In this document: positions 1-64,000 of the stretch, piece by piece | Layout of the letters: each line of letters opens with the position of its first letter | How positions within the stretch are numbered: the stretch's first letter is position 1 | Assembly (NCBI RefSeq): GCF_000152985.1 | Contig: NZ_CH672395.1 | Location: 227,849 to 291,848, forward strand | Reading direction: 5' to 3' | DNA length: 64,000 nucleotides | Source: Leeuwenhoekiella blandensis MED217 | GTDB lineage: Bacteria; Bacteroidota; Bacteroidia; Flavobacteriales; Flavobacteriaceae | Made by a program: the position numbers and the translations under genes | The notes under the pieces: model-generated | The model's database searches: none | Seen by the model: the letters and a program-made list of their open reading frames with translations, nothing else | What the model was told of the DNA's origin: nothing

Positions 1-1135
1 ATTTTAAAAATCCGGTTTTTTCTGCCAGTGCACTTACCATATCGAGTCCGGCTTCGATCTCACCACGGCTTACTTCCGCTTGCGGAACCCCATCAAAAAC
101 ATCTAAAAAAGTTTTTTCGTTAAGCGCTTTTAGGTTTGCTGCTGTTGACTTTCCGAAGAGAATTTCTGAAGCTTTTACCGCGTTCTCATAATTTTCAACG
201 CCGTGTGTGCTGATGGTCACTTCTTCTGCCAGACGCTTTTGCAAGGCGCGCTGATGTGGCGCTTCTTGATGCTCTGCGATAAGATTCTCTATTTCTTCTT
301 TTCCTAAAAAGGTGAAGATCTTAATGTATTTTGCTGCATCCTCGTCGCTGGTATTCAACCAATATTGGTAAAATCTGTATGGAGAAGTGCGTTCTGCATC
401 TAACCAAATATTGCCGCCGGCAGTTTTTCCAAATTTTGTTCCGTCTGCTTTGGTGATCAGCGGGCAGGTCATCGCATACGCTTTTCCACCACCAATTCTA
501 CGCACCAATTCGGTTCCAGTAGTGATGTTTCCCCACTGGTCGCTTCCGCCCATTTGCAGCGTTAGCTCTTTTTCACGATATAAGTGTAAAAAGTCATAAC
601 CCTGAACGAGTTGGTAAGTAAACTCAGTAAAACTCATTCCTTCCGCAGATTCTGCAGATAGACGCTTTTTAACCGAATCTTTGGCCATCATATAGTTTAC
701 GGTGATGTGTTTCCCCACATCGCGTATAAACTCCAGAAAGCTAAAATCTTTCATCCAGTCGTAATTGTTCACAAGAACGGCTGCGTTTTCTTCATCAGAA
801 TCAAAATCAAGAAAGCGCGATAATTGCTCTTTGATAGCTTCCTGATTGTGACGCAAAGTATCTTCATCAAGCAGATTACGCTCGTCAGATTTACCTGAAG
901 GATCGCCAATCATACCCGTGGCACCACCTACAAGCGCAATAGGCCTGTGGCCGCTTGCCTGAAAATGTTTCAACATCATAACGCCTACAAGGTGACCTAT
1001 GTGAAGCGAGTCTGCAGTTGGGTCGATCCCCACATAGGCAGATCGCATTTGTTCCATAAGGTGTTCTTCAGTCCCGGGCATCACATCGTGAATCATCCCA
1101 CGCCATTGCAGCTCTTCAACAAAATTGGTAATCAT
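1..1135 (-). CDS. tyrS: Tyrosyl-tRNA synthetase, 3' end cut by the window edge
   Basis: Charges tRNA-Tyr with tyrosine in the cytoplasm (class I synthetase, EC 6.1.1.1). I translated the minus strand from the ATG at 1135. The protein starts [15 protein letters not shown] and shows the HIGH signature as HIGH at residues 45-48. The second class I signature appears as KFGKT near residue 233, the usual form in bacterial TyrS. About 378 codons are present out of a usual length near 430, so the C-terminal S4-like RNA-binding part lies outside the window. The gene is divergent from the epimerase and has a leader of about 120 nt behind a TATATTTG element. Identification is firm. Confidence 0.96.
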
Positions 1136-1263
1136 AATTGCTAGTTTACGCGCCAAGCGCGATTTAAAATCTTTTTTTCTTACTACTGCCTGTCGAAAAG
1201 GATTTTATAAAATCAATTTTGCAACTGCGGCAGCGGGTCAACCTGTGACCATTTCTAAGCCTG

Positions 1264-1271
1264 CAAATATA
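1264..1271 (-). promoter_or_regulatory. Probable tyrS promoter, -7 element
   Basis: Reads TATATTTG on the minus strand, a full match to the flavobacterial -7 consensus TAnnTTTG. It lies about 128 bases before the tyrS ATG. A TTG is present upstream, but with 24 bases of spacing it is slightly too far for a good -33 element. Confidence 0.5.
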
Positions 1272-1328
1272 AATATTATGCACAAAGCTTAGCTGCAAGA
1301 ATAGAAGAATATGACTAACTTCGTAGCT

Positions 1329-2354
1329 ATGATTTTAGTTACGGGAGGTACCGGTTTAGTTGGGTCGCATTTGTTGTGGCAATTAGTTGCGCAAGGCGAA
1401 AATAAGATACGTGCGATCTATAGGACCGAAGCTAAAATTAAAACGGTAGAAGCGCTTTTTCAATGGAAAAATAAGCAAGCTGAAGCGACTAACATGTCGG
1501 CTGATTTTTCTCAAATTGAATGGATTCAAGCAGATGTGACCGATATTCCTGCTCTGACCGAAGCTTTTGCCGGAGTTGCTAAAGTTTACCATTGCGCCGC
1601 ACTGGTTTCTTTCAATCCTAAACGTTTTGACGAACTTCAAAAAAACAATGTCGAAGGCACAGCAAATATTATCAATTTGTGTTTAAAGCATCAGGTTGAA
1701 AAATGCTGTTATGTGAGCTCGGTAGCGGCATTGGGAGATAGTGTAAAAGCCATAACTGAAGAAACGCATTGGGAAGCCAATAAAGAAAATAGTGTTTATA
1801 GCATTTCAAAATTTGCTTCAGAAATGGAAGTCTGGCGTGGTACGCAAGAAGGCCTCGGTGTGGTGATCGTAAACCCGGGAGTAATCTTAGGAGAAGGCTA
1901 TTATAACAGTGGAAGCGGCACGATGTTTAAGCAAATCGCAAACGGACTAAAATTTACAGTTCCCGGTTCTACAGGTTTTGTTGATGTGATTGATGTTGTG
2001 CGCGCGATGATTCTTTTAATGCAAAGCGATGTGCACAATGAACGCTTCATTTTAGTTGGTCATAATCTTGCTTTTGAAACCGTATTGAAAAATACAGCTA
2101 CAGCTTTAGGAGTGAAGTCTCCTTCTAAAATGCTTAAAAAGTGGCAACTTGATCTCACCTGGAAAATAGATTGGTTTCTAAGTCTTTTGGGTAAACGACG
2201 TCGCCTCACTAAAAGTACCGCAAAATCTGCTTTTACGCAGACCGTTTATGACGCATCTAAATTAAAAGCTGAGCTTGCAGATTTTGAATACACGCCAATA
2301 AAAGAAACTTTACAGCGCGTTGCAAAGCATTTTAACTACTCACAGGAGCGATAA
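1329..2354 (+). CDS. NAD-dependent epimerase/dehydratase family (extended SDR)
   Basis: Extended short-chain dehydrogenase resembling dihydroflavonol reductase and 3-beta-hydroxysteroid dehydrogenase-type proteins. The substrate is unknown. The Rossmann motif TGGTGLVGSHL sits at the very N-terminus and the catalytic YxxxK appears as YSISK near residue 155. An in-frame ATG at 1311 would add six residues. I prefer 1329 because a TAACTTCG -7-like element at 1316-1323 overlaps the earlier codon, which would make the message almost leaderless. The last 23 bases overlap the convergent DUF4296 gene. Confidence 0.85.
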   Translation: MILVTGGTGLVGSHLLWQLVAQGENKIRAIYRTEAKIKTVEALFQWKNKQAEATNMSADFSQIEWIQADVTDIPALTEAFAGVAKVYHCAALVSFNPKRFDELQKNNVEGTANIINLCLKHQVEKCCYVSSVAALGDSVKAITEETHWEANKENSVYSISKFASEMEVWRGTQEGLGVVIVNPGVILGEGYYNSGSGTMFKQIANGLKFTVPGSTGFVDVIDVVRAMILLMQSDVHNERFILVGHNLAFETVLKNTATALGVKSPSKMLKKWQLDLTWKIDWFLSLLGKRRRLTKSTAKSAFTQTVYDASKLKAELADFEYTPIKETLQRVAKHFNYSQER

Positions 2355-2802
2355 GCGAATCGGTTTTTAATGGTCTATCAGGCATTGGCGTGTTTGCTTT
2401 TTTGATAGAATCACGTCTGCGTTTACTTTCTTCAATGCGAATACTGTCCAAATCATTCTGCTTAAACTGAATTTCGTCACGTTGTGCAGTAAGACGCGTG
2501 CTTACCTCTTCCCACATCGCGATATATTCATTAAAATTTACGCTGTAATAATCGATACTTTGTGCTAGTTGCAAACTGTCGATTTCGTACTTATCGTAGA
2601 TAAACGAGTCGGGTTCTATACCTAAAGCACGCATATCGTTAACACTATAGGTCTTGAGCGCGCGCAACAAGGAGATGTCATATAAGATATCGGTCATTTT
2701 TTCCCGCTCGATAAAATTATCGGGCTTTTGAGGGCGCTCGATATCGTGACAGCTCAGTACTGCCAGCATAAATAAAAGCAAGATGTAGCCTTTTTTGATC
2801 AT
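2332..2802 (-). CDS. DUF4296 family lipoprotein
   Basis: A 156-residue protein of unknown function. It has a lipoprotein signal peptide ending in the lipobox VLSC (Cys18), so it should be anchored in a membrane facing the periplasm or outside. The mature part is charged and helical, with a Lys/Arg/Asp-rich region near residues 110-140. DUF4296 proteins are found in Bacteroidota next to pyrC, as here. The start overlaps the pyrC stop in an ATGA arrangement, so translation is probably coupled. Its 3' end overlaps the convergent epimerase by 23 bases. Confidence 0.75.
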
Positions 2803-4139
2803 CGGTTAAAAGTTAAACGCTTTCCATGCTTCTCATCGTATACTTTAAAGTTTTTATAGGCCAGTTGACCGTTTACAAACGTGTGAGAAATGCGCGATTT
2901 AAAGGTGTTTCCTTCAAAAGGTGACCACTTGCATTTATAGAGAATATTATCTGTAGTTACTGTCCAGGGGTTGTTTAGGTCTACTAAAACAAGATCTGCA
3001 TAATAACCGGGTTTGATATAACCGCGTTTTTCTACATCAAAAAGAATAGCCGGGTTATGACACATCTTTTCAACAATTTTCTCCAGACTTATTTTACCCT
3101 CGTGATATTTTTCAAGCATTGCAGGTAACGCGTGTTGTACGAGAGGTCCGCCACTAGGCGCTTTAGTGTACACATTTTGTTTTTCTTCTAAAGTGTGCGG
3201 CGCGTGGTCTGTCGCGATGACATCAAGACGGTCGTCAAGCAAAGCTTCCCATAGTGCAGCGCGATCGGTCTTTTTCTTTACCGCGGGATTCCATTTGATA
3301 AGGGTTTGCTTGTCTTCATAATCTTCATCAGAAAACCAAAGATGGTGAATACAAACTTCTGCGGTGATCTTTTTATCTTTTAATGGAATTTTATTGTCAA
3401 AAAGCTCCATTTCTTTAGCTGTAGAAAGATGGAATACATGCAAACGCGCACCGGTTTCTTTTGCTAAAGCGATCGCTTTTGAAGAAGATAAATAACAGGC
3501 TTCTTCACTGCGAATAATGGGGTGCATATTGATAGGAATATCATCACCGTAGCGTTCTTTATAGATCTCCAGATTGTTCTTGATCGTTTCTTCATCTTCG
3601 CAATGAACAGAAATGACAAGATCTGTACTCTTAAAGATCTCTCGTAAAACCTCTTCATCATCTACGAGCATATTTCCGGTAGAACTTCCTAAAAAGAGTT
3701 TAAGGCCGGCAACTTTTGTTTTGTCGACTTTCTTGATTTCAGAAAGGTTGTCGTTAGTCCCGCCAAACATAAATGAATAGTTTGCGTGCGATGTTTCGGC
3801 AGCGCGACTAAATTTATCTTCTAGTTTCTCAATCGTAGTCGCTTGAGGGACGGTATTAGGCATCTCAATGAATGAGGTGATCCCACCGGCGACCGCAGCG
3901 CGAGACTCTGAACCTATCGTTGCTTTATGCGTAAGCCCCGGTTCTCTAAAGTGCACTTGATCATCTATAACTCCCGGTAAAAGGTGTTTTCCTTCAGCAT
4001 CAAAAACATGCACGTCAGGACCTTTAACGCTTAGATTTTGACTTATTTCTAAAATTATTCCGTGTTCAATGTAAACGTCGCCACGCACAATGGTGCCTTC
4101 ATTTACGATATGCGCATCCTTGATCAGTACCTTTTCCAT
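2799..4139 (-). CDS. pyrC: Dihydroorotase
   Basis: Zinc amidohydrolase that interconverts carbamoyl aspartate and dihydroorotate in pyrimidine synthesis (EC 3.5.2.3). It has 446 residues with the family landmarks: [14 protein letters not shown] at 55-68, a candidate carboxylated Lys147 in [10 protein letters not shown], His179 in VHCEDE, His237 in HVFHLS and the active-site Asp310 in ATDHAPH. The usual metal-binding HxH is QxH here (Gln61, His63). The gene starts right after the dpm-like gene ends and overlaps DUF4296 by four bases, forming a three-gene operon. Confidence 0.93.
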
Positions 4140-4871
4140 CTATATATCGTAACTTTTAAACAGACTTTTAAATTTCATTCCTAAAACGCCAAAAACGGCT
4201 TCACTAAAAATACCTGTACTCATTTTGCTGGTACCTTTGGTACGATCAACAAATATCACAGGTACTTCAATAATATTAAAACCAAGTAGATGCGCTTTGA
4301 ATTTCATTTCAATTTGAAAAGCATAGCCTACAAACTTGATTTTATCAAGGGTTATTTGCTCGAGCACTTCACGTCTATAACAAATAAAACCTGCGGTCGT
4401 ATCTGCAATATCTAAGCCAGTTATAAATCTAACATATTTTGACGCGATATATGACATTAAGACGCGTCCCATAGGCCAGTTTACCACATTTACTCCGGTC
4501 TTGTATCTTGAACCTATAGCAAGATCTGCACCGCCTTTTGCACACGCATTATACAGCCTGATGAGGTCATTAGGGGCATGCGAGAAATCTGCATCCATCT
4601 CAAAAATATAGGCATAATCACGCTCTAATGCCCATTTAAATCCTGCGATATAGGCTGTGCCCAAACCGTTTTTGCCGGGGCGCTCGAGCAGGTGAATTTG
4701 TCCAATAAATTCTTCTTGTAAACTTTTTACAAGCTTGGCGGTGCCGTCTGGTGAATTGTCATCAACCACCAATACTTCAAACGCGCGTTGCTGCGCAAAA
4801 ATGTTGCGCACCAATTTCTCAATATTCTCGGCTTCGTTATAGGTAGGAATTATGACGAGCGAACCTGCCAT
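4140..4871 (-). CDS. Polyprenol monophosphomannose synthase-like GT2 glycosyltransferase
   Basis: Family 2 glycosyltransferase related to dolichol-phosphate mannose synthase. It probably moves a sugar from a nucleotide donor to a polyprenyl phosphate at the inner face of the membrane. Visible motifs are IIPTYNEAENI at the N-terminus, VVDDNSPDGT, and the DxD-type site EMDADFSH. It lacks C-terminal membrane segments, so it is the short catalytic form. A TTG at 4892 would add seven residues, but it lies inside the -7 promoter element, so the ATG at 4871 is the start. It leads the operon with pyrC. Confidence 0.88.
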   Translation of the reverse strand: MAGSLVIIPTYNEAENIEKLVRNIFAQQRAFEVLVVDDNSPDGTAKLVKSLQEEFIGQIHLLERPGKNGLGTAYIAGFKWALERDYAYIFEMDADFSHAPNDLIRLYNACAKGGADLAIGSRYKTGVNVVNWPMGRVLMSYIASKYVRFITGLDIADTTAGFICYRREVLEQITLDKIKFVGYAFQIEMKFKAHLLGFNIIEVPVIFVDRTKGTSKMSTGIFSEAVFGVLGMKFKSLFKSYDI

Positions 4872-4889
4872 CGTTGTATGATTTATGCG

Positions 4890-4897
4890 CAAATGTA
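4890..4897 (-). promoter_or_regulatory. Probable promoter of the GT2-pyrC-DUF4296 operon, -7 element
   Basis: Reads TACATTTG on the minus strand, matching TAnnTTTG, 19 bases before the ATG at 4871. It excludes the TTG start at 4892, which is part of this element. Confidence 0.55.
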
Positions 4898-4950
4898 AAG
4901 ATTTTGAAGGTTATTTGTTCTGGCATTTATTCAAACTCTCGTATTTATGG

Positions 4951-4958
4951 TAATTTTG
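4951..4958 (+). promoter_or_regulatory. Probable promoter of DUF4271-hemD, -7 element
   Basis: TAATTTTG matches the flavobacterial -7 consensus and lies 21 bases before the TTG start at 4980. No clear TTG was seen at -33. Confidence 0.5.
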
Positions 4959-4979
4959 GACCTATAAAAAATCAAGAGT

Positions 4980-5639
4980 TTGCAAGCCTTAGAACGCAGT
5001 TTTAGTAGTAATGACTGGATTACCATAGTACTTGTGGCATGCTTGGTTCTTGTGGCAGTAGCCAAAGTGATCTATGAATCCCGTTTTGTAGATTTTGCAG
5101 AGCTGCTGGTAAATGAAAAGTACCTCTTAAAATCAAATAAGGATATTCGCTTTGAAAATCCATTTAACCTGATTCTTTTTACGGTTCAGTTCTTTTCGAT
5201 CTCCCTTTTTATCTATATTATCTTTAGGGAGTTGGGGGTTGAGACCGATGCTTCTTCCTTTCTGCTTTATGTGCGTATTGTTCTGGCTTATGTGGTATTT
5301 GTATCCTTAAAGTTTTTTATAGAGCGTATGCTAGGCGTTTTATTTAATGGCGAGCAGGAACTCAATACGTATCAATTTTCAAAATTGAGCTACCGCAGTT
5401 ATTTTGCATTGGTATTACTTCCTGTAAATGCGGTATTTATATATGCGTTAAAACCCGGGTTTATTACCATTTGTATCATTGTGGGAATCTTTCTGATTTT
5501 TAACGTAATCAGCCTATTTAACACGTATAGACGGTATGAAAATATGATTTACAATAATCTGTTTTATTTTATTTTGTACCTTTGCGCACTTGAAATCGCA
5601 CCCTACTTCATTTTATATAAGGTGTTTAGTTTTATATAG
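4980..5639 (+). CDS. DUF4271 family membrane protein
   Basis: A 219-residue integral membrane protein of unknown function. Hydrophobic segments are visible near residues 14-30, 64-84, 90-112, 135-152, 156-178 and 190-215, so it probably has five or six membrane helices. It starts with TTG, and the N-terminus MQALERSFSSNDWIT fits the family as I know it. It is followed after 36 bases by the uroporphyrinogen-III synthase gene in the same direction. DUF4271 next to hemD is a common Bacteroidota arrangement, but no direct functional link is established. Confidence 0.75.
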   Translation: MQALERSFSSNDWITIVLVACLVLVAVAKVIYESRFVDFAELLVNEKYLLKSNKDIRFENPFNLILFTVQFFSISLFIYIIFRELGVETDASSFLLYVRIVLAYVVFVSLKFFIERMLGVLFNGEQELNTYQFSKLSYRSYFALVLLPVNAVFIYALKPGFITICIIVGIFLIFNVISLFNTYRRYENMIYNNLFYFILYLCALEIAPYFILYKVFSFI

Positions 5640-5675
5640 CTTGAATATGAGGAGTGAAATAAACCCAAATTTAGA

Positions 5676-6428
5676 ATGTCTATGAAAGTGAAGACTATTT
5701 TGGTTTCGCAACCAGAACCAAAAGTTGAGAATTCCCCCTATTTTGAGTTACAGGAAAAGAAGAAGGTAAAAGTTGACTTCATTCCATTTATTCACGTTGA
5801 AGGTGTATCAGGCAAGGAGGTTAGACATCAAAAAATTGACCTTAGTAAATACACAGCGATCATCCTAACCAGCCGTAATGCTGTGGATAATTTTTTCCGC
5901 ATAGCGGAAGAAATGCGTTTTAAGGTGCCAGACAGCTTGAAGTACTTTTGTCAAAGTGAAGCTGTAGCTTACTATTTGCAAAAGTATGTGGTATATCGCA
6001 AGCGTAAGATTTATGTAGGTAAACGTACGTTTACTGAATTGTCACCTATTTTAAAGAAGTATAAGAATGAGAAGTTTTTGCTTCCATCATCAGATTCTTT
6101 AAAGCCGGAGGTTCCTAATGTATTGAATGATCTTAAACTGAACTGGGATCGTGGTATTTTTTACCGTACCGTGGTAAGTGATCTGTCACACCTTAAAGAT
6201 GTTACTTATGACATTTTAGTATTCTTTAGCCCAAGCGGAATCAAATCACTATTTGAAAATTTTCCAGATTTTAAACAAAACGACACACGCATTGCTGTTT
6301 TTGGAAACTCTACCATCAGAGCCGTAGAAGAAGCTGGATTAAAGGTGAACATCAAAGCACCTACTCCAGAAACTCCATCAATGACGATGGCTTTGGAGAA
6401 ATATATTGACGACGTCAATAAAAAATAA
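5676..6428 (+). CDS. hemD: Uroporphyrinogen-III synthase
   Basis: Closes and inverts ring D of hydroxymethylbilane to give uroporphyrinogen III in haem synthesis (EC 4.2.1.75). The 250-residue length fits HemD. Family features are the ILTSRNAVDNFF segment (residues 62-73) in the first half, VFFSPSGIKSLFENFP in the second, and the closing block FGNSTIRAVEEAGL. HemD sequences are poorly conserved, so the call rests on overall pattern and these blocks. It is the second gene of an operon with DUF4271 and ends at a strong palindromic terminator. Confidence 0.85.
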   Translation: MSMKVKTILVSQPEPKVENSPYFELQEKKKVKVDFIPFIHVEGVSGKEVRHQKIDLSKYTAIILTSRNAVDNFFRIAEEMRFKVPDSLKYFCQSEAVAYYLQKYVVYRKRKIYVGKRTFTELSPILKKYKNEKFLLPSSDSLKPEVPNVLNDLKLNWDRGIFYRTVVSDLSHLKDVTYDILVFFSPSGIKSLFENFPDFKQNDTRIAVFGNSTIRAVEEAGLKVNIKAPTPETPSMTMALEKYIDDVNKK

Positions 6429-6447
6429 CGCGCTCTCAAAAAGAACT

Positions 6448-6477
6448 AAAAAGGCTCCTGATCAGGAGCCTTTTTTT
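6448..6477. terminator. Bidirectional terminator between hemD and pckA
   Basis: The 18-base perfect palindrome GGCTCCTGATCAGGAGCC is flanked by five As on the left and seven Ts on the right. It can therefore end both convergent transcripts. Confidence 0.9.
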
Positions 6478-6489
6478 ATGGAGTCATCT

Positions 6490-8100
6490 CTAGCCTAAAG
6501 GCGGTTGCCCTGCTAAAAGTTCGTCATTTGCAAAAGCTTCAAATTTTTTGAAATTCTCTTTAAAGGAAGCTGCTAGTTTGTGAGCAGTCTCATAATACGC
6601 TTCATCGTCACCCCAAGTTTGGCGCGGACTCAAAACATCATCTGGAACTCCCGGACACGTGCGGGGTTGTGCCACTCCAAAAACCGAATGAATATGGTAA
6701 TTCTCGTGATCGATAGGGCCAAAAGAGTTGTTTAAAACCGCGTTGATCATTGCACGCGTGTATTTTAATTTCATACGTTTCCCTACGCCATAAGGTCCGC
6801 CCGTCCATCCTGTATTGATGAGCCAAACATTTACGCCGGCTTCTTTCATCTTCTTACTTAGCATTTGTGCATACTCGGTAGGATGTAAAGGCATAAACGG
6901 GGCTCCAAAACACGCAGAAAATGATGGCACAGGTTCATTTACTCCTGCTTCGGTGCCGGCAACCTTTGCGGTGTAGCCGCTAATGAAATGATACGCTGCC
7001 TGTCCTGGTGTTAATTTTGAAATAGGAGGTAAAACCCCAAAGGCATCTGCCGTAAGGAAAAAGATATGCTTTGGGTTTTTACCCACAGAAGGCTTTTGAA
7101 TGTTTTCAATATGATGTATCGGGTAGCTAACGCGCGTATTGGGCGTTATAGACGTATTGGTGTAATCTACTTGTTTCTGCTTATCAAGGATCACATTTTC
7201 GAGCAAAGCGCCTTTTTTTATCGCATTAAAAATATCGGGTTCTTGAGCTTCAGAAAGGTTGATCACTTTGGCATAACAACCACCTTCAAAATTGAAAATG
7301 GCATTGTCTGCTGTCCAGCCGTGTTCATCGTCGCCAATTAATTTTCGGTTAGGATCTGCGCTTAAGGTGGTTTTTCCTGTTCCTGATAAACCGAAGAAAA
7401 TAGCGGTTTCGTCATTTTGACCTACATTGGCAGAGCAATGCATAGGCAAGGTGTTTTGCTGCGTAGGAAGTATAAAGTTAAGTACCGAAAAAATACTCTT
7501 CTTGATTTCGCCGGTATATCCCGTACCCCCAATAAGAATGGTTTTTTCTTCAAAGCTGATGACGGCAAAATTCTCTTGCCGAGTGCCGTCGATTTCAGGA
7601 TTTGCTTTAAATCCGGGAGCGTTGAGCACCAGCCAATCTTCTTTAAAGTTATCAAGCTCCTCTTCAGAAGGTCTTAAGAACATATTGTGAACAAAAAGAT
7701 TAGACCAAGGGTGTTCATTTACGACGCGCACGCCCATTTTGTAACGGTCATCGGCGCAGGCAAATGCATCACGCACGTAGAGTTTACGTTCTGACAAATA
7801 CGTATTCATCTTGTTACGTAGCTGTCGAAATTTGTTCTTATCAAACGGGATGTTGATAGCTCCCCACCAGACCTTGTCTCTTGTTAATTCGTCAATCACG
7901 ATAAATCGGTCTTTTGGAGATCTTCCGGTAAATTTCCCGGTTTCTATTGCCAAAGCCCCCGAGTCAGTGGTTGTTCCCTGACCGAGAAGTACACAGATTT
8001 GGTGCAATTCTTCTGGAGGCAATTGGTAATGAATTGTGGCATTTTTAATTCCGTATTGCGATATCGCAATCGTTTTCGTAAATAAGGCAGTTGAAGCCAT
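6490..8100 (-). CDS. pckA: Phosphoenolpyruvate carboxykinase (ATP)
   Basis: Converts oxaloacetate and ATP to phosphoenolpyruvate, CO2 and ADP, the entry to gluconeogenesis (EC 4.1.1.49). It has 536 residues, the normal length. The P-loop GLSGTGKT is at 237-244, the kinase-2 type metal site GDDEHGW near 256-262, and TGRSPKDRF at 58-66 binds oxaloacetate. It stands alone, convergent with hemD across a shared terminator, and DUF423 lies upstream on the same strand. Confidence 0.97.
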   Translation of the reverse strand: MASTALFTKTIAISQYGIKNATIHYQLPPEELHQICVLLGQGTTTDSGALAIETGKFTGRSPKDRFIVIDELTRDKVWWGAINIPFDKNKFRQLRNKMNTYLSERKLYVRDAFACADDRYKMGVRVVNEHPWSNLFVHNMFLRPSEEELDNFKEDWLVLNAPGFKANPEIDGTRQENFAVISFEEKTILIGGTGYTGEIKKSIFSVLNFILPTQQNTLPMHCSANVGQNDETAIFFGLSGTGKTTLSADPNRKLIGDDEHGWTADNAIFNFEGGCYAKVINLSEAQEPDIFNAIKKGALLENVILDKQKQVDYTNTSITPNTRVSYPIHHIENIQKPSVGKNPKHIFFLTADAFGVLPPISKLTPGQAAYHFISGYTAKVAGTEAGVNEPVPSFSACFGAPFMPLHPTEYAQMLSKKMKEAGVNVWLINTGWTGGPYGVGKRMKLKYTRAMINAVLNNSFGPIDHENYHIHSVFGVAQPRTCPGVPDDVLSPRQTWGDDEAYYETAHKLAASFKENFKKFEAFANDELLAGQPPLG

Positions 8101-8170
8101 AAAATTGAATTTTTAGAAATACGCCGTAAAGCTAATGCTTTAAAATTATCAAAAAGTTAAAAAAAGATAA

Positions 8171-8557
8171 TTATTTTAGTAATTTGATAAAATTATAAGT
8201 GATTGCGATCCAGGCCGAAATAAGCAAAGCACCGCCTATCGGGGTAATCCAGGCAATTGCCGAAATATCAACTCCGGTTATAGGTTTTGTAGTAAGTAAA
8301 TAAATCGAACCGCTAAAGAGTAACACGCCACTTATAACCAAATAAAAACTGATTTTTTGTGCTTTTTGAGATAAGGGCAATGCGCCGCCGACAAGTAATA
8401 ATAAAAATGCGTGATACATTTGATAGCGCACTCCGGTTTCAAACGAATTTATAGCTTCAGGCGTTAAACTTTCTTTGAGTCCGTGCGCGCCAAAAGCGCC
8501 TAAAATTACTGCGGTTAATCCTAAAAGTGCACCGGTAATGAGAAGTGTTCTTTGCAT
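8171..8557 (-). CDS. DUF423 family membrane protein
   Basis: A 128-residue protein with four hydrophobic helices, starting MQRTLLITGALLGLTAVILGAFGAHGLK. The GAFGAHGL block is typical of the DUF423/YwdK family. The function is unknown. It is separated from pckA by 70 bases and divergent from the saccharopine dehydrogenase gene. Confidence 0.88.
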   Translation of the reverse strand: MQRTLLITGALLGLTAVILGAFGAHGLKESLTPEAINSFETGVRYQMYHAFLLLLVGGALPLSQKAQKISFYLVISGVLLFSGSIYLLTTKPITGVDISAIAWITPIGGALLISAWIAITYNFIKLLK

Positions 8558-8602
8558 GATTTTGATTTAAAATACGCGATCAAATGACTAAATTATACAC
8601 AG

Positions 8603-8610
8603 CAAAAATA
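8603..8610 (-). promoter_or_regulatory. Probable DUF423 promoter, -7 element
   Basis: Reads TATTTTTG on the minus strand, a full match to TAnnTTTG, 46 bases before the DUF423 start. No TTG was seen at -33. Confidence 0.4.
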
Positions 8611-8620
8611 CGCTTTTATT

Positions 8621-9985
8621 ATGCGAAACATCTTAATTATAGGGGCAGGAAAATCTACTGCGCAACTTATAAAATATCTAGCCGATAAGGCTTCTTCTGA
8701 AAATTTACAACTCATTATAGCAGATCGTGATCTCGCTCAGGCACAGGCATTGGCAGGGAACTATGATTGCGCCAACGCCATTACACTAGATATCTATAAT
8801 GTTGAAGACCGAAAGGAGCAAATCACAAAAGCAGATATCGTTATAAGTATGCTTCCTGCGCGTTTGCATATCGATGTGGCGCGCGATTGCCTTGCACTCA
8901 GTAAAAATCTGGTGACCGCTTCTTATATAAGTGATGCGATGAAGGAGCTTGATGACGAGGTCAAAAAGAAAGGTTTGGTGTTTATGAACGAAGTAGGTCT
9001 TGACCCGGGAATTGATCATATGAGTGCGATGCGGGTGATTGACCGTGTGCGAGATGCTGGTGGCAAAATGCTGTTATTTGAGTCTTTTTGTGGTGGTTTA
9101 GTCGCTCCCGAAAGCGATACGAATCTCTGGAATTATAAATTCACGTGGAATCCCAGAAATGTCGTTTTAGCCGGTCAAGGCGGGGCGGCAGAATTTATTC
9201 AGGAGGGAACTTATAAGTATATTCCGTATCAACGCTTATTCAGAAGAACTGAATTTCTTGATGTGGAAGGCTACGGAAGGTTTGAAGCGTATGCCAATAG
9301 AAACTCTCTAAAATACCGAAGCATTTACGGTTTGGAGGATATTTTGACGCTGTATCGCGGTACGATGCGTCGCGTAGGATTTTCTCGTGCCTGGAATCTT
9401 TTTGTGCAATTGGGAATGACTGATGATAGCTATACCTTACAAAATACCGAAGCGATGAGCTATCGCGAATTTACCAACCTCTTTTTGCCGTATTCGCCCA
9501 CAGATTCTGTACAGCTCAAATTGCGTCATATGCTTAAGATTGATCAGGATGATTTGCTTTGGGATAAATTGTTAGAGCTTGACCTGTTTGATGACACCAA
9601 AAAAATAGGATTGAAAAATGCAACACCCGCGCAATGCCTGCAGCGTATACTTGAAGATCAATGGACGCTTGCCGAAACGGACAAAGATATGATCGTGATG
9701 TATCATAAGTTTGGTTATGAGATCAATGGCAAAAAGAAACAAATTGATGCGACGATGGTGAGTGTTGGTGCTAATCAAACCTATACTGCAATGGCAAAAA
9801 CTGTTGGTTTGCCGGTAGGCATTGCAGCGCTCAAAATACTTAACAAGGAGATTACAACTCCCGGTGTTCAGTTGCCGATACGGCGTGAAGTTTATAATCC
9901 TATTTTAGAGGAGTTGGAGGAAAACGGGATTATTTTTAAGGAATATGAAGTGCCTTATTTGGGATACAATCCGCACCATCAATAA
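8621..9985 (+). CDS. Saccharopine dehydrogenase family protein (Lys9-like)
   Basis: NAD(P)-dependent dehydrogenase of the saccharopine dehydrogenase family, 454 residues. The nucleotide-binding loop is IIGAGKSTAQL at 6-16. Further family blocks are EVGLDPGIDHMSAM near 125-138 and SFCGGLVAPES near 152-162. In lysine catabolism such enzymes turn saccharopine into glutamate and aminoadipate semialdehyde, but other members work on other substrates. The next gene is an Lrp/AsnC regulator in the same direction, consistent with amino-acid control. No lysine-ketoglutarate reductase domain is present. Confidence 0.85.
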   Translation: MRNILIIGAGKSTAQLIKYLADKASSENLQLIIADRDLAQAQALAGNYDCANAITLDIYNVEDRKEQITKADIVISMLPARLHIDVARDCLALSKNLVTASYISDAMKELDDEVKKKGLVFMNEVGLDPGIDHMSAMRVIDRVRDAGGKMLLFESFCGGLVAPESDTNLWNYKFTWNPRNVVLAGQGGAAEFIQEGTYKYIPYQRLFRRTEFLDVEGYGRFEAYANRNSLKYRSIYGLEDILTLYRGTMRRVGFSRAWNLFVQLGMTDDSYTLQNTEAMSYREFTNLFLPYSPTDSVQLKLRHMLKIDQDDLLWDKLLELDLFDDTKKIGLKNATPAQCLQRILEDQWTLAETDKDMIVMYHKFGYEINGKKKQIDATMVSVGANQTYTAMAKTVGLPVGIAALKILNKEITTPGVQLPIRREVYNPILEELEENGIIFKEYEVPYLGYNPHHQ

Positions 9986-10075
9986 ATCAGAATGATTAAA
10001 AATTTAAAGTTTTTTACAGGCTTACGCTTATAGTAATGGGGTTAATTGCTATTTTTAGTTGAAATACTATAGGTA

Positions 10076-10546
10076 ATGAAAATTGTAAATGAACAAATAG
10101 CAATAGACGGAATTGATAAAATAATCTTGCGCCAACTGATGGAAGATGCGCGTAAACCCATTTTAGAGATTGCACGTCAAGTCGGTATCTCTGGTGCTGC
10201 GATACACCAACGTCTCAGAAAATTAGAAAAGTCGGGTTTGATCACCGGTTCAAAGTTCACCATAGATCCAAAGATTTTAGGATACAATACGATGGCATTT
10301 ATTGGAATCTATTTAGATCGGGCGATGAGCAACCCTAAAGCTGTTAAGCAGCTTGAAGAAATCCCGGAAGTTTTGGAGTGTCATTACACGACCGGAAACT
10401 GGTCAATTTTTATCAAGATCCTGTGTAAGAATAACGAACACTTAATGCATCTTTTGAATAAAAAAGTACAGGCGATTGATGGTGTTTCTAGAACCGAAAC
10501 GTTTATTTCTTTAAATCAGCAGATAGAACGTCAGATTCAGATCTAA
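10076..10546 (+). CDS. Lrp/AsnC family transcriptional regulator
   Basis: A 156-residue leucine-responsive-type regulator. The N-terminal helix-turn-helix is visible as IDKIILRQLMEDARKPILEIARQ followed by GISGAAIHQRLRKLEKSGLI (residues 13-56). A RAM ligand-binding domain follows to the end. It lies 90 bases after the saccharopine dehydrogenase and may regulate it in response to an amino acid, which is an inference from position. Confidence 0.9.
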   Translation: MKIVNEQIAIDGIDKIILRQLMEDARKPILEIARQVGISGAAIHQRLRKLEKSGLITGSKFTIDPKILGYNTMAFIGIYLDRAMSNPKAVKQLEEIPEVLECHYTTGNWSIFIKILCKNNEHLMHLLNKKVQAIDGVSRTETFISLNQQIERQIQI

Positions 10547-10598
10547 GAAATTTAGATACAAGCTTTGGAGCTATTTGTGCCTTTGGTGAAACCAATAA

Positions 10599-10636
10599 AA
10601 AACCCGGCACTCTTTCTTATCAAGTAACCGGGTTTT
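10599..10636. terminator. Terminator between lrp and the LuxE-like gene
   Basis: A stem of AAAACCCGG and CCGGGTTTT with a 20-base loop. On the minus strand it runs into TTTTTT, so it mainly ends the LuxE-like transcript. On the plus strand the U-run is only four bases. The following stretch to 10716 holds no gene that I recognise. Confidence 0.75.
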
Positions 10637-10716
10637 CCAACTTAACTAACCAACCAATTATGAACAGTTATTGAGTCGGTTATATAGGAGTTACCTTACA
10701 TCTTTTTTTAAAAAAA

Positions 10717-11694
10717 TTATAAAACCATTAGGTTGCAGCCGCGAATGTCTGAAGTATCAAAACGGCCTAAAATTTCAAAGCGGTTTTCATCAAGTTTTTT
10801 ACCCAAATCTTGCGTCGCTATAAAAGGACACGAATAGTGATTGGCGAGATCGATCACGTTGATTCCGCCGGTTTTTCCGGGAGCTACATAGTTTAACGCA
10901 TCTTCGGTGTCGCGCATAAAAACCTGCATCCAAGGCGGATTTGTAAAAATCCCGTTTCCGTTTGAATAGCCCTGAGACAGCAATTCGGTCATCCCATATT
11001 CGCTATGAATTTCAGCCACACCAAAACCTTCTTTTAAGATGGCGTGCAACTCTTCTCGTATTAATTCTTTTCTTCGGCCTTTCATACCGCCGGTTTCCAT
11101 CACAATGGTATTCTTCAGCTTAAATTCAAACAGCTCAACCAGATCAAGCAACGCAAAAGAAACGCCTATTAAAAGCACTTTTTCGCCTGCGGCATCCAGA
11201 CGTTTTAATTTTTCGCTCAGCGCATTATAATCATTGAGATAAAAGCCGCTATCGGGTTTTTTACTGTCTTTGATCAAGCAATCAACCATATAAATAAGTG
11301 ACGAGCCATCGCGCTCTAAGTACGATGGAAGCAAGGCAAGCACCGTATAGTCTTCGATAGCGCCATAATGCAGTTTAAAACTTTCGCGAAAGCTTTTTTC
11401 GTATAGATCAAGATCGGTCACGTGATGTTTGCTGGTAATGCTGCCGGTGGTTCCGCTACTGGTAAAAACCGTTTGCACGGCATCTTCTGAAGCCACAACT
11501 TTAAATTCTTTAAAAAACTGAATAGGCAAAAACGGAATTTGATCAAGCTCAGTAATCGTTGCAGGATCTACCTTCAAATAATTACAAAATCGACGATAAA
11601 CCGTGTTATGCTCCCATTGATAGTTAAACGATGCCAGCGCAAGGTTTTTAAACTGATCTTGGGTTTGAATAGTGAATATAGAATCTGGAAGCAT
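10717..11694 (-). CDS. LuxE/PaaK-like acyl-protein synthetase or adenylating enzyme
   Basis: A 325-residue member of the adenylate-forming group, related to the LuxE acyl-protein synthetase and phenylacetate-CoA ligase. The ATP-binding loop is TVFTSSGTTGS at 75-85, and HSEYGMTELLSQGYSNG is the typical second motif. It is shorter than a full acyl-CoA ligase because it lacks the large C-terminal lid. No lux or aryl-polyene genes are adjacent, so the acceptor is unknown. It is divergent from the response regulator gene. Confidence 0.8.
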   Translation of the reverse strand: MLPDSIFTIQTQDQFKNLALASFNYQWEHNTVYRRFCNYLKVDPATITELDQIPFLPIQFFKEFKVVASEDAVQTVFTSSGTTGSITSKHHVTDLDLYEKSFRESFKLHYGAIEDYTVLALLPSYLERDGSSLIYMVDCLIKDSKKPDSGFYLNDYNALSEKLKRLDAAGEKVLLIGVSFALLDLVELFEFKLKNTIVMETGGMKGRRKELIREELHAILKEGFGVAEIHSEYGMTELLSQGYSNGNGIFTNPPWMQVFMRDTEDALNYVAPGKTGGINVIDLANHYSCPFIATQDLGKKLDENRFEILGRFDTSDIRGCNLMVL

Positions 11695-11855
11695 ACCTAA
11701 TTTTAGAGAATGTAAAGTTATCTAAAATCAAAAAGCAGCCGAACATTTATTATTTTTAAAGCAAGTTAAGTTTATTTAAATGTTACCAATGCGGTTAACA
11801 TGACCGTGCCAAATATTAAAATGTATCTTTACGATTCGATTAAATTTTCAGTCTT

Positions 11856-12539
11856 ATGAAGAAAAAGGAAATTAAGATTTTGCTTGTTGACGACGAGCCG
11901 GATATTCTTGAGATTGTTGGCTATAACCTTAGTAATGAAGGCTACCAAGTCATCACCGCTTCTAACGGAAAAGAAGGTGTGAAAGCGGCAAAAAAGAATA
12001 ATCCACATCTTATCATTCTTGATGTGATGATGCCTGAGATGGATGGTATCGAAGCCTGTGAACAGATACGTAAATTACCAGGCCACGAAGAAACGATCAT
12101 TGCTTTTCTAACGGCTCGCGGTGAAGATTATTCACAAGTTGCCGGTTACGATGCCGGAGCAGACGATTATATTACAAAACCTATAAAGCCTAAAGTTTTG
12201 GTAAGTAAAGTTAAGGCGTTGCTACGTCGTCTTAAAGAAGAAGAGGAAGGTGATAGCTCGGTTAAAATAGGCGATCTGGTAATCAATCGTGAAGAGTACA
12301 AGATCATTAAAGACAAGAAAGAGATGGTACTCCCGCGTAAGGAGTTTGAACTACTTTCTTTACTTGCTTCAAAACCCGGAAAAGTATTTAAGCGAGAAGA
12401 TATTCTTGATAAAGTTTGGGGTAATGAAGTAGTTGTAGGTGGTAGAACCATCGATGTACACATTAGAAAACTACGTGAAAAAATAGGCGACAAAAAATTT
12501 AAAACCATTAAAGGCGTAGGGTACAAATTTGTGGTTTAA
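11856..12539 (+). CDS. OmpR/PhoB-family response regulator
   Basis: A 227-residue two-component response regulator. The receiver domain has the acidic pair Asp12/Asp13, the phosphoacceptor Asp56 in ILDVMMPEMDG, Thr86 and Lys108 in YITKPIKP. The C-terminal winged helix contains PRKEFELLSLLASKPGKVF and VVGGRTIDVHIRKLREKIG, typical of OmpR-type DNA-binding domains. The stop directly abuts the ATG of the histidine kinase, so the two form one unit. Length and sequence resemble PhoB-type regulators, but the inducing signal is not visible. Confidence 0.95.
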   Translation: MKKKEIKILLVDDEPDILEIVGYNLSNEGYQVITASNGKEGVKAAKKNNPHLIILDVMMPEMDGIEACEQIRKLPGHEETIIAFLTARGEDYSQVAGYDAGADDYITKPIKPKVLVSKVKALLRRLKEEEEGDSSVKIGDLVINREEYKIIKDKKEMVLPRKEFELLSLLASKPGKVFKREDILDKVWGNEVVVGGRTIDVHIRKLREKIGDKKFKTIKGVGYKFVV

Positions 12540-13625
12540 ATGGCAGTGAATTTTAAAAAATCATACCGTTTTGCAGTGTTTTCATCACTGATGATTACGG
12601 TAGCTTTAACGCTCTTTGTGAGCGTTTTTTTCTATATGACTAATGCGATAGACTGGGTGTTTATTGTCTTATTTGCATTGGTATGTTTTGCTTTATCCTT
12701 CTTGCTTATTCAAGTGCGGGTAGAACGGTTTATTTACAATCGAGTGAAACAAATTTATGATGATGTTACGCTACTCGATGTAACCTCGTTACGCCGCGGC
12801 CAGATCACCACAGATATGTCTAGCCTTACTAAGGAAGTAGAACGCTTTGCGGCGAGTAAAAAGCTCGAGATCGAATCGCTTAAAATTAGAGAAGAATACC
12901 GAAAGGAGTTTATGGGTAATGTGGCTCACGAACTCAAAACGCCTTTATTTACTGCGCAAGGCTATATTCTCACCTTACTTGATGGGGCGATGAAAGATAA
13001 ATCGGTGCGTAAAAAATACTTAAAGCGTGCAGGAGCTTCTATTGAGCGTCTGGTCTATCTCGTTAACGACCTGGATATGATCGCCAAACTCGAAGTGGGA
13101 GATCTTAATATTCGCTATGAATATTTTGATATGGTCGAGTTGGTAAAAGACACCTTCGAACTTCTGGAGATGGAAGCTGCTAAGAAGAATATCACGCTCA
13201 CCACAGATATGGAGTATGATTATCCCATTATGGTCAATGCAGATCGCGAGCGTATTCAGCAGTTGTTGACTAACCTTATCGTGAACTCAGTAAAATATGG
13301 AAAACAAGACGGTACCACAGAGATTTCTATAGAAAACCTAATTCAAAATAAAGTGATCGTGCGCGTTACAGATAATGGTGAAGGAATCGCGTCTGAACAT
13401 ATACCACGCTTGTTTGAGCGTTTTTACCGTGTTGATAAAAGTGGTTCGCGTCGTGAAGGTGGTTCAGGACTTGGGCTCTCTATCGTCAAGCACATTATTG
13501 AAGCCCATGACGAAAAGATTTATGTTGAAAGCGACTTTGGAGTGGGATCTGAGTTTTCGTTCACCCTTGAAAAGGCCGAAGAGCTCCCCGAAGCTCCCCT
13601 CCCCAAAACGTCTTTGGTTGAGTAA
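12540..13625 (+). CDS. Membrane sensor histidine kinase (PhoR-like)
   Basis: A 361-residue histidine kinase paired with the preceding response regulator. Two membrane helices at about 10-32 and 38-58 leave almost no periplasmic loop, so sensing is probably within the membrane or cytoplasm, or through a partner. The H-box FMGNVAHELKTPLF carries the phosphorylated His130. The ATPase domain shows LLTNLIVNSVKYG, VTDNGEGI, LFERFYRVDK and GGSGLGLSIVKHI. Its last 162 bases overlap the opposite-strand glycosyltransferase gene. Confidence 0.95.
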   Translation: MAVNFKKSYRFAVFSSLMITVALTLFVSVFFYMTNAIDWVFIVLFALVCFALSFLLIQVRVERFIYNRVKQIYDDVTLLDVTSLRRGQITTDMSSLTKEVERFAASKKLEIESLKIREEYRKEFMGNVAHELKTPLFTAQGYILTLLDGAMKDKSVRKKYLKRAGASIERLVYLVNDLDMIAKLEVGDLNIRYEYFDMVELVKDTFELLEMEAAKKNITLTTDMEYDYPIMVNADRERIQQLLTNLIVNSVKYGKQDGTTEISIENLIQNKVIVRVTDNGEGIASEHIPRLFERFYRVDKSGSRREGGSGLGLSIVKHIIEAHDEKIYVESDFGVGSEFSFTLEKAEELPEAPLPKTSLVE

Positions 13626-14636
13626 AGGTTCAAAACCGGTAAAAACTTTGACTTTACTCAAATCTTTTAAACTGAATTTTTCCTGATCCTTATAAGGAAC
13701 AATCCCCATAGAGTGTAAGCGCTTGGCGAGATATTCTTGTTCAGTTTGCCCGGGCGTAGGTATAAAAAAGGCTTTTTTGCCTAGTTTAAAGAGATCCATA
13801 ATGGTGGTGTAACCCGAGCGGCAAATGACAAGATCGCTTGAGCAAATTGCGTTTTGTAAATCTTCAGTTTCCATAAAGTTCACAATTTTAACTTGCTCTT
13901 TACGGGTGACTTTTTGCTCTGCTTCCACGACACCGCGCACGAATAGTACTTGCCCTTTGTAGTGTTTCAACTCGTGCATCAAAATTTCTTCAAGCTCGGT
14001 ACGTTGCGGTTCAGGACCGCTTAGCAACACCATAATATCGTAGCTAGACGCGGTTTCTTTCTGCTCAAGCCGCGATAACGCACCGATATATTTTACCGGG
14101 ATCTCAAATTTTTTAGGATGACCCAATTTTCCGCTAAGGTTAGCATCATCTGCAAAATCAGGTACCCAGCATTCATCAAATTTTTTGATGTAACTGCGAT
14201 GCATCGCAGAAGTTAAACGGGTGGTGCTTCCGCTTAAGACCTGAAGTTGATGTGTGATAAAAACCGTTGGAATTTCAGTATGATACAAGCCTAATCGGTT
14301 ATCAGAGATCACGCCATCGATCTTCTTGTTTTTCACCAATTCTTTGAGTTGCTCGCGTTCTTGACGAATAGCTTTTAGGACTTTGGGACTGCGCAAAAGC
14401 ATTTTCCATTTAAAACGCTTGCCTTTTTTAGCATATTCGATCTTGTAAGAAGGCAATTCAATACCTTCTAACTGCGGAAACTCCTTTTGAAGTAAGGTTA
14501 ACGCCATACCGTCGCTTGCTATGATCACCTCAAAACCGTCGGCGAGAAGCGCATAAATTATGGGTATGCTTCGGGTAGCATGCCCAAGTCCCCAGTTAAG
14601 CGGAGCAACAAGTATGGTTTTATGAATTTTCATCAA
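13464..14636 (-). CDS. MurG-like glycosyltransferase (UDP-sugar, GT28-type fold)
   Basis: A 390-residue protein with the N-terminus VAPLNWGLGHATRSIPIIYALLADG, the start of a GT-B fold seen in MurG-like and MJ1255-type glycosyltransferases. The sugar-nucleotide region appears as SSDLVICRSGYTTIMDLFKLGKKAFFIPTPGQTEQEYLA near 270-310. The acceptor is unknown. The C-terminal 53 residues are encoded antisense to the histidine kinase ATPase domain. The fold seems complete before them, around FTGFEPLL, so this tail may be a run-on caused by loss of an earlier stop. Confidence 0.82.
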   Translation of the reverse strand: MMKIHKTILVAPLNWGLGHATRSIPIIYALLADGFEVIIASDGMALTLLQKEFPQLEGIELPSYKIEYAKKGKRFKWKMLLRSPKVLKAIRQEREQLKELVKNKKIDGVISDNRLGLYHTEIPTVFITHQLQVLSGSTTRLTSAMHRSYIKKFDECWVPDFADDANLSGKLGHPKKFEIPVKYIGALSRLEQKETASSYDIMVLLSGPEPQRTELEEILMHELKHYKGQVLFVRGVVEAEQKVTRKEQVKIVNFMETEDLQNAICSSDLVICRSGYTTIMDLFKLGKKAFFIPTPGQTEQEYLAKRLHSMGIVPYKDQEKFSLKDLSKVKVFTGFEPLLNQRRFGEGSFGELFGLFKGERKLRSHSKVAFNINLFVMGFNNVLDDREPKS

Positions 14637-14926
14637 TACAAAAGTGTAACATACCTGATAACTAAATGTTTCAGCTAGATTATCAAACTATTAAAATTAC
14701 GGTTTAGTATATTAAATCAAAGTTTTTAAATAACTGTTTTGTAGTGCTTTACGGGGATTTAGAAATGTTATGTGTATGTTAGGTTGCATTATGATAATTT
14801 ATTAGCCGCGCATTTGTAAGAGTACCCGTATATTTGAGCCGATTTTTTAAAAGGTATTTGAATTCAGGTTCGTTTTAGAATACCTTCAGCAATAACCTCC
14901 GCAAAAGGAAAAAGAGCACACAGCAG

Positions 14927-15601
14927 TTGGGAAGTAAAAATAAATTAAAACGCTTTCGCGAAAACGAAACTTTTAGCAATGTCATTCAGCCGAAGCGGGA
15001 AGAATTGACCGATCAGGAATTTCCGTTAAAAGGAAATTGGAATAGGGATTTCTTTAAAAATGATAAGCCTATCGTTCTTGAGCTGGGTTGTGGCAAAGGA
15101 GAATACACTGTGGGGTTGGCACAGCGGTTTCCTGAAAAGAACTTTCTGGGCATAGACATTAAAGGAGCTCGTTTTTGGCGTGGAGCTAAAACCGCTTTAG
15201 AAGAAGGTATTTCCAACGCAGGTTTTCTACGTACCCAGATAGAGCTGGTTGATAAAGCTTTTGCCGAAAATGAAATCTCTGAGATCTGGATCACGTTTCC
15301 CGATCCTCAGATCAAATATAAGCGTACCAAGCATCGTATGACCAATCCGGAGTTTTTAGCACGCTATAAAGCTATTTTAAAGCCTGATGGTCTGATGCAT
15401 TTAAAAACCGACAGTGAGTATATGCACGGGTATACTTTGGGCCTTTTAGAAGGTTTAGGGCACGAGATCTTATATGCGCATCATAATATTTATATCAATC
15501 ACGAGGCGCCACAGGAAGTGGTTGGTATTCAGACTTTTTATGAAAAACAGTATCTTGAAAAAGGGAAACCCATTACCTATATAAAATTCAAGATCAACTA
15601 A
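14927..15601 (+). CDS. trmB: tRNA (guanine-N7-)-methyltransferase
   Basis: Methylates G46 of tRNA using S-adenosylmethionine (EC 2.1.1.33). It has 224 residues. The SAM-binding loop VLELGCGKGEYT is near 50-61, and the TrmB signature WITFPDPQIKYKRTKHRM is near 123-140. The start is TTG at 14927, chosen because MGSKNKLKRFRENETF fits the conserved family N-terminus and no ATG is suitably placed upstream. It heads a row trmB-lysE-atl with gaps of only a few bases. Confidence 0.94.
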   Translation: MGSKNKLKRFRENETFSNVIQPKREELTDQEFPLKGNWNRDFFKNDKPIVLELGCGKGEYTVGLAQRFPEKNFLGIDIKGARFWRGAKTALEEGISNAGFLRTQIELVDKAFAENEISEIWITFPDPQIKYKRTKHRMTNPEFLARYKAILKPDGLMHLKTDSEYMHGYTLGLLEGLGHEILYAHHNIYINHEAPQEVVGIQTFYEKQYLEKGKPITYIKFKIN

Positions 15602-15607
15602 GTACTT

Positions 15608-16240
15608 TTGGAAATAACAAAGCTCTTCTTTATCACCTATTTTGCTGCGTTCCTTGGGGTATTGCCACCGGGTTTGGTAAATATGTCTGTAGCAAAAACC
15701 TGTGTACATCGCGGGATGCGTAATGGAGTGCTTGTTGCGATAGGAGCTTCGATCGTTGTTTTGTTACAGGCTTTTGTTGCGGTGTTATTGGCGCGTTATA
15801 TTTTTAGTCATCCTGTGGTTAGAAATACGTTGTTGCGCACGGGTATTGTGATCTTTGGGATACTGGCGGTCTATTTCTTCATCGCTGCTAAAAAGAACAA
15901 GGTCAAAGAGGTTAAAATCCCTAAGCATAGTGGTCGTCGCAGTTTTGCAAAAGGTGTTTTTGTAGCAGTGATTAATGTGTTGCCTATTCCATATTTCTGT
16001 GCGTTGAGTGCGGCGTTCAATATTACCAGTGTTAATAATAATGGTTGGTTAGAAATAGGTTTGTTCACGCTTGCAGCAGCTTCAGGAACCTTCACAGCAT
16101 TGTATCTTTATGTGGTAGGTTTTAACCGAATTCAAAATGAACCGCGCAATTTTGCCAAGTATTCTAATTATTTTATGGCTGCGCTGATGATCGTATTGGT
16201 AATTCTCACGCTTATACGTATGCTTTATGCCAAAACCTGA
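15608..16240 (+). CDS. LysE-family amino-acid exporter-like membrane protein
   Basis: A 210-residue membrane protein with six predicted helices. It contains the LysE/RhtB-type block FLGVLPPGLVNMSVAKTCVHRG near residues 14-35. LysE-family proteins export basic amino acids or homoserine lactones, but the substrate here is unknown. It starts with TTG six bases after trmB and overlaps the next gene by 14 bases, so the three are probably co-transcribed. Confidence 0.83.
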   Translation: MEITKLFFITYFAAFLGVLPPGLVNMSVAKTCVHRGMRNGVLVAIGASIVVLLQAFVAVLLARYIFSHPVVRNTLLRTGIVIFGILAVYFFIAAKKNKVKEVKIPKHSGRRSFAKGVFVAVINVLPIPYFCALSAAFNITSVNNNGWLEIGLFTLAAASGTFTALYLYVVGFNRIQNEPRNFAKYSNYFMAALMIVLVILTLIRMLYAKT

Positions 16241-16586
16241 AACGCTTAATTTCTTTCAAAAAGTATATGCCGTTGCTCGGCAGATCCCTTACGGAAAGGT
16301 CACTTCGTATGGCGCTATTGCCAAATGTTTAGGAGCTCCTCGAAGTGCGCGTATGGTGGGTTATGCGATGAATGGCGCTTCTGAGATGGAAGATGTGCCG
16401 GCGCATAGAGTGCTTAATCGTAACGGACTTTTAACAGGAAAACATCATTTTCCCGGAACACATTTAATGCAGCAACTGCTCGAGAGTGAAGGGCATACAG
16501 TTGTAGAAGACAAGCTTCAAGATTTTGATAAACATTTTTGGGACCCGGTTGAGATGATAGGTTTTGACGCTTCAACCGACCAATAA
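16227..16586 (+). CDS. Alkyltransferase-like protein lacking the active Cys (ATL/MGMT family)
   Basis: A 119-residue homologue of the DNA-binding C-terminal domain of O6-alkylguanine-DNA alkyltransferase. PYGKVTSYGAIAKCLGAPRSARMVGYAM (21-48) is the helix-turn-helix with the DNA-intercalating arginine finger. The active-site motif, normally PCHRV, is PAHRV here, with Ala at 59. By family knowledge, ATL proteins of this type cannot remove alkyl groups. They bind O6-alkylguanine and hand it to nucleotide excision repair. It overlaps the LysE-like gene. Confidence 0.9.
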   Translation: MPKPETLNFFQKVYAVARQIPYGKVTSYGAIAKCLGAPRSARMVGYAMNGASEMEDVPAHRVLNRNGLLTGKHHFPGTHLMQQLLESEGHTVVEDKLQDFDKHFWDPVEMIGFDASTDQ

Positions 16587-16684
16587 ATTCAACTGAAATT
16601 ATAAGGTTAAAATCCTGAAGGGTACATCAGTATTTTCAATAGGTAGATAACAAATAACTCTTTCGAGTTCTGAAGTTTTCAGCC

Positions 16685-16692
16685 TATATTTG
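16685..16692 (+). promoter_or_regulatory. Probable mrp-nifU promoter, -7 element
   Basis: TATATTTG matches the flavobacterial -7 consensus and lies 30 bases before the GTG start of the mrp gene. No clear TTG was found at -33. Confidence 0.5.
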
Positions 16693-16722
16693 CACCTTTA
16701 GAATCAATCTAAGTAAGACAAC

Positions 16723-17859
16723 GTGAAGTTAGAAAAACAAGCAATACTTAATGCGCTTAAAACCATAAGTGCGCCGGGAGAAGGTGAGGATATGGTAACC
16801 AGTGGCGCGGTAACAAATGTAGTGACTTTTGGAGATGAGGTTATCGTTGATATCACGATCAAAAACCCGAGTTTACAAGCCAAAAAGAAGACTGAAGTTG
16901 AGATTATGAAGGCGATTCATGCCGAAGTTCATCAAAAGGCGCAGGTTAAAGTAAACGTACGTGTAGATGCACCCGAGAAAAAACAGGTTAACGAGATCAA
17001 AGGAAAACCTATTCCGGGAATTCAAAATATTATAGCAGTAGCCTCTGGTAAGGGAGGTGTAGGTAAATCTACGATTACTGCTAACCTTGCTGTGAGCCTT
17101 CAGAAAATGGGCTTTAAAGTGGGAATTCTTGATGCAGATATTTACGGGCCTTCTATCCCGATTATGTTTGATGTACAGGATGAGAAACCGCTTTCAGTAA
17201 AAGTTGACGGGAAGCAGAAGATGAAACCGGTAGAAAGCTACGGTGTAAAAGTTTTATCAATTGGCTTCTTTACAAAACCAGATCAAGCGGTGGTTTGGCG
17301 AGGACCAATGGCATCAAAAGCGCTTAATCAAATGATCTTTGATGCAGCCTGGGGCGAACTCGATTTTCTTTTAGTAGATCTTCCTCCGGGAACCGGTGAT
17401 ATTCACTTGAGTATCGTACAAGCGATGCCGCTTACCGGAGCTGTGGTGGTTAGTACTCCGCAAAATGTAGCTTTAGCCGATGCTAAAAAAGGAGTAGCGA
17501 TGTTTCAGCAAGAAAGTATCAACGTTCCTGTTTTAGGAATCGTAGAAAATATGGCTTGGTTTACTCCAGAAGAGCTACCTGAGAATAAATACTATATATT
17601 TGGCAAAGAAGGTGCGCGCAATTTAGCCGAAGATCTAGATGTGCGTTTGTTAGCGCAAGTACCTTTGGTGCAAAGTATACGAGAGGCCGGTGATGTGGGT
17701 CGCCCTGCTGCTTTGCAAGATGACACCATATTGTCTGAAGCGTTTGAGACTATGACGCGCAATAGTGTTGAAGAACTTGTAAAACGTAATGATAACTTAC
17801 CTCCTACAGAGGCAGTTAAGATTACAACTATGGCAGGCTGTGCCGCCGTTAAAAAATAG
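16723..17859 (+). CDS. Mrp/ApbC-type iron-sulfur cluster carrier ATPase
   Basis: P-loop ATPase that carries and transfers Fe-S clusters in the cytoplasm. An N-terminal MIP18/DUF59 domain covers about residues 1-80. The deviant Walker A motif SGKGGVGKST is near 108-117, and LLVDLPPGTGDIHLS forms Walker B. The CxxC normally found after ENMA/ENMS is missing: the sequence reads ENMAWFTPEELPENKYYIFG. Cys residues occur near the end in MAGCAAV. The start is GTG. NifU-like follows three bases later. Confidence 0.92.
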   Translation: MKLEKQAILNALKTISAPGEGEDMVTSGAVTNVVTFGDEVIVDITIKNPSLQAKKKTEVEIMKAIHAEVHQKAQVKVNVRVDAPEKKQVNEIKGKPIPGIQNIIAVASGKGGVGKSTITANLAVSLQKMGFKVGILDADIYGPSIPIMFDVQDEKPLSVKVDGKQKMKPVESYGVKVLSIGFFTKPDQAVVWRGPMASKALNQMIFDAAWGELDFLLVDLPPGTGDIHLSIVQAMPLTGAVVVSTPQNVALADAKKGVAMFQQESINVPVLGIVENMAWFTPEELPENKYYIFGKEGARNLAEDLDVRLLAQVPLVQSIREAGDVGRPAALQDDTILSEAFETMTRNSVEELVKRNDNLPPTEAVKITTMAGCAAVKK

Positions 17860-17862
17860 ATT

Positions 17863-18105
17863 ATGACAGATACAGAATTAAAAGGCAAAGTTGAAGCAGC
17901 TTTAGAAGAGATTCGTCCTTTTTTACAAAGTGACGGTGGCGATATCGCCTTGTTGAGTATTGAAGATGGTACTACTGTAAAAGTGCAGTTAGAAGGTGCT
18001 TGCGTGGGCTGCAGTGTTAATCAAATGACGCTCAAAAGTGGTGTAGAAATGACCATCAAAAAACACGCACCACAAATTGAACGTGTGATCAATATAGAAG
18101 CATAA
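17863..18105 (+). CDS. NifU C-terminal-domain Fe-S scaffold protein (Nfu-like)
   Basis: An 80-residue stand-alone NifU C-terminal domain that assembles or carries a 4Fe-4S cluster across a dimer. The cluster-binding CxxC is in EGACVGCSVNQMTLKSGVE. The N-terminal LQSDGGDIALLSIEDG is typical. It lies directly after the Mrp ATPase, and the two probably work together in Fe-S delivery. It ends at a strong terminator. Confidence 0.93.
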   Translation: MTDTELKGKVEAALEEIRPFLQSDGGDIALLSIEDGTTVKVQLEGACVGCSVNQMTLKSGVEMTIKKHAPQIERVINIEA

Positions 18106-18133
18106 AGCTTCCTTTTAAATAATTCTATACATT

Positions 18134-18170
18134 AAAAAGCTGATCGGAAATCCCGTTCAGCTTTTTTTTT
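18134..18170 (+). terminator. Terminator after mrp-nifU
   Basis: AAAAAGCTGA pairs with TCAGCTTTTT, with an inner CGG/CCG pair, and is followed by a run of nine Ts. Confidence 0.88.
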
Positions 18171-18334
18171 GAGTATAAACTATCGCAGGCAGGTCCATCA
18201 GGCATAGTTTGGTATTGAATTTTCAATTTCGACCCAACTCTCGGAGTATTAAACCCATTGGCGTTGCCAATATTTTAAGCGTAAGATTTACATTTAAATA
18301 GTATATTTAGCTGTTTATTTTAATAACTATTATA

Positions 18335-19240
18335 ATGAGTCATTCAAAAAGCCGTAGAAACGCATTGAAAAATATTGCATTAACGACAGGAGGTGTCAGT
18401 TTAGGGATCTCTGCGTTGAGCTGTAAAGAAACCAGTGAGGAACAAGAGCAAGTCGCTGCAGAAGAAGAGCAAGCGCTTAAAGGTAATATCAATCATTCTG
18501 CTTGCTATTGGTGTTATAACTCCTTTCCGTTAGATGCGTTTGCTAAAGATGCGGCTGAACTAGGTCTTAAAGGGATCGACTTATTAAAGCCTGAAGAGTG
18601 GGAGACCGCTGCCAAATACGGTTTGGAGTGTGCCGTTGCTACCGAAAGTTTCGCGAGTATTACTAACGGTTTTAACGATCCCGCAAATCATAAAGACTTG
18701 CAAGAGAAATATGCCAGACTTATTGATCAGGCAAGTGAAGCGGGAATTAAGAATGTGATCGTGTTTTCTGGAAATAAACGGGAGTTGAGTGAAGAAGAAG
18801 GTTTGGCTAATTGTGCTGAAGGTCTGGCACCTCTCGTGAAACAAGCTGAAGAAAAAAATGTCGTGCTTATTATGGAACTGCTTAACAGCAAGATCGATCA
18901 CGCTGATTATCAATGCGACAATACCCCTTGGGGTGTGGCGCTTTGCGAGCGTTTGGGCTCAGAGCATTTTAAGCTGTTGTATGATATTTACCATATGCAA
19001 ATTATGGAAGGTGACGTGATACGCACCATTCAGGATTATAATCAATATTTTGCGCATTATCATACCGGCGGAGTTCCTGGAAGAAATGAAATTACCGAAG
19101 TGCAAGAGCTTAATTATCCTGCGATAATGCGAGCGATCAAAGACACGGGTTATACCGGTTTTGTAGCTCAGGAATTTATTCCTACCTATCCCGATAAGAT
19201 CGCTGCCCTAAAAGAAGGCATACGCATTTGTGATGTTTAA
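18335..19240 (+). CDS. Tat-exported hydroxypyruvate isomerase-like TIM barrel protein
   Basis: A 301-residue sugar isomerase/epimerase-type TIM barrel of the hydroxypyruvate isomerase (Hyi) group. The N-terminus has SRRNALK, a twin-arginine signal, then a hydrophobic segment and an LSC lipobox-like Cys near residue 29. It is therefore predicted to be a Tat-exported lipoprotein. Metal and catalytic residues fit the family: Glu in LIMELLNSKIDH, Asp-His in LLYDIYHMQ, His in HYHTGGVPGRNE and Glu in VAQEFIPT. Cytoplasmic Hyi has no signal peptide, so the extracytoplasmic substrate is an open question. Confidence 0.82.
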   Translation: MSHSKSRRNALKNIALTTGGVSLGISALSCKETSEEQEQVAAEEEQALKGNINHSACYWCYNSFPLDAFAKDAAELGLKGIDLLKPEEWETAAKYGLECAVATESFASITNGFNDPANHKDLQEKYARLIDQASEAGIKNVIVFSGNKRELSEEEGLANCAEGLAPLVKQAEEKNVVLIMELLNSKIDHADYQCDNTPWGVALCERLGSEHFKLLYDIYHMQIMEGDVIRTIQDYNQYFAHYHTGGVPGRNEITEVQELNYPAIMRAIKDTGYTGFVAQEFIPTYPDKIAALKEGIRICDV

Positions 19241-19293
19241 AATAATCCTAGTAAAACAGTAGGATTTTAAGCTTCTGAAAACTGGATTTTTAT

Positions 19294-19301
19294 TAATTTT
19301 G
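19294..19301 (+). promoter_or_regulatory. Probable ferredoxin promoter, -7 element
   Basis: TAATTTTG matches the -7 consensus and is followed by GCAGG. It lies 20 bases before the ferredoxin ATG. Confidence 0.5.
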
Positions 19302-19321
19302 CAGGTTCAAATACAGCAATT

Positions 19322-19642
19322 ATGCAAGATGTTACCATAACCGTTATTGACCGAGAAGGAGTGGCTCACGCACTTGAGGCACCTACAGATATGAATTTAA
19401 ACTTGATGGAAGTTTGTAAAATGTATGAGCTTCCTGTTGAAGGAACCTGTGGCGGAATGGCCATGTGCGCTTCCTGCCAGTGCTACGTAGTTTCTGACCA
19501 TAAACTTAATGAGATGAGTTATGATGAAGAAGCGATGCTTTCTGAAGCATTTAACGTAGAAGAAAATAGCCGCTTGGGATGTCAAATTCCTATTACTCCA
19601 GACCTTAACGGGTTAGAAGTGAAATTGGCACCAGAGAGTTAA
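19322..19642 (+). CDS. Adrenodoxin-type 2Fe-2S ferredoxin
   Basis: A 106-residue electron carrier with a vertebrate/ISC-type 2Fe-2S site. The cluster ligands are Cys43, Cys49, Cys52 and Cys87 (C-x5-C-x2-C-x34-C), within GTCGGMAMCASC and RLGCQIP. A fifth Cys at 54 is extra. The protein acts in the cytoplasm, and its redox partner is not encoded nearby. It stands alone between its own promoter and a strong terminator. Confidence 0.93.
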   Translation: MQDVTITVIDREGVAHALEAPTDMNLNLMEVCKMYELPVEGTCGGMAMCASCQCYVVSDHKLNEMSYDEEAMLSEAFNVEENSRLGCQIPITPDLNGLEVKLAPES

Positions 19643-19660
19643 GCTAACAAATGATTCATT

Positions 19661-19696
19661 AAAAACGCCCTTGGTCTTGTGATCAAGGGCGTTTTT
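19661..19696. terminator. Terminator after the ferredoxin gene
   Basis: AAAAACGCCCTTG pairs with CAAGGGCGTTTTT across a 10-base loop. The U-runs fit both directions, so the convergent SGNH hydrolase transcript can also end here. Confidence 0.92.
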
Positions 19697-19758
19697 ATTG
19701 GCACCACCAAAGGATCTATTATTCTGAGCTAGTTTGCTTGAATAAAGTCAAAGTTTTA

Positions 19759-20487
19759 TTACTCGCTTTTTAAGATATTGAAAGCAAATGGTAACAAGCG
19801 CGCTACAAACTCGGCATAAGCGTCTTCAGAAGGATGTAGGCCGTCTGAGGCTACAAGGTTAGGTTCAGCAACACCTCTTCTGGTGATGTCTGTAATGTTT
19901 ACAAAACGTATGCCTTGTTGTTCTGAAATTGCTCTGGCATAAGCATTATACGCATCGATCTCTTCTGAAATTGTTTCAGCGTTACCGCTGTTTTGTCCAA
20001 AAGGAGTATAGGCATAATCAGGTATTGAAACTACAAGCACACGGTCTTTGTCTCCTTGAGCAAGATTGATTGCGGTCATTAATAATTGAGGGAATTCAGT
20101 CTCATATTGACTGAAACTTCTTCCCTGATATTGATTGTTTACGCCTATGAGTAAGGTGACCAAATCGTAGGTGTTAGCAGGATTCTCATTATTTATTGCA
20201 TTGATAAGGTCATCTGTGCGCCATCCTGTAGTGGCGATAATGTCGGTTTCAATAGTACCTTGTGTTTGTGTTGCTAAGGCTTCTTCAAGCTGAATAGGAA
20301 ACCTGCAGGTTGAGCAAACGCTTTCTCCGATCGTATAACTGTCGCCTAAGGCTAAATAGGAATAATCAGCTTCAGATTGATCTACTGGAAATTCTTCAAC
20401 TATAGTACCACTTTCATCTGAAGTGCCACAGCCCAAGGTTATTAAAATGAGTAAGAGTCGTAAAGGGTGAAGTAGGGTTTTTAGCAT
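19759..20487 (-). CDS. SGNH/GDSL-family hydrolase lipoprotein
   Basis: A 242-residue secreted esterase-type hydrolase. The signal peptide ends in the lipobox TLGC. SGNH blocks are clear: block I YLALGDSYTIGES with the nucleophile Ser, block III LLIGVNNQ, and block V SDGLHPSEDAY with the catalytic Asp and His. The substrate is unknown. It starts three bases after the metallophosphoesterase gene, so the two are co-transcribed. Confidence 0.88.
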   Translation of the reverse strand: MLKTLLHPLRLLLILITLGCGTSDESGTIVEEFPVDQSEADYSYLALGDSYTIGESVCSTCRFPIQLEEALATQTQGTIETDIIATTGWRTDDLINAINNENPANTYDLVTLLIGVNNQYQGRSFSQYETEFPQLLMTAINLAQGDKDRVLVVSIPDYAYTPFGQNSGNAETISEEIDAYNAYARAISEQQGIRFVNITDITRRGVAEPNLVASDGLHPSEDAYAEFVARLLPFAFNILKSE

Positions 20488-20490
20488 GTT

Positions 20491-21387
20491 CTATTTCGTT
20501 CTATAATCTATTAGTTTTTGAGGTCCTTCCAGCGGAATGCGTATGATTCTTAAAAAGCCTTCATCGGTTGTGGCAATTTGCCATTTGATGAGGGTGATCG
20601 CTCCGTTTTCAATTTCCAGACCGGTGATGCTGCGCGGGTGTACACAGCTTCCGTCATTAAAATACGCAATATCCCCCGGTTCTGGAAATCTTGGCCGGTG
20701 GGTATGCCCCGTGATCGTAAACTGATTGTTGCGTTGCGTGATCCATTTTTTTGTACGGCGTTCTACTTTTATGAGTTCCTGATAATTCTTCGCCGGACTC
20801 GTAGGGTCTGAAATTCCTGCTCCTTGTAAAGGACGCCACAAAACACGCACCATAAAGCGATTAAAACGCCAGGCTACATAATTCATCCAGTCGGCTTGAT
20901 GCCCGTGACATAAAAAGAGCTCTTGGTTGGTTTCTTTGTGCTTGAGAATGATTCCTTCGTGTACTTTAATTCCCGGAAAAAGAGGTTGGTCGCTGTCTGT
21001 TTTTCGGTCAAAGAATTTATGAAGATGCTTTTCTACATAATGCTGGTTTTTATAAACCATATCGTGATTTCCCCAAATCAAATGCAGGCGTCCTTCAGCA
21101 TAAAACTGTTGCATAAGACCGTAGACATTTTTATGGGATTCAAAAAGAATATCAAACGAGAGGTTTTCCCAAAGTTCATCTCCATCTCCAAGTTCGCAAT
21201 AGGTAAACCCGTTTTGGTAATAATGCTTCAGCGCGTGAAAATAGATATTTCGGTTGTTTGCAAAATCATCTGCACCGCTATTATCACCGCGATGGCAGTC
21301 GCTAAACAAGATAAACTTACTCTCGTCTGAAAACGGGATTACCGGTGCATTAGCAAAAGCACGATCAAAACGGTGGGTAGAAGACAT
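20491..21387 (-). CDS. Calcineurin-like metallophosphoesterase
   Basis: A 298-residue binuclear metallophosphoesterase. Metal-binding blocks are ILFSDCHRGDN (D-x-H), CELGDGDELWEN (GD), IWGNHDMVY (GNHD) and ITGHTHRPRFP (GH-x-H) in the normal order. No signal peptide is seen. The overall pattern resembles UDP-2,3-diacylglucosamine hydrolase-like enzymes, but the true substrate cannot be read from sequence. It is followed by the GDSL hydrolase gene. Confidence 0.87.
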   Translation of the reverse strand: MSSTHRFDRAFANAPVIPFSDESKFILFSDCHRGDNSGADDFANNRNIYFHALKHYYQNGFTYCELGDGDELWENLSFDILFESHKNVYGLMQQFYAEGRLHLIWGNHDMVYKNQHYVEKHLHKFFDRKTDSDQPLFPGIKVHEGIILKHKETNQELFLCHGHQADWMNYVAWRFNRFMVRVLWRPLQGAGISDPTSPAKNYQELIKVERRTKKWITQRNNQFTITGHTHRPRFPEPGDIAYFNDGSCVHPRSITGLEIENGAITLIKWQIATTDEGFLRIIRIPLEGPQKLIDYRTK

Positions 21388-21430
21388 TTCTGCTTTTAGC
21401 TAAAGATACAACTAAAGCTAAAATCAAATG

Positions 21431-22210
21431 CTATGCAGTAATTTTGTCTGTGATTTCCTGTTCGATTCCGCTCCAGAGAATGATGCGTCGGCGTAAGGCT
21501 TCAACAGCAGTGTGCTTAACTTCTTCCCACTTAAGCGAATCGCTTCCGCAGAGTTCTTCGATCATTTTAAGCGCCATTGGTCCGTGCTCGTCACCATCCA
21601 ATTCTATATGGCGATCAAAATAGTATTTGAATAAACTCAAATCCTTTTTTGGGAAGTTCGTCTGTATTTCAGCAATAATTTTACTGAACATATCCGGGAT
21701 CAAGTCTTCGCGACCAAAGGTAAAAGCAGCTGCGATCTTGTGTGGTTTTCCTTCGGCGATTATTTCAAAGGTAAAGCGTAAAAACTCCTTCACGCTTTCA
21801 GGAATGTCACTTACGGCAATGACTAGAAAGATATCGGTGCCGTGCGTGATATGGTTTAAAAAACTGTTGATCTGTTCTAAAGAAGCGTCTGATTTTTTCA
21901 TTGCGTCCAGATACATCTCAAAATGGCTTTGGCGCTTACCATCCATATTAATGTCTGTCTCTTCGGCAAGCACGATCTCATTGATCAAGTAGCGAATCTC
22001 CGGATTTCCGATGGGATACCACGGCGTAGAAACTTTGGTTAAATCAAATTGTAATGCTTTAAGCAGCGACATAAAATCCCATACGGCAAAAACGTGATGT
22101 TGCATAAACGATTGCAAATCAGCCGGGGTACGCAATTTTTTATAAAGGGTGTGATTTAAAAGTTCGTCCTGATAGGGAGCGATCGCCTTATTGATATACT
22201 TAATCATCAA
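21431..22210 (-). CDS. DUF3050 family protein (heme-oxygenase-like fold predicted)
   Basis: A 259-residue protein starting MMIKYINKAIAPYQDELLNHTLY. The segment MQHHVFAVWDFMSLLKALQ and the later HIELDGDEHGPMALKMIEELCG contain His/Glu/Asp residues typical of DUF3050. This family is related to helical di-iron or heme-oxygenase-like proteins. The function is unknown. A second in-frame ATG lies three bases downstream. Confidence 0.82.
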   Translation of the reverse strand: MMIKYINKAIAPYQDELLNHTLYKKLRTPADLQSFMQHHVFAVWDFMSLLKALQFDLTKVSTPWYPIGNPEIRYLINEIVLAEETDINMDGKRQSHFEMYLDAMKKSDASLEQINSFLNHITHGTDIFLVIAVSDIPESVKEFLRFTFEIIAEGKPHKIAAAFTFGREDLIPDMFSKIIAEIQTNFPKKDLSLFKYYFDRHIELDGDEHGPMALKMIEELCGSDSLKWEEVKHTAVEALRRRIILWSGIEQEITDKITA

Positions 22211-22221
22211 ACAATTTTTTG

Positions 22222-22229
22222 CAAAATTA
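22222..22229 (-). promoter_or_regulatory. Probable DUF3050 promoter, -7 element
   Basis: Reads TAATTTTG on the minus strand, 12 bases before the ATG. No convincing -33 TTG was seen. Confidence 0.4.
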
Positions 22230-22284
22230 AAAAAATCAATTTGACTCTATGCTATTTTAACCCTTGATAATCCTTATATCACTA

Positions 22285-23463
22285 TTATTTAAATGCATTG
22301 AGGCCGGTAATGTCCATTCCGGTGATGAGTAGGTGAATGTCGTGTGTACCTTCGTAAGTGACTACACTTTCTAAATTCATCATATGACGCATAATACTAT
22401 ACTCGCCGGTGATGCCCATCCCGCCTAAAATTTGTCTGGCTTCACGAGCGATTTTTAACGCCATTTCTACGTTGTTACGCTTTGCCATGGAGATTTGGGC
22501 TGAAGTTGCCTTATCTTCATTTCTAAGTGCTCCCAGGCGCCAGGCGAGCAGTTGCGCTTTGGTGATCTCGGTGATCATTTCTGCTAATTTCTTTTGCTGA
22601 AGCTGAAAAGATCCAATAGGCTTACCAAATTGCTCCCGCTCTTTTGCATAGCGTAACGCCGTGTCGTAGCAATCCATCGCTGCGCCAATAGCACCCCAAG
22701 CGATCCCAAAACGCGCCGAATCTAAACACATCAACGGAGCGCCAAGGCCTGACTTATTAGGAAGCAGGTTTTCTTTCGGAATTTTTACATTGTCAAAAAT
22801 GAGTTCACCGGTTGCACTTGCTCGCAACGACCATTTATTATGCGTTGTGGGTGTAGAAAAACCTTCCATCCCGCGCTCAACGATCAAGCCGTGTATTCTT
22901 CCACTTTCATCTTTAGCCCATACCACAGCGATATCTGCAAATGGAGCATTAGAAATCCACATTTTTGCTCCGTTCAACAGGTAATGATCGCCCTTATCTT
23001 TAAAATTGGTTACCATCCCGCCGGGATTGGAGCCGTGATCGGGTTCTGTAAGGCCAAAGCATCCCATAAATTCACCGCTGGCGAGTTTAGGTAAGTACTT
23101 TTTTCGTTGCACTTCGGTACCGAATTTAAAAATAGGATACATTACCAGCGATGACTGTACTGAGGCTGTAGAGCGCACGCCACTATCACCACGCTCGATC
23201 TCTTGCATGATGAGTCCGTAGCTTATTTGATCTAAGCCGGCGCCACCGTATTCTTCAGGAATGTAAGGGCCAAAAGCACCAATTTCAGCAAGCCCTTTAA
23301 TGATTTCCTTCGGGAATTCAGCTTTTTGAGCTGCTTCCTCGATGATAGGAGAAACATCGCGTTTCACCCAATCGCGAGCAGCGCTTCGCACGAGTTTGTG
23401 CTCTTCGGTTAAAAGATCATCAAGGTTGTAATAATCGGGAGCTTCAAAAAGATCGGGTTTCAT
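22285..23463 (-). CDS. Acyl-CoA dehydrogenase, glutaryl-CoA dehydrogenase type
   Basis: A 392-residue flavoprotein that oxidises an acyl-CoA. GCFGLTEPDHGSNPGGM and the late YEGTHDIHLLITGMDITGLNAF are characteristic of the glutaryl-CoA dehydrogenase subgroup. The Glu in YEGT is the catalytic base. Glutaryl-CoA dehydrogenase yields crotonyl-CoA in lysine and tryptophan breakdown. The saccharopine dehydrogenase-like gene about 14 kb away would fit a lysine catabolic route, but the link is only inferred. The gene stands alone. Confidence 0.87.
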   Translation of the reverse strand: MKPDLFEAPDYYNLDDLLTEEHKLVRSAARDWVKRDVSPIIEEAAQKAEFPKEIIKGLAEIGAFGPYIPEEYGGAGLDQISYGLIMQEIERGDSGVRSTASVQSSLVMYPIFKFGTEVQRKKYLPKLASGEFMGCFGLTEPDHGSNPGGMVTNFKDKGDHYLLNGAKMWISNAPFADIAVVWAKDESGRIHGLIVERGMEGFSTPTTHNKWSLRASATGELIFDNVKIPKENLLPNKSGLGAPLMCLDSARFGIAWGAIGAAMDCYDTALRYAKEREQFGKPIGSFQLQQKKLAEMITEITKAQLLAWRLGALRNEDKATSAQISMAKRNNVEMALKIAREARQILGGMGITGEYSIMRHMMNLESVVTYEGTHDIHLLITGMDITGLNAFK

Positions 23464-23596
23464 AAGGTGCTTATTGAAAACAGTGAACTGTTGAATTATT
23501 AATGCTTTAAAGATTGTGTTTTGTAATCCTCTAAATTTAGCATTTTGCTAAAGCATCAGAAACAATTCTTTTAAATTTTCAATAGGTTAAGACAGC

Positions 23597-24319
23597 TTAC
23601 ATTTTTAAATAAAAATCTTTAACCAATTCCTGATAGGCTTCGGTGTAGTGGTGACGTGAAATTTCAATAATCAATTCGTCTTTTTGCGGAGTGGTTTGTG
23701 TTCTGCTGAAAAGCAGCAAGGAGCGTTTCGCTTCAACCTGGGCATTCCCTTTTACACGGGTAATTTTCTGCGGAAATAAATTGCCGCGTGCAGCGAGATC
23801 AATAAATTCTTGCTCGCGATTATAAGGAATCACTACACTGAATATTCCGTCAGGATTGAGTAATTGATTTACCGAAGCTACAAGCAGTTCAAACGGCATT
23901 GATTCTTCAAAACGCGCTTGTTCCCTAGCGGAACCTTGCTGCTCTGCTTGCGGAGCATTTCCTTCAAAAAAGGGAGGATTACAGGTGATTAAGTCGTAAG
24001 TGTCTTCTATTTCGGTTGCAAATTCATACAAGTGTGCATGATAACAAAACAGGCGATCACCCCAAGGTGAAGCTTCAAAATTGTCTACCGCTTGCTCGTA
24101 AGCATCTTCATCCAATTCCAACGCGTCTACAAGTTCTGCATCACAGCGTTGTGCCAGCATCAGTGCAATTACACCGGTTCCGGTGCCAATATCAAGTATC
24201 GAAAACGGATTTTGGTCTACCGGCGTCCAGGCACCTAGCAAAACACCATCGGTGCCAATTTTCATCGCACAGCGATCTTGCTTGACAGTAAATTGTTTGA
24301 ATTTGAAGGGTTTTGACAC
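23597..24319 (-). CDS. tRNA1(Val) (adenine37-N6)-methyltransferase
   Basis: A 240-residue SAM-dependent methyltransferase of the TrmN6/YfiC group, which methylates A37 of tRNA1-Val (EC 2.1.1.223). Motif I is ILDIGTGTGVIALMLAQR near 41-58, and the adenine-N6 signature NPPFFEGN follows ITC near 115-122. KQDRCAMKIGTDGVLLGAW near the N-terminus is typical of the family. The start codon is GTG at 24319. It is preceded on the same strand by a small membrane protein gene. Confidence 0.9.
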   Translation of the reverse strand: MSKPFKFKQFTVKQDRCAMKIGTDGVLLGAWTPVDQNPFSILDIGTGTGVIALMLAQRCDAELVDALELDEDAYEQAVDNFEASPWGDRLFCYHAHLYEFATEIEDTYDLITCNPPFFEGNAPQAEQQGSAREQARFEESMPFELLVASVNQLLNPDGIFSVVIPYNREQEFIDLAARGNLFPQKITRVKGNAQVEAKRSLLLFSRTQTTPQKDELIIEISRHHYTEAYQELVKDFYLKM

Positions 24320-24396
24320 AGTAAGGTTTCTTGAAGCTTAGTATTAGAGTGTAGGTTTTTTGCTACTATCCCTCACGGATTTTTCGTGAAACGAAT

Positions 24397-24666
24397 TTAG
24401 AGATTAAAAATGATAACGATAAGGATAACAATAATGCAACAAGCTATAAAAATTGCCCATTGCTTTAAGAGATGATTTTGCTTTTGAATTTTTAAAGTCT
24501 CACGAAATTTTTTCAATTCGGAAGGCTTTAATTTTTTAGAATCAAATTTAAAACCAGAGCCACTCGTTTTATAGTCAGAAAGATTTTTGCGATGTCCGCT
24601 ATGTTTTTCGGAGCGCTCGCGTCGTCTTTGTAAAGTTGCTTTAAACTGATCTAAACTTCCATTCAT
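24397..24666 (-). CDS. Small single-pass membrane protein, unknown
   Basis: An 89-residue protein that I do not recognise as a named family. Residues 1-65 are polar and very basic, with RRRERSEKHSGHRK and a KKLKPSELKKF segment. Residues 70-88 form one hydrophobic helix (WAIFIACCIIVILIVIIF), so it is tail-anchored with the basic part in the cytoplasm. It lies 41 bases downstream of rimM and may belong to the rpsP-rimM operon. Codon use and position support a real gene. Confidence 0.65.
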   Translation of the reverse strand: MNGSLDQFKATLQRRRERSEKHSGHRKNLSDYKTSGSGFKFDSKKLKPSELKKFRETLKIQKQNHLLKQWAIFIACCIIVILIVIIFNL

Positions 24667-24707
24667 GTCGAAGTACTTTTAGTATAAGTACCAGAATTTA
24701 GGAAACG

Positions 24708-25232
24708 TTACAGATATATTGCGATAAGCCCTTCGGGCGTATCTAGAGTGATGGTTTTAGTGCTTCGATCTACTTTTTTGATGAAGTCATCATTTATTGG
24801 GATAAGCACTTCTTTACCCTTATGATCAATTTCAAAAAGGGCTTGTGCAGTATTGTCATTTACCCCTGTGATGGTACCTACTTCACCAAAATAGATGTCG
24901 TTTACTTTAAAGCCAATGATCTCGTGGTAATAAAATTTATTGCCTTCGAGTTCCGGAAGCATAGAAAGCGGTAGATACAGCTCGGCATTTACGAGATCTT
25001 CTGCATCTTCTTCGGTATTGACATCTTCAAAATCTATGCGTAATAAAGTAGACTTGTGCAGTTGGCACGATTGTATAAAAAAAGGAACCAGATTGCCGTT
25101 AAATTCGACAAATACTGATTCCAATTCTTCATACATTTCGGGTTCGTCTGTGTCTAGCTTTGCTAGTAACTCGCCCTTAAAGCTAAATTTTCGCACGATT
25201 TTGCCCAGATAGAAACATTCTTCTTTGCGCAT
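24708..25232 (-). CDS. rimM: Ribosome maturation factor RimM
   Basis: A 174-residue 30S maturation factor that binds S19. The N-terminal RimM domain begins with CFYLGKIVRKFSFKGELLAKLDTDEPE. The C-terminal PRC-barrel contains FYYHEIIGFKVND and EVLIPINDDFIKKVDRSTKTITLDTPEGL. It lies 11 bases after rpsP, the usual bacterial pairing. Confidence 0.96.
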   Translation of the reverse strand: MRKEECFYLGKIVRKFSFKGELLAKLDTDEPEMYEELESVFVEFNGNLVPFFIQSCQLHKSTLLRIDFEDVNTEEDAEDLVNAELYLPLSMLPELEGNKFYYHEIIGFKVNDIYFGEVGTITGVNDNTAQALFEIDHKGKEVLIPINDDFIKKVDRSTKTITLDTPEGLIAIYL

Positions 25233-25243
25233 CGTGATGGGAT

Positions 25244-25786
25244 TTACTTAGCCTCTTCTTCGTTGCTTTCTTCAGCAGCAGGAGCTTCTTCAGTAGTTGC
25301 TTCTGCTTCAGGAGCAGCCTCTTCAGCTACTTCTTCTTCAGGTTGAGCAGCTGCAATACGAGCTTCGTTAACTGCTTTTTCTGCAGCTAAAGCCTCTTGA
25401 CGTGCTTTTTCCTCAGCCTTAGTAAGACCTTCTTTTTTAGCTTCAACTTTAGAAGCTTTTTCTTCAGCCCAAGCATTGAATTTTTCTTCTGCTTGCTCTT
25501 CGGTTAATGCACCTTTACGCACACCACCAGCCAAGTGATTTTTAAGTAAAACACCTGTGTAAGAAAGTAAACGTTTTGCAGTTTCTGTAGGCTGAGCCCC
25601 GTTCTGCAACCATTTTACTGAAGAATCTACGTCTATATCAATAGTCGCAGGATTTGTGGTAGGATTGTAAACTCCTAATTTTGCTAAGAATTTACCATCA
25701 CGTTTTGCGCGTGCATCTGCCGCTACAACCCAGTAAAAAGGTTTTCCTTTTTTACCGTGTCTCTGTAATCTGATTTTTACTGGCAT
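25244..25786 (-). CDS. rpsP: Small ribosomal subunit protein bS16 with acidic C-terminal extension
   Basis: The S16 core occupies about residues 1-80 and begins MPVKIRLQRHGKKGKPFYWVVAADAR, with FLAKLGVYNPTTNP. At 180 residues it is twice the usual length. The extra part is a charged, Ala/Glu-rich helix and low-complexity tail ending in EEAPAAEESNEEEAK. Long S16 tails of this kind are known in Bacteroidota. It is followed by rimM and driven by a full-consensus promoter with a leader of about 90 bases. Confidence 0.96.
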   Translation of the reverse strand: MPVKIRLQRHGKKGKPFYWVVAADARAKRDGKFLAKLGVYNPTTNPATIDIDVDSSVKWLQNGAQPTETAKRLLSYTGVLLKNHLAGGVRKGALTEEQAEEKFNAWAEEKASKVEAKKEGLTKAEEKARQEALAAEKAVNEARIAAAQPEEEVAEEAAPEAEATTEEAPAAEESNEEEAK

Positions 25787-25881
25787 AAAAATTAATTTTT
25801 GGGGTACCCGACCCCGGTTATAATTTATAAATAACTATCTTAAAATGAAGACATTCTAAGTAGCTTCTCTAAATGAGGGCG

Positions 25882-25910
25882 CAAATATACCACAAATTTC
25901 TGGCTGTCAA
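25882..25910 (-). promoter_or_regulatory. rpsP-rimM promoter with both -33 and -7 elements
   Basis: On the minus strand a TTG (25908-25910) is followed after 18 bases by TATATTTG (25882-25889), an ideal flavobacterial sigma-A promoter. The leader of about 90 bases before rpsP contains a GC-rich hairpin around GGGTACCC, a possible site of ribosomal feedback control. Confidence 0.75.
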
Positions 25911-25933
25911 CATGTTTTTGGCTGTTATTATCA

Positions 25934-25941
25934 TAAATTTG
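25934..25941 (+). promoter_or_regulatory. Probable promoter of the two-domain lipoprotein, -7 element
   Basis: TAAATTTG lies 22 bases before the ATG at 25964, divergent from the rpsP promoter. Confidence 0.5.
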
Positions 25942-25963
25942 GGTGCCTAATGTAATTCTTGCT

Positions 25964-26788
25964 ATGAAAAAATACATTTTAGTCGTTCTAAGTCTGTTGA
26001 TGCTCTATTCTTGTTCAGACGATGTTACGTTTAACACACCTGCCTTTCAAGGAATAAGAGATACTGTTTTTTTTAAGGCAAACGGAATGCGTTATGAGCA
26101 AAGCGAAGCCGGGCAGGTCTATGTTTATGGTAGTTTGGGAACACAAAGTGTACAATTGATGCTTCCTAATTATGGCGAAGGCAATTTTCGACTGGGACCC
26201 ACGAGCGCTGCTGAAGCCCAATTCACCAATAGCAATGGAAAGTTATTTACCACCGGTTTTGATGGTGAGGGAGAAGTGATCGTTGAGCGTGCTGCAGACA
26301 GTATATATACCGGTACGTTTAAATTTAGAGCGGTTTCCCCTGTAGACACTACCGAGGTGTATTTTACAAGAGGCGTATTTTATGAGGTGCCTTTCTATCT
26401 GGAGCCTGTTCCACCCGTTTTAGATCCGGTTGTGAGCAGTTCTTTCTTTTGCAGAATTAATGGAATAGGCTTTACTCCTCCTAGCGTGAGTGCTTCGGCG
26501 GGGCCTGATTTTATAACAGGAACCGGCGCAAATAACACCGCCAACATTCGACTTCGATTTCCTCGTAATGTTGAAAAAGGAACCTATTCGCTAACCGATT
26601 TTACGGTAGAAAGTGCTTATCAAGCAGCTTACTTTAGTGGTTTTGAAACCCTTGTTGAATCGGGTACGGTCACGATCACGTCACACAATACCCAAGAAGG
26701 TTCTATAGGAGGAACTTTTTCTTTTACCGCTCAGGGAGAATCAACGATTCAGGTAACCCAGGGAACCTTTGGGTTTAATTATTTATAA
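25964..26788 (+). CDS. Secreted lipoprotein with two similar beta domains, unknown function
   Basis: A 274-residue lipoprotein starting MKKYILVVLSLLMLYSCSDD with a lipobox at Cys17. An in-frame GTG at 25943 is less likely because it lies just after the -7 element. Two related segments are visible: one around FFKANGMRYEQ with SVQLMLPNYGEGNFRLG, the other around FFCRINGIGFTPPS with NIRLRFPRNVEKGTYSL. This suggests a duplicated beta-rich domain, similar to DUF6252-type proteins, though I am not sure of the family. Its end overlaps the convergent PepSY gene by 14 bases. Confidence 0.65.
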   Translation: MKKYILVVLSLLMLYSCSDDVTFNTPAFQGIRDTVFFKANGMRYEQSEAGQVYVYGSLGTQSVQLMLPNYGEGNFRLGPTSAAEAQFTNSNGKLFTTGFDGEGEVIVERAADSIYTGTFKFRAVSPVDTTEVYFTRGVFYEVPFYLEPVPPVLDPVVSSSFFCRINGIGFTPPSVSASAGPDFITGTGANNTANIRLRFPRNVEKGTYSLTDFTVESAYQAAYFSGFETLVESGTVTITSHNTQEGSIGGTFSFTAQGESTIQVTQGTFGFNYL

Positions 26789-28325
26789 GATTGGAAGGTT
26801 TAGATTTTGCATACGCGAAAAAACTAAGCATAGAAAGCACGAGCCAAAAAACATCTACAAAAGCAATTTGGACGTCTCCTTGTGCAAAGGAATTCCAAAA
26901 CCAGGCATCGCTTATAATTCCGTTGAATATAGGAATTAAAACGCCTAAAATGCTTCCTGAAAGCAAGCAGAAATTGCTCATATATTTAAGATCCTTCCGC
27001 CAGATAAGGTACATGCTGAATATCAACCAACTGATGAAATAAAACCAATATAAGAAGGCTTGACCTGCGGGATTTACTTTTACGGCAATAAAGGATAAGG
27101 CGGTGACCGGATACATACTTAGGCAAATAGCCATATAAACGCGAGCAACTTTGTTGTAAAAACGGCGCTTATGCTCCGGAAGGTTTTTACGGTCCCTTGC
27201 GATCAACCAAATAAGCACGCCCGAAATGATCACCACACATGAGATAATGCCTAAAATAAAAGAGATGATTCTTAGAAAATAACCGCCATAATCTCCAAAG
27301 TGCAGCCTGTAAGTCACGTTTTTTACTGCATCTAAATACGACGCCGGTTGATAAGGATCTTTAAGAATGGTCGTGCTGCCTGTTGCAGGTTCAAATTTTA
27401 TACTTCCTATGCCATTAAATGTTGTAGCGTAATCCAGCTGCCCGTTAAGTGTGATCTGCATATTGGCATCAGCATAATTATTGATCGTGAGTTCATTAAG
27501 ATTAATGTCGGTCCATTCGCTTTGCGTTTGTTTTATATAAGCATCAAGCCCGGGAAGCTTTTTAAGCCTATCGTGGGCAAAAGCGTAAGTAGGTTTGTTG
27601 AATTCAAGATCTTCATAAAGTTGGTTTTGATCTCCGTTGTATAAAGCGAGCACGCTGGGTGCAACCAATAAAGCTTTCAGCATAAAGAAAGCTCCGGTAA
27701 CCGCGAGAATGAATTGAAAGGGCAAGCCGATAATTCCCAAGGCGGTATGTGCGTCTGTCCATAAGGTTTTCAGCTTGGTCCAGGGTCTGAAGGTGTAAAA
27801 GTTAGACACGATCTTTTTCCAATGAACCAAAACGCCTGTGATGATGGCAAACAAAAAGAAAAACGCCACAAAGCCCGAAAGGTAATAGCCTACAGGATAA
27901 TATATTTGAGCAAAAAAGTGCAGGCGGTATAAAAATTCTCCCAGGCTATAGGCGTCAACATAAGATTGCTCTTTAAGATCAACCGGATCGATATAAAAAA
28001 ACGCGGCTTGCTTTGCTTTTTCAGGAGCGAGGCTGTCTTGAGAAGCACTTAGATTTACCGCGATCGCACGCTCGGCGTAATAGGTTTTTAGATTGATGTC
28101 TCTACCGTCTAAGATATAGGTACTGTCGAGATGCTTCAGAATACGGTCTATCTCGTTAGGCAGGTTATCTGCATTTTGGGCCTGTTCATTACGTTCCCAG
28201 GCAACAATTTCATCTCTAAAAAATGAAAAAGAGCCTGCAAAAAAGATGACGTACAAAGCGACACTTATGACAATGCCACTCACCGTATGCAGATTAAACA
28301 AAATATTGTAGACGCGTTTTCCCAT
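26775..28325 (-). CDS. PepSY-associated membrane protein of the iron-uptake operon
   Basis: A 516-residue inner-membrane protein of the PepSY_TM family (PiuB-like). The first helix covers about 13-32 with HTVSGIVISVALYVIFF. Further helices are around 145-165, 200-220 and 350-375, with more in the C-terminal part. A PepSY-type periplasmic portion lies between. Such proteins are thought to help reduce or release iron from siderophores. It is the last gene of the operon and lies three bases after the DUF3649-like gene. Confidence 0.85.
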   Translation of the reverse strand: MGKRVYNILFNLHTVSGIVISVALYVIFFAGSFSFFRDEIVAWERNEQAQNADNLPNEIDRILKHLDSTYILDGRDINLKTYYAERAIAVNLSASQDSLAPEKAKQAAFFYIDPVDLKEQSYVDAYSLGEFLYRLHFFAQIYYPVGYYLSGFVAFFFLFAIITGVLVHWKKIVSNFYTFRPWTKLKTLWTDAHTALGIIGLPFQFILAVTGAFFMLKALLVAPSVLALYNGDQNQLYEDLEFNKPTYAFAHDRLKKLPGLDAYIKQTQSEWTDINLNELTINNYADANMQITLNGQLDYATTFNGIGSIKFEPATGSTTILKDPYQPASYLDAVKNVTYRLHFGDYGGYFLRIISFILGIISCVVIISGVLIWLIARDRKNLPEHKRRFYNKVARVYMAICLSMYPVTALSFIAVKVNPAGQAFLYWFYFISWLIFSMYLIWRKDLKYMSNFCLLSGSILGVLIPIFNGIISDAWFWNSFAQGDVQIAFVDVFWLVLSMLSFFAYAKSKPSNLINN

Positions 28326-28328
28326 ATA

Positions 28329-28628
28329 TTATGATAGCGTGTTAAGTGGTGGAGCAAAATAGATTAGAACAGAAAAGAGCAAACTTATTCCAAGATAAAG
28401 CAGCCAGATTTTCCACGGACTTTTAGCCAGAAAAGCAAGAATGATCAGCGCAGCCCAAACGATAAATAAGCTAAAGGTTGAGGTGATCAAAACCACTACG
28501 TGATCTACATAACTGGCCAAAGCCAAATGCGCGGTTTGTGCAACGAGATATCCGCCTAAAATTCCGGCAGTGATTTTACCAAAGCGCTGCCATTTTGAGG
28601 TAGTAAGGTATTTTTTATTTGCCGGCAT
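28329..28628 (-). CDS. DUF3649-like small membrane protein of the iron operon
   Basis: A 99-residue protein with three hydrophobic helices. GKITAGILGGYLVAQTAHLAL followed by VWAALIILAFLAKSPWKIWLLYLG resembles DUF3649 iron-uptake-associated proteins. Its place between the DUF3325-like and PepSY genes is the same as in proteobacterial iron operons. The molecular role is unknown. Spacing to both neighbours is three bases. Confidence 0.6.
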   Translation of the reverse strand: MPANKKYLTTSKWQRFGKITAGILGGYLVAQTAHLALASYVDHVVVLITSTFSLFIVWAALIILAFLAKSPWKIWLLYLGISLLFSVLIYFAPPLNTLS

Positions 28629-28631
28629 AGG

Positions 28632-28913
28632 CTAGGACTTAAAGAGGTTTAAAGGTGCCAAAATCACAATGAGACTTGCTAAAGTCATCAAGCTTACTAC
28701 ACCCACAAAAATACCCGTTGCCGGCCCTAACACGAGGATAAACAACCCAAAAGCCAAAATAAGCAGTACGAGACCGCAAATTTTGACTGCTGTGTTGCTC
28801 AACTTAAATAAGCCTTGATCAATAGGGTTTTTTTGCTTGCTCCGCATCTTTTCAGAAGTGGAGTAGAGGGCATAAAAACCCGTAAAAAGGAGTATAAAGG
28901 CTAGATAGATCAT
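28632..28913 (-). CDS. DUF3325-like small membrane protein of the iron operon
   Basis: The start is placed at the ATG at 28913, four bases after the DUF4198 stop. A longer frame beginning at 28994 would overlap DUF4198 and add an unlikely polar leader. The 93-residue product has three hydrophobic helices and starts MIYLAFILLFTGFYALYSTSEKMRSKQ. It ends in a long hydrophobic stretch like that of DUF3325. The function is unknown, and context says iron uptake. Confidence 0.6.
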   Translation of the reverse strand: MIYLAFILLFTGFYALYSTSEKMRSKQKNPIDQGLFKLSNTAVKICGLVLLILAFGLFILVLGPATGIFVGVVSLMTLASLIVILAPLNLFKS

Positions 28914-28917
28914 AGAC

Positions 28918-29637
28918 TTAAAAGTTGCAATAGGTGGCGCAATGCCAGATAAACTCATAGGCATCCCCTTTAAATTTTCCGGGAACTTGCTCATTATGTG
29001 TTACTTCTAAAATATACTTGGTGTCAAATGGCTTTTTAAAGTTCAGAAGGCCTGATTGATCTGTGGTGAGCTTTTTGGTCCACAGGTCTAACATAGATAA
29101 AGTAGCTTCTGCTTCAGTAAGTGGTTTGCCCTTATAAAAAACCTGTAGCTTCACCGCATCGGCAGTGTTGCTCACTTCTTTAATGACAAGCCCTTCAGTA
29201 TATTTTTTTACTTCAAGCGGAGTTTTTGTATTTACAAGCACTTGTTGAAACGCTTGATATTCCGGTTTAAAAATGCCAAAGTCATATTCGGTATAATCTA
29301 GAACATCGATGTTTCGGTTTTCTAGATATACGAGATAAGCGCCGGGTTTGGTTGGGGTGAAAGCTGCCGCAAAATGATCTTCTTTTGCGGTGGTATTCAA
29401 TTGCATTTTTTTACCCGAAGGATCTACCAGCCAGAGTTTAAAATCTGATACTCCTTTAAAAGCATCGCCGGCAACTTCTTCAATCACACCGTAGGTGTAT
29501 TCTCCAAAATAAACGCGTACTTCCTGCTTTTGATTTTGTTTTCCGGTAGCAGCTGTTTCAATCCACAGGTAATGTGCTAAAGCGGGTTTTGCTAGCAGCA
29601 ACAGAATGAATAAGCCAAGGATTTTTAATGTTTTCAT
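28918..29637 (-). CDS. DUF4198 family periplasmic protein
   Basis: A 239-residue secreted protein with a signal peptide (MKTLKILGLFILLLLAKPALA) and a mature start AHYLWIET. That start is typical of DUF4198/NikM-like proteins, where the N-terminal His may bind metal. A carboxypeptidase-regulatory-like beta domain follows near 165-225. It is the second gene of the iron operon, 12 bases after the TonB receptor, and may help pass metal or siderophore in the periplasm. Confidence 0.82.
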   Translation of the reverse strand: MKTLKILGLFILLLLAKPALAHYLWIETAATGKQNQKQEVRVYFGEYTYGVIEEVAGDAFKGVSDFKLWLVDPSGKKMQLNTTAKEDHFAAAFTPTKPGAYLVYLENRNIDVLDYTEYDFGIFKPEYQAFQQVLVNTKTPLEVKKYTEGLVIKEVSNTADAVKLQVFYKGKPLTEAEATLSMLDLWTKKLTTDQSGLLNFKKPFDTKYILEVTHNEQVPGKFKGDAYEFIWHCATYCNF

Positions 29638-29649
29638 CAGGTTCTATGC

Positions 29650-32076
29650 TTAAAAGTTGTAAGTGAAATTGGCAAGTAAAGACCTTTGGTTTTGCGGACT
29701 GATGGTAGACCAACCTTTAAAGTATTCTTTGTTTGCGATGTTGTCTAGTTTTAAGCTGATGCGAAAATCCGGAGTGCCGTAAAAAACAGAAGCATTAAGA
29801 ACTGTATACTCAGGAAGAGTGAACGCTCCACCAAGATTTCTGTTGAAAATTTTGTTTTCGCTGGCATAATTTCCACCAAAACCAAAACCTAATCCTTCAA
29901 ATTTTCCTGAAGTCAATTGGTAGCTCGCCCAAAGATTTGCGAGGTTTTGTGGTCCTGCACTTTCAGGACGTAACCCTACAAAGTCGGCTGCACCTTCAGT
30001 AAGTTTACTATCATTATAGCTGTAGCCTGCAACTATATTTAAACCATCAACAGGATTTGCGACAAAACTCGCTTCAAAACCTTTACTCTCCTGAGTTCCG
30101 TCTTGGGTATAGAAATAGTTGGTTGCGTCAACATCTACACGAAGTGCGCGGTTTTTTACCTGAATGTCATAATAGCTTAAGGTAGCACTAAGTCTTCCGT
30201 TTAAAAGATTCAGTTTGGTACCGGCTTCAAACTGGTTGGCGTGTTCAGGATCCAGAGCGCGGTTTGTAGTCACCCCATTAGTCACTTCATCAACAGGCGC
30301 TACGTTGCTAAAGCCGTTCATATAGTTTGCAAAAAGCGAGACTTTATTTAAAATAGGTTGATACACTACACCAAATTTTGGCGAAAGCGCAGTCTGCGCG
30401 TGGTCTGCATTACTAAAGCGGTCTATACGCAAACTGGCCATTGCTGAAAGTTCAGGCAAAATGTTAATTACATCTGAAGCGTAAGCGCTAAAGATCTCCT
30501 GTTCGGTTTTTGATGGATTGATGGTTCCATTGGCTAATAAAGCATCGGTACCAGCTTGCGTAAGAATACCGCTATCGTCGGTAAAGTTTGCGGGATCTGT
30601 GATTCCCAAAACCTCTTCATTAAATTCTTGAAGATTATTTCCTATATAAATCGCACCGTTAGTGATGTAAGGCGAATTGTTATTGATCACATTGGTCTTT
30701 AAATAATCCAGACCTACCACCATACGGTTACGCATAGATCCTAAATTGAAATCACCAATAAAATTCTGCTGAATATCTGTAGCGATAGTTTCAGAATTTT
30801 GCTTGCTGATGTAACGGTTTAAAGCGATTCCTTCATCTAAAGTTGTGTATTGTGTCCCTTCATAAAGGTAGGAGTAATATCCGTCTGATTTAGAATTAGA
30901 GCGTGAGAAAGCCGTTTGTGAAGTCCAGTTATCACTCAGTTTATAGTTCATTTGACCTTGAAAACTATACGTAGGCGTTTCTATATAAAGATCGTTACCG
31001 GTGTAGGAACGGTCAATATCATAGCCCAACTCATCTATAGTATTGACGCGCAGTTGAGCGCCGCGGTCTAAGAAAAGCATGGTTTGATTGGTGCTCTTTC
31101 CTTTGTAAAATTCGGTATTGATGTAAAATGAAAGTCGATCATTTACCTGATAAGCAAGCGATGGCGCAAAGAAAAATGATTTTCTAAAGCCTGCATCCTG
31201 ATAGCTGTTTTGTGTATGATAAGCCGTGTTTACACGCAATGCAATATTCTTTTCTTTACTTAATGTGGTGTTTACATCTGCAGTTACACGGTTAAGACCA
31301 TAGCTTCCCGAAGTATACGACACAGAACCTCCGAAGTCATAAAAAGGTCTTTTGGTGGTGATGTTGATGAGGCCACCATACGAAATGAGGCTGCTGCCAT
31401 AGAGTGTTCCCGAAGGGCCTTTGATCACTTCGATGCTTTCGATATTTGCAGGGTCCGGACTTCCATTGGTCAATGCCGGCAGACCGTTGGTCAGCGTAGG
31501 TTGCACTGCAAAGCCACGTAGAGAATAATACCCGGCACCGTCGTTTCCGCGGCCGGTAGATTCCCATAATTTATCAATACCCGGAGCGTTCTTTAAAGCA
31601 TCGTCAAAATTGGTGACCACTTGTTCTTCAAGGAGGTTCGCAGTAATGCTGTTGTATACCTGAGGATTTTCGATGTCTGCCAGCGGCATTTTTGAAACAC
31701 TTACGCTGGTTTCACGGGTGAATTTATTGTGTTTCTTTCCGTTGATGCTTACAACTCCCAGCATTTCTTGTGCTTCTTCAAGCTGAAATGTTCCAAGGTC
31801 TTTAGTAGTGTTTTCTGAAACAGAAAGATCTACATATTTGGTCTTAAACCCTACATAAGAAAGGATCAGTCTATAATTTCCTGAAGGAATATTGCTAAGG
31901 ATAAAGTTCCCGTTTTCATCGGTTGTTGTGCCTAAAGTGGTTTGAGAAAGTTCGATGGTTGCTCCAGATAGTGGAGTGTTGGTTGTTGTGGTTACAGAAC
32001 CTTTGATTTTTGCAGATTGTGCAGTTGCTGCAAGAGAAAATCCAACAAGGAGGAATACGCTTAAAATACTACGCAT
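29650..32076 (-). CDS. TonB-dependent siderophore receptor
   Basis: An 808-residue outer-membrane receptor. After the signal peptide (to about residue 19) comes a CarboxypepD_reg-like domain (AKIKGSVTTTTNTPLSGATIELS). The plug domain follows (VVTNFDDALKNAPGIDKLWE and IESIEVIKGPSGTLYGSSLISYGGLINITTK), then a beta barrel ending in NFTYNF. The plug pattern matches the siderophore-receptor subgroup (FhuE/FpvA-like). It heads the operon with DUF4198, DUF3325-like, DUF3649-like and PepSY genes and is preceded by a promoter flanked by two operator-like repeats. Confidence 0.92.
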   Translation of the reverse strand: MRSILSVFLLVGFSLAATAQSAKIKGSVTTTTNTPLSGATIELSQTTLGTTTDENGNFILSNIPSGNYRLILSYVGFKTKYVDLSVSENTTKDLGTFQLEEAQEMLGVVSINGKKHNKFTRETSVSVSKMPLADIENPQVYNSITANLLEEQVVTNFDDALKNAPGIDKLWESTGRGNDGAGYYSLRGFAVQPTLTNGLPALTNGSPDPANIESIEVIKGPSGTLYGSSLISYGGLINITTKRPFYDFGGSVSYTSGSYGLNRVTADVNTTLSKEKNIALRVNTAYHTQNSYQDAGFRKSFFFAPSLAYQVNDRLSFYINTEFYKGKSTNQTMLFLDRGAQLRVNTIDELGYDIDRSYTGNDLYIETPTYSFQGQMNYKLSDNWTSQTAFSRSNSKSDGYYSYLYEGTQYTTLDEGIALNRYISKQNSETIATDIQQNFIGDFNLGSMRNRMVVGLDYLKTNVINNNSPYITNGAIYIGNNLQEFNEEVLGITDPANFTDDSGILTQAGTDALLANGTINPSKTEQEIFSAYASDVINILPELSAMASLRIDRFSNADHAQTALSPKFGVVYQPILNKVSLFANYMNGFSNVAPVDEVTNGVTTNRALDPEHANQFEAGTKLNLLNGRLSATLSYYDIQVKNRALRVDVDATNYFYTQDGTQESKGFEASFVANPVDGLNIVAGYSYNDSKLTEGAADFVGLRPESAGPQNLANLWASYQLTSGKFEGLGFGFGGNYASENKIFNRNLGGAFTLPEYTVLNASVFYGTPDFRISLKLDNIANKEYFKGWSTISPQNQRSLLANFTYNF

Positions 32077-32080
32077 TGTT

Positions 32081-32101
32081 ATTTAGATTAAATTAAAATA
32101 A
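32081..32101 (-). promoter_or_regulatory. Operator-like inverted repeat, downstream copy
   Basis: ATTTAGATTAAATTAAAAT on the plus strand is an imperfect inverted repeat (arms of seven, spacer five). It lies between the predicted transcription start and the ATG of the TonB receptor. It matches the upstream copy at 18 of 21 positions. The binding protein is inferred to be an iron regulator of Fur type. Confidence 0.5.
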
Positions 32102-32112
32102 TGTTCACGCAG

Positions 32113-32142
32113 CAAATTTACTAGGTACGTTTAAAACAGCAA
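32113..32142 (-). promoter_or_regulatory. Promoter of the iron-uptake operon
   Basis: On the minus strand TTG (32140-32142), 19 bases, then TAAATTTG (32113-32120): a full flavobacterial consensus promoter. It is flanked on both sides by the operator-like repeats. Confidence 0.7.
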
Positions 32143-32145
32143 AAC

Positions 32146-32168
32146 TTATTTAGACTTAATTTAAATAA
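32146..32168 (-). promoter_or_regulatory. Operator-like inverted repeat, upstream copy
   Basis: ATTTAGACTTAATTTAAAT with outer arms TTATTTA and TAAATAA. It sits directly upstream of the -33 element of the iron operon promoter and is a near copy of the repeat at 32081. Confidence 0.5.
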
Positions 32169-32361
32169 ATGTTTAATTAATAAATTTTAGCAGCGCAGAT
32201 CATTGATTTTTTTAAAGAAGTGTAAAGGGCATTTATGATCCTTAAATGGGGGTGAAAACAGAAATGATTTGCGATACTCTTGTTAAAAGCCCTTTGTTTT
32301 AGCTGAGCTTTCATCAACTTAGCTTACTTAATCTATATTCTCTTTAAGCAATGTTAAGCTT

Positions 32362-32393
32362 TTGACGCATAGTATATTTTTACCTTATTTTTG
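32362..32393 (+). promoter_or_regulatory. Promoter of the PAP2 gene
   Basis: TTG (32362-32364), 21 bases, then TATTTTTG (32386-32393). It lies 27 bases before the TTG start codon at 32421. Confidence 0.65.
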
Positions 32394-32420
32394 CCTCCTG
32401 TTTTTTAAAATGTACGCCTC

Positions 32421-33308
32421 TTGATTTCAAAAAGACTCCTCCTGATTTTTACGTTTGTTTGTGCTTTTACTTTAGAAGGTTTTTCTCAAGAAGAAGAACT
32501 GAATGCACTTTTTGATAAACCTGAAACTCCTAGTGAAAAAAATATCTGGAATTATTTTACCTATGATATGGGTAACGTATTTGCCGGAGTAGGCTATGCA
32601 TATTCTCGGCCTTTACATTGGCAAGGAGATGATTTCTTACGCTTGGGAGCTGTGGCGGCCGGTACTACCGGTTTGTTTTTATTGGATGATGAAATACGCC
32701 ATTCATTCTTATCGCATAAAGATGATGTTCCTGATATTCTATTAGATTATGGGCGCTATGCAGGAGCACCACAAAATAATTACGGACTTACCGGAGCTAT
32801 TTATATGACCGGACTGCTTACTAAAAATGAAAAACTGCGCCGTACGGGTGTTTTAATGATCTCTGCAGCAACTGCAGCCGGATTTTTACAGCAATTGAGT
32901 AAAACTTTGGTTGGTAGAGCGCGTCCGGGTGCTGGTTTTGGTAATCATCATTTTAAACCAAATGGCGGCTCGGCGGCGTACCGCTCGTTTCCTTCAGGTC
33001 ACGCGGTATTGACGTTTACCACGTCGTATGCGATCGCAAAGCAGTTTGATAATAAATGGGTAAAAGGCGGAATTCTAGCCGTAGGTTTAATTCCCGGGTT
33101 GAGTAGAATTTATGAGGAAGCACATTGGGCGAGTGACGTTTTCCTCAGTTGGGCAATGAGTGCCTTTATCGTTGAAGCCATTGACAAATATCTGGACCGA
33201 AAATATGACCAGAAGTATAATGACGATGGCATCGCACAACGCAAATCAGATTTTGAATGGAACCTCACCTTTGGCGGAAATCAATTGGGAGTGGTTTTTC
33301 AATTCTAG
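32421..33308 (+). CDS. PAP2-family phosphatase, secreted or outer-membrane
   Basis: A 295-residue acid phosphatase/phosphatidic acid phosphatase 2 family protein. The three catalytic blocks are present: KTLVGRARPG (K-x6-RP), SFPSGHAVL (PSGH) and SRIYEEAHWASDV (SR-x5-H-x3-D). The N-terminus is a signal peptide ending near GFSQ. The start is TTG, because the nearby ATG at 32410 is out of frame and stops after four codons. It may act on lipid phosphates or polyprenyl pyrophosphate outside the cytoplasm. Confidence 0.87.
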   Translation: MISKRLLLIFTFVCAFTLEGFSQEEELNALFDKPETPSEKNIWNYFTYDMGNVFAGVGYAYSRPLHWQGDDFLRLGAVAAGTTGLFLLDDEIRHSFLSHKDDVPDILLDYGRYAGAPQNNYGLTGAIYMTGLLTKNEKLRRTGVLMISAATAAGFLQQLSKTLVGRARPGAGFGNHHFKPNGGSAAYRSFPSGHAVLTFTTSYAIAKQFDNKWVKGGILAVGLIPGLSRIYEEAHWASDVFLSWAMSAFIVEAIDKYLDRKYDQKYNDDGIAQRKSDFEWNLTFGGNQLGVVFQF

Positions 33309-33399
33309 GATATATTCGATTATATAACAGCTTTTTAGCATAAGGCTCTGTTTGTGTTTAGTACTTTTAACGCTTGCTAACTTAATTCTTCCCACCAAC

Positions 33400-34188
33400 T
33401 TGAGCTCTAAACGAAATATTTATGCGCGTTCCGGTCTTTTTGCTAAAGCAATTTTGTTTTTGGCAATTGGTGTGATCACCGCTATGGAGGCTTTTGGTTT
33501 AGGTGGTTTTAAAGCGGGTAGCTTTACCTTGATGCAGGTTTTAGCAAAGCAAGAGTATGGCAAAGCTCTGCTTATATTATGGGCGGTTGCTCTGCTGGGC
33601 TATTTGTTTTGGAGAGTTTATGAGACCTTTGCAGACAATGAAGGTTATGGCAAAAGCATCAAAGGCATTGGGGAGCGTATTGGCTTTTGTTTTGGTGGTC
33701 TTGTATATGGTTTTTTAGCTTTTAAAGCGATACAGGTTGCTTTTTTTGCAGACGGAATGCACATGATTTCCTCTTCAAAATTTCAAGAATTAATGCACAC
33801 AAGATTGGCTCAAATTGCAGTTGTAGGTGTAGGAATTGGGATGCTAGGAGCTATGCTCAACGAATTTTATATCGCCATTTCCGGTATTTTTACAAAGACC
33901 ATAACCTATGATCGCATTCCGGAGAAATTTAAAATTTGGATAATTAGCTTTGGGAGAATAGGTTACTTCGCCAGAGGGTTCACCGTAGGTATCGCAGCAC
34001 TTCTTCTGATGGATACGGCGTATACTGATCAAGATATTACTAATGCCAACAAAGAAGCTGCTTTTTCTTTTGTGCAATATGCCTTCGGAAATTTTATTTT
34101 AGGAGCTATTGCTATTGGCTTTATTATTTATTCTTTCTATGTTTTTGTTGAAGTACGCTACAGACGCATCGACATGGCACAAAACTAA
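33400..34188 (+). CDS. DUF1206 family membrane protein
   Basis: About 262 residues with six hydrophobic helices, arranged as three repeated two-helix units. Each unit starts with an Ar/Gly pattern: YARSGLFAKAILFLAIG, GERIGFCFGGLVYGFLA, and FGRIGYFARGFTVGIAA. This triplication defines DUF1206. The function is unknown. I place the start at the TTG at 33400, since the first repeat begins soon after. Another TTG at 33352 would add 16 residues and is possible. It follows the PAP2 gene by about 90 bases. Confidence 0.8.
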   Translation: MSSKRNIYARSGLFAKAILFLAIGVITAMEAFGLGGFKAGSFTLMQVLAKQEYGKALLILWAVALLGYLFWRVYETFADNEGYGKSIKGIGERIGFCFGGLVYGFLAFKAIQVAFFADGMHMISSSKFQELMHTRLAQIAVVGVGIGMLGAMLNEFYIAISGIFTKTITYDRIPEKFKIWIISFGRIGYFARGFTVGIAALLLMDTAYTDQDITNANKEAAFSFVQYAFGNFILGAIAIGFIIYSFYVFVEVRYRRIDMAQN

Positions 34189-34216
34189 AAGCCCGATATC
34201 AACGACACCGGGCTTT
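34188..34216. terminator. Terminator between DUF1206 and the S9 peptidase gene
   Basis: AAAGCCCG pairs with CGGGCTTT across a 13-base loop, with AT-rich flanks on both sides. It suits both convergent transcripts. Confidence 0.75.
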
Positions 34217-34237
34217 AAATTTTCATACAGAAACTTC

Positions 34238-36610
34238 TTACTCTGCTAGCAAGCTCTCATTAAACAGCTTCAAAATACGTTTGTATTCATCAGTCCAGCT
34301 GCTGGGCTCTATAAATCCGTGACTTTCTACAGGGTATACTGCGAGTTCCCAATTGTCTTTTCCTAACTCGATCAAGCGCTGTGTTAGACGCACCACATCT
34401 TGAAAATGTACATTGGTGTCTACCATTCCGTGCTCGATCAATAAATCGCCTTCTAAGCCTTCGGCGAAATAAATAGGCGAAGAGCGTTTGTAAGCGATAG
34501 GGTCTTGTGACGGCTCGTTAAGAATATTGGCCGTGTATCCATGATTGTAATGTGCCCAATCGGTTACCGAGCGTAGTGCGGCTCCTGCTTTAAAGGTTTC
34601 CGACTCGTTGAATAATGCCATTAACGTGATGAAGCCGCCGTAGCTTCCGCCGTAGATACCAACTTTTTCTAGGTCGATATCGTAGTTTTCGACTAAATAT
34701 TCGACACCATCAACTTGGTCAGAAAGATCTTTTCCGCCCATATGGCGATAAATTCCAGTTCTCCAATCGCGACCATAACCGGCACTTGCACGATAATCAA
34801 TATCGATCACGGTGTAGCCTAGATCGGTCAACATATTGTTGAACATATATTCTCTAAAATAGCTTGACCACCACTTGTGTGCATTTTGTAAATAACCGGC
34901 TCCGTGTACAAAAACAACGGCCGCATTGTTTTTTACAGAAGCTTCAGGAACATACAAACGCGCAGGCACCATAGCGCCGTCGTCTGCTTTAAACGTGATG
35001 TTCTCCGGTACGCGCCAATCGTAAGATTGAAAAGCTTCAGATTGCCCCGAAGTCAATTGCTGTGCATCTTTAGACGAACCGGTTTTCTTAAAATACAATT
35101 CCCAAGGTTTATTGCTGAAGGAATTGCGAATCGCCATATACTTTTCGTCAGGAGAAAGGCTTACTTCGTTATTTCCGGGCAGGTTGGTAAGCTTTTGCAT
35201 GCTACCACCCATCACCGGCATTTTGTAAAAATGACGCTCGCCGGGACCAACTTCTGAAGTGGTCAAAAACCAGGATTTTTTATCATTAGACAAAAACGGA
35301 TCAAACACTTCGTATTCCCCTTCAGTCAAGGCTTTTTTGGTTCCGGTAGTTACGTCTAACAAATACAGGTGGGAATACCCGCTAGCTTCAGACTGAAAAT
35401 AAATATGCTTATTGTCTGGCAACCAACCTAAAGTTCCTCCGCCAAAAGACCAACCAATACCGGGACCGGCGATCCAGGCTTCGTCGCGTTGACGATCTAA
35501 GGTTTCTAGGCTTCCATCTTCAAGATCAAGCAATGCGATCCAGCGGTCTTTATTGTCTTTAGAGCGAACATTCACGATAGCCTTGCTTCCATCTTCAGAA
35601 AAAATCGCTTGTGAAACAATCACCTCGCGTTCTTTTTCTTCCCATTCTTTATCCGGATAATCCTTGGTATAATCAGGCAAATCTGTGATCCCCGGAAGCG
35701 TTGACGTGTCGACAGTATAAACCGTGTCTTTCTTGATGTTGTAAACAGCCAAAGAAACTTCGGTTTTATCTTCACCTACTTTACTACGTGCGCGCAAGTT
35801 TTTGGTATATCCGCTTGCATCCACATAATTAGGTACATCGGTGCTCTCACCACGGTCACGTTCCATCAACATAATGGTGATAAAATCAGCTTTTGGGCCT
35901 ACTTGCAATCCTGCAACTTGCTTGTCACCGTGATAAAATGTGTAGGGTTCAGGATCTGCTGTCATCTCGCGATAAGCTCTAGACAACGAGTCTTGCTTTT
36001 CACGCTCGCGTACGATTTGTAACAGGCTTAAATTCTCGTCTTTTAACCATTGGTTCTTTTCAGAAAGTTTTTCTTCACGGGACTCACGGGCTTTGCCGCT
36101 TTGAATATTGGTAAGCTTTTTAAGCGTGCCGGTTTCTGTATTCAGCACATACGCATTGTCATCATATTCAAAGGCAATTTGCGCTTCGTCAGCCAAAAAT
36201 GTAGGATTGCCTAATCGCCCGCCAAGGTCGATCAATTCTTTAGACGTATCTTTTTTTAGATCATAAAGAAGCAGTGCGCCGTCTTCAGAATATAATTTTT
36301 TGGTTTCATCTTGATTCCAAGTGCCGTAAGGGCTGGTCATCGCTTTACGCTCGGCTAGACTTACCTTTTGGATCTGATCAAGATTTGAAACTTCAATTTT
36401 ATAAAGACTGTCTGACGGATTTTCTTCAGGATTGTAATTAAAGTAAATGGTTTTACTCTGTGGTCCCCAATTGATGCGGTCAGGAAAGGTGCCCATCCAT
36501 TTAGGATCTTGCATAATTTTTTCTACCGAAAGCGCACTGGTTTGAGCTATGAGTGCGGTGCTGCCTAAAGCTATAAAAGCAAAAAGCAGGGCGTGTAGTG
36601 TTTTGTTCAT
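34238..36610 (-). CDS. Prolyl oligopeptidase family (S9) secreted peptidase
   Basis: A 790-residue serine peptidase of the S9 family (DPP IV/acylaminoacyl-peptidase-like). A signal peptide covers about residues 1-22. The middle is a beta-propeller with WD40-like repeats. The catalytic domain starts near 545. The nucleophile Ser is in GIYGGSYGGF (near 657), with Asp in EHGMVDTNVHF (near 730) and His in VESHGFIEP (near 761). It probably degrades peptides in the periplasm or outside. It is unrelated to the upstream carbohydrate operon and separated from it by a terminator. Confidence 0.93.
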   Translation of the reverse strand: MNKTLHALLFAFIALGSTALIAQTSALSVEKIMQDPKWMGTFPDRINWGPQSKTIYFNYNPEENPSDSLYKIEVSNLDQIQKVSLAERKAMTSPYGTWNQDETKKLYSEDGALLLYDLKKDTSKELIDLGGRLGNPTFLADEAQIAFEYDDNAYVLNTETGTLKKLTNIQSGKARESREEKLSEKNQWLKDENLSLLQIVREREKQDSLSRAYREMTADPEPYTFYHGDKQVAGLQVGPKADFITIMLMERDRGESTDVPNYVDASGYTKNLRARSKVGEDKTEVSLAVYNIKKDTVYTVDTSTLPGITDLPDYTKDYPDKEWEEKEREVIVSQAIFSEDGSKAIVNVRSKDNKDRWIALLDLEDGSLETLDRQRDEAWIAGPGIGWSFGGGTLGWLPDNKHIYFQSEASGYSHLYLLDVTTGTKKALTEGEYEVFDPFLSNDKKSWFLTTSEVGPGERHFYKMPVMGGSMQKLTNLPGNNEVSLSPDEKYMAIRNSFSNKPWELYFKKTGSSKDAQQLTSGQSEAFQSYDWRVPENITFKADDGAMVPARLYVPEASVKNNAAVVFVHGAGYLQNAHKWWSSYFREYMFNNMLTDLGYTVIDIDYRASAGYGRDWRTGIYRHMGGKDLSDQVDGVEYLVENYDIDLEKVGIYGGSYGGFITLMALFNESETFKAGAALRSVTDWAHYNHGYTANILNEPSQDPIAYKRSSPIYFAEGLEGDLLIEHGMVDTNVHFQDVVRLTQRLIELGKDNWELAVYPVESHGFIEPSSWTDEYKRILKLFNESLLAE

Positions 36611-36740
36611 AGAGAAGTCATTGAAATTTTAGTCGCCGTAAGTTACAGAATAGTTGAAAAAGGAAAGCGTGCCGGTAGCTGCAGAATTCTTAAAAAATCA
36701 CGGTAATTCTTGAATATTTTAATCCTGAATATCAGAAAAC

Positions 36741-36770
36741 AAAAAAGCCTCACCATTTAAGGTAAAGCTT
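36741..36770 (-). terminator. Terminator of the small RNA / carbohydrate operon
   Basis: On the minus strand AAGCTTTACC pairs along its full length with GGTGAGGCTT (two of the ten pairs are G-U) around a six-base loop, followed by a run of six Ts. Confidence 0.8.
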
Positions 36771-36870
36771 CTCAAAGGTTTCACTACAAAACCAGTTTTC
36801 GGTGTTACCCGAAAACAACACAACTTCTTTATAAAGTACCGAATCGGAGGTTCGGTTTAATTTCTTGAAT
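36741..36870 (-). ncRNA. Putative small structured RNA
   Basis: A minus-strand stretch of about 130 nt. It begins just after a TATTTTTG element at 36877-36884. It contains three hairpins: ACCGAA/TTCGGT (36838-36856), GTTTTCGG/CCGAAAAC (36795-36816) and GGTTT/AAACC (36778-36794). It ends in a 10-pair terminator stem with a T-run (36741-36770). It may be a separate small RNA gene or a structured 3' end of the carbohydrate operon. Comparison with flavobacterial RNA families such as Flavo-1 is suggested but not done. Confidence 0.5.
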
Positions 36871-36876
36871 AAAGCA

Positions 36877-36884
36877 CAAAAATA
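36877..36884 (-). promoter_or_regulatory. -7 element before the putative small RNA
   Basis: Reads TATTTTTG on the minus strand. No TTG is at the right distance for -33, so the promoter call is weak. Confidence 0.4.
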
Positions 36885-36922
36885 GTATTAGTTTTTGAAT
36901 TTTTATTAGATAATTCAAAAAT

Positions 36923-37762
36923 TTAAGGTTTTAAGGCTATCAAAACGTAAACCGGCAAATGGTCTGAAGGATAATGTAAGTCTTTAGAATCACTTAATAT
37001 TGCGTGTTTTAGCACCTTGCTGGTGTTGCTCTTTACCTGAAAAATATAATCGATTCTTCGGGTTACCGGCTCGGTAAATTTGAAACCGTTAAATGTTCCT
37101 TTTGGGCCAAAAGCTCCGTTGGGCGCCAACTCATAGGTGTCATCAAGTTCGGTTTTTAATACGGCAATAGGAGCGCTGTCGGGTTCCAGATTTAGATCAC
37201 CGCTTACAAATGCAGGTAAGTTTTTAGGATTCAATTCTTTGATTTTTGCTAAGATCAAAGCGGAAGCATTTTTGCGCGCTTCAATACCTACGTGATCAAA
37301 ATGGGTGTTGAATACATAGAACTTTTCACCAGATTTTTTGTCTTTAAACAGTGCATAAGTACAAATACGCGGAAGCGCCGCATCCCAACCGGTAGATATT
37401 TTTTCAGGCGTTTCAGAAAGCCAGAAGGTATCATCTTCCAAGACTTTAAGTCGGTCTGCATTATAAAATATTGCCGAAAATTCACCTTTATTTTTTCCTT
37501 CGCGGCCAACACCTACGTGCTTGTAGCCGGTAAGATGCTTACCTAAATAATCCATTTGCTCGGGAAGTGCCTCTTGCACACCCATCACATCTGGCGCATA
37601 GAACAACACTTGACTGGTAAGATATTCTTTGCGCTTGCTCCAAGCATCAGCTCCGTCAGATTCGGTAGCCATTCTAATATTATAAGTCATTAAACTTACC
37701 TCTTGTGCGCTGAGTAGATTCAGGCAAAAGAACAGGCTTAAAAAGGCAAAGATTGATTTCAT
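36923..37762 (-). CDS. Secreted endonuclease/exonuclease/phosphatase (EEP) family hydrolase
   Basis: A 279-residue protein with a signal peptide (to about residue 19, LLSAQ). EEP fold motifs are LMTYNIRMATESDGADAW, DVMGVQEALPEQM with the metal-binding Glu, NTHFDHVGIEARKNAS, VSGDLNLEPDS and the closing SDHLPVYV. Many secreted EEP proteins in Bacteroidota lie in carbohydrate loci with unclear substrates. It is the last gene of the SusC/D operon, 82 bases after the sulfatase. Confidence 0.88.
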   Translation of the reverse strand: MKSIFAFLSLFFCLNLLSAQEVSLMTYNIRMATESDGADAWSKRKEYLTSQVLFYAPDVMGVQEALPEQMDYLGKHLTGYKHVGVGREGKNKGEFSAIFYNADRLKVLEDDTFWLSETPEKISTGWDAALPRICTYALFKDKKSGEKFYVFNTHFDHVGIEARKNASALILAKIKELNPKNLPAFVSGDLNLEPDSAPIAVLKTELDDTYELAPNGAFGPKGTFNGFKFTEPVTRRIDYIFQVKSNTSKVLKHAILSDSKDLHYPSDHLPVYVLIALKP

Positions 37763-37844
37763 TAGGGTTTAGTTTTTTTAAAAACTGAAAATTAAAACAA
37801 AAGGCTTCCATCAAATGTTGAGGCCGTGTTATGAGATCATTAAA

Positions 37845-39488
37845 CTATTGCATCGGCGTGCCACGAAGACGCTCAAAGTTTTTATACTCACGAGTAACGC
37901 GTGCTGCAGGAGCTTGTTCAAATTCTTTTTGAGTAACGCCGTAAACTTCTTGAACGGAATCAAGCTTTTTATGCAAGCGTTCGATCACATTGGCATACGC
38001 AGGATCATCAATTTTATTCTGAATTTCTTGTGGATCACTTTCCAGATCATAGAATTCCCAAGTGTCGATGTCATCATAAAAATGCATCAACTTATAGCGT
38101 TTGGTGCTGATTCCGTAGTGCTTTTTAACCATATGAAAGGCAGGAAAATCGTAGTAATGATAATACAGCACCTCTCTAAAATCATCATCAGCAACTTGTT
38201 GCTCTAATACCGGTCTCAAAGATTGTCCTTGCATATCGGCAGCCAAGTTGTTACCCTCGGCATAATCGAGAAAGGTTTGTGCAAAATCTAAATTTTGAAC
38301 CAGAGCTTCGCTTTGGCTTCCGGCTTTGATCGCTTTAGGATATTGAATCAATAAAGGCGTACGATAAGATTCTTCATACATATACCGCTTATCAAAAAAG
38401 CCTTTTTCACCTAAATAAAAACCTTGGTCAGAAGTATACACTACAATGGTGTTTTCGTCCAAATTATTGGCTTCCAGATAGTCTAAAATATTCCCCACGC
38501 CTTCATCAACCGCCGCGATCGTCGCCATATAATCGCGTAAATACCGCTGTCCTTTCCATTCGGCTAAGGCTTTTCCGTGCAAATCGGCTTTATGAAACGC
38601 ATCATTTTTTGCCTGATAAGCTGTATCCCAAGCTGCACGTTGTTCCGCCGTCATGCGTTCAAAATCGGTAGTCCAGGGATTGTGTGCCAACTCAGAACTT
38701 CCAAGTTTCTTGGTCATTTTAAGATCGTGACCTTCATACATGTCCTCGTAAATCGTCTGTAATTGCTCTTTGGAAGCCTGTGATCCTTCGTGATCTGTAA
38801 AATAGGTTTCTGGTAACGGAAAGTTTATCGAGTCGTATTTGTTAGCATAACGCAGCGCCGGCATCCAGTTTCTATGTGGTGCTTTGTGGTGTACCATCAT
38901 AAAAAAAGGTTTTGTAGTGTCGCGTTGTTGCTCAAGCCAACTAATCGCATCTTCAGTGATGATATCTGTGGCGTAACCTTCAATGCGTGTGGTGTCGCCT
39001 GCTTCAATAAAATCTGGGTTATAATAATTGCCCTGATCTTTGATGATTTTCCAGTGATCAAAACCTTGCGGATAGCCGTGTAAATGCCATTTTCCCAAAA
39101 TAGCGGTGGTATAGCCTAATTCCTGAAGTTTTTTAGGAAGCGTGGGTTGATCGCCATCAAAACGATCTCCATTTTGTCTAAATCCATTTATATGACTGTG
39201 TTTTCCGGTAAGAATCACTGCTCGACTCGGCCCACAAATGGAATTGGTAACATAGGCCCGATCCATGCGCATTCCGTTTTGAGCGATTCGATCAATGTTG
39301 GGAGTAGGTGCCAACTGACTCACCGGATGCCCGTATGCGCTTATTGCCTGAAACGCGTGGTCATCAGACATGATGAAAATAATGTTAGGTTTTTCTGGTT
39401 TTGCTTCAGTGATTTCAGTGTTTTTTGTTTCGGTTTTACAGGAATAAAATGCCGAAATTATTAGAAGTACCGAAAGAAGCTTTTTCAT
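37845..39488 (-). CDS. Sulfatase lipoprotein (type I, S1 family)
   Basis: A 547-residue lipoprotein (MKKLLSVLLIISAFYSC, lipobox Cys17). The sulfatase signature CGPSRAVILTGK starts at Cys85, which would be changed to formylglycine. Metal ligands are Asp42/Asp43 in IIFIMSDDHAF and Asp-Gln in YTSDQGFYLGEKGFFDKRYMYEES. It should remove sulfate esters from a carbohydrate in the periplasm or at the surface. Start moved to 39488: an ATG 30 bases upstream would overlap the previous gene and break the signal peptide. No anaerobic or FGE maturase is encoded in the window. Confidence 0.92.
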   Translation of the reverse strand: MKKLLSVLLIISAFYSCKTETKNTEITEAKPEKPNIIFIMSDDHAFQAISAYGHPVSQLAPTPNIDRIAQNGMRMDRAYVTNSICGPSRAVILTGKHSHINGFRQNGDRFDGDQPTLPKKLQELGYTTAILGKWHLHGYPQGFDHWKIIKDQGNYYNPDFIEAGDTTRIEGYATDIITEDAISWLEQQRDTTKPFFMMVHHKAPHRNWMPALRYANKYDSINFPLPETYFTDHEGSQASKEQLQTIYEDMYEGHDLKMTKKLGSSELAHNPWTTDFERMTAEQRAAWDTAYQAKNDAFHKADLHGKALAEWKGQRYLRDYMATIAAVDEGVGNILDYLEANNLDENTIVVYTSDQGFYLGEKGFFDKRYMYEESYRTPLLIQYPKAIKAGSQSEALVQNLDFAQTFLDYAEGNNLAADMQGQSLRPVLEQQVADDDFREVLYYHYYDFPAFHMVKKHYGISTKRYKLMHFYDDIDTWEFYDLESDPQEIQNKIDDPAYANVIERLHKKLDSVQEVYGVTQKEFEQAPAARVTREYKNFERLRGTPMQ

Positions 39489-39492
39489 AAAA

Positions 39493-40398
39493 TTATTTTT
39501 TTTCAACACGCTCTTCATGCTGAATCATTTGATTTTCATTGACCACCGCATTGATGAATGTGGCGATTTCATTTACAAAAGCATAACCCAGATTTGCCCA
39601 GTCATGATTACCCTGAGGCGCCGTAAGTAGGGTGTAGGAGGCATCCAGATCTTTTAATCGAGCTGCTATAAAAGCATCTCCATCCAGCGGAAGAAACCCA
39701 GGAGTATCCGGTGCGCAAAAGTGATGCGGCTGACTGTTATACGGTACCAAATTGTCTGCGTCTCCGTGAATGAAAAACCCGGGTACAGCATTTTCTTTGG
39801 TGATGTAACGTGCATCTACAACCGCGCCCGCAAGAGAAACCACAGCTGCAATTTTAGGATATGCTCCCAGATCTTTAAAGTCGGGATGATTGGCCATATA
39901 AGCCGTGTTTAAAATCCCTTCAGCACCGGCACTGCTGCCTGCAAGAATGATCTTTTCAGCATCAAAAAGGAATTCAGTATTCGATTTTAAATAGGCGATC
40001 GCTTTTAAAATATCTGCGGTGGTTTGCTTAAAGGTGTCCATTTTCTCTGAAGCAGGACACGCACATCCAAAACCGGTGGCTTTGCCTTTTCGGGTAAGAT
40101 TATAACTCATAGAAGCCACCGCATATCCCTTTCTGGCTAGCGTTTGAGAAAACTCAACCTCCATCGGATTGTCGCGTTTTCCACCGCTAAAACCACCACC
40201 GTGAACGAGTATGATTAGTGGTCGGTCACTGTCCTTTTCAGCTTGCTTTGCAGTATAAAAATCCAGCTTAAGCGTGTCGCTGTAGGTATGTGTAGATTTA
40301 ACCAGATCGGCATAGACTTGTCCGACAAATTTTTCCTGTGCTTGCGCGACAAGAGTGATAAAAAAGAAAACAAATAGAATACTGATCTGGCGTTTCAT
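39493..40398 (-). CDS. Secreted alpha/beta hydrolase, carboxylesterase-like
   Basis: A 301-residue alpha/beta hydrolase with a signal peptide (to about residue 20, VAQAQ). The oxyanion-hole motif is ILVHGGGFSGGK, the nucleophile elbow ILAGSSAGAEG, the acid region FIHGDADNLVP and the His in PQGNHDWANLG. The form resembles acetyl-xylan or other carbohydrate esterases. It lies between GH3 and the sulfatase with short gaps, so it probably removes acyl groups from the substrate of the locus. Confidence 0.83.
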   Translation of the reverse strand: MKRQISILFVFFFITLVAQAQEKFVGQVYADLVKSTHTYSDTLKLDFYTAKQAEKDSDRPLIILVHGGGFSGGKRDNPMEVEFSQTLARKGYAVASMSYNLTRKGKATGFGCACPASEKMDTFKQTTADILKAIAYLKSNTEFLFDAEKIILAGSSAGAEGILNTAYMANHPDFKDLGAYPKIAAVVSLAGAVVDARYITKENAVPGFFIHGDADNLVPYNSQPHHFCAPDTPGFLPLDGDAFIAARLKDLDASYTLLTAPQGNHDWANLGYAFVNEIATFINAVVNENQMIQHEERVEKK

Positions 40399-40409
40399 CT
40401 GGCTAAAAA

Positions 40410-42686
40410 TTAGTTTAAAATAAAGGTTTCTTTAAGCGAGGCATTACTGTCTCCGCCTACAAAAACTTCAAATTCTCCGGGTTCTGAAATAAATTCAAGC
40501 GAACCGTTATAGAATTTTAAGTCTTCTGCTTTTAAAGTTAGTTCAACGGTTTTGGTCTCTCCTTGCTTTAAAGACACTTTTTGAAATCCTTTTAAGGTGC
40601 GCATAGGTGGCGTAATGCTACGTACCACATCGTGAATATAGAGTTGTACTACTTCGGTACCGTCGTAAGCTCCGGTATTGGTTACATCAACCATCACGGT
40701 AACGTCTTCATTTTGCCCGATGCTTTTTGAACTCAATTTTAAATTGCTGTACTCAAAAGTGGTGTAGCTTAATCCGTAACCAAAAGCAAGCGCAGGAGCA
40801 TTTGGCGTGTCTAAATATTGCGATTTGAACTTTAAGAACTCAGCAGATGGCGCAGGACGTCCGGTGGTTTTCATACTGTGATAGACCGGAATCTGACCTA
40901 CATTTTGTGGCCAGCTGGCTGTTAATTTTCCTGAAGGATTATAATCTCCAAAAAGCACATCAGCAACAGCATTACCGGCTTGAATTCCCGGATGCCAAAC
41001 CTGTAAAATACTTACCGGAAGCGCTAATTCTTCAGTGATGTCTAGCGGTCTTCCGCTCATTAAAACAAGAACTACAGGCTTGCCTATTTTTACTAATTCT
41101 TGAATTAAGGTTTTTTGACTTTCAGGAATAGTAATATCGGTGCGGCTTGAAGATTCCCCGCTCATTTCGGTAGCTTCCCCTACAACAGCAACTACCACAT
41201 CTGCAGTTTCAGCATTCTGAAGTGCTTCTTCAAGTAGTGTTTCAGGAGTTGCTTCTGAAATTTCAATACGCGGGCCAAATACATTTATTTTTTTCGCGTA
41301 AGCGGTATCATTAGAAATATTAGCACCTTTTGTATAGCTGATCTCAGCATTAGGAGCCACATTTTTTAAACCTTCAAAAATAGGTGTTGAAAGCTGTGGG
41401 TCACCGGTAGGAGCCCAAGTCCCTAACATATTGTTTTTATTGTTAGCCAAAGGACCAATCAAGGCAATCTTGGCCGTTTTGTCTAGCGGAAGCGTCTTGT
41501 TTTCATTCTTCAACAACACAAAAGATTTGCGGGCTGCATCACGCGCAATTTCTTTATTTGCTGCGGTGAGAATATCACGCTCTGGACGCTTACTGTCTGA
41601 ATATTTATAAGGATCGTCAAAAAGACCAAGCTTGTATTTTGCCTCCAAAATACGACGGCATGCGTTGGTGATGGTGGCTTCAGAAACTTTGCCTTCGTCA
41701 ACCGATTTTTTAAGCGTAGTTAAGAAGCCTTCGCCTACCATATCCATATCTAAACCGGCATTGATGGAAAGCGCAGAAACGGCTTGTAAATCACCCAATC
41801 CGTGAGCGATCATTTCATTTACAGAGGTGTAATCTGAAACTACAAAACCTTCAAAGCCCCATTGCTCGCGGAGCAAATGGGTTAATAACCATTTGTTTCC
41901 ACTTGCAGGAACACCGTCTACGTCGTTAAACGAACTCATCACACTTTCTGCACCGGCGTCTATCGCGGCTTTGTACGGTGGCAAGTATTCGTTAAACATT
42001 TTTACACGGCTCATATCGGTCGTGTTGTAATCGCGACCACCTTCGGCAGCGCCGTAAAGCGCAAAATGTTTTACGGTTGAGATCATCGTGTTTTCTTCGG
42101 TAAGATCTTCTTGCTGATAACCGGTAACCATGGCTTTTGCGATCGCCGAACCTAAATAAGGATCTTCACCGGCACCTTCAGAGATACGCCCCCAACGTGG
42201 GTCGCGCGCAATGTCAACCATAGGAGAGAAGTTCCAGTTGATTCCGTCTGCAGTGGCTTCTTTTGCAGCGATCTGAGCGGTTTTTTCGATCAATTCCATA
42301 TCCCAACTGCTGGATAATCCTAACGGAATAGGAAAAGTGGTTTTGTACCCGTGAATGATATCAGAACCGATCAAAAGCGGAATTCCCAATCGGGTGTTTT
42401 TTACAGCGATCTCTTGGGCCTGACGAATTTTATCAGGTCCGGTCACGCCAAATAATCCACCTACATTTCCGGCTTTTATTTTTTCTTCAACATTCTTACT
42501 TACTACAGATCCGGTTGCGACACCGCCGCCGGGCGTAAGCAAATTAAGTTGACCTATTTTTTCTTCTAAGGTCATTTTTTTTAGCAAGGCTTCAACTTCA
42601 GGAATAGGTTGGGCTTCCTGAGCGAAGGTTTGCATGCCGATAAGAATAACGGCAGCAAGAATTAGTTTTAAGGTTCTATTTTTCAT
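40410..42686 (-). CDS. Glycoside hydrolase family 3 beta-glucosidase (BglX-like)
   Basis: A 758-residue secreted GH3 enzyme with a signal peptide to about residue 22. Domain order: N-terminal GH3 barrel with GLDMDMVGEGF and the nucleophile Asp in VVSDYTSVNEMI (near 283), the alpha/beta sandwich with VLLKNENKTLPLDK, GEATEMSGESSSRTDI carrying the likely acid/base Glu (near 508), and a C-terminal fibronectin III-like domain. It cuts single glucose units from short beta-glucans. With GH144 neighbours the substrate is probably sophoro-oligosaccharides (beta-1,2). Confidence 0.94.
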   Translation of the reverse strand: MKNRTLKLILAAVILIGMQTFAQEAQPIPEVEALLKKMTLEEKIGQLNLLTPGGGVATGSVVSKNVEEKIKAGNVGGLFGVTGPDKIRQAQEIAVKNTRLGIPLLIGSDIIHGYKTTFPIPLGLSSSWDMELIEKTAQIAAKEATADGINWNFSPMVDIARDPRWGRISEGAGEDPYLGSAIAKAMVTGYQQEDLTEENTMISTVKHFALYGAAEGGRDYNTTDMSRVKMFNEYLPPYKAAIDAGAESVMSSFNDVDGVPASGNKWLLTHLLREQWGFEGFVVSDYTSVNEMIAHGLGDLQAVSALSINAGLDMDMVGEGFLTTLKKSVDEGKVSEATITNACRRILEAKYKLGLFDDPYKYSDSKRPERDILTAANKEIARDAARKSFVLLKNENKTLPLDKTAKIALIGPLANNKNNMLGTWAPTGDPQLSTPIFEGLKNVAPNAEISYTKGANISNDTAYAKKINVFGPRIEISEATPETLLEEALQNAETADVVVAVVGEATEMSGESSSRTDITIPESQKTLIQELVKIGKPVVLVLMSGRPLDITEELALPVSILQVWHPGIQAGNAVADVLFGDYNPSGKLTASWPQNVGQIPVYHSMKTTGRPAPSAEFLKFKSQYLDTPNAPALAFGYGLSYTTFEYSNLKLSSKSIGQNEDVTVMVDVTNTGAYDGTEVVQLYIHDVVRSITPPMRTLKGFQKVSLKQGETKTVELTLKAEDLKFYNGSLEFISEPGEFEVFVGGDSNASLKETFILN

Positions 42687-42716
42687 TTGGGTTGCAATTT
42701 TGTTTTTGTGTGTATT

Positions 42717-43493
42717 TTAGTTTTTGGTATGACTGAAAAGCCACTGGAGAAAGTCAGGCTCTGCAAAAGCAGGATCCCAACTGTTATGATTGGCGTGCTC
42801 GTAAACCGTAACACGCGGTTTTGCACCGGCTTCAAGCATCGCGGTTGCCATTTGTAAACTGTAAGTGGGTTTTACCACATTATCATCGGCACCGTGAATG
42901 ACCCAAAATGGGGTTTTTAAAGCATAATTTTTTACAGGTTCTGTACTGCCGGCACCACAAATAGCGATCGCAGCAGCAAAGGTGTCGGGATGGCGTTGCA
43001 CCATTTCATAGGTTCCCATTCCGCCCATGGAGAGTCCGGCAATGTACACGCGTGAAGTATCTACTTTTCCTTCTTCAATAAAAGAAGAGACGAGTTCGCC
43101 GGCCATTTTTAAATGCGGCGTAGGTTTTTGATCGGGGTGAAAGGTGATCCCAATAGGATAATTGCTACGGTCAACATCTACATTGGCCCAGTATGAATCT
43201 TTAGGGCACTGCGGAAAGATCACAATCGCTGGAAAAGCATTCCGCATTCCTGGATTTGCAAACAATGCAGACCCGTGTGTAAGCTGTGATTGGTTGTCTG
43301 ACCCGCGCTCTCCCGCACCATGCAAGAACAAAACCAAAGGGTATTTTTTAGTTTGATCATAGTTCAAAGGATACTGAATGCGGTATTGCAAACTGTCTCC
43401 TTCACTGTGATATACTGCTTGTTCAAAACTGTCTTGAGCTAAAGCCAATGTACTGGTGAAAAGCAAAAAGAATATGGAAAATAAGGTCTTCAT
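42717..43493 (-). CDS. Secreted alpha/beta hydrolase (PHB depolymerase-/esterase-like)
   Basis: A 258-residue hydrolase with a signal peptide (to about residue 19, ALAQ). It has LVLFLHGAGERGSDN as the oxyanion region, VYIAGLSMGGMGTYEMV with the nucleophile Ser, and WVIHGADDNVVKP with the acid. The catalytic His is in YEHANHNSWDPAF. The type is often found in Bacteroidota carbohydrate loci as a predicted esterase. It starts one base after the GH144 stop. Confidence 0.84.
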   Translation of the reverse strand: MKTLFSIFFLLFTSTLALAQDSFEQAVYHSEGDSLQYRIQYPLNYDQTKKYPLVLFLHGAGERGSDNQSQLTHGSALFANPGMRNAFPAIVIFPQCPKDSYWANVDVDRSNYPIGITFHPDQKPTPHLKMAGELVSSFIEEGKVDTSRVYIAGLSMGGMGTYEMVQRHPDTFAAAIAICGAGSTEPVKNYALKTPFWVIHGADDNVVKPTYSLQMATAMLEAGAKPRVTVYEHANHNSWDPAFAEPDFLQWLFSHTKN

Positions 43494-43494
43494 A

Positions 43495-44892
43495 TTATTG
43501 AGGTATGGTGTAGTTAAAATTGAGTTTGTCTAGCCCGGCTTGTACGCTTTCATTCTGCATAAAGAGACGCCAAAGCAAGCCACTGCGGTAATTCTCGATC
43601 ATTACAATTATTGGGCCTTGATCTATTGCCAGATAGGCTTCGGCTACGGTATAATTTTGTTGCGGACTAAAAGCATCATAAAAGCCGGCAGGTCCTAGCA
43701 GTATGTTTTCAAGATCATAAAAACTGCGTAAAGCTGCCATGGATTCTTGGGGTGTATACGGGAACGAACTCAATGCAGCAGTAGGTGAAATCACGCCGGT
43801 GTCATCACCCGGGCGATGCGCTTTGTAGCCTAAACTTCCGTCTGCATTTAGGGTGTAGCTTGCGGTTAATCCCCACAAATCCTGACCATAATCGCGCCAT
43901 CCTAATGGATTTTGAACGCAATAGGCGTAGTTGCTTAATGCGTGATTTACCGTTGCGGTCTCATAATTTACATAAGCATCAGAAAGTCCAAAAGGATTTA
44001 AACCTAAATAAGAATAATGCGCCCAAAAAAGTGGGCCACCGGTTTGCTCTGCTCCCGCGTGTTTCACTTCAAGGGGATACCCAAAAGCATTCGCCGAAGA
44101 GGCGATAGCTCCATTTTGTGCCCAGCCTTCCTTATAAACTTCAGGTTCAATACTGAAATTTTCTGAAGCTGCAGCTAGTATGTAGGTGATGAGCGTCTCG
44201 TTATAGCCTTGTAATTTTAGGTTGATCGCAAAGTCATTATTGGGGCTCCAATGCCAGTACAGCGCATTTTCGCCTTGCGTAAACCAATTCCATTCTACTG
44301 CGGAAACTAGATCAAAAGCTTGTGTAGCTAAGGCTTGTTCATCGCTTGAGCCGGATTTAAAATATTCACCCACGGTGATCAATCCTTGAGCAAGGAATGC
44401 AGTTTCAACTAAATCTGCCCCGTCATCTAAATCTGAAAACGGAATCACTTCACCGGTGCTTCCGTTAAGCCAGTGTGGCCAGGCACCGTGAAAACGATCT
44501 GCGTGTTCCAGAAAATCAAGGAGCGTTGTAAGTCTGTTAAAGCCTTCGGTTCTGGAGATAAAGCCACGTTCTATTCCTAACAAGATCGCCATCATTCCAA
44601 AGCCGGTTCCGCCGGTAGTGACAATATTTTGATCCTGACTAGGATTAGCAGGAAGGTAACGCTCTCGCGCACCGCCCGATTCCGCGTTAGCAAAATCCCA
44701 GAAATACTTAAAGGTTTCTTCTTGAGTGAGGTCTAATAATTCGTCATCGGTCAACTCCGGTTCAGGTGTGGGGTTTTCACCCCCATTGCCTTCTTCGGGA
44801 GTTTCCTCAGGAAGTTCAGCGACAGCATCGCCGCTGTCGCTGGAACACCCAAGTAGTGCTAGTGTTAGCGCTATGTAAATAGAATACTTAAT
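43495..44892 (-). CDS. GH144-type putative beta-1,2-glucanase lipoprotein, non-canonical start
   Basis: A glycoamylase-domain (PF10091) protein close to its upstream neighbour. The core shows DELLDLTQEETFKYFWDFAN, GGTGFGMMAILLGIERGFISR, HGAWPHWLNGSTG, and DDGADLVETAFLAQGLIT with likely catalytic acids. The first usual start in frame is a TTG at 44754, but that would remove the export signal. Upstream in frame is KYSIYIALTLALLGCSSDSGD, a clear lipoprotein signal. It can only be started from ATT at 44890-44892 (joined to the stop of the upstream gene) or CTG at 44899-44901. Confidence 0.85.
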   Translation of the reverse strand: MKYSIYIALTLALLGCSSDSGDAVAELPEETPEEGNGGENPTPEPELTDDELLDLTQEETFKYFWDFANAESGGARERYLPANPSQDQNIVTTGGTGFGMMAILLGIERGFISRTEGFNRLTTLLDFLEHADRFHGAWPHWLNGSTGEVIPFSDLDDGADLVETAFLAQGLITVGEYFKSGSSDEQALATQAFDLVSAVEWNWFTQGENALYWHWSPNNDFAINLKLQGYNETLITYILAAASENFSIEPEVYKEGWAQNGAIASSANAFGYPLEVKHAGAEQTGGPLFWAHYSYLGLNPFGLSDAYVNYETATVNHALSNYAYCVQNPLGWRDYGQDLWGLTASYTLNADGSLGYKAHRPGDDTGVISPTAALSSFPYTPQESMAALRSFYDLENILLGPAGFYDAFSPQQNYTVAEAYLAIDQGPIIVMIENYRSGLLWRLFMQNESVQAGLDKLNFNYTIPQ

Positions 44893-46261
44893 CTTCTTCA
44901 GTTTTTAAATAAGGGCTTGAAAAGCCTAATTTTCTCAATCCGTTAAGGACGTCTTCATTGTTCATAAACAGATCCCACAATAATCCGCTGCGGTAATTCT
45001 CGATCATTACAGGAATTGGTCCTTGATCAATCGCCAGATAGCGCGGCAAATACCAATCTTCTTCAAGGCTAAACGCATCGTAAGGGCCATAAGTTCCTAC
45101 AAGAGAATCCAGATCGGTGTACAAATGCTCTAAAAAGGCCTTGCTTTCTTTAGGGGTGTAAGGCATAGACGATAATGCAGCAGTGGGCGAGATCACACCG
45201 AGGTCATTGCCAGGGCGGTGACCCGCATAACCCTTCATAGAATAACTAGATGTCATTCCCCAAAGCTCAGGACCGTAGCCTTTGAATTCTTTAGGATTAT
45301 CTAGTGCATACTCATATTGAATTTTTGCGTGATTTACATTCAGTTTCCAATATTCACCAAATTGATCAGTCAAGCCTTTTGGGTTAAGACCTAAGTAGCT
45401 GTAATGTGCCCAAAATAAAGGGCCTACCGGAGCATCATCATTATGCTCATAATGGTTAAGCACCGTGCGCAAACCGTACATTGTGGTATCTTTTGCGATC
45501 TGACCATCAACAGCCCAACCCTTTTCATAAACTTCTTTTGAAATAGGGTGGGTAGGAGAAGCAGCAGCAAGAACATACATTACCAAAGCTTCGTTATAAC
45601 CACCTACGGGGAAATTCATTTCCCAGCCTACATTAGGGGACCAATGCCAGTACAGCACGTCTTCACCTTGTGTATACCAATCCCATTCTACTTCTTCCCA
45701 CATACGCTGAATTTGCGCTGCGAGTGCCTGTTCTTCTTCAGAACCGTCTTTATAATATTCTGCAACGCTAAGTAAACCTTGAACCAAAAAAGCGGTTTCA
45801 ACAAGATCTCCACCATCATCATTTTTACTGAAAGGTTTTACCTTCCCTGTGGTGCCGTCCAGCCAATGCGGCCAAGCCCCGTGAAAACGATCTGCATTAT
45901 CTAAAAAATCAACTATTTTCTGAAAGCGGGCAAAAGCCGAATCCTTTGGGATAAACCCACGTTCTGCTCCGGCAACGAGAGCCATTAGGCCAAAACCGGT
46001 TCCACCTATGGTGACCACATTTTTATCATCAGAAGGGTAGATGCCGTCCATATGAATACGCTCTGGCGCTAAGCCTGAATCTGTATTGGCACCTTCCCAA
46101 AAGTAACTGATGGTCTGTTTTTGAACTTCGTCAAGAAGTTGGTCTTCTTCTGTGGAAGCTGGGGAAGTGGTGGCAGCCACTTCCCGGTTTTCTTCCGCAG
46201 TATTTTGATTCTTACAAGCAACGAGTGTTGCAAGAACCACTACAATTAAAATAAAACGCAT
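44888..46261 (-). CDS. GH144-type putative endo-beta-1,2-glucanase lipoprotein
   Basis: A 457-residue glycoamylase-domain (PF10091, GH144) enzyme. Lipoprotein signal MRFILIVVVLATLVAC with Cys16. It has YFWEGANTDSGLAPERIH, HGAWPHWLDGTTGKVKPF at 127-144 and NDDGGDLVETAFLVQG (147-162), where the acidic residues fit the proposed active site of GH144. Characterised GH144 enzymes cut beta-1,2-glucan to sophorose and short chains. It follows susD by 18 bases and overlaps the next paralogue. Confidence 0.9.
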   Translation of the reverse strand: MRFILIVVVLATLVACKNQNTAEENREVAATTSPASTEEDQLLDEVQKQTISYFWEGANTDSGLAPERIHMDGIYPSDDKNVVTIGGTGFGLMALVAGAERGFIPKDSAFARFQKIVDFLDNADRFHGAWPHWLDGTTGKVKPFSKNDDGGDLVETAFLVQGLLSVAEYYKDGSEEEQALAAQIQRMWEEVEWDWYTQGEDVLYWHWSPNVGWEMNFPVGGYNEALVMYVLAAASPTHPISKEVYEKGWAVDGQIAKDTTMYGLRTVLNHYEHNDDAPVGPLFWAHYSYLGLNPKGLTDQFGEYWKLNVNHAKIQYEYALDNPKEFKGYGPELWGMTSSYSMKGYAGHRPGNDLGVISPTAALSSMPYTPKESKAFLEHLYTDLDSLVGTYGPYDAFSLEEDWYLPRYLAIDQGPIPVMIENYRSGLLWDLFMNNEDVLNGLRKLGFSSPYLKTEED

Positions 46262-46279
46262 AAAGCTTCTTTAATGTGT

Positions 46280-47701
46280 TTAGTACCCAGGATTCTGAGT
46301 CATCTCTGGAGTTTGAACCAATTGGTTGTTTGGAATTGGGAACAACTCGTGTTTTCCGGTTACAAAGGTTTTTCCGTCTGCTGCCATTGCTGCTTGAGCC
46401 TGACCGGTACGATTTAAATCAAACCAGCGGTCGTGCTCCATAGCTAACTCCAGGCGACGTTCTGTCCAGATCGCTTGGCGTACAGTTCCTTGATCTGTAG
46501 ACGTTACAGCCGGTAAAGAAACACGTGTTCTTACTTGGTTAAGCGGTGCCAAAGCTGCGCTGGTTTGTCCAAGTTCGTTTAATGCTTCAGCACGAATAAG
46601 GAGTACTTCCGCGTAGCGTAAAACTCTGATGTTTTTATCACCGTCACTTTGACCTGCATTTGAAGAAGAATAGGCCTTCTCGTTATAACGTGGATTTTCT
46701 ACACCGGCATTTACTTCACGACCGTCAAAAAGGGTCTCGCCGGCAAAAATGATGGTTGCATCACGACGAATGTCATCACCTGCTGCGTTAAACGCATCTT
46801 CTAGATTTTGAGAAGGTGTGTTGAAACCCCATCCCCAACCACCGGTACCACGGGCACCTTGGGTTTGAGAATATTGTTGCACTCCGTGCTGAGGAATTTC
46901 TCCACGCGCTTGGATTTCAAATAAAGAACCAGGACCGTTTTCACCGGTTTCTCTCCAGATATTCGCATAATCAGGATCAAGACTGTATTGGTTAGACGTG
47001 ATCACATTGTTTGCCATATCTGCGGCATCTTGCCAGCGTTCTTGGTATAAATACACCTTAGCCAATAAACCCTGAGCAGCACCTCTGGTTGCACGACCTA
47101 AATCTTCGGTCGCGTAGTCATTTTTTAAGGGAAGCGCGTCAATCGCATCCAATAAATCTTGCTCGATATACGCGTATACTTCGTCAACCGGTGCACGCTC
47201 TACAAGGTCAATTTCCTGAATAGGAATTGCTCCAAACGAACGTACTAACCAGAAATAGTTCAGCGCTCTTAAAAATTTAGCTTCTCCTACAACTCTAGAG
47301 CTAGGAACCTGAGTTTGCCCTTCATAGTTTTGCGCGATATCAATAGCTTGAGATGCGCGCCCCACAGTTTTATACCACTGCGTCCACATTGCAGTTACCG
47401 AACCAGACGAAGAAGTAAAAGTCAAATCGTCTAATACGCGCTTGTCTGCCCCAGAATCGGTAGGCGAACTTCCTTTATCTGAATTGTCAGAAATGATTTC
47501 GGTGATTCCCAGGTAAGAGAATGCATAAGAGAAATCGGTATGCATCCCATATACTGAAGTAAGAAATTCAACCGGTAAATAGTCTTCACCATCTTCGGCG
47601 ACAGGATCTACAATATCTACATCTTCAACAAAGTCATCACAACTGCTAAAGACAAGCCCGGTAAAAAGGCTTAATACGAGTGTTTTATATATAAATTTCA
47701 T
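46280..47701 (-). CDS. SusD/RagB-family glycan-binding lipoprotein
   Basis: Surface lipoprotein that binds oligosaccharide and covers the SusC channel. The start is set at the ATG at 47701, which gives MKFIYKTLVLSLFTGLVFSSCDDF with lipobox Cys21. The frame extends 34 codons upstream into susC, but that part is not a signal. The SusD pattern includes a TPR-like N-terminal half (FLRALNYFWLVRSFGAIPI) and the C-terminal VLRYAEVLLIRAEALNELG and AIWTERRLELAMEHDRWFDLNRTG. It lies 13 bases after susC. Confidence 0.95.
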   Translation of the reverse strand: MKFIYKTLVLSLFTGLVFSSCDDFVEDVDIVDPVAEDGEDYLPVEFLTSVYGMHTDFSYAFSYLGITEIISDNSDKGSSPTDSGADKRVLDDLTFTSSSGSVTAMWTQWYKTVGRASQAIDIAQNYEGQTQVPSSRVVGEAKFLRALNYFWLVRSFGAIPIQEIDLVERAPVDEVYAYIEQDLLDAIDALPLKNDYATEDLGRATRGAAQGLLAKVYLYQERWQDAADMANNVITSNQYSLDPDYANIWRETGENGPGSLFEIQARGEIPQHGVQQYSQTQGARGTGGWGWGFNTPSQNLEDAFNAAGDDIRRDATIIFAGETLFDGREVNAGVENPRYNEKAYSSSNAGQSDGDKNIRVLRYAEVLLIRAEALNELGQTSAALAPLNQVRTRVSLPAVTSTDQGTVRQAIWTERRLELAMEHDRWFDLNRTGQAQAAMAADGKTFVTGKHELFPIPNNQLVQTPEMTQNPGY

Positions 47702-47714
47702 AGTGCTTTGTTTT

Positions 47715-50700
47715 TTATAATTTGAAGTTTGCTCCAACAATGAACGAACGAGTGTTAGGATATGCTGAAAGCTCGATACCCGTTGTATTTGTAGGGTCTC
47801 CATTTTGATTTAGTTCTGGAGTAAATCCTGAATAATCTGTAAACATAAATGGGTTTTGAAGCGTTACATACACGCGTGCACTGCTTACAAATGAAGAGAT
47901 TTCAGGTAATGTGTATCCTACGGTAATGTTGTTGATTCTAAAGTAAGAACCATCTTCTAGGTAATACGAAGAAGCTTCAACATCACGATCTGCTCCGGGA
48001 TTCACGTTAGTAGAGCCTGGTCCTGTCCATCTTTTGTTAAAGATGTCTTCAGAAATATTTTCTCCACCTAGTCTTGTGCTGTAAAGTCCGTTATAAACCT
48101 TGTTACCGCCTACACCAAAACCAGAAACACTTAAGTCAAAGTTTTTGTAGTTAGCACCTATATTGATCCCGTAGTTATACGTAGGAATATAAGAACCGAA
48201 ATATTTTTTATCACGGTCATCAATAACACCATCATCATTTTGATCTACATAACGCAAGTGACCTGGAGCAGCACTACCTAAAGAAGTGTTGTTGTCGATC
48301 TCTTCTTGTGTTTGCCATACGCCGTCTGCTTCATACATCCACCAGGCAAAAATAGGCTGGCCTTCAGCAAGACGTTTTGTGATACGACCGTTACCTAAAC
48401 TACCACCAATGGCACCGTCATAAGCAGGTCTCACATTTTGTACGCGGTTTTTATTTGTAGAAAGGTTAACACCAATGTTATATGTAAAGTCAGAACCTAT
48501 CTGATCTCTCCAGTTAACTAAGAATTCAAAACCTGAGTTTGAGATCTCTGCAGCTTCATCAAAGAAGTTGCTGCTGAATTCTGAGTTTAATAACGGACGC
48601 ACATTTAAAATAGCGTTAGTATTTAAACGGCTATAGTAATCGATCGTACCTGAAAGTTTTCTGTTGAATAAAGCAAAGTCAAAACCAGCTTCAAATTCTT
48701 CAGTCACCTCCCAAGAAAGTGGGATTGCCGGTGTTCCTAAAGCAGCACCTACAATTAAGCTTTGAGTAGGTCCAAATACATAGTTGGTGTTTCGGCTTCC
48801 TGATCCTGCGTTGATCGACTGCACGTTAAATGGAATCGCCTGGTTACCCAATTTACCCCAACCTGCAAACAATTTCAGGTTGTCTAACACGCCGTTGTCT
48901 TCCATAAAAGCTTCGTTAGTCATCGTCCAACCTAAACTTACCGCCGGGAAGTACCCAAAGAAGTTGTTGTCTCCGGTAGCAAAATCACTAGTACCATCAC
49001 GTCTTAATACTGCACGTACATAGTAGCGCTGATCGTAGTTGTATTCTACACGACCAAAATAAGATTGTAGATTGGTGCTTTGATACGTATCGCCATCTAC
49101 GTTGTCATTAAACAACTGGCTTGTTCTCAAGTTGAAATTACGCAGATTAGGATCAGCCTCTACATCGTAAGCCTGAGACTCTGTAAATTCTCCACCTTGA
49201 TAGTTCTCACGGCTGATTCCTACGGTTGCGCTCAAGTTGTGCTTGTCAAAAGACTTGTCATAGGTAAGGAAACTTTCAATATTCCAACGATAAGATTCTG
49301 TACGTCTAATCGTGTAAGAGTTGTTTGCATATTCTGTAGAAACCACACCATCGTCATTAGGCACACGTTGTGCATCAAAAAATGCTTCGGTTCGGTTAGG
49401 GTCGGCATTTAACCACTGACTTCTAATATCTGTAAAGCTCTTGCTGGTTGCATAATATTTTGTCGCACCAAAACGGGTAGTCAACATTAAATCATCTGTA
49501 ATGTCAAGTTCTGCAGCAATTTGTCCCTGAAGACTGGTTGTATTGATCTGCTGATCTTGATAATATACTTGAGAAACCGGGTTTCCGTGTGAATTTAAAC
49601 GACCTAGAGTTTCTCCCGGTTGTGTGTTAAAATCTACAACTCCGGTAGTTTGATTAACAAAAGATTGCCCAAAAAGCCCATTGTCATAACGTACAGGAAC
49701 CAAAGGAGACTGGCGATATGCCGTACTGAAAGCTCCAAAGGGTTTTGGTGTTTCGTTAGTATACGCCACGTTTAAGTTTTGTACAAAACGAAGACGGTCA
49801 TTGAACAGGTGATAGGTGTTGTTACTGCGTATCGTACCACGATTGTATTGCTGACCTTCTAAAATACCTTTTTCCTGATACAGGTTGTAGCTTAAGAAAT
49901 AGTCGATGCTTTCTCCCGCTCCGGAAACCGAAAAACTATTGTTGTTGATCGTACCGGTTTGTAAGAGTTCGTCATACCAATCTGTATCGTAACGCTGGTT
50001 TTGCTGAAGCAAGAAACCACCGTTTGCAGCACTTTCTTCATTAAAGTATTGCGTGTACTGTGCTGCATTTGCCATTTTTACCGGATTCAAAATGGTTTTT
50101 GCACCGTAATACGACTCAAAGTTAAACGTGGTTTTGCCTTGTTTACCTCGTTTAGTAGTAATCAAAATAACCCCGTTTGCTGCACGTATCCCGTAAATGT
50201 TAGCATAAGAAGCACCCTTAAGGAAGTCGATAGACTCGATATCGTTAGGGTTGATGCTTGTGATGTCAGATAAAGGTTGACCGTCTACAATATAAAGCGG
50301 CGATCTACCACCTTCTGCAGTACCTAAACCACGCATCAAAACCGTAGGCGTAGAACCGGGTGCATCGTTTGCGATAATATTTACACCGGCAACTTTACCT
50401 TGAACAGAGGTTAATGCGGAAGTAGCGGGCTGCTTGGTAATCTCTTCGTTATCAACAGAAACGATCGCACCGGTGATATCAGATTTTTTCTGGTTACCAT
50501 AACCTACTACCACAACTTCGTCTAATTCGCTAGACTCATCTTGCAACGCGATGTTATATACATCGTCATTAGTAATAGAAAACGTTTGCGTCTGGAATCC
50601 TAAATACGTGATGCGTACTTGATCTCCTACGACAACTTCTAAGGAGTAGTTTCCGTCAAAATCGGTAACAGCATATTCGTTTTTGTCAACGACTTTTAGT

Positions 50701-50825
50701 TCTGCTCCCGGAAGCGGTACATCACGGGTATCGCGTACTGTACCGGTAACTGTTTTTGTCTCCTGCGCTTGCACTCCTAAGGTGATCAGCGACAAAAGAA
50801 ACAGAAGGGTTATTTTAAGTTTCAT
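47715..50825 (-). CDS. SusC/RagA-family TonB-linked outer membrane glycan transporter
   Basis: A 1036-residue TonB-dependent transporter. It has a signal peptide to about residue 20, then CarboxypepD_reg (KTVTGTVRDTRDVPLPGAELKVVDKN) and the SusC signature region VVVGYGNQKKSDITGAIVSV. The plug follows with IESIDFLKGASYANIYGIRAANGVILITTKRG, and the barrel ends in SFIVGANFKL. It imports oligosaccharides together with SusD. It is the first gene of a nine-gene minus-strand operon. The 224-base region upstream gave no full-consensus promoter. Confidence 0.96.
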   Translation of the reverse strand: MKLKITLLFLLSLITLGVQAQETKTVTGTVRDTRDVPLPGAELKVVDKNEYAVTDFDGNYSLEVVVGDQVRITYLGFQTQTFSITNDDVYNIALQDESSELDEVVVVGYGNQKKSDITGAIVSVDNEEITKQPATSALTSVQGKVAGVNIIANDAPGSTPTVLMRGLGTAEGGRSPLYIVDGQPLSDITSINPNDIESIDFLKGASYANIYGIRAANGVILITTKRGKQGKTTFNFESYYGAKTILNPVKMANAAQYTQYFNEESAANGGFLLQQNQRYDTDWYDELLQTGTINNNSFSVSGAGESIDYFLSYNLYQEKGILEGQQYNRGTIRSNNTYHLFNDRLRFVQNLNVAYTNETPKPFGAFSTAYRQSPLVPVRYDNGLFGQSFVNQTTGVVDFNTQPGETLGRLNSHGNPVSQVYYQDQQINTTSLQGQIAAELDITDDLMLTTRFGATKYYATSKSFTDIRSQWLNADPNRTEAFFDAQRVPNDDGVVSTEYANNSYTIRRTESYRWNIESFLTYDKSFDKHNLSATVGISRENYQGGEFTESQAYDVEADPNLRNFNLRTSQLFNDNVDGDTYQSTNLQSYFGRVEYNYDQRYYVRAVLRRDGTSDFATGDNNFFGYFPAVSLGWTMTNEAFMEDNGVLDNLKLFAGWGKLGNQAIPFNVQSINAGSGSRNTNYVFGPTQSLIVGAALGTPAIPLSWEVTEEFEAGFDFALFNRKLSGTIDYYSRLNTNAILNVRPLLNSEFSSNFFDEAAEISNSGFEFLVNWRDQIGSDFTYNIGVNLSTNKNRVQNVRPAYDGAIGGSLGNGRITKRLAEGQPIFAWWMYEADGVWQTQEEIDNNTSLGSAAPGHLRYVDQNDDGVIDDRDKKYFGSYIPTYNYGINIGANYKNFDLSVSGFGVGGNKVYNGLYSTRLGGENISEDIFNKRWTGPGSTNVNPGADRDVEASSYYLEDGSYFRINNITVGYTLPEISSFVSSARVYVTLQNPFMFTDYSGFTPELNQNGDPTNTTGIELSAYPNTRSFIVGANFKL

Positions 50826-51049
50826 ACACTAAAGTTTGAGTTTGTTTTATGTGAATTTTGGGTGAATATAGCATCACAATAAGTTAATATAGGTACATAA
50901 CAAATACATCAAACTGTTAAAAAGTAACAATGAGCTGTAAAACAGTAGTTTGTGGTTTGATATTTTGAGTTATAACGTTTTCGTAAAAGCCTTTGATGTA
51001 GTAATGAGAAAGTATAAATCACTAAAATTGATTATTGAAGTATGAGAAT

Positions 51050-53797
51050 TTAATAATTTTTAATAAGATATTTTGATAAATTCTTACCACTCTTCAAGTC
51101 TAGTTTTTTACGTAATCGGTAACGGTGAATCTCTACTCCACGAACAGAAATTGCCATCAACGGAGCGATTTCTTTAGTGCTTAAATTCATTTTTAAATAC
51201 GCACATAGTTTTAGATCCTTCGAACTCAACGTAGGGTGGTCTTCTAATAATTGCTGAAAGAAATCATTATTAATTTCTTTGAACGTAGTCTCAAATACTT
51301 TCCAATTGTCTTTTGCATCAATGATATGATTGATCTTATTTTGAATAGAATTCACTTTCTTCTGATTGTCACTTTTATCCTTTACAGCTTCCAGATCATT
51401 TTTTATATCTATCAAACTACTATTGCGTTTTGCAGCCAGATAGGTGGTATTAGCAAGTTCTTTACGCTTGGTGTTTATTTCTTCGAGTAAGGAGTTGCGC
51501 TCAGCGATTTGGTTCTTGCGTTCCTGTTCTTTGATCAGGCGTTCTTCGAGTTCTTTGCGATGCTTGTTGAGCTTACGCTTGTTGATAAAGGCTACGATAA
51601 AAACGACACCAAATAGCAGCAATACATAAATCACGATCATAAGGTTTGATAAGAACCAAGGCCGTTTGATCAGGAAACTGACCACTAGTGGTTGCTCGCC
51701 GCGTGTGCCATCAAGTTCAGGCCAAATCTTTAAGGTGTAGTTTCCTGCCTGTAAATTTTGAAAACTCAAGCTACCGTCTGATTGGCCTTTCAAACCGTTA
51801 GAAAGTGTGTAATAAAATTTAGGATTATGCAGTTGCGGTGCTGCGATCGCAAGTTCGATCTGTGCAGCTTCTTTGTAAGGGATCTCAAAGGGACCGGACA
51901 AGGCAAGTGACTCTTGCTTAGTTGTGAAGCCATTGAGTAAAGGCTGACTCAGTTCTAGCACGGTATTGTTGCGTTGCAATTGGGATAAATTGAGCTTTGC
52001 AAATCCTTCGTTAAGCGTGATGTAGAAAATACTATCGTTACGCTTGATGATTTTCTCATAATTCTTAATGATGCGCGCTTCAAGCAGAGGTTCATCAATA
52101 AAAATGCTGTCGCTTTTAAAGTCGGTATAAATCAGTCCGTTACCATTACGGTTTTTAAACCAGTAACTATTGTCTTGATTGCTGAGTAAGGCATACGAGG
52201 TATAAGGTTTTAAATCAGTAAATTCTTCAAGGTCATCGCTAATGCTGTTGTAGCGGTACCAGCTTCCGGCATTATAAAATGCAATTTCACCTTCCACTTT
52301 GTGAATTTCCGTCTTATAGGCTGCAAGTGCTTCGTGCTCCGTATACTGTTCTTTAGTTTCAATACGTTGCTCGTTGAGGTTGAGTTGTGCTCTGTAAAAA
52401 CCTTTGTAAGGATGTGAAGCCCAAAAGTAGTTTTGATCTTCAAAAATCACATTTTCTACCGGTGCACCACCGCCATCAAACAGCGCTTGATTGGATAGTC
52501 CGTTGGCTTGGAGGTCGTATTGTTTGATGCCGTTATAGGTGTTGTTAAAGAAAGAGTTAGTCTGCGGAATTGCGGTAAGGCTATAGCTTCCTGATATGCC
52601 AGAAATCAGTGTTAAGGCATCATTCTTAAGTTCAAACAAACCAAGATTATGGTTTACAAACAGGCGATCTTCAACCTTAGTCAGGCTCCATACCTGCCCT
52701 TGAGAGCCGGGAATAAAAAAGATTCCCTCCTGAGTGACTTTATGCAATCCAGTGTTACTTCCCGCGTATAAACTTCCTTTAAATGTCGCGAGATCATAGA
52801 CCGCTCCCAGTTGCCCCGTATTGTCCAGAAGGTATTGAATAGGCGTATCGGGTAACACCACATCGATCCCATTGTCGAGACCTATCCACACTTTTTGTTC
52901 GTCTCTGTGAAGGGAGAGCACGGTATTGTTTTGCAAACCATTTTGCCTAAAATGATTCTTTAAAGAACCTGTTTTGGGATTGTAATAGAGTATCCCGCCT
53001 TTAACCGTACCAATGATCACCAGTTCTTCAGAAACCGGTTGAATTTTATTGAGTTCATTTACTTCTAAAAAGGCTTTTAATTCGGGCGTACCCCAAGAAG
53101 TGAAGGTTCCGTTTTGGAGCGCAAAAATACCCTGGCGGCGTGTTCCGGCGAGCAGCGCTTCTTCATAGGTGCTCAACTCGATTATGGAGCTTTCGTTGAG
53201 TGTATTTTCTGCAAAGGAACTAAAAGTATCGTCTGTAAATTCAAAAATCTCCCCATAATTAGAGCCTATAAACAAGCGATTTTCTTCAATATGAAGCGCT
53301 GTGATGATGGTTTTAGGTTTGTGGGTCGTGATGCTGTTACCGTTGTATAAATACAGATTACCAAACGACCGAAAAACTACAGCGCCTTGCCACAGCGTGA
53401 TTTGCCAAAACTCTTCATTAGCAAAGCTGGTCGTTATAAGATTAGATAAAGAAGTGTATTGGAGGCTGCCATAAGCGTCCTCGGTCCAATAACCAAATTC
53501 TTCATAGGAGCCGGTGTAAATGCGGTCATTAACGCAAAAGACCGAGCGAATGGCTGTTTTATTAGGCAAGGTAAACACCTCCCAGCGTTGTCCGTCAAAG
53601 CGGAGTAAACCCTCATTATTAGCGGCGTAAAGTGTACCGTTGTCGTCGGTGCTGAGCCCCCAGTTTTGACTTGCAGCATTATAGGTTTTACTGCTGTAAT
53701 TGGTTACCGGCGGAAGAAAATTTTGAGCAAAACCGGCATTGTTCAGTAAAACTAAAGCAAGGAGTAAAGCGAATTTATGTAGTTGTTTCAAAAGCAT
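51050..53797 (-). CDS. Membrane-spanning one-component regulator: beta-propeller sensor, Y_Y_Y and LuxR-type HTH
   Basis: A 915-residue protein that joins an extracellular sensor directly to a DNA-binding domain. A signal peptide covers 1-24. A two-component-regulator propeller covers about 25-610 (repeats such as GTLYAANNEGLLRFDGQRW and KVWIGLDNGID). A triple-tyrosine domain lies at about 625-705 and a membrane helix at 716-736. A long coiled coil follows (740-840), then a LuxR-type helix-turn-helix (852-912, LSTKEIAPLMAISVRGVEIHRYRLRKKL). No kinase or receiver is present. Its place upstream of susC suggests that it controls the locus. Confidence 0.9.
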   Translation of the reverse strand: MLLKQLHKFALLLALVLLNNAGFAQNFLPPVTNYSSKTYNAASQNWGLSTDDNGTLYAANNEGLLRFDGQRWEVFTLPNKTAIRSVFCVNDRIYTGSYEEFGYWTEDAYGSLQYTSLSNLITTSFANEEFWQITLWQGAVVFRSFGNLYLYNGNSITTHKPKTIITALHIEENRLFIGSNYGEIFEFTDDTFSSFAENTLNESSIIELSTYEEALLAGTRRQGIFALQNGTFTSWGTPELKAFLEVNELNKIQPVSEELVIIGTVKGGILYYNPKTGSLKNHFRQNGLQNNTVLSLHRDEQKVWIGLDNGIDVVLPDTPIQYLLDNTGQLGAVYDLATFKGSLYAGSNTGLHKVTQEGIFFIPGSQGQVWSLTKVEDRLFVNHNLGLFELKNDALTLISGISGSYSLTAIPQTNSFFNNTYNGIKQYDLQANGLSNQALFDGGGAPVENVIFEDQNYFWASHPYKGFYRAQLNLNEQRIETKEQYTEHEALAAYKTEIHKVEGEIAFYNAGSWYRYNSISDDLEEFTDLKPYTSYALLSNQDNSYWFKNRNGNGLIYTDFKSDSIFIDEPLLEARIIKNYEKIIKRNDSIFYITLNEGFAKLNLSQLQRNNTVLELSQPLLNGFTTKQESLALSGPFEIPYKEAAQIELAIAAPQLHNPKFYYTLSNGLKGQSDGSLSFQNLQAGNYTLKIWPELDGTRGEQPLVVSFLIKRPWFLSNLMIVIYVLLLFGVVFIVAFINKRKLNKHRKELEERLIKEQERKNQIAERNSLLEEINTKRKELANTTYLAAKRNSSLIDIKNDLEAVKDKSDNQKKVNSIQNKINHIIDAKDNWKVFETTFKEINNDFFQQLLEDHPTLSSKDLKLCAYLKMNLSTKEIAPLMAISVRGVEIHRYRLRKKLDLKSGKNLSKYLIKNY

Positions 53798-54033
53798 TTT
53801 TTAAAGACTGAAGGATAACGATATCGATTGATTTTAGAACTACGCTTAGGTATTTTAAATATGCCTGAGGGGTTATTTTCGACACAACACGTGTACGTAG
53901 TGCAATCACCAATTTCAGTATCAGATGGTAAAATTATTAAAATGTAAAAACGTGGTACACTTTTTAGCGCTTCTTTAATGGCATCGCCAAAGGCTTTAAT
54001 ACGGCAAAGCTTGTCTGGAGGTCCTTGATCGAT

Positions 54034-55245
54034 CTATGCGGTTGCCGGAGGAACACTACCCAGGCGTTGCGAATTGAGAATAGCAAGAAGTAATAAACCA
54101 AAAAGCGTAAGGATTAAGTACGGAAAAGCTACGCCTTGGTCGATCAAAAAACCGATCAATAGGGGTGCCGCTGCGGTGCTCAGGATCATCGACATGGAGA
54201 ATAAGCTATTCACCGCTCCTAGTTTTTGAGTTCCGTAAACTTCAGCTAAAACAGCAGATTTTACAGTACCTGCGACTCCGGTGGTTATTCCGGTCATAAT
54301 TAAAAAGATCAAGGCTCCCAGAATGCTATCCATAAACGCAAATGGCAATAATCCCAAAGCCTGTGGAATTAAAAAAAAGCGATAGAGCTTTTTGGCAGTA
54401 AACTTGTCTACCCATAGTCCGCCTATGACTGACATCACAAAGCGTGTGATCGCATAACCAGTAAAAAACGCGGCATACAGAGAAACCGACCATCCTTTTT
54501 CTTCAACAAAGGTATATTGGTATAGAAATACCGCGGTTGAAGTAAAACTCAGCATAAATGTAGAAGGCATCAATATCCCAAAACGCCGGTCTTTGATGAG
54601 TCCGCCAAAATCTTTAGCGAGTAGTTTTAACGAAGGTTTTTCAGCCACTTGGCTCTCCTGGTCAAAGTAGCTCAAATCTCTAAAGGAGAGTAAAAACAGG
54701 TATAAGATCAAAAATCCCGCACTGGCTTGGGCCGCAACTTCAAAACCATAGGTCACGATAAGCGTGGTGATACAAATAGGAAAAATAGCCTCTCCCATCG
54801 GGAATCCTAAAGCAGCAACGCTTAAAGCTTTACCCCGGTTAGGGCCATAATAGCGGGACATCACCGTCTGACTGATATGGCTCAACATCCCTTGACCGGT
54901 CAGGCGCAAGCCTATCATTGCTAGAATAAGTAAACTGATGTGATACGTAGAAAAACTAAGCAGTAAACACGAGAGGATCAACCCCAGGAAATTGAAAAAA
55001 ACCACAAGCTTTACCGGTTTGTGATCTATGGTATGCCCTACGGTGATCAGCACTACAGAGGCGATCACAGTGCCCAAAGCGTAAATGCTTCCAAAGGTTC
55101 CTTCAGAAATAGAAAAGGTTTTGATGATCTCAGGAACGTAGAGCGAGATCAAGAAGGTTTGCCCAAAACTGGACAGAAAGGTGAGCACCCAGCCAAAACT
55201 AACCGTCTTGAAGTTATGTCGTAAAAAATAAGCGAGGCTTTTCAC
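54034..55245 (-). CDS. MFS transporter
   Basis: A 403-residue major facilitator superfamily protein with twelve predicted helices. The segment GHTIDHKPVKLVVFFNFLGL is the loop 2-3 motif region. RYYGPNRGKALSVAALGFPMGEAIFP resembles OFA/oxalate-formate-antiporter-type members. The substrate is unknown. It is upstream of the sensor-regulator gene on the same strand, 236 bases away. It might export or import a product of the glycan locus, but nothing in the sequence shows that. Confidence 0.85.
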   Translation of the reverse strand: MKSLAYFLRHNFKTVSFGWVLTFLSSFGQTFLISLYVPEIIKTFSISEGTFGSIYALGTVIASVVLITVGHTIDHKPVKLVVFFNFLGLILSCLLLSFSTYHISLLILAMIGLRLTGQGMLSHISQTVMSRYYGPNRGKALSVAALGFPMGEAIFPICITTLIVTYGFEVAAQASAGFLILYLFLLSFRDLSYFDQESQVAEKPSLKLLAKDFGGLIKDRRFGILMPSTFMLSFTSTAVFLYQYTFVEEKGWSVSLYAAFFTGYAITRFVMSVIGGLWVDKFTAKKLYRFFLIPQALGLLPFAFMDSILGALIFLIMTGITTGVAGTVKSAVLAEVYGTQKLGAVNSLFSMSMILSTAAAPLLIGFLIDQGVAFPYLILTLFGLLLLAILNSQRLGSVPPATA

Positions 55246-55527
55246 AAATATTCGTTCTGATTAACTTCGGATTACAAATCTAAACAAGAGTGTAGTGCCG
55301 CTAAAGCTTTAACGCATTCGTTTTAAGATTTTTATCAAAAATGAAATAATTACCACACATCTTGTCAATCTTGTTAGCAATGGCCATAAATACCCTTGTT
55401 TTTATAATTCTAAGGATGCAGGTTTAAGATTTGCACCCTTTTAAGAGAATTGAGAGCTAAGCTTACGAACTTTACCTAGGAAAAGTGGTAACCAGATCGC
55501 TTTCTCCCTTCTTAATAAAATTGTTTT
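55246..55527. other. Intergenic region between MFS and SdiA-regulated genes
   Basis: A 282-base divergent spacer. A TTTAAGATTTGCACC stretch near 55425 looks like a -7 region for the plus gene, with one base too many in the spacer. No gene or RNA was recognised. Confidence 0.5.
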
Positions 55528-56367
55528 ATGACCAACTTTCTTAACACAAGTACCTTGATCGCGATTATAATTCTGCACGCTTTTGTGGGAAATAATGACC
55601 AGTATTTCAAAAAAAAGAATCCGGTCCATATCATAACGACCTGGGAACTTCCTGATGCGCTTGAGGAGGTGTCCGGACTTTCTTGGATTGGAGATCAAAA
55701 ACTGGCAGCAATAGAAGATGAGTCTGGTTTGATCTATATCTATGATCTAGCCGAAAAGCGCATCGAACGCATTATTGAATTTGGCGATGATGGCGATTAT
55801 GAAGGTGTTGCCGTGGTGGGTAAAGATGCTTATGTAATGCGCAGTGACGGCTTGCTGTTTGAAGTGCTTGATTATGCAGCAACGCATCCAGAGACTAAAA
55901 CCTATCAGTCAGCGATGTCACACAAAAATAATATTGAAACCCTGGCGGTTGACCCCAAAAACCATCGCTTGCTTTTTGCACCAAAAGATTTGGATCCCAA
56001 CGACGAAGATATCAAAGGGATTTATGCATTTGATCTTAAAAAGCATATGATGTTGCCCGACTTGGTCGCTCCGATTGCGATGAAAGACAAGGCGTTTAAA
56101 AAGTTTGAGAAGCATAAAAGCTATCGTACGTTTAGACCTTCAGATCTGGCGGTTCATCCTAAAACCGGAGAACTGTATATTTTAGAAGGGGTGAATCCTA
56201 AACTTATTATTCTCGATACAACCTACGCCATCAAAAAGGTTTACGAGTTGGATGAAGATGATTTTGCGCAACCTGAAGGCATCACTTTTAGTCCGGAAGG
56301 TCGTTTGTTTATTTCGAATGAAGCCAGCGGCGGGACTCCCAATATCCATGAAGTTGAAATAGAGTAG
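55528..56367 (+). CDS. SdiA-regulated family beta-propeller protein
   Basis: A 279-residue protein with an N-terminal hydrophobic segment (STLIAIIILHAFVG) acting as signal or anchor. The repeated beta-propeller strands include LEEVSGLSWIGDQKLAAIEDESGLIYIYD and FGDDGDYEGVAVVGKDAYVMRSDGLLFEV. ILEGVNPKLIILD and QPEGITFSPEGRLFISNEASGG follow. This is the SdiA-regulated (PF06977) pattern. The function is unknown, and some relatives bind metals. Confidence 0.85.
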   Translation: MTNFLNTSTLIAIIILHAFVGNNDQYFKKKNPVHIITTWELPDALEEVSGLSWIGDQKLAAIEDESGLIYIYDLAEKRIERIIEFGDDGDYEGVAVVGKDAYVMRSDGLLFEVLDYAATHPETKTYQSAMSHKNNIETLAVDPKNHRLLFAPKDLDPNDEDIKGIYAFDLKKHMMLPDLVAPIAMKDKAFKKFEKHKSYRTFRPSDLAVHPKTGELYILEGVNPKLIILDTTYAIKKVYELDEDDFAQPEGITFSPEGRLFISNEASGGTPNIHEVEIE

Positions 56368-56529
56368 GTAGGTTTGACTTTAAATTGCCTTTACAATTCT
56401 TAACCCAATGCTAACCTGTAGAAGTAGCATAGCTTAAGGCTTTATTGTTTTTTTGGAAGGATTCTCGAAGGCAAAGCACCGAAGGGAACATTTTGCTCGT
56501 AATCCCAAATAACAATTACCTTAGCGCTT

Positions 56530-57450
56530 ATGAAAACCTTACTTTTAGCAGGTCTTGTAGTAGCGACTTTGTTCAGCTGCAAATCAAAATCTGAAGAATC
56601 AAAAGTGATGCATACACCACAAAAAGATCGTTTAAATATTCAGGTGCAGGGGCACAGAGGCGAACGCGGTAATTTACCGGAGAATTCGATACCTGCGTTT
56701 TTAGGCGCCTTGCGCAAAGGCGTTGATGTATTAGAATTGGATGTGGTGATCTCTAAAGATCAGCAGGTGGTGGTAAGTCATGAGCCGGTGATGCTTCCTT
56801 TGTATATGCTCACGCCGGAAGGGGATTCGATTCCGCAGGATAAGGAAAAGGAATATAACCTGTACCAAATGGACTACGCCGAGATCAAACAGTTTGACGG
56901 CGGTTCTAAAGGAAATGTGCGCTTTTCACAGCAGCAAAAAATGAAAACCTACAAACCTTTACTGAGCGAAGTTTTTGATACGGTTGCTGCAAGCATTAAG
57001 GAGGAAGGGTTGAAACCCGTAAAGTTCAACATCGAGATCAAATCAGTACCTGAAGAATACGATGTGTTTCAACCCCAACCAGAAGCTTTTGTAGATCTGG
57101 TGATGGGCGTAATTCAGGAAAAACAGATGGAAGAACACATCAATCTTCAGTCTTTTGATCCGGCGATATTAGAAGTGGTACATACCAAGTATCCTGAGAT
57201 CGAACTGGCGTATTTGGTTGGTGAAAACACCTATGCCGAAAACAAAACCAAGCTGAGTTTTCAACCTGAGATCTACAGTCCGTACTTTAAATTACTAGAT
57301 ACTGCTGAAGTCGCGCAAATTCATAAAGACGGTTTAAAAGTCATTCCGTGGACGGTCAACGAACCGGAAGATATTGATGCGGTAATTGCGCTTAAAGTAG
57401 ATGCCATCATCACCGATTATCCCGAGCGTGTGCTTGAAAAATTAAAATAA
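56530..57450 (+). CDS. Glycerophosphodiester phosphodiesterase lipoprotein
   Basis: A 306-residue lipoprotein (lipobox FSC, Cys17) of the GDPD family, which frees glycerol phosphate from glycerophosphodiesters. Active-site blocks: GHRGERGNLPENSIPAF (His and Arg, Glu-Asn), DVLELDVVISKDQQVVVSHEPV (Glu, Asp, His), KFNIEIKS (Glu) and WTVNEPEDIDAVIALKVDAIITDYPERV at the end. It probably acts in the periplasm. It follows the SdiA-regulated gene by 162 bases in the same direction. Confidence 0.92.
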   Translation: MKTLLLAGLVVATLFSCKSKSEESKVMHTPQKDRLNIQVQGHRGERGNLPENSIPAFLGALRKGVDVLELDVVISKDQQVVVSHEPVMLPLYMLTPEGDSIPQDKEKEYNLYQMDYAEIKQFDGGSKGNVRFSQQQKMKTYKPLLSEVFDTVAASIKEEGLKPVKFNIEIKSVPEEYDVFQPQPEAFVDLVMGVIQEKQMEEHINLQSFDPAILEVVHTKYPEIELAYLVGENTYAENKTKLSFQPEIYSPYFKLLDTAEVAQIHKDGLKVIPWTVNEPEDIDAVIALKVDAIITDYPERVLEKLK

Positions 57451-57588
57451 AGAAGGTCTCAAGTTTTCAGTAGTAGTTGTAACGACGGGTTAATCAGTGA
57501 TTTTAAACATGATGCTTTAGGTAGTTTATGGCATTAAAGCCGCTCTAAAAATTAATAGGTTTCCTAAGATAAATCGCACTAAGGGTTT

Positions 57589-57596
57589 TAGCTTTG
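57589..57596 (+). promoter_or_regulatory. Probable promoter of the His-rich protein and TonB receptor, -7 element
   Basis: TAGCTTTG matches the -7 consensus, 20 bases before the ATG at 57617. No -33 TTG was found. Confidence 0.45.
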
Positions 57597-57616
57597 TCGG
57601 CGTTTGCCTAAGGTTT

Positions 57617-58051
57617 ATGAACAAGAGTATGCTTAGATCAATTTTGCTTAGCTGTGGTACAGCCCTGCTGGCCTTACTCTATATTTTGGCGCCACTGCAT
57701 CAATTCGTGTTAGAGGCCGCTCACGACCTGGAACACGAGTTTGATCACATCACGCAAAGCGAACATCAACACGATTTTTTTTCTGCCGAAGAACTCCTTG
57801 CCGAGGCCGGTCACGATCATCGCACTTTAGAATACATCAAGCAAGTACTCGAGCCTTTTGAAGACGATCTCAAAAAGGAACAAGAAAAAGAAAAGCCTAC
57901 TCCCAAAAAGGTGGATAAGCACCTGCGCTTTGAATATGCGGTAGCATCCCCTGTGGTTGTGCAACACTTCATAAAACGTCAATTTGATCGTAGGACAGCA
58001 ATACACAACGCTTTGCCTGTATTGCAACCGGTACCGCCTCCCGAAGTTTAA
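57617..58051 (+). CDS. Histidine-rich secreted protein, possible metal binder
   Basis: A 144-residue protein that I do not recognise as a named family. An N-terminal hydrophobic segment (LLSCGTALLALLYILAPLHQFVL, about 10-32) is a signal or anchor. The next part is rich in His, Asp and Glu: HDLEHEFDHITQSEHQHDFF and AGHDHR (residues 36-75). A charged linker (KKEQEKEKPTPKK) and a Pro-rich tail follow. The TonB receptor starts 136 bases later in the same direction. Together they suggest capture of Zn, Cu or a similar metal. Confidence 0.72.
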   Translation: MNKSMLRSILLSCGTALLALLYILAPLHQFVLEAAHDLEHEFDHITQSEHQHDFFSAEELLAEAGHDHRTLEYIKQVLEPFEDDLKKEQEKEKPTPKKVDKHLRFEYAVASPVVVQHFIKRQFDRRTAIHNALPVLQPVPPPEV

Positions 58052-58187
58052 GAATAGCTCAAATCACATTTTTTAAAACCTGATGCAATAGCATTCAGGT
58101 TCACGTTGAGGTGCCGTAGCTATAAAGTTGTGCAATGCGATTTTGTTGCCTTTACGGTACCTAATCACTATTCTTATAAACACTTTT

Positions 58188-60401
58188 ATGAAAAACATAT
58201 ATATCGTGTTGCTGTTGTTCTGTGCGTCTCTTTCTGCACAAAACCTAACAGGAACCGTAACCACTCAAGCCGGTCAAGCGCTTGAAAACGTAAACATCTA
58301 TAACCTCAATAACGGAAAACACACCCACACCAATGCCAATGGAAGCTTTGTGCTTTCTTCGGTAGCCGTCAGCGATTCTATTGCTTTTTCCCGCCTGGGC
58401 TTTGCGACACAGCATTTGGTGGTTAACAAACGCAATGGAATAAACATCAGCCTGGCTGAAGCCAGCACTTCACTAGATCAGGTGTTGCTTACTTCTGAAG
58501 TGAACAGCCTGAGCAGTGTGGTGGCTGTAGACCTCAAGCTGAATCCCGTTAAATCTTCACAAGAGATCTTGCGCAAAGTACCCGGACTCTTCATAGGTCA
58601 GCACGCCGGGGGCGGTAAAGCCGAGCAGATCTTTTTGCGTGGCTTTGATGTAGACCACGGTACTGATGTGGCGATCAGCGTTGACGGGATGCCGGTGAAT
58701 ATGGTCTCTCACGCACACGGTCAGGGTTATGCCGACTTGCATTTTGTGATCCCGGAAACTATTGACAACATCGACTTTGGAAAAGGCGCGTATTATGCAG
58801 ATAAAGGGAATTTCAATACCGCAGGTTATGTTGATCTTAGACTTAAAGAAAGCTTAGATGCGAGCAGCCTGTCGCTTGAAGCGGGGCAGTTCAATACTTC
58901 GCGTCTTACAGGAATGTTCAGCCTGATCGATGAGCAAAACCACTCGGCGTATCTGGCTTCAGAAATGTACCTGACCGACGGTCCTTTTGAGAGTCCGCAA
59001 GACTTCAACCGCATCAACGTTTTAGGGAAATACACCTATACCGATGCAAACAAAGACAAGATCACTTTGACGGCTTCGCATTTTCAAAGCAAGTGGGACG
59101 CTTCAGGACAAATTCCACAGCGTGCCGTAGATCAGGGGTTGATCAGCAGATTTGGTGCGATTGACGATACCGAAGGCGGGCAGACGAGCCGTAGCAATCT
59201 TACGCTTCAGCACTTGAAAAACTTGGAGCACAATGCCGTATTGAAGACCAATGCCTATCTTTCTAAGTATGACTTTGAGTTGTATTCTAACTTCACCTTC
59301 TTTTTAGAAGATCCCATCAACGGCGATCAGATCAAGCAAAAAGAAGAACGCTTTATCGCAGGCTTGCAGAGTACCTATGAGCGCAAACACATCGCATTGG
59401 GTGAAACCCGTTTAGATTATCAGGCGGGTGTAGGATTTAGATACGACAACATAGACGATGTTTCGTTATCGCACACCCTAAACAGGCAGACGGTTCTTGA
59501 GCCGTTGGCACTGGGAGATGTAGACGAACTCAACGCTTTTGCGTTTTTGAATACCGAATTTAAAACCGGGAAGTTCACCTTCAATCCGGCGGTGCGTCTC
59601 GACTATTTTAAGTTTGATTATTACAACAAACTCACCGAGACCTACGACAATCAGAGCGAAAGCAAAGTGGCATTCAGTCCTAAGTTTAACACCGTATTTG
59701 CACCGTCTCAAAACTGGCAGCTGTTCCTCAAGACGGGTATTGGTTTCCATTCTAACGATACACGCGTGGTGGTGGCAAATGGTGGAGAAGAAATTCTACC
59801 TGCAGCCTATAGTGCAGACTTGGGAACGATCATCAAGCCGATGCCGCGACTGGCATTGAATGCTACACTATGGACGCTGTTTCTGGATCAGGAATTTGTG
59901 TATGTAGGCGATGCCGGAATTGTTGAACCTAGCGGAAAAACCCGCCGAATGGGAGTAGAAGCCGGTGCGCGCTATCAGTTAAACGATTGGTTGTATGTGT
60001 TTGCAGATGCCAATTATACCCACGCCCGAAGCACTGAAGAAGCAGATGGGGAAGATAACATTCCGTTGGCGCCTAAGTTTACTTCCGCGGGTGGTTTGAG
60101 TGTAGATAATCTTTCCGGGTTTTCGGGATCTTTAGGCTACCGCTGGTTGGGCGATCGTGCAGCCAATGAAGACAACTCCATCGTTGCGGAAGGCTATTTT
60201 GTAACCGATTTTAACCTGAACTATACGATCGAGAACTGGACGCTAGGCGTTATCGTAGAAAACCTGCTGGATACCTCGTGGAATGAAACGCAGTTTGCAA
60301 CCGAAAGTCGCTTGTTTAACGAACCGGCACCGGTTGAAGAAATTCACTTTACACCGGGAACGCCATTTTATTTAAGAGGAAAGATCACGTATAGATTCTA
60401 A
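58188..60401 (+). CDS. TonB-dependent receptor, probable metal or metal-chelate uptake
   Basis: A 737-residue outer-membrane receptor. The start is at 58188, where MKNIYIVLLLFCASLSAQ gives a good signal peptide. A 20-residue upstream extension is not a signal. A CarboxypepD_reg domain follows (NLTGTVTTQAGQALENVNIYNLNNG). The plug contains VPGLFIGQHAGGGKAEQIFLRGFDVDHGTD and VNMVSHAHGQGYADLHF, with several His residues, and the barrel ends in KITYRF. It lacks SusC features. Its His-rich neighbour supports a metal substrate, which is inference. Confidence 0.88.
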   Translation: MKNIYIVLLLFCASLSAQNLTGTVTTQAGQALENVNIYNLNNGKHTHTNANGSFVLSSVAVSDSIAFSRLGFATQHLVVNKRNGINISLAEASTSLDQVLLTSEVNSLSSVVAVDLKLNPVKSSQEILRKVPGLFIGQHAGGGKAEQIFLRGFDVDHGTDVAISVDGMPVNMVSHAHGQGYADLHFVIPETIDNIDFGKGAYYADKGNFNTAGYVDLRLKESLDASSLSLEAGQFNTSRLTGMFSLIDEQNHSAYLASEMYLTDGPFESPQDFNRINVLGKYTYTDANKDKITLTASHFQSKWDASGQIPQRAVDQGLISRFGAIDDTEGGQTSRSNLTLQHLKNLEHNAVLKTNAYLSKYDFELYSNFTFFLEDPINGDQIKQKEERFIAGLQSTYERKHIALGETRLDYQAGVGFRYDNIDDVSLSHTLNRQTVLEPLALGDVDELNAFAFLNTEFKTGKFTFNPAVRLDYFKFDYYNKLTETYDNQSESKVAFSPKFNTVFAPSQNWQLFLKTGIGFHSNDTRVVVANGGEEILPAAYSADLGTIIKPMPRLALNATLWTLFLDQEFVYVGDAGIVEPSGKTRRMGVEAGARYQLNDWLYVFADANYTHARSTEEADGEDNIPLAPKFTSAGGLSVDNLSGFSGSLGYRWLGDRAANEDNSIVAEGYFVTDFNLNYTIENWTLGVIVENLLDTSWNETQFATESRLFNEPAPVEEIHFTPGTPFYLRGKITYRF

Positions 60402-60430
60402 AACTGGCACCGCCAGAGGGTTTTATACTC

Positions 60431-60452
60431 CATCCCGATAGCTATTGGGATG
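60431..60452. repeat. Intergenic palindrome CCCGATAGCTATTGGG type
   Basis: A near-perfect 22-base palindrome centred on ATAGCTAT with arms CATCCC and GGGATG. It lies between the TonB receptor gene and the terminator. Its form resembles REP-like palindromes that recur between genes in Flavobacteriaceae. The recurrence itself was not tested here. Confidence 0.55.
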
Positions 60453-60508
60453 CCTCGAAATTGCAATTAATGCCTCTTGGGCCTACCCTGAGGTAAGTTT
60501 GCTTTTCT

Positions 60509-60549
60509 AAACGGTCTAAGTTCAGTTCTTCTGTGCTTAGACCGTTTTT
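60509..60549. terminator. Terminator between the TonB receptor and cupin genes
   Basis: AAACGGTCTAAG pairs with CTTAGACCGTTT across a 15-base loop, followed by Ts. It lies between convergent genes. Confidence 0.88.
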
Positions 60550-60572
60550 TTTATTGGCACCGCCCAAGGTAT

Positions 60573-60989
60573 CTATTGCTCGTATTTCTGCATTACGAGA
60601 TACTTCAGCTGCGTATCCCCTGCATTGCTGATACCATGCATACTGTTTGACGGGCAGTACAAGCTGGTGTATGGGCCTACTTCTACTGTTTTTCCATCCA
60701 GATAGAATTCCGCAGTGCCTTCCAATACAAAGAAGAACTCGTCTTGAGGATGTTGATGTGGCGCATGCGTGGATTTACCCGGCTCTACCACACTCATCTT
60801 GATCGTTCTTCCATCGGTAAATTCCTTATCGGCAAACCAGAATTGATGCCCCACTTTAGTTTCCTGCGCCTGCTCTTCAGAATAGGTAGTCACACAATCT
60901 TCAAAGCTGTAAGTTTTGTCTGTCGGGGTTTGTTGTGCGCAAAGCGGAAAAGCCATACACAGCAAGATCACATAAAGAAAAGGCTTCAT
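60573..60989 (-). CDS. Secreted cupin-domain protein
   Basis: A 138-residue protein with a signal peptide (MKPFLYVILLCMAFPLCAQ) and one cupin barrel. The first cupin motif is APHQHPQDEFFFVLEG with two His and a Glu. The second, GPYTSLYCPSNSMHGISN, ends in the metal-binding His. The function is unknown, and a metal-dependent enzyme or sugar-binding role is possible. It is divergent from the AraC regulator gene. Confidence 0.82.
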   Translation of the reverse strand: MKPFLYVILLCMAFPLCAQQTPTDKTYSFEDCVTTYSEEQAQETKVGHQFWFADKEFTDGRTIKMSVVEPGKSTHAPHQHPQDEFFFVLEGTAEFYLDGKTVEVGPYTSLYCPSNSMHGISNAGDTQLKYLVMQKYEQ

Positions 60990-61053
60990 AATACTGAATT
61001 TAAAGCGCTTAAGTTACGCATTTTGTAAAGGAGTTTCGTAGGCCGGTATTGCG

Positions 61054-61061
61054 TAACTTTG
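61054..61061 (+). promoter_or_regulatory. Probable AraC gene promoter, -7 element
   Basis: TAACTTTG, 14 bases before the ATG at 61076. It overlaps a TTG start candidate at 61049, so that start is unlikely. Confidence 0.5.
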
Positions 61062-61075
61062 ATAAAAACCCGGGA

Positions 61076-61909
61076 ATGCAAGAACTTTTTAAAATTTATC
61101 AGGTAGACGCCTACGAGGCCGCGCGTATTGCTGCAACTCCCAACGAGCCGCATACGCATTCCTACGAAGAGTTGATGATAGGCAGTGCCGGTGCGCTCGA
61201 GCATTTTATAGATTTTGACTCGGTAACCACGCGTGCGCCTTTTGTGAGTTTTGTGACCAAAGGCAAGGTGCACCGCGTGTATCCCAAAGCGGTCGATGGG
61301 CAGTGTGCCATTTGGGTGATTCGTTTTAAGAGTGAGTTTATTGCAGAGACCACCTTTCAACTGTATGCCTGGTATCACAAGCAAGCCGATCTCAGTCTGG
61401 AAGTCGGACCTTGTTTTGACCGACTGCTTACTGTGTGCGAACTGATGGCTGCCGAAATGCAACAGGAAACTCCAGATTATGCAATTATCCGTCAGTTGTT
61501 GAGTGCCTTGTTTACGATGGTGGAAGGCGAACGCAAGAAAATACATCCGGAAACCGATTATGCGCACAACACCAAGCATATTTCGTTTAAGAACTTTCTG
61601 GCGGTTCTAGAAGAGAATTACCACCGCCCGGTAGGTGTGGAGTATTATGCTGAAAAGCTGTTTATGTCGAGCCGTAACCTCAATTTGATCTGTCAGGATA
61701 TTTTAGGTCAAAGCGTTTCAGAGATCATTGAAACCCGCAAGTTGATCGAAGCCAAAAACCTGCTGATCAGTACCGACAAAACCGTGAGTGAGATCGCTTA
61801 CGAGCTGGGCTACAGTGACAATGCCTATTTTTCTAATGTCTTTAAAAAGAAGTCCGGCGAGTCACCGGGAGCCTTCCGTAAGGAGATGCAAGCCAAGCTT
61901 ATTTCTTAA
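61076..61909 (+). CDS. AraC-family transcriptional regulator
   Basis: About 277 residues. The N-terminal half is a cupin-like ligand domain (EPHTHSYEELMIGSAGALEHFIDF). The C-terminal half is a double helix-turn-helix: FLAVLEENYHRPVGVEYYAEKLFMSSRNLNLICQDILGQSVSEIIETRKLIEAK, then SEIAYELGYSDNAYFSNVFKKKSGESPGAFRK. A TTG at 61049 is rejected because it lies before the -7 element. It is divergent from the cupin gene and is followed by the dioxygenase gene, either of which could be its target. Confidence 0.9.
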   Translation: MQELFKIYQVDAYEAARIAATPNEPHTHSYEELMIGSAGALEHFIDFDSVTTRAPFVSFVTKGKVHRVYPKAVDGQCAIWVIRFKSEFIAETTFQLYAWYHKQADLSLEVGPCFDRLLTVCELMAAEMQQETPDYAIIRQLLSALFTMVEGERKKIHPETDYAHNTKHISFKNFLAVLEENYHRPVGVEYYAEKLFMSSRNLNLICQDILGQSVSEIIETRKLIEAKNLLISTDKTVSEIAYELGYSDNAYFSNVFKKKSGESPGAFRKEMQAKLIS

Positions 61910-62019
61910 TCTTACAATAGTTTTTCTGATAGGCTCAATGAAGTACAAGGATGTATTGCTGAACTTTGTTCTGTAAAAAATACGCGTCTTTTAAGACGGT
62001 GTATACTCAAAATCAGGTT

Positions 62020-62901
62020 ATGAACCGATTGGATTTTTTAAAAATGGCAGCGATGCTGCCGATACTAGGAGCAGCTATGAAACTTAAAGATTTAGAAAAA
62101 TGGAACCAGAGCCTTCCCAATACCGAAAAAATGCCGGTGTTGTTTTTAGGTCATGGGAGTCCGATGAACGCAATAGAAGAAAATCAATTTGTCACCGAAT
62201 TCAGAAAACTGGGGCAGGAACTCACCCGCCCACAGGCTATTTTATGTATTTCGGCACACTGGGAAACGCGAGGGACTTTTGTAACGGCGATGGAGCACCC
62301 GCAAACCATTCACGACTTTGGCGGTTTCCCTCAAGCCTTGTTTGACGTGCAATACCCTGCACCGGGCAGTCCGGAACTGGCACTTGCAACGCAAAAGTTG
62401 GTAACAAGCACCGAAGTACATCTGGATGATAAATGGGGATTGGACCACGGCTCGTGGAGTGTGATCAAACATATGTACCCTGATGCGATGGTAGCCGTGA
62501 TCCAGATGAGTATCGACTATACACAGCCAGCGCAATACCATTATGATCTGGCTAAAGAACTGGCAGCACTTCGTCACAAAGGCGTGCTTATCGTAGGTAG
62601 CGGGAATATGATCCACAACCTGCGCCGCGTGGCCTGGGACAAACTCAACGCGCCTTATGCGTATGATTGGGCACTGGAAGCTCGCGAGAAAATGAACACC
62701 GCAATTCTTACCCACGATCACCAAACGCTTATCGATTTTAGAAAGCAAGGCACTGCTTTTGACCTTTCGATCCCCACCCCTGAGCATTACCTGCCGCTGA
62801 TCTATGCGTTGGCCTTACAAGACGATCAGGATGAGGTACAGTTGTTTAACGACGAACCTGTTGGTGGGTCGTTGTCTATGACGTCGTTGAAGATTGCATA
62901 A
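62020..62901 (+). CDS. 4,5-DOPA dioxygenase extradiol family protein
   Basis: About 293 residues of the LigB/YgiD family, an extradiol-type dioxygenase with a metal site. The metal-binding histidines appear in VLFLGHGSPMNA and ISAHWETRGTFV. The family blocks DFGGFPQALFDVQYPAPGSPELA, DKWGLDHGSWSVIKHMYPDA and VGSGNMIHNLR follow. The N-terminus at 62020 (MNRLDFLKMAAMLPILGAAM) looks like a short signal or anchor. An 18-residue upstream extension to 61966 is less likely. It ends at a perfect palindrome. Confidence 0.88.
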   Translation: MNRLDFLKMAAMLPILGAAMKLKDLEKWNQSLPNTEKMPVLFLGHGSPMNAIEENQFVTEFRKLGQELTRPQAILCISAHWETRGTFVTAMEHPQTIHDFGGFPQALFDVQYPAPGSPELALATQKLVTSTEVHLDDKWGLDHGSWSVIKHMYPDAMVAVIQMSIDYTQPAQYHYDLAKELAALRHKGVLIVGSGNMIHNLRRVAWDKLNAPYAYDWALEAREKMNTAILTHDHQTLIDFRKQGTAFDLSIPTPEHYLPLIYALALQDDQDEVQLFNDEPVGGSLSMTSLKIA

Positions 62902-62933
62902 ACACAATTGAAAGCACGTGCTTTCAATTGTGT
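62902..62933. terminator. Perfect palindromic terminator after the dioxygenase gene
   Basis: A 32-base perfect palindrome with arms starting ACACAATTGAAAG and centre CACGTG, directly after the stop codon. A short T-run (TCTTTT) follows. Confidence 0.8.
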
Positions 62934-63009
62934 CTTTTCAATTCGTAATTCTTCGATGTATATGGCTGAGGTACTCTGTTTGAGTAAACTTAACGTCTAA
63001 TTAAGTTCT

Positions 63010-63041
63010 TTACTTTTCTTTGCTTGTCCAAAGAAAAGTAA
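63010..63041. repeat. Inverted repeat TTACTTTTCTTTG / CAAAGAAAAGTAA
   Basis: Arms of 13 bases pair perfectly around a six-base loop CTTGTC. The same pattern, TTTTCTTTGCTTGTCCAAAGAAAA, is a repeat I recall from many Bacteroidota and other genomes. Confidence 0.6.
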
Positions 63042-63093
63042 CAAAAGAAAAGACCCTTTTTCTTAGGTATTTTGCCTTATCAGGCAAACCACA

Positions 63094-63149
63094 ACAAGGC
63101 TCCTAAATTTTTTCCAAGGCTTCTAAAATTTTTAACGGAGCCTTATTGT
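63094..63149. repeat. Tandem and inverted AAGGCTCC motifs
   Basis: AAGGCTCCTAAATTTTTT and AAGGCTTCTAAAATTTTT are two near copies in tandem. They are followed by GGAGCCTT, which pairs with the first motif. Confidence 0.45.
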
Positions 63150-63272
63150 TATACTGAAGAAAAAGAATGCCAAAGCAGAAGCAGTCTTCCTCTAATGTAT
63201 TAAAATGTTCAAACCGGCATACTTTTTACATCTGTAGTAAAACAAGGAAATGCCGCAGCGTTGGGCAGTGGA

Positions 63273-63301
63273 GGATGGCCTAGCGTAGCGGTTTGCCATC
63301 C
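63273..63301. repeat. Inverted repeat GGATGGC / GCCATCC
   Basis: Seven-base arms around a 15-base loop within the repeat cluster. Confidence 0.4.
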
Positions 63302-63355
63302 GCAGGATAAGGAATTTACGTAGTTTTCAAGGATGTAAAAATAAGCCTAGACTTT

Positions 63356-63375
63356 CCTGCCTGCCGGCAGGCAGG
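63356..63375. repeat. Perfect palindrome CCTGCCTGCCGGCAGGCAGG
   Basis: A 20-base perfect palindrome. A partial match, GCAGGCAGGT, lies at about 18185, also in an intergenic region, so it is probably an interspersed REP-like sequence. Confidence 0.65.
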
Positions 63376-63379
63376 TTTG

Positions 63380-63408
63380 ATTCTTTTTTGGGCAATGCAA
63401 AAAAGAAT
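63380..63408. repeat. Inverted repeat ATTCTTTTTTG / CAAAAAAGAAT
   Basis: Eleven-base arms around a seven-base loop, directly after the GC-rich palindrome. The two may form one composite repeat. Confidence 0.6.
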
Positions 63409-63549
63409 GAATATGAATAGAAGTAAATATTATCAAATATAGGATAGTAGATTCACGAGCTCTTGAATAATAGGGCTAGGGGATGATGGGGATTACCTTC
63501 AATTCAACATTGCTTAAAAAAAAAGCAATAAAGAATGCTTAGGATTAGC

Positions 63550-63557
63550 TAAATTTG
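63550..63557 (+). promoter_or_regulatory. Probable promoter of the esterase gene, -7 element
   Basis: TAAATTTG, 24 bases before the ATG at 63582. Confidence 0.45.
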
Positions 63558-63581
63558 AGAGATAACCCATTTTAAATCCTT

Positions 63582-64000
63582 ATGAAAAAATATATAGTCA
63601 TTGCACTCTTGGGCCTTACAGGTTTGGTGCAAGCGCAGGAAGCCCTATTTAGCGGACAGCAAGTGAGTTCGCCTCAGGTGAATGATGATAAAAGTGTAAC
63701 CTTTCGTCTGGTAGCGCCACAAGCCGATACCGTTCAGGTGACCGGAGATTTTTTACCATCGGTTAAGGTCGATACCCCAATGGGAAAAGTAGACGGTCCC
63801 GGAAAAGCCTTACTTAGCAAAAACGAAGAAGGGGTCTGGACCTATACGACTTCTGTATTAGCACCCGAACTTTACAATTATGCCTTTATCGTAGACGGGT
63901 TTAAAACTACCGATCCGGCCAACCCGTTTCTTATACGGGATGTGGCTTCAGTAACCAATATCTTTATCGTTCCTGGGGAGCAAGCCGATCTGTACCGCGT
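63582..64000 (+). CDS. Secreted esterase with N-terminal CBM48-like domain, 3' end cut
   Basis: The first 139 residues of a secreted protein. The signal peptide is MKKYIVIALLGLTGLVQAQ. The next domain, with KSVTFRLVAPQADTVQVTGDF and VWTYTTSVLAPELYNYAFIVDGFKTTDPANP, is the beta-sandwich (E-set/CBM48-like). It precedes the alpha/beta hydrolase domain in feruloyl-esterase-like and Fae1-type proteins of Bacteroidota. The catalytic domain lies beyond the window, so the activity is only inferred. Confidence 0.78.
   Translation, partial: MKKYIVIALLGLTGLVQAQEALFSGQQVSSPQVNDDKSVTFRLVAPQADTVQVTGDFLPSVKVDTPMGKVDGPGKALLSKNEEGVWTYTTSVLAPELYNYAFIVDGFKTTDPANPFLIRDVASVTNIFIVPGEQADLYR

Follow-up and report, generated by a model that had tools for sequence, protein, structure and literature searches.

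The window, a 64,000-nucleotide stretch of Leeuwenhoekiella blandensis MED217, contains nine genes read on the minus strand from 50825 to 36923, which profile searches (Pfam/TIGR) and spacing delimit as a tight operon (Table 1). In order of reading they encode SusC, SusD, GH144a, GH144b, the esterase Est1, a GH3 enzyme, a BD-FAE esterase, an S1 sulfatase and an EEP hydrolase. From susC to the EEP gene, the successive gaps are 13 bp, 18 bp, a 5-base overlap, 1, 30, 11, 4 and 82 bp, the 4 bp lying between the end of the BD-FAE esterase gene and the start of the sulfatase gene. This spacing favours co-transcription of the sulfatase with susC. Every gene named in an earlier sequence-only reading was recovered at its position on the minus strand, and profile matches and spacing bear out the proposal made there that a sulfatase, two different esterases and an EEP hydrolase share an operon with SusC/D, two GH144 genes and a GH3 gene. 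SusCD, GH144 and GH3 together in one operon form the layout of a beta-1,2-glucan PUL.

Table 1. Genes and other features of the operon and its borders (positions in the window)
Feature	Coordinates	Strand	Evidence
Regulator with LuxR-type helix-turn-helix	51050..53797	-	PF00196 24.4 bits, cut-off 23.5
SusC-type TonB-dependent outer membrane transporter	47715..50825	-	TIGR04056 761.6 bits, cut-off 368.25
SusD-type surface lipoprotein	46280..47701	-	PF07980 and PF14322; lipoprotein-like N-terminus at 47701
GH144a, endo-beta-1,2-glucanase-like lipoprotein	44888..46261	-	PF10091 261 bits; 5gzh 585 bits
GH144b, second endo-beta-1,2-glucanase-like lipoprotein	43495..44892	-	PF10091 247 bits; 5gzh 507 bits
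Est1, secreted alpha/beta-hydrolase esterase	42717..43493	-	S9/Abhydrolase_2/Esterase Pfam matches; 3doh esterase 150 bits
GH3 BglX-type beta-glucosidase	40410..42686	-	NF011678 BglX 877 bits, cut-off 666
Second secreted esterase, BD-FAE type	39493..40398	-	PF20434 74.8 bits
S1_11-type sulfatase, GH144-linked branch, lipoprotein-like	37845..39488	-	PF00884 and PF16347
EEP-superfamily hydrolase	36923..37762	-	PF03372; 3mpr 173.3 bits, 4c1r 172.7 bits
Two terminator-like hairpins after the last gene	36742..36816	-	pattern scan only

Three starts deserve comment. That of SusD is most likely at 47701 and replaces the listed 47803, which falls within susC; that of the sulfatase is most likely at 39488. 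The listed GH144b frame begins at an internal TTG, and a lipoprotein signal sits upstream in the open frame, up to the lipobox; the likely start, ATT at 44892, shares bases with the stop codon of GH144a. Truncation of GH144b was rejected, since the reading frame extends upstream without a stop and congeners share the signal. The LuxR-type regulator gene lies 224 bp before susC and likely controls the operon. Terminator-like hairpins in the region are at about shuffle level (19, against a shuffle mean of 15.0, sd 4.6), and sigma-70 matches are below it (21 against 30.6), although the sigma-70 model does not describe the promoters of this phylum.

Glycosidases, esterases and the EEP hydrolase

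The family profile and nearness to a characterised member identify GH144a and GH144b as GH144 endo-beta-1,2-glucanase-like proteins. The nearest solved relative of both is CpSGL, the endo-beta-1,2-glucanase of Chitinophaga pinensis (PDB 5gzh/5gzk), with the 5gzh scores of Table 1 set against only 357.5 bits (GH144a) and 346.5 bits (GH144b) for the chain of BDI_3064, the GH144 sophorohydrolase. The acidic residues D135, D139, E142 and E211 of CpSGL, whose roles are described in a portion of PMC12102758, are identical at the aligned positions of both proteins. Both thus stay close to CpSGL, an active GH144 enzyme. The family named in the sequence-only reading therefore stands, but its label of sophorohydrolase is not the best one, as both proteins are nearest to CpSGL and carry its key acidic residues.

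The GH3 enzyme matches PF00933, PF01915 and PF14310 and has close solved relatives (3u48, 939.5 bits; 5xxl, 907 bits). The solved relatives of the BD-FAE esterase are weak, with a top score of 33 bits. The EEP hydrolase is possibly a sugar-6-phosphatase, judging from its match to 4c1r, a mannosyl-6-phosphatase.

The sulfatase

S1 sulfatases carry the FGly motif CxPSR and a set of metal and catalytic residues. In the window protein the motif is intact, as had been read from the sequence (C95-G-P-S-R), and D52, D53, C95, K106, K143, H145, K212, H215, D364, Q365 and K377 are kept in 126/126 sulfatases of the branch to which the protein belongs. Homologues of FGE-type maturases are present in the genome. 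By sequence, the best match is PDB 9s03 (837.5 bits), followed by BT4656 (541.9 bits) and BT3177 (504.2 bits). The predicted model (pLDDT 86.6) superposes on 5g2v with Z 50.9 and an rmsd of 1.8 over 485 residues; fold scores are Z 50.9 for BT4656 (52% identical) and Z 50.3 for BT3177 (47% identical). Nearness to S1_11 enzymes in both sequence and fold argues for SulfAtlas subfamily S1_11.

BT4656 and BT3177 (PDB 5g2v, 7p24), S1_11 6-O-sulfatases for GlcNAc/GlcNS, share with the window protein a common fold, the catalytic residues and an aligned D/R/H triad. The latter, in the branch D376 and R378 (126/126) and H462 (125/126), would correspond by alignment to the published S1_11 triad for O3/O4. 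That triad assigns its His to O3 and its Asp/Arg to O4, according to the section of PMC10154612 dealing with it, which gives no residue numbers. The branch has in addition its own signature residues, T255, Y261-E-G-H, W282, F461 and D482. BT4656 lacks Y261-E-G-H, W282, F461 and D482 at the aligned positions, whereas by alignment 9s03, entitled 'Putative sulfatase', has T255, YEGH, W282, F461 and D482 and so belongs, by its sequence, to the branch of the window protein. It differs in having a Ser where 126/126 branch members have the FGly cysteine. It is not among the best 50 fold matches listed for the model, and a literature search found no paper naming 9S03 and sulfatase.

The nearest characterised enzymes by fold (BT4656, BT3177, BuS1_11 and Bacple_01701) are 6-O-sulfatases, according to a review and entry titles. 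Since the nearest relatives of known specificity act on 6-O-sulfate, the protein is predicted to be an exo-acting glucose-6-sulfatase that would clear the way for GH3. S1_11 also holds L-galactose-6-sulfatases (as given in part of PMC10154612), and the family therefore does not fix the sugar.

Distribution of the sulfatase branch

Among the matches listed for 397 Flavobacteriaceae genomes, the branch occurs in 66 (52 genus labels) and PF10091 in 107, two of which (G069, G182) lie below the family cut-off. PF10091 is broader than GH144, as it also matches frames of ~2900 aa at 73-97 bits, probably cyclic glucan synthases. All 66 branch-positive genomes have PF10091, and none has the branch without it, again among the matches listed. 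A re-search at lax limits of the 41 PF10091 genomes without the branch, and of five congeners with neither, gave no match above 55% identity. As three candidates were scored per genome, a short branch fragment could hide among the 290 PF10091-free genomes (five re-searched, none found). In 14 genera, named from labels available for part of the genomes, one member has both branch and PF10091 and a congener has neither. The hypergeometric value for co-occurrence is very small but ignores relatedness, and it was set aside.

At the level of loci, 97 GH144 loci were compared, a set that excludes the window's own genome and nine of the 107. A branch sulfatase lies within the sampled stretch at 63/97, at a median of 4.3 kb from GH144, many stretches having been placed with the sulfatase position already known; in G015 and G299 it is on another contig or ~20 kb off, beyond the sampled stretch. 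In eight of the 63 it is on the other strand, 9.4-12.6 kb away. The sulfatase is missing from the sampled stretch in 14/72 loci with two GH144 genes, and GH144 therefore does not need it. In a scan of named relatives (best 80 of 106, from genomes that overlap the 397), GH144 was in the sampled flank of 71/80 loci. Two branch members (L214, L234) have no GH144 in the sampled flanks, and another (L240) stands beside a laminarinase-like GH16, GDPD, GH31 and GH92, without GH144. Other genes of the operon are less constant: the best match to the LuxR-type regulator, whole or partial, occurs in 55/97 loci, and the BD-FAE (36/97) and EEP (28/97) genes are far from universal.

The 126 branch sulfatases form one clade when set beside 19 further S1_11-like proteins, chosen by hand among the next best matches; its local support is only 0.656, and its stem branch measures 0.458. 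Outside the family, no branch member was found in a 247-genome sample of the phylum, in which 65 such genomes have PF10091; the named scan gave one, in Marivirga (L177). This absence despite 65 PF10091 genomes suggests that the branch tracks habitat or lineage, not GH144 as such. Across loci, mean identity is higher for the sulfatase (0.66) than for SusC (0.51) and SusD (0.48). Co-divergence in Mantel tests (2000 permutations) is modest, with r 0.369 for sulfatase-GH144 (no permutation as high), 0.236 for sulfatase-SusC (1), 0.15 for sulfatase-SusD (26) and 0.18 for GH144-SusC (64); as species phylogeny is uncontrolled, these values are not leaned on. The genetic partnership of the branch with GH144 is lasting, and the linkage is strong.

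Substrate of the operon

The observed gene identities, operon layout and intact catalytic residues are best explained, with a probability of roughly 0.6, by a polysaccharide utilization operon for beta-1,2-glucan bearing 6-O-sulfate, probably acyl and perhaps phosphate groups. For substrate, order of steps, regiospecificity and cell location, we infer the following scheme. The two GH144 lipoproteins would cut the chain internally, and SusCD would import the fragments. The two esterases would strip acyl groups, and the S1_11 sulfatase would take the 6-O-sulfate off the non-reducing-end glucosyl unit, after which GH3 could free glucose stepwise; the EEP protein may take off a 6-phosphate. The decorated or marine-derived beta-glucan of the sequence-only reading thus survives as the best reading, with a target that is probably sulfated, in line with a published hypothesis and with the strong sulfatase-GH144 linkage; a position of the sulfate on beta-1,2-glucan itself is conjectural.

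An unlikely alternative is a sulfated heteropolysaccharide that contains beta-1,2-glucosyl stretches among other parts, in which case GH144 may even cut a related linkage. GH43 (41/97), a laminin-G lipoprotein (56/97), GH2 (15/97) and GH97 (9/97) accompany GH144 across the loci, and the presence of GH43, GH2 or GH97 in many loci of other genera means that the target there may exceed a homoglucan. A Bacteroides GH144 locus likewise contains a GH35 'beta-1,2-galactosidase' that is inactive on beta-1,2-gluco-oligosaccharides (excerpt of PMC11739564). The window operon, however, is without such extra families, its only glycosidases being two CpSGL-like GH144 proteins and one BglX-like GH3.

Bacterial osmoregulated periplasmic glucans (OPGs) carry succinyl/acetyl and phospho-alcohol groups. 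It is conceivable, if quite improbable, that the operon targets OPGs, the esterases and EEP protein stripping such groups and the 'sulfatase' cutting a phosphodiester or a minor group. The resemblance of the EEP gene to a mannosyl-6-phosphatase and the sulfatase fold of phosphonate monoester hydrolases (fold ranks 49-50) would fit, but against the protein phosphonate hydrolases score Z 34, far below the Z 50.9 to 42.6 of 6-O-sulfatases, and its S1_11 residues are retained; the confinement of the branch described above also argues against it. A producer search in a plasmid collection gave OpgG matches in 76 records and OpgH matches in 56. Three Sulfitobacter plasmid loci have opgG-opgH-opgC (in the third, opgG and opgH are annotated in pieces), and in Dinoroseobacter and Roseicitreum opgH adjoins a sulfatase-fold protein and a CDP-alcohol phosphatidyltransferase, arrangements that suit an OPG target. 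So does the lack of an annotated sulfotransferase in all nine alphaproteobacterial opg loci examined (picked by eye), a weak absence since plasmid gene tables are incomplete and chromosomes were outside the search. No producer of sulfated beta-1,2-glucan was found among these plasmid-borne loci. Their sources are marine, intertidal, sea-cucumber gut or saline soil, with two lacking a stated source.

That the sulfatase is a passenger serving some other sulfated substrate, in an operon that consumes plain beta-1,2-glucan, is very improbable: loci without it, loci with it on the other strand and single branch members without GH144 nearby would agree with this, but the co-occurrence among the matches listed, the joint absence in 14 genera, the 4 bp spacing and conservation above that of SusC and SusD do not.

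The preferred reading, a 6-O-sulfated beta-1,2-glucan, can be extended only tentatively to a widespread, chemically undescribed marine polymer made by bacteria, akin to OPGs and bearing acyl and phosphate groups as well, that dozens of Flavobacteriaceae genera would eat by means of a dedicated S1_11 exo-D-glucose-6-sulfatase branch. If it exists, it would be a common marine carbon source; the branch and its signature residues would provide a genetic marker for the organisms that use the polymer, and an enzyme with which to trace and sequence it. A literature search found no report of a sulfated beta-1,2-glucan or sulfated OPG. The idea of a sulfated marine version of the terrestrial beta-1,2-glucan is not new, having been proposed, with the same target, for GH144 PULs with a sulfatase in marine Bacteroidetes (Lapebie et al., 2019; PMC6499787, in the portion concerned). 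That portion gives no subfamily, phylogeny or regiospecificity, whereas here the sulfatase is narrowed to a single S1_11 branch with 6-O-type relatives, travelling with GH144. A cluster of Maribacter dokdonensis 62-1 (part of PMC8072126) likewise unites one GH3, two GH144, susCD and sulfatase but, unlike that of the window, is located upstream of an alginate PUL, from which a CRISPR-Cas locus separates it; the same part speaks of 'sulfatase genes' in the plural and gives no subfamily, whereas the window operon has one, of S1_11 type.

Distribution of the sulfatase and its linkage to GH144

When 397 Flavobacteriaceae genomes were searched with PF10091 (GH144) and with the window sulfatase, PF10091 was present in 107. 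The sulfatase matches listed, the window excluded, form two sets, one at 59-86% identity (partial matches 63-69%) and the other at no more than 54%. Among these matches, the upper set, here called the branch, occurs in 66 genomes (52 genus labels), every one of which has PF10091. A relaxed re-search of the 41 other PF10091 genomes and five congeners gave a best identity of 55%, from a fragment. One member has both GH144 and the branch sulfatase and another has neither in 14 genera, and some member has GH144 without the branch sulfatase in eight; among the matches listed, no genus has a member with the branch sulfatase but without GH144. The upper-set sulfatases, 126 in number, form one clade with no outsider inside when placed in a tree with 19 others (145 in all; local support 0.656).

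The two genes are also close on the DNA. The branch sulfatase was found in 63 of 97 fetched GH144 loci (median distance to GH144 4.3 kb), which is not a blind rate since many locus windows were positioned from a known sulfatase site. In 55 of the 63 it shares its strand with every GH144 gene of the locus; in the other eight it is on the opposite strand, 9.4-12.6 kb away. Loci with at least two GH144 genes contain it more often (58/72) than those with one (5/25). The accompanying enzymes are likewise more frequent in loci with the sulfatase than in those without: GH3 (59/63 vs 20/34), the alpha/beta-hydrolase esterase Est1 (44/63 vs 17/34), the second, BD-FAE-type esterase (32/63 vs 4/34) and the EEP hydrolase (23/63 vs 5/34). 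Mean identity between loci is 0.66 for the sulfatase, 0.51 for SusC and 0.48 for SusD, a divergence which argues that uptake varies more than the enzymes. Scanning one representative per cluster added a laminin-G lipoprotein (56 of 97 loci), GH43 (41; solved relatives of the representative are weak), GH2 (15) and GH97 (9), all four absent from the window operon.

A genome contig scan with the sulfatase, overlapping the 397-genome set, placed Leeuwenhoekiella, Zobellia, Maribacter, Flagellimonas, Winogradskyella, Salegentibacter, Marivirga, Flavobacterium daejeonense, Sinomicrobium and others among the best 80 of 106 loci, the closest being L. palythoae (94%). GH144 lies within the examined flank in 71 of these 80; seven of the other nine keep GH3 beside the sulfatase, and several have an incomplete flank or a PUL extending past it. 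Most genera with branch sulfatase loci are marine or halophilic. In a sample of 247 genomes from the phylum, PF10091 occurs in 85, 65 of them outside Flavobacteriaceae, and sulfatase matches of at least 59% occur in six genomes besides the window's own, all Flavobacteriaceae; this spread appears to agree with Lapebie's marine/terrestrial contrast.

Two branch loci (L234 and L214) have no GH144 in their examined flanks, and one genome (G143) carries a second branch sulfatase in a different PUL, whose content (see table) fits a glucan again, but one with other sugars. One in-frame stop was counted in each of the branch sulfatase matches of three loci (L035, L046 and L055).

This kind of gene set was already known from prior work. 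In the accessible text of one paper, a Maribacter cluster combines susCD and sulfatase genes with GH3 and two GH144, and GH144 is reported throughout Maribacter and Zobellia (PMC8072126). In the accessible parts of the open-licence PMC literature, PMC9122927 and PMC10405439 included, no subfamily assignment or test of the branch sulfatase was found.

Relatives and predicted specificity of the sulfatase

The best solved-structure matches of the sulfatase are 9s03 ('Putative sulfatase', 837.5 bits), 5g2v (BT4656, 541.9 bits) and 7p24 (BT3177, 504.2 bits). Its predicted model (pLDDT 86.6) most resembles 5g2v (Z 50.9), 7p24 (Z 50.3) and an Akkermansia sulfatase (Z 47.6); L-galactose-6- and galactose-6-porphyran sulfatases score Z 42.9 to 42.6. 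According to the accessible text of a review, S1_11 enzymes use a highly conserved His for O3 and Asp/Arg pair for O4, and about half, aquatic members especially, are without the N-acetyl-binding region (PMC10154612). By alignment, D376, R378 and H462 are the putative counterparts of this triad. From the review, the putative triad and the S1_11 relatives by sequence and fold, we infer that the enzyme 6-O-desulfates a gluco-configured non-reducing end.

Branch residues present in at most one of 19 other sulfatases include F113, D175, T255, Y261-E262-G263-H264, W282, F286, F461 and D482. By alignment, T255, YEGH, W282, F461 and D482 are as in the branch in 9s03 but missing from BT4656. F113 and N217 are common to the branch and BT4656 and are therefore not branch-specific in a wider set. 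The formylglycine position is Ser in 9s03, whereas it is Cys in all 126 branch members; 9s03 may be either an engineered mutant or a native Ser-type enzyme. For maturation, the genome has FGE-type homologues (six matches, best 240 bits) and no anaerobic maturase above its cut-off. It has nine sulfatase-family matches, eight above cut-off, one being the operon sulfatase.

Operon layout and accompanying enzymes

ORF listing and family scans bear out every gene named by the sequence-only reading. Transcribed from the minus strand, the order is SusC, SusD, GH144a, GH144b, alpha/beta-hydrolase esterase, GH3, BD-FAE-type esterase, S1 sulfatase and EEP hydrolase. Co-transcription is likely because intergenic distances are at most 82 bp, the sulfatase starts 4 bp past the end of the preceding gene, and terminator-like hairpins follow the last gene (by pattern scan only, their total being about the shuffle mean). 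By eye, SusD, GH144a, GH144b and the sulfatase have lipoprotein-like N-termini, and GH3, both esterases and EEP ordinary signal-peptide-like ones.

The GH144a/GH144b junction reads as a 5-base overlap. Ahead of the GH144b lipoprotein signal there is no ATG, GTG or TTG in the window or in five Leeuwenhoekiella species (L160, L161, L165, L166 and L167). All share an ATT, and an ATA occurs deeper in the frame; in three further Leeuwenhoekiella loci (L162-L164), an ATG stands at roughly the position of the ATT. The ATT resembles a non-canonical start codon in a stop-start overlap, its conservation being partly forced by GH144a coding.

Features and their coordinates
Feature	Sequence	Coordinates	Strand
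ATT at GH144b, overlapping the GH144a stop (ATTAA)	window	44890-44892	minus
SdiA-regulated/phytase-like protein and GDPD lipoprotein, on the far side of the MFS gene that precedes the operon	window	55528-57450	divergent
Second branch sulfatase; laminarinase-like GH16, GDPD, GH31, GH92, multihaem-cytochrome/TPR-like protein	L240 (genome G143)	7271-17076	
opgH adjoining sulfatase-fold protein, CDP-alcohol phosphatidyltransferase, LPG-synthase-like membrane protein	L301	4657-10819	
Same gene set	L303	4689-10499	
bglX, 'oligosaccharide amylase', alpha/beta hydrolase and opgG-like gene together	L298 (marine Paracoccaceae plasmid)	3141-10458	
opgG and opgH annotated in several short pieces; opgC intact in gene table	L305 (Sulfitobacter sp. 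W074)	6086-9641	

A link between the SdiA-regulated/phytase-like and GDPD pair and phospho-decorations is only a thought.

GH3 clears the BglX equivalog model and matches 3u48, 5tf0, 9urf and 5xxl, the last of which we take to be a Bacteroides beta-1,2-glucan GH3, each at more than 900 bits. The EEP protein is similar to 3mpr and the mannosyl-6-phosphatase 4c1r. The endo-beta-1,2-glucanase CpSGL of Chitinophaga pinensis (5gzh) is closest to both GH144a (585 bits) and GH144b (507 bits); BDI_3064 scores 357.5 and 346.5 bits, respectively. Changing CpSGL D135, D139, E142 or E211 strongly lowers activity, according to the accessible text of PMC12102758, and the acidic residues aligned with these are kept in GH144a and GH144b.

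Possible producers of the glucan

Among nine plasmid loci for osmoregulated periplasmic glucans (OPGs), opgC is present in three, a sulfatase-fold protein together with a CDP-alcohol phosphatidyltransferase in two, and an annotated sulfotransferase in none. Such loci could explain the eater's esterases and phosphatase, but not its sulfatase. The gene sets of L301 and L303 are possibly a phospho-alcohol decoration system for marine OPGs. The plasmid cluster of L298 is perhaps a proteobacterial OPG-use cluster, and opgG and opgH of L305 look as if they were decaying.
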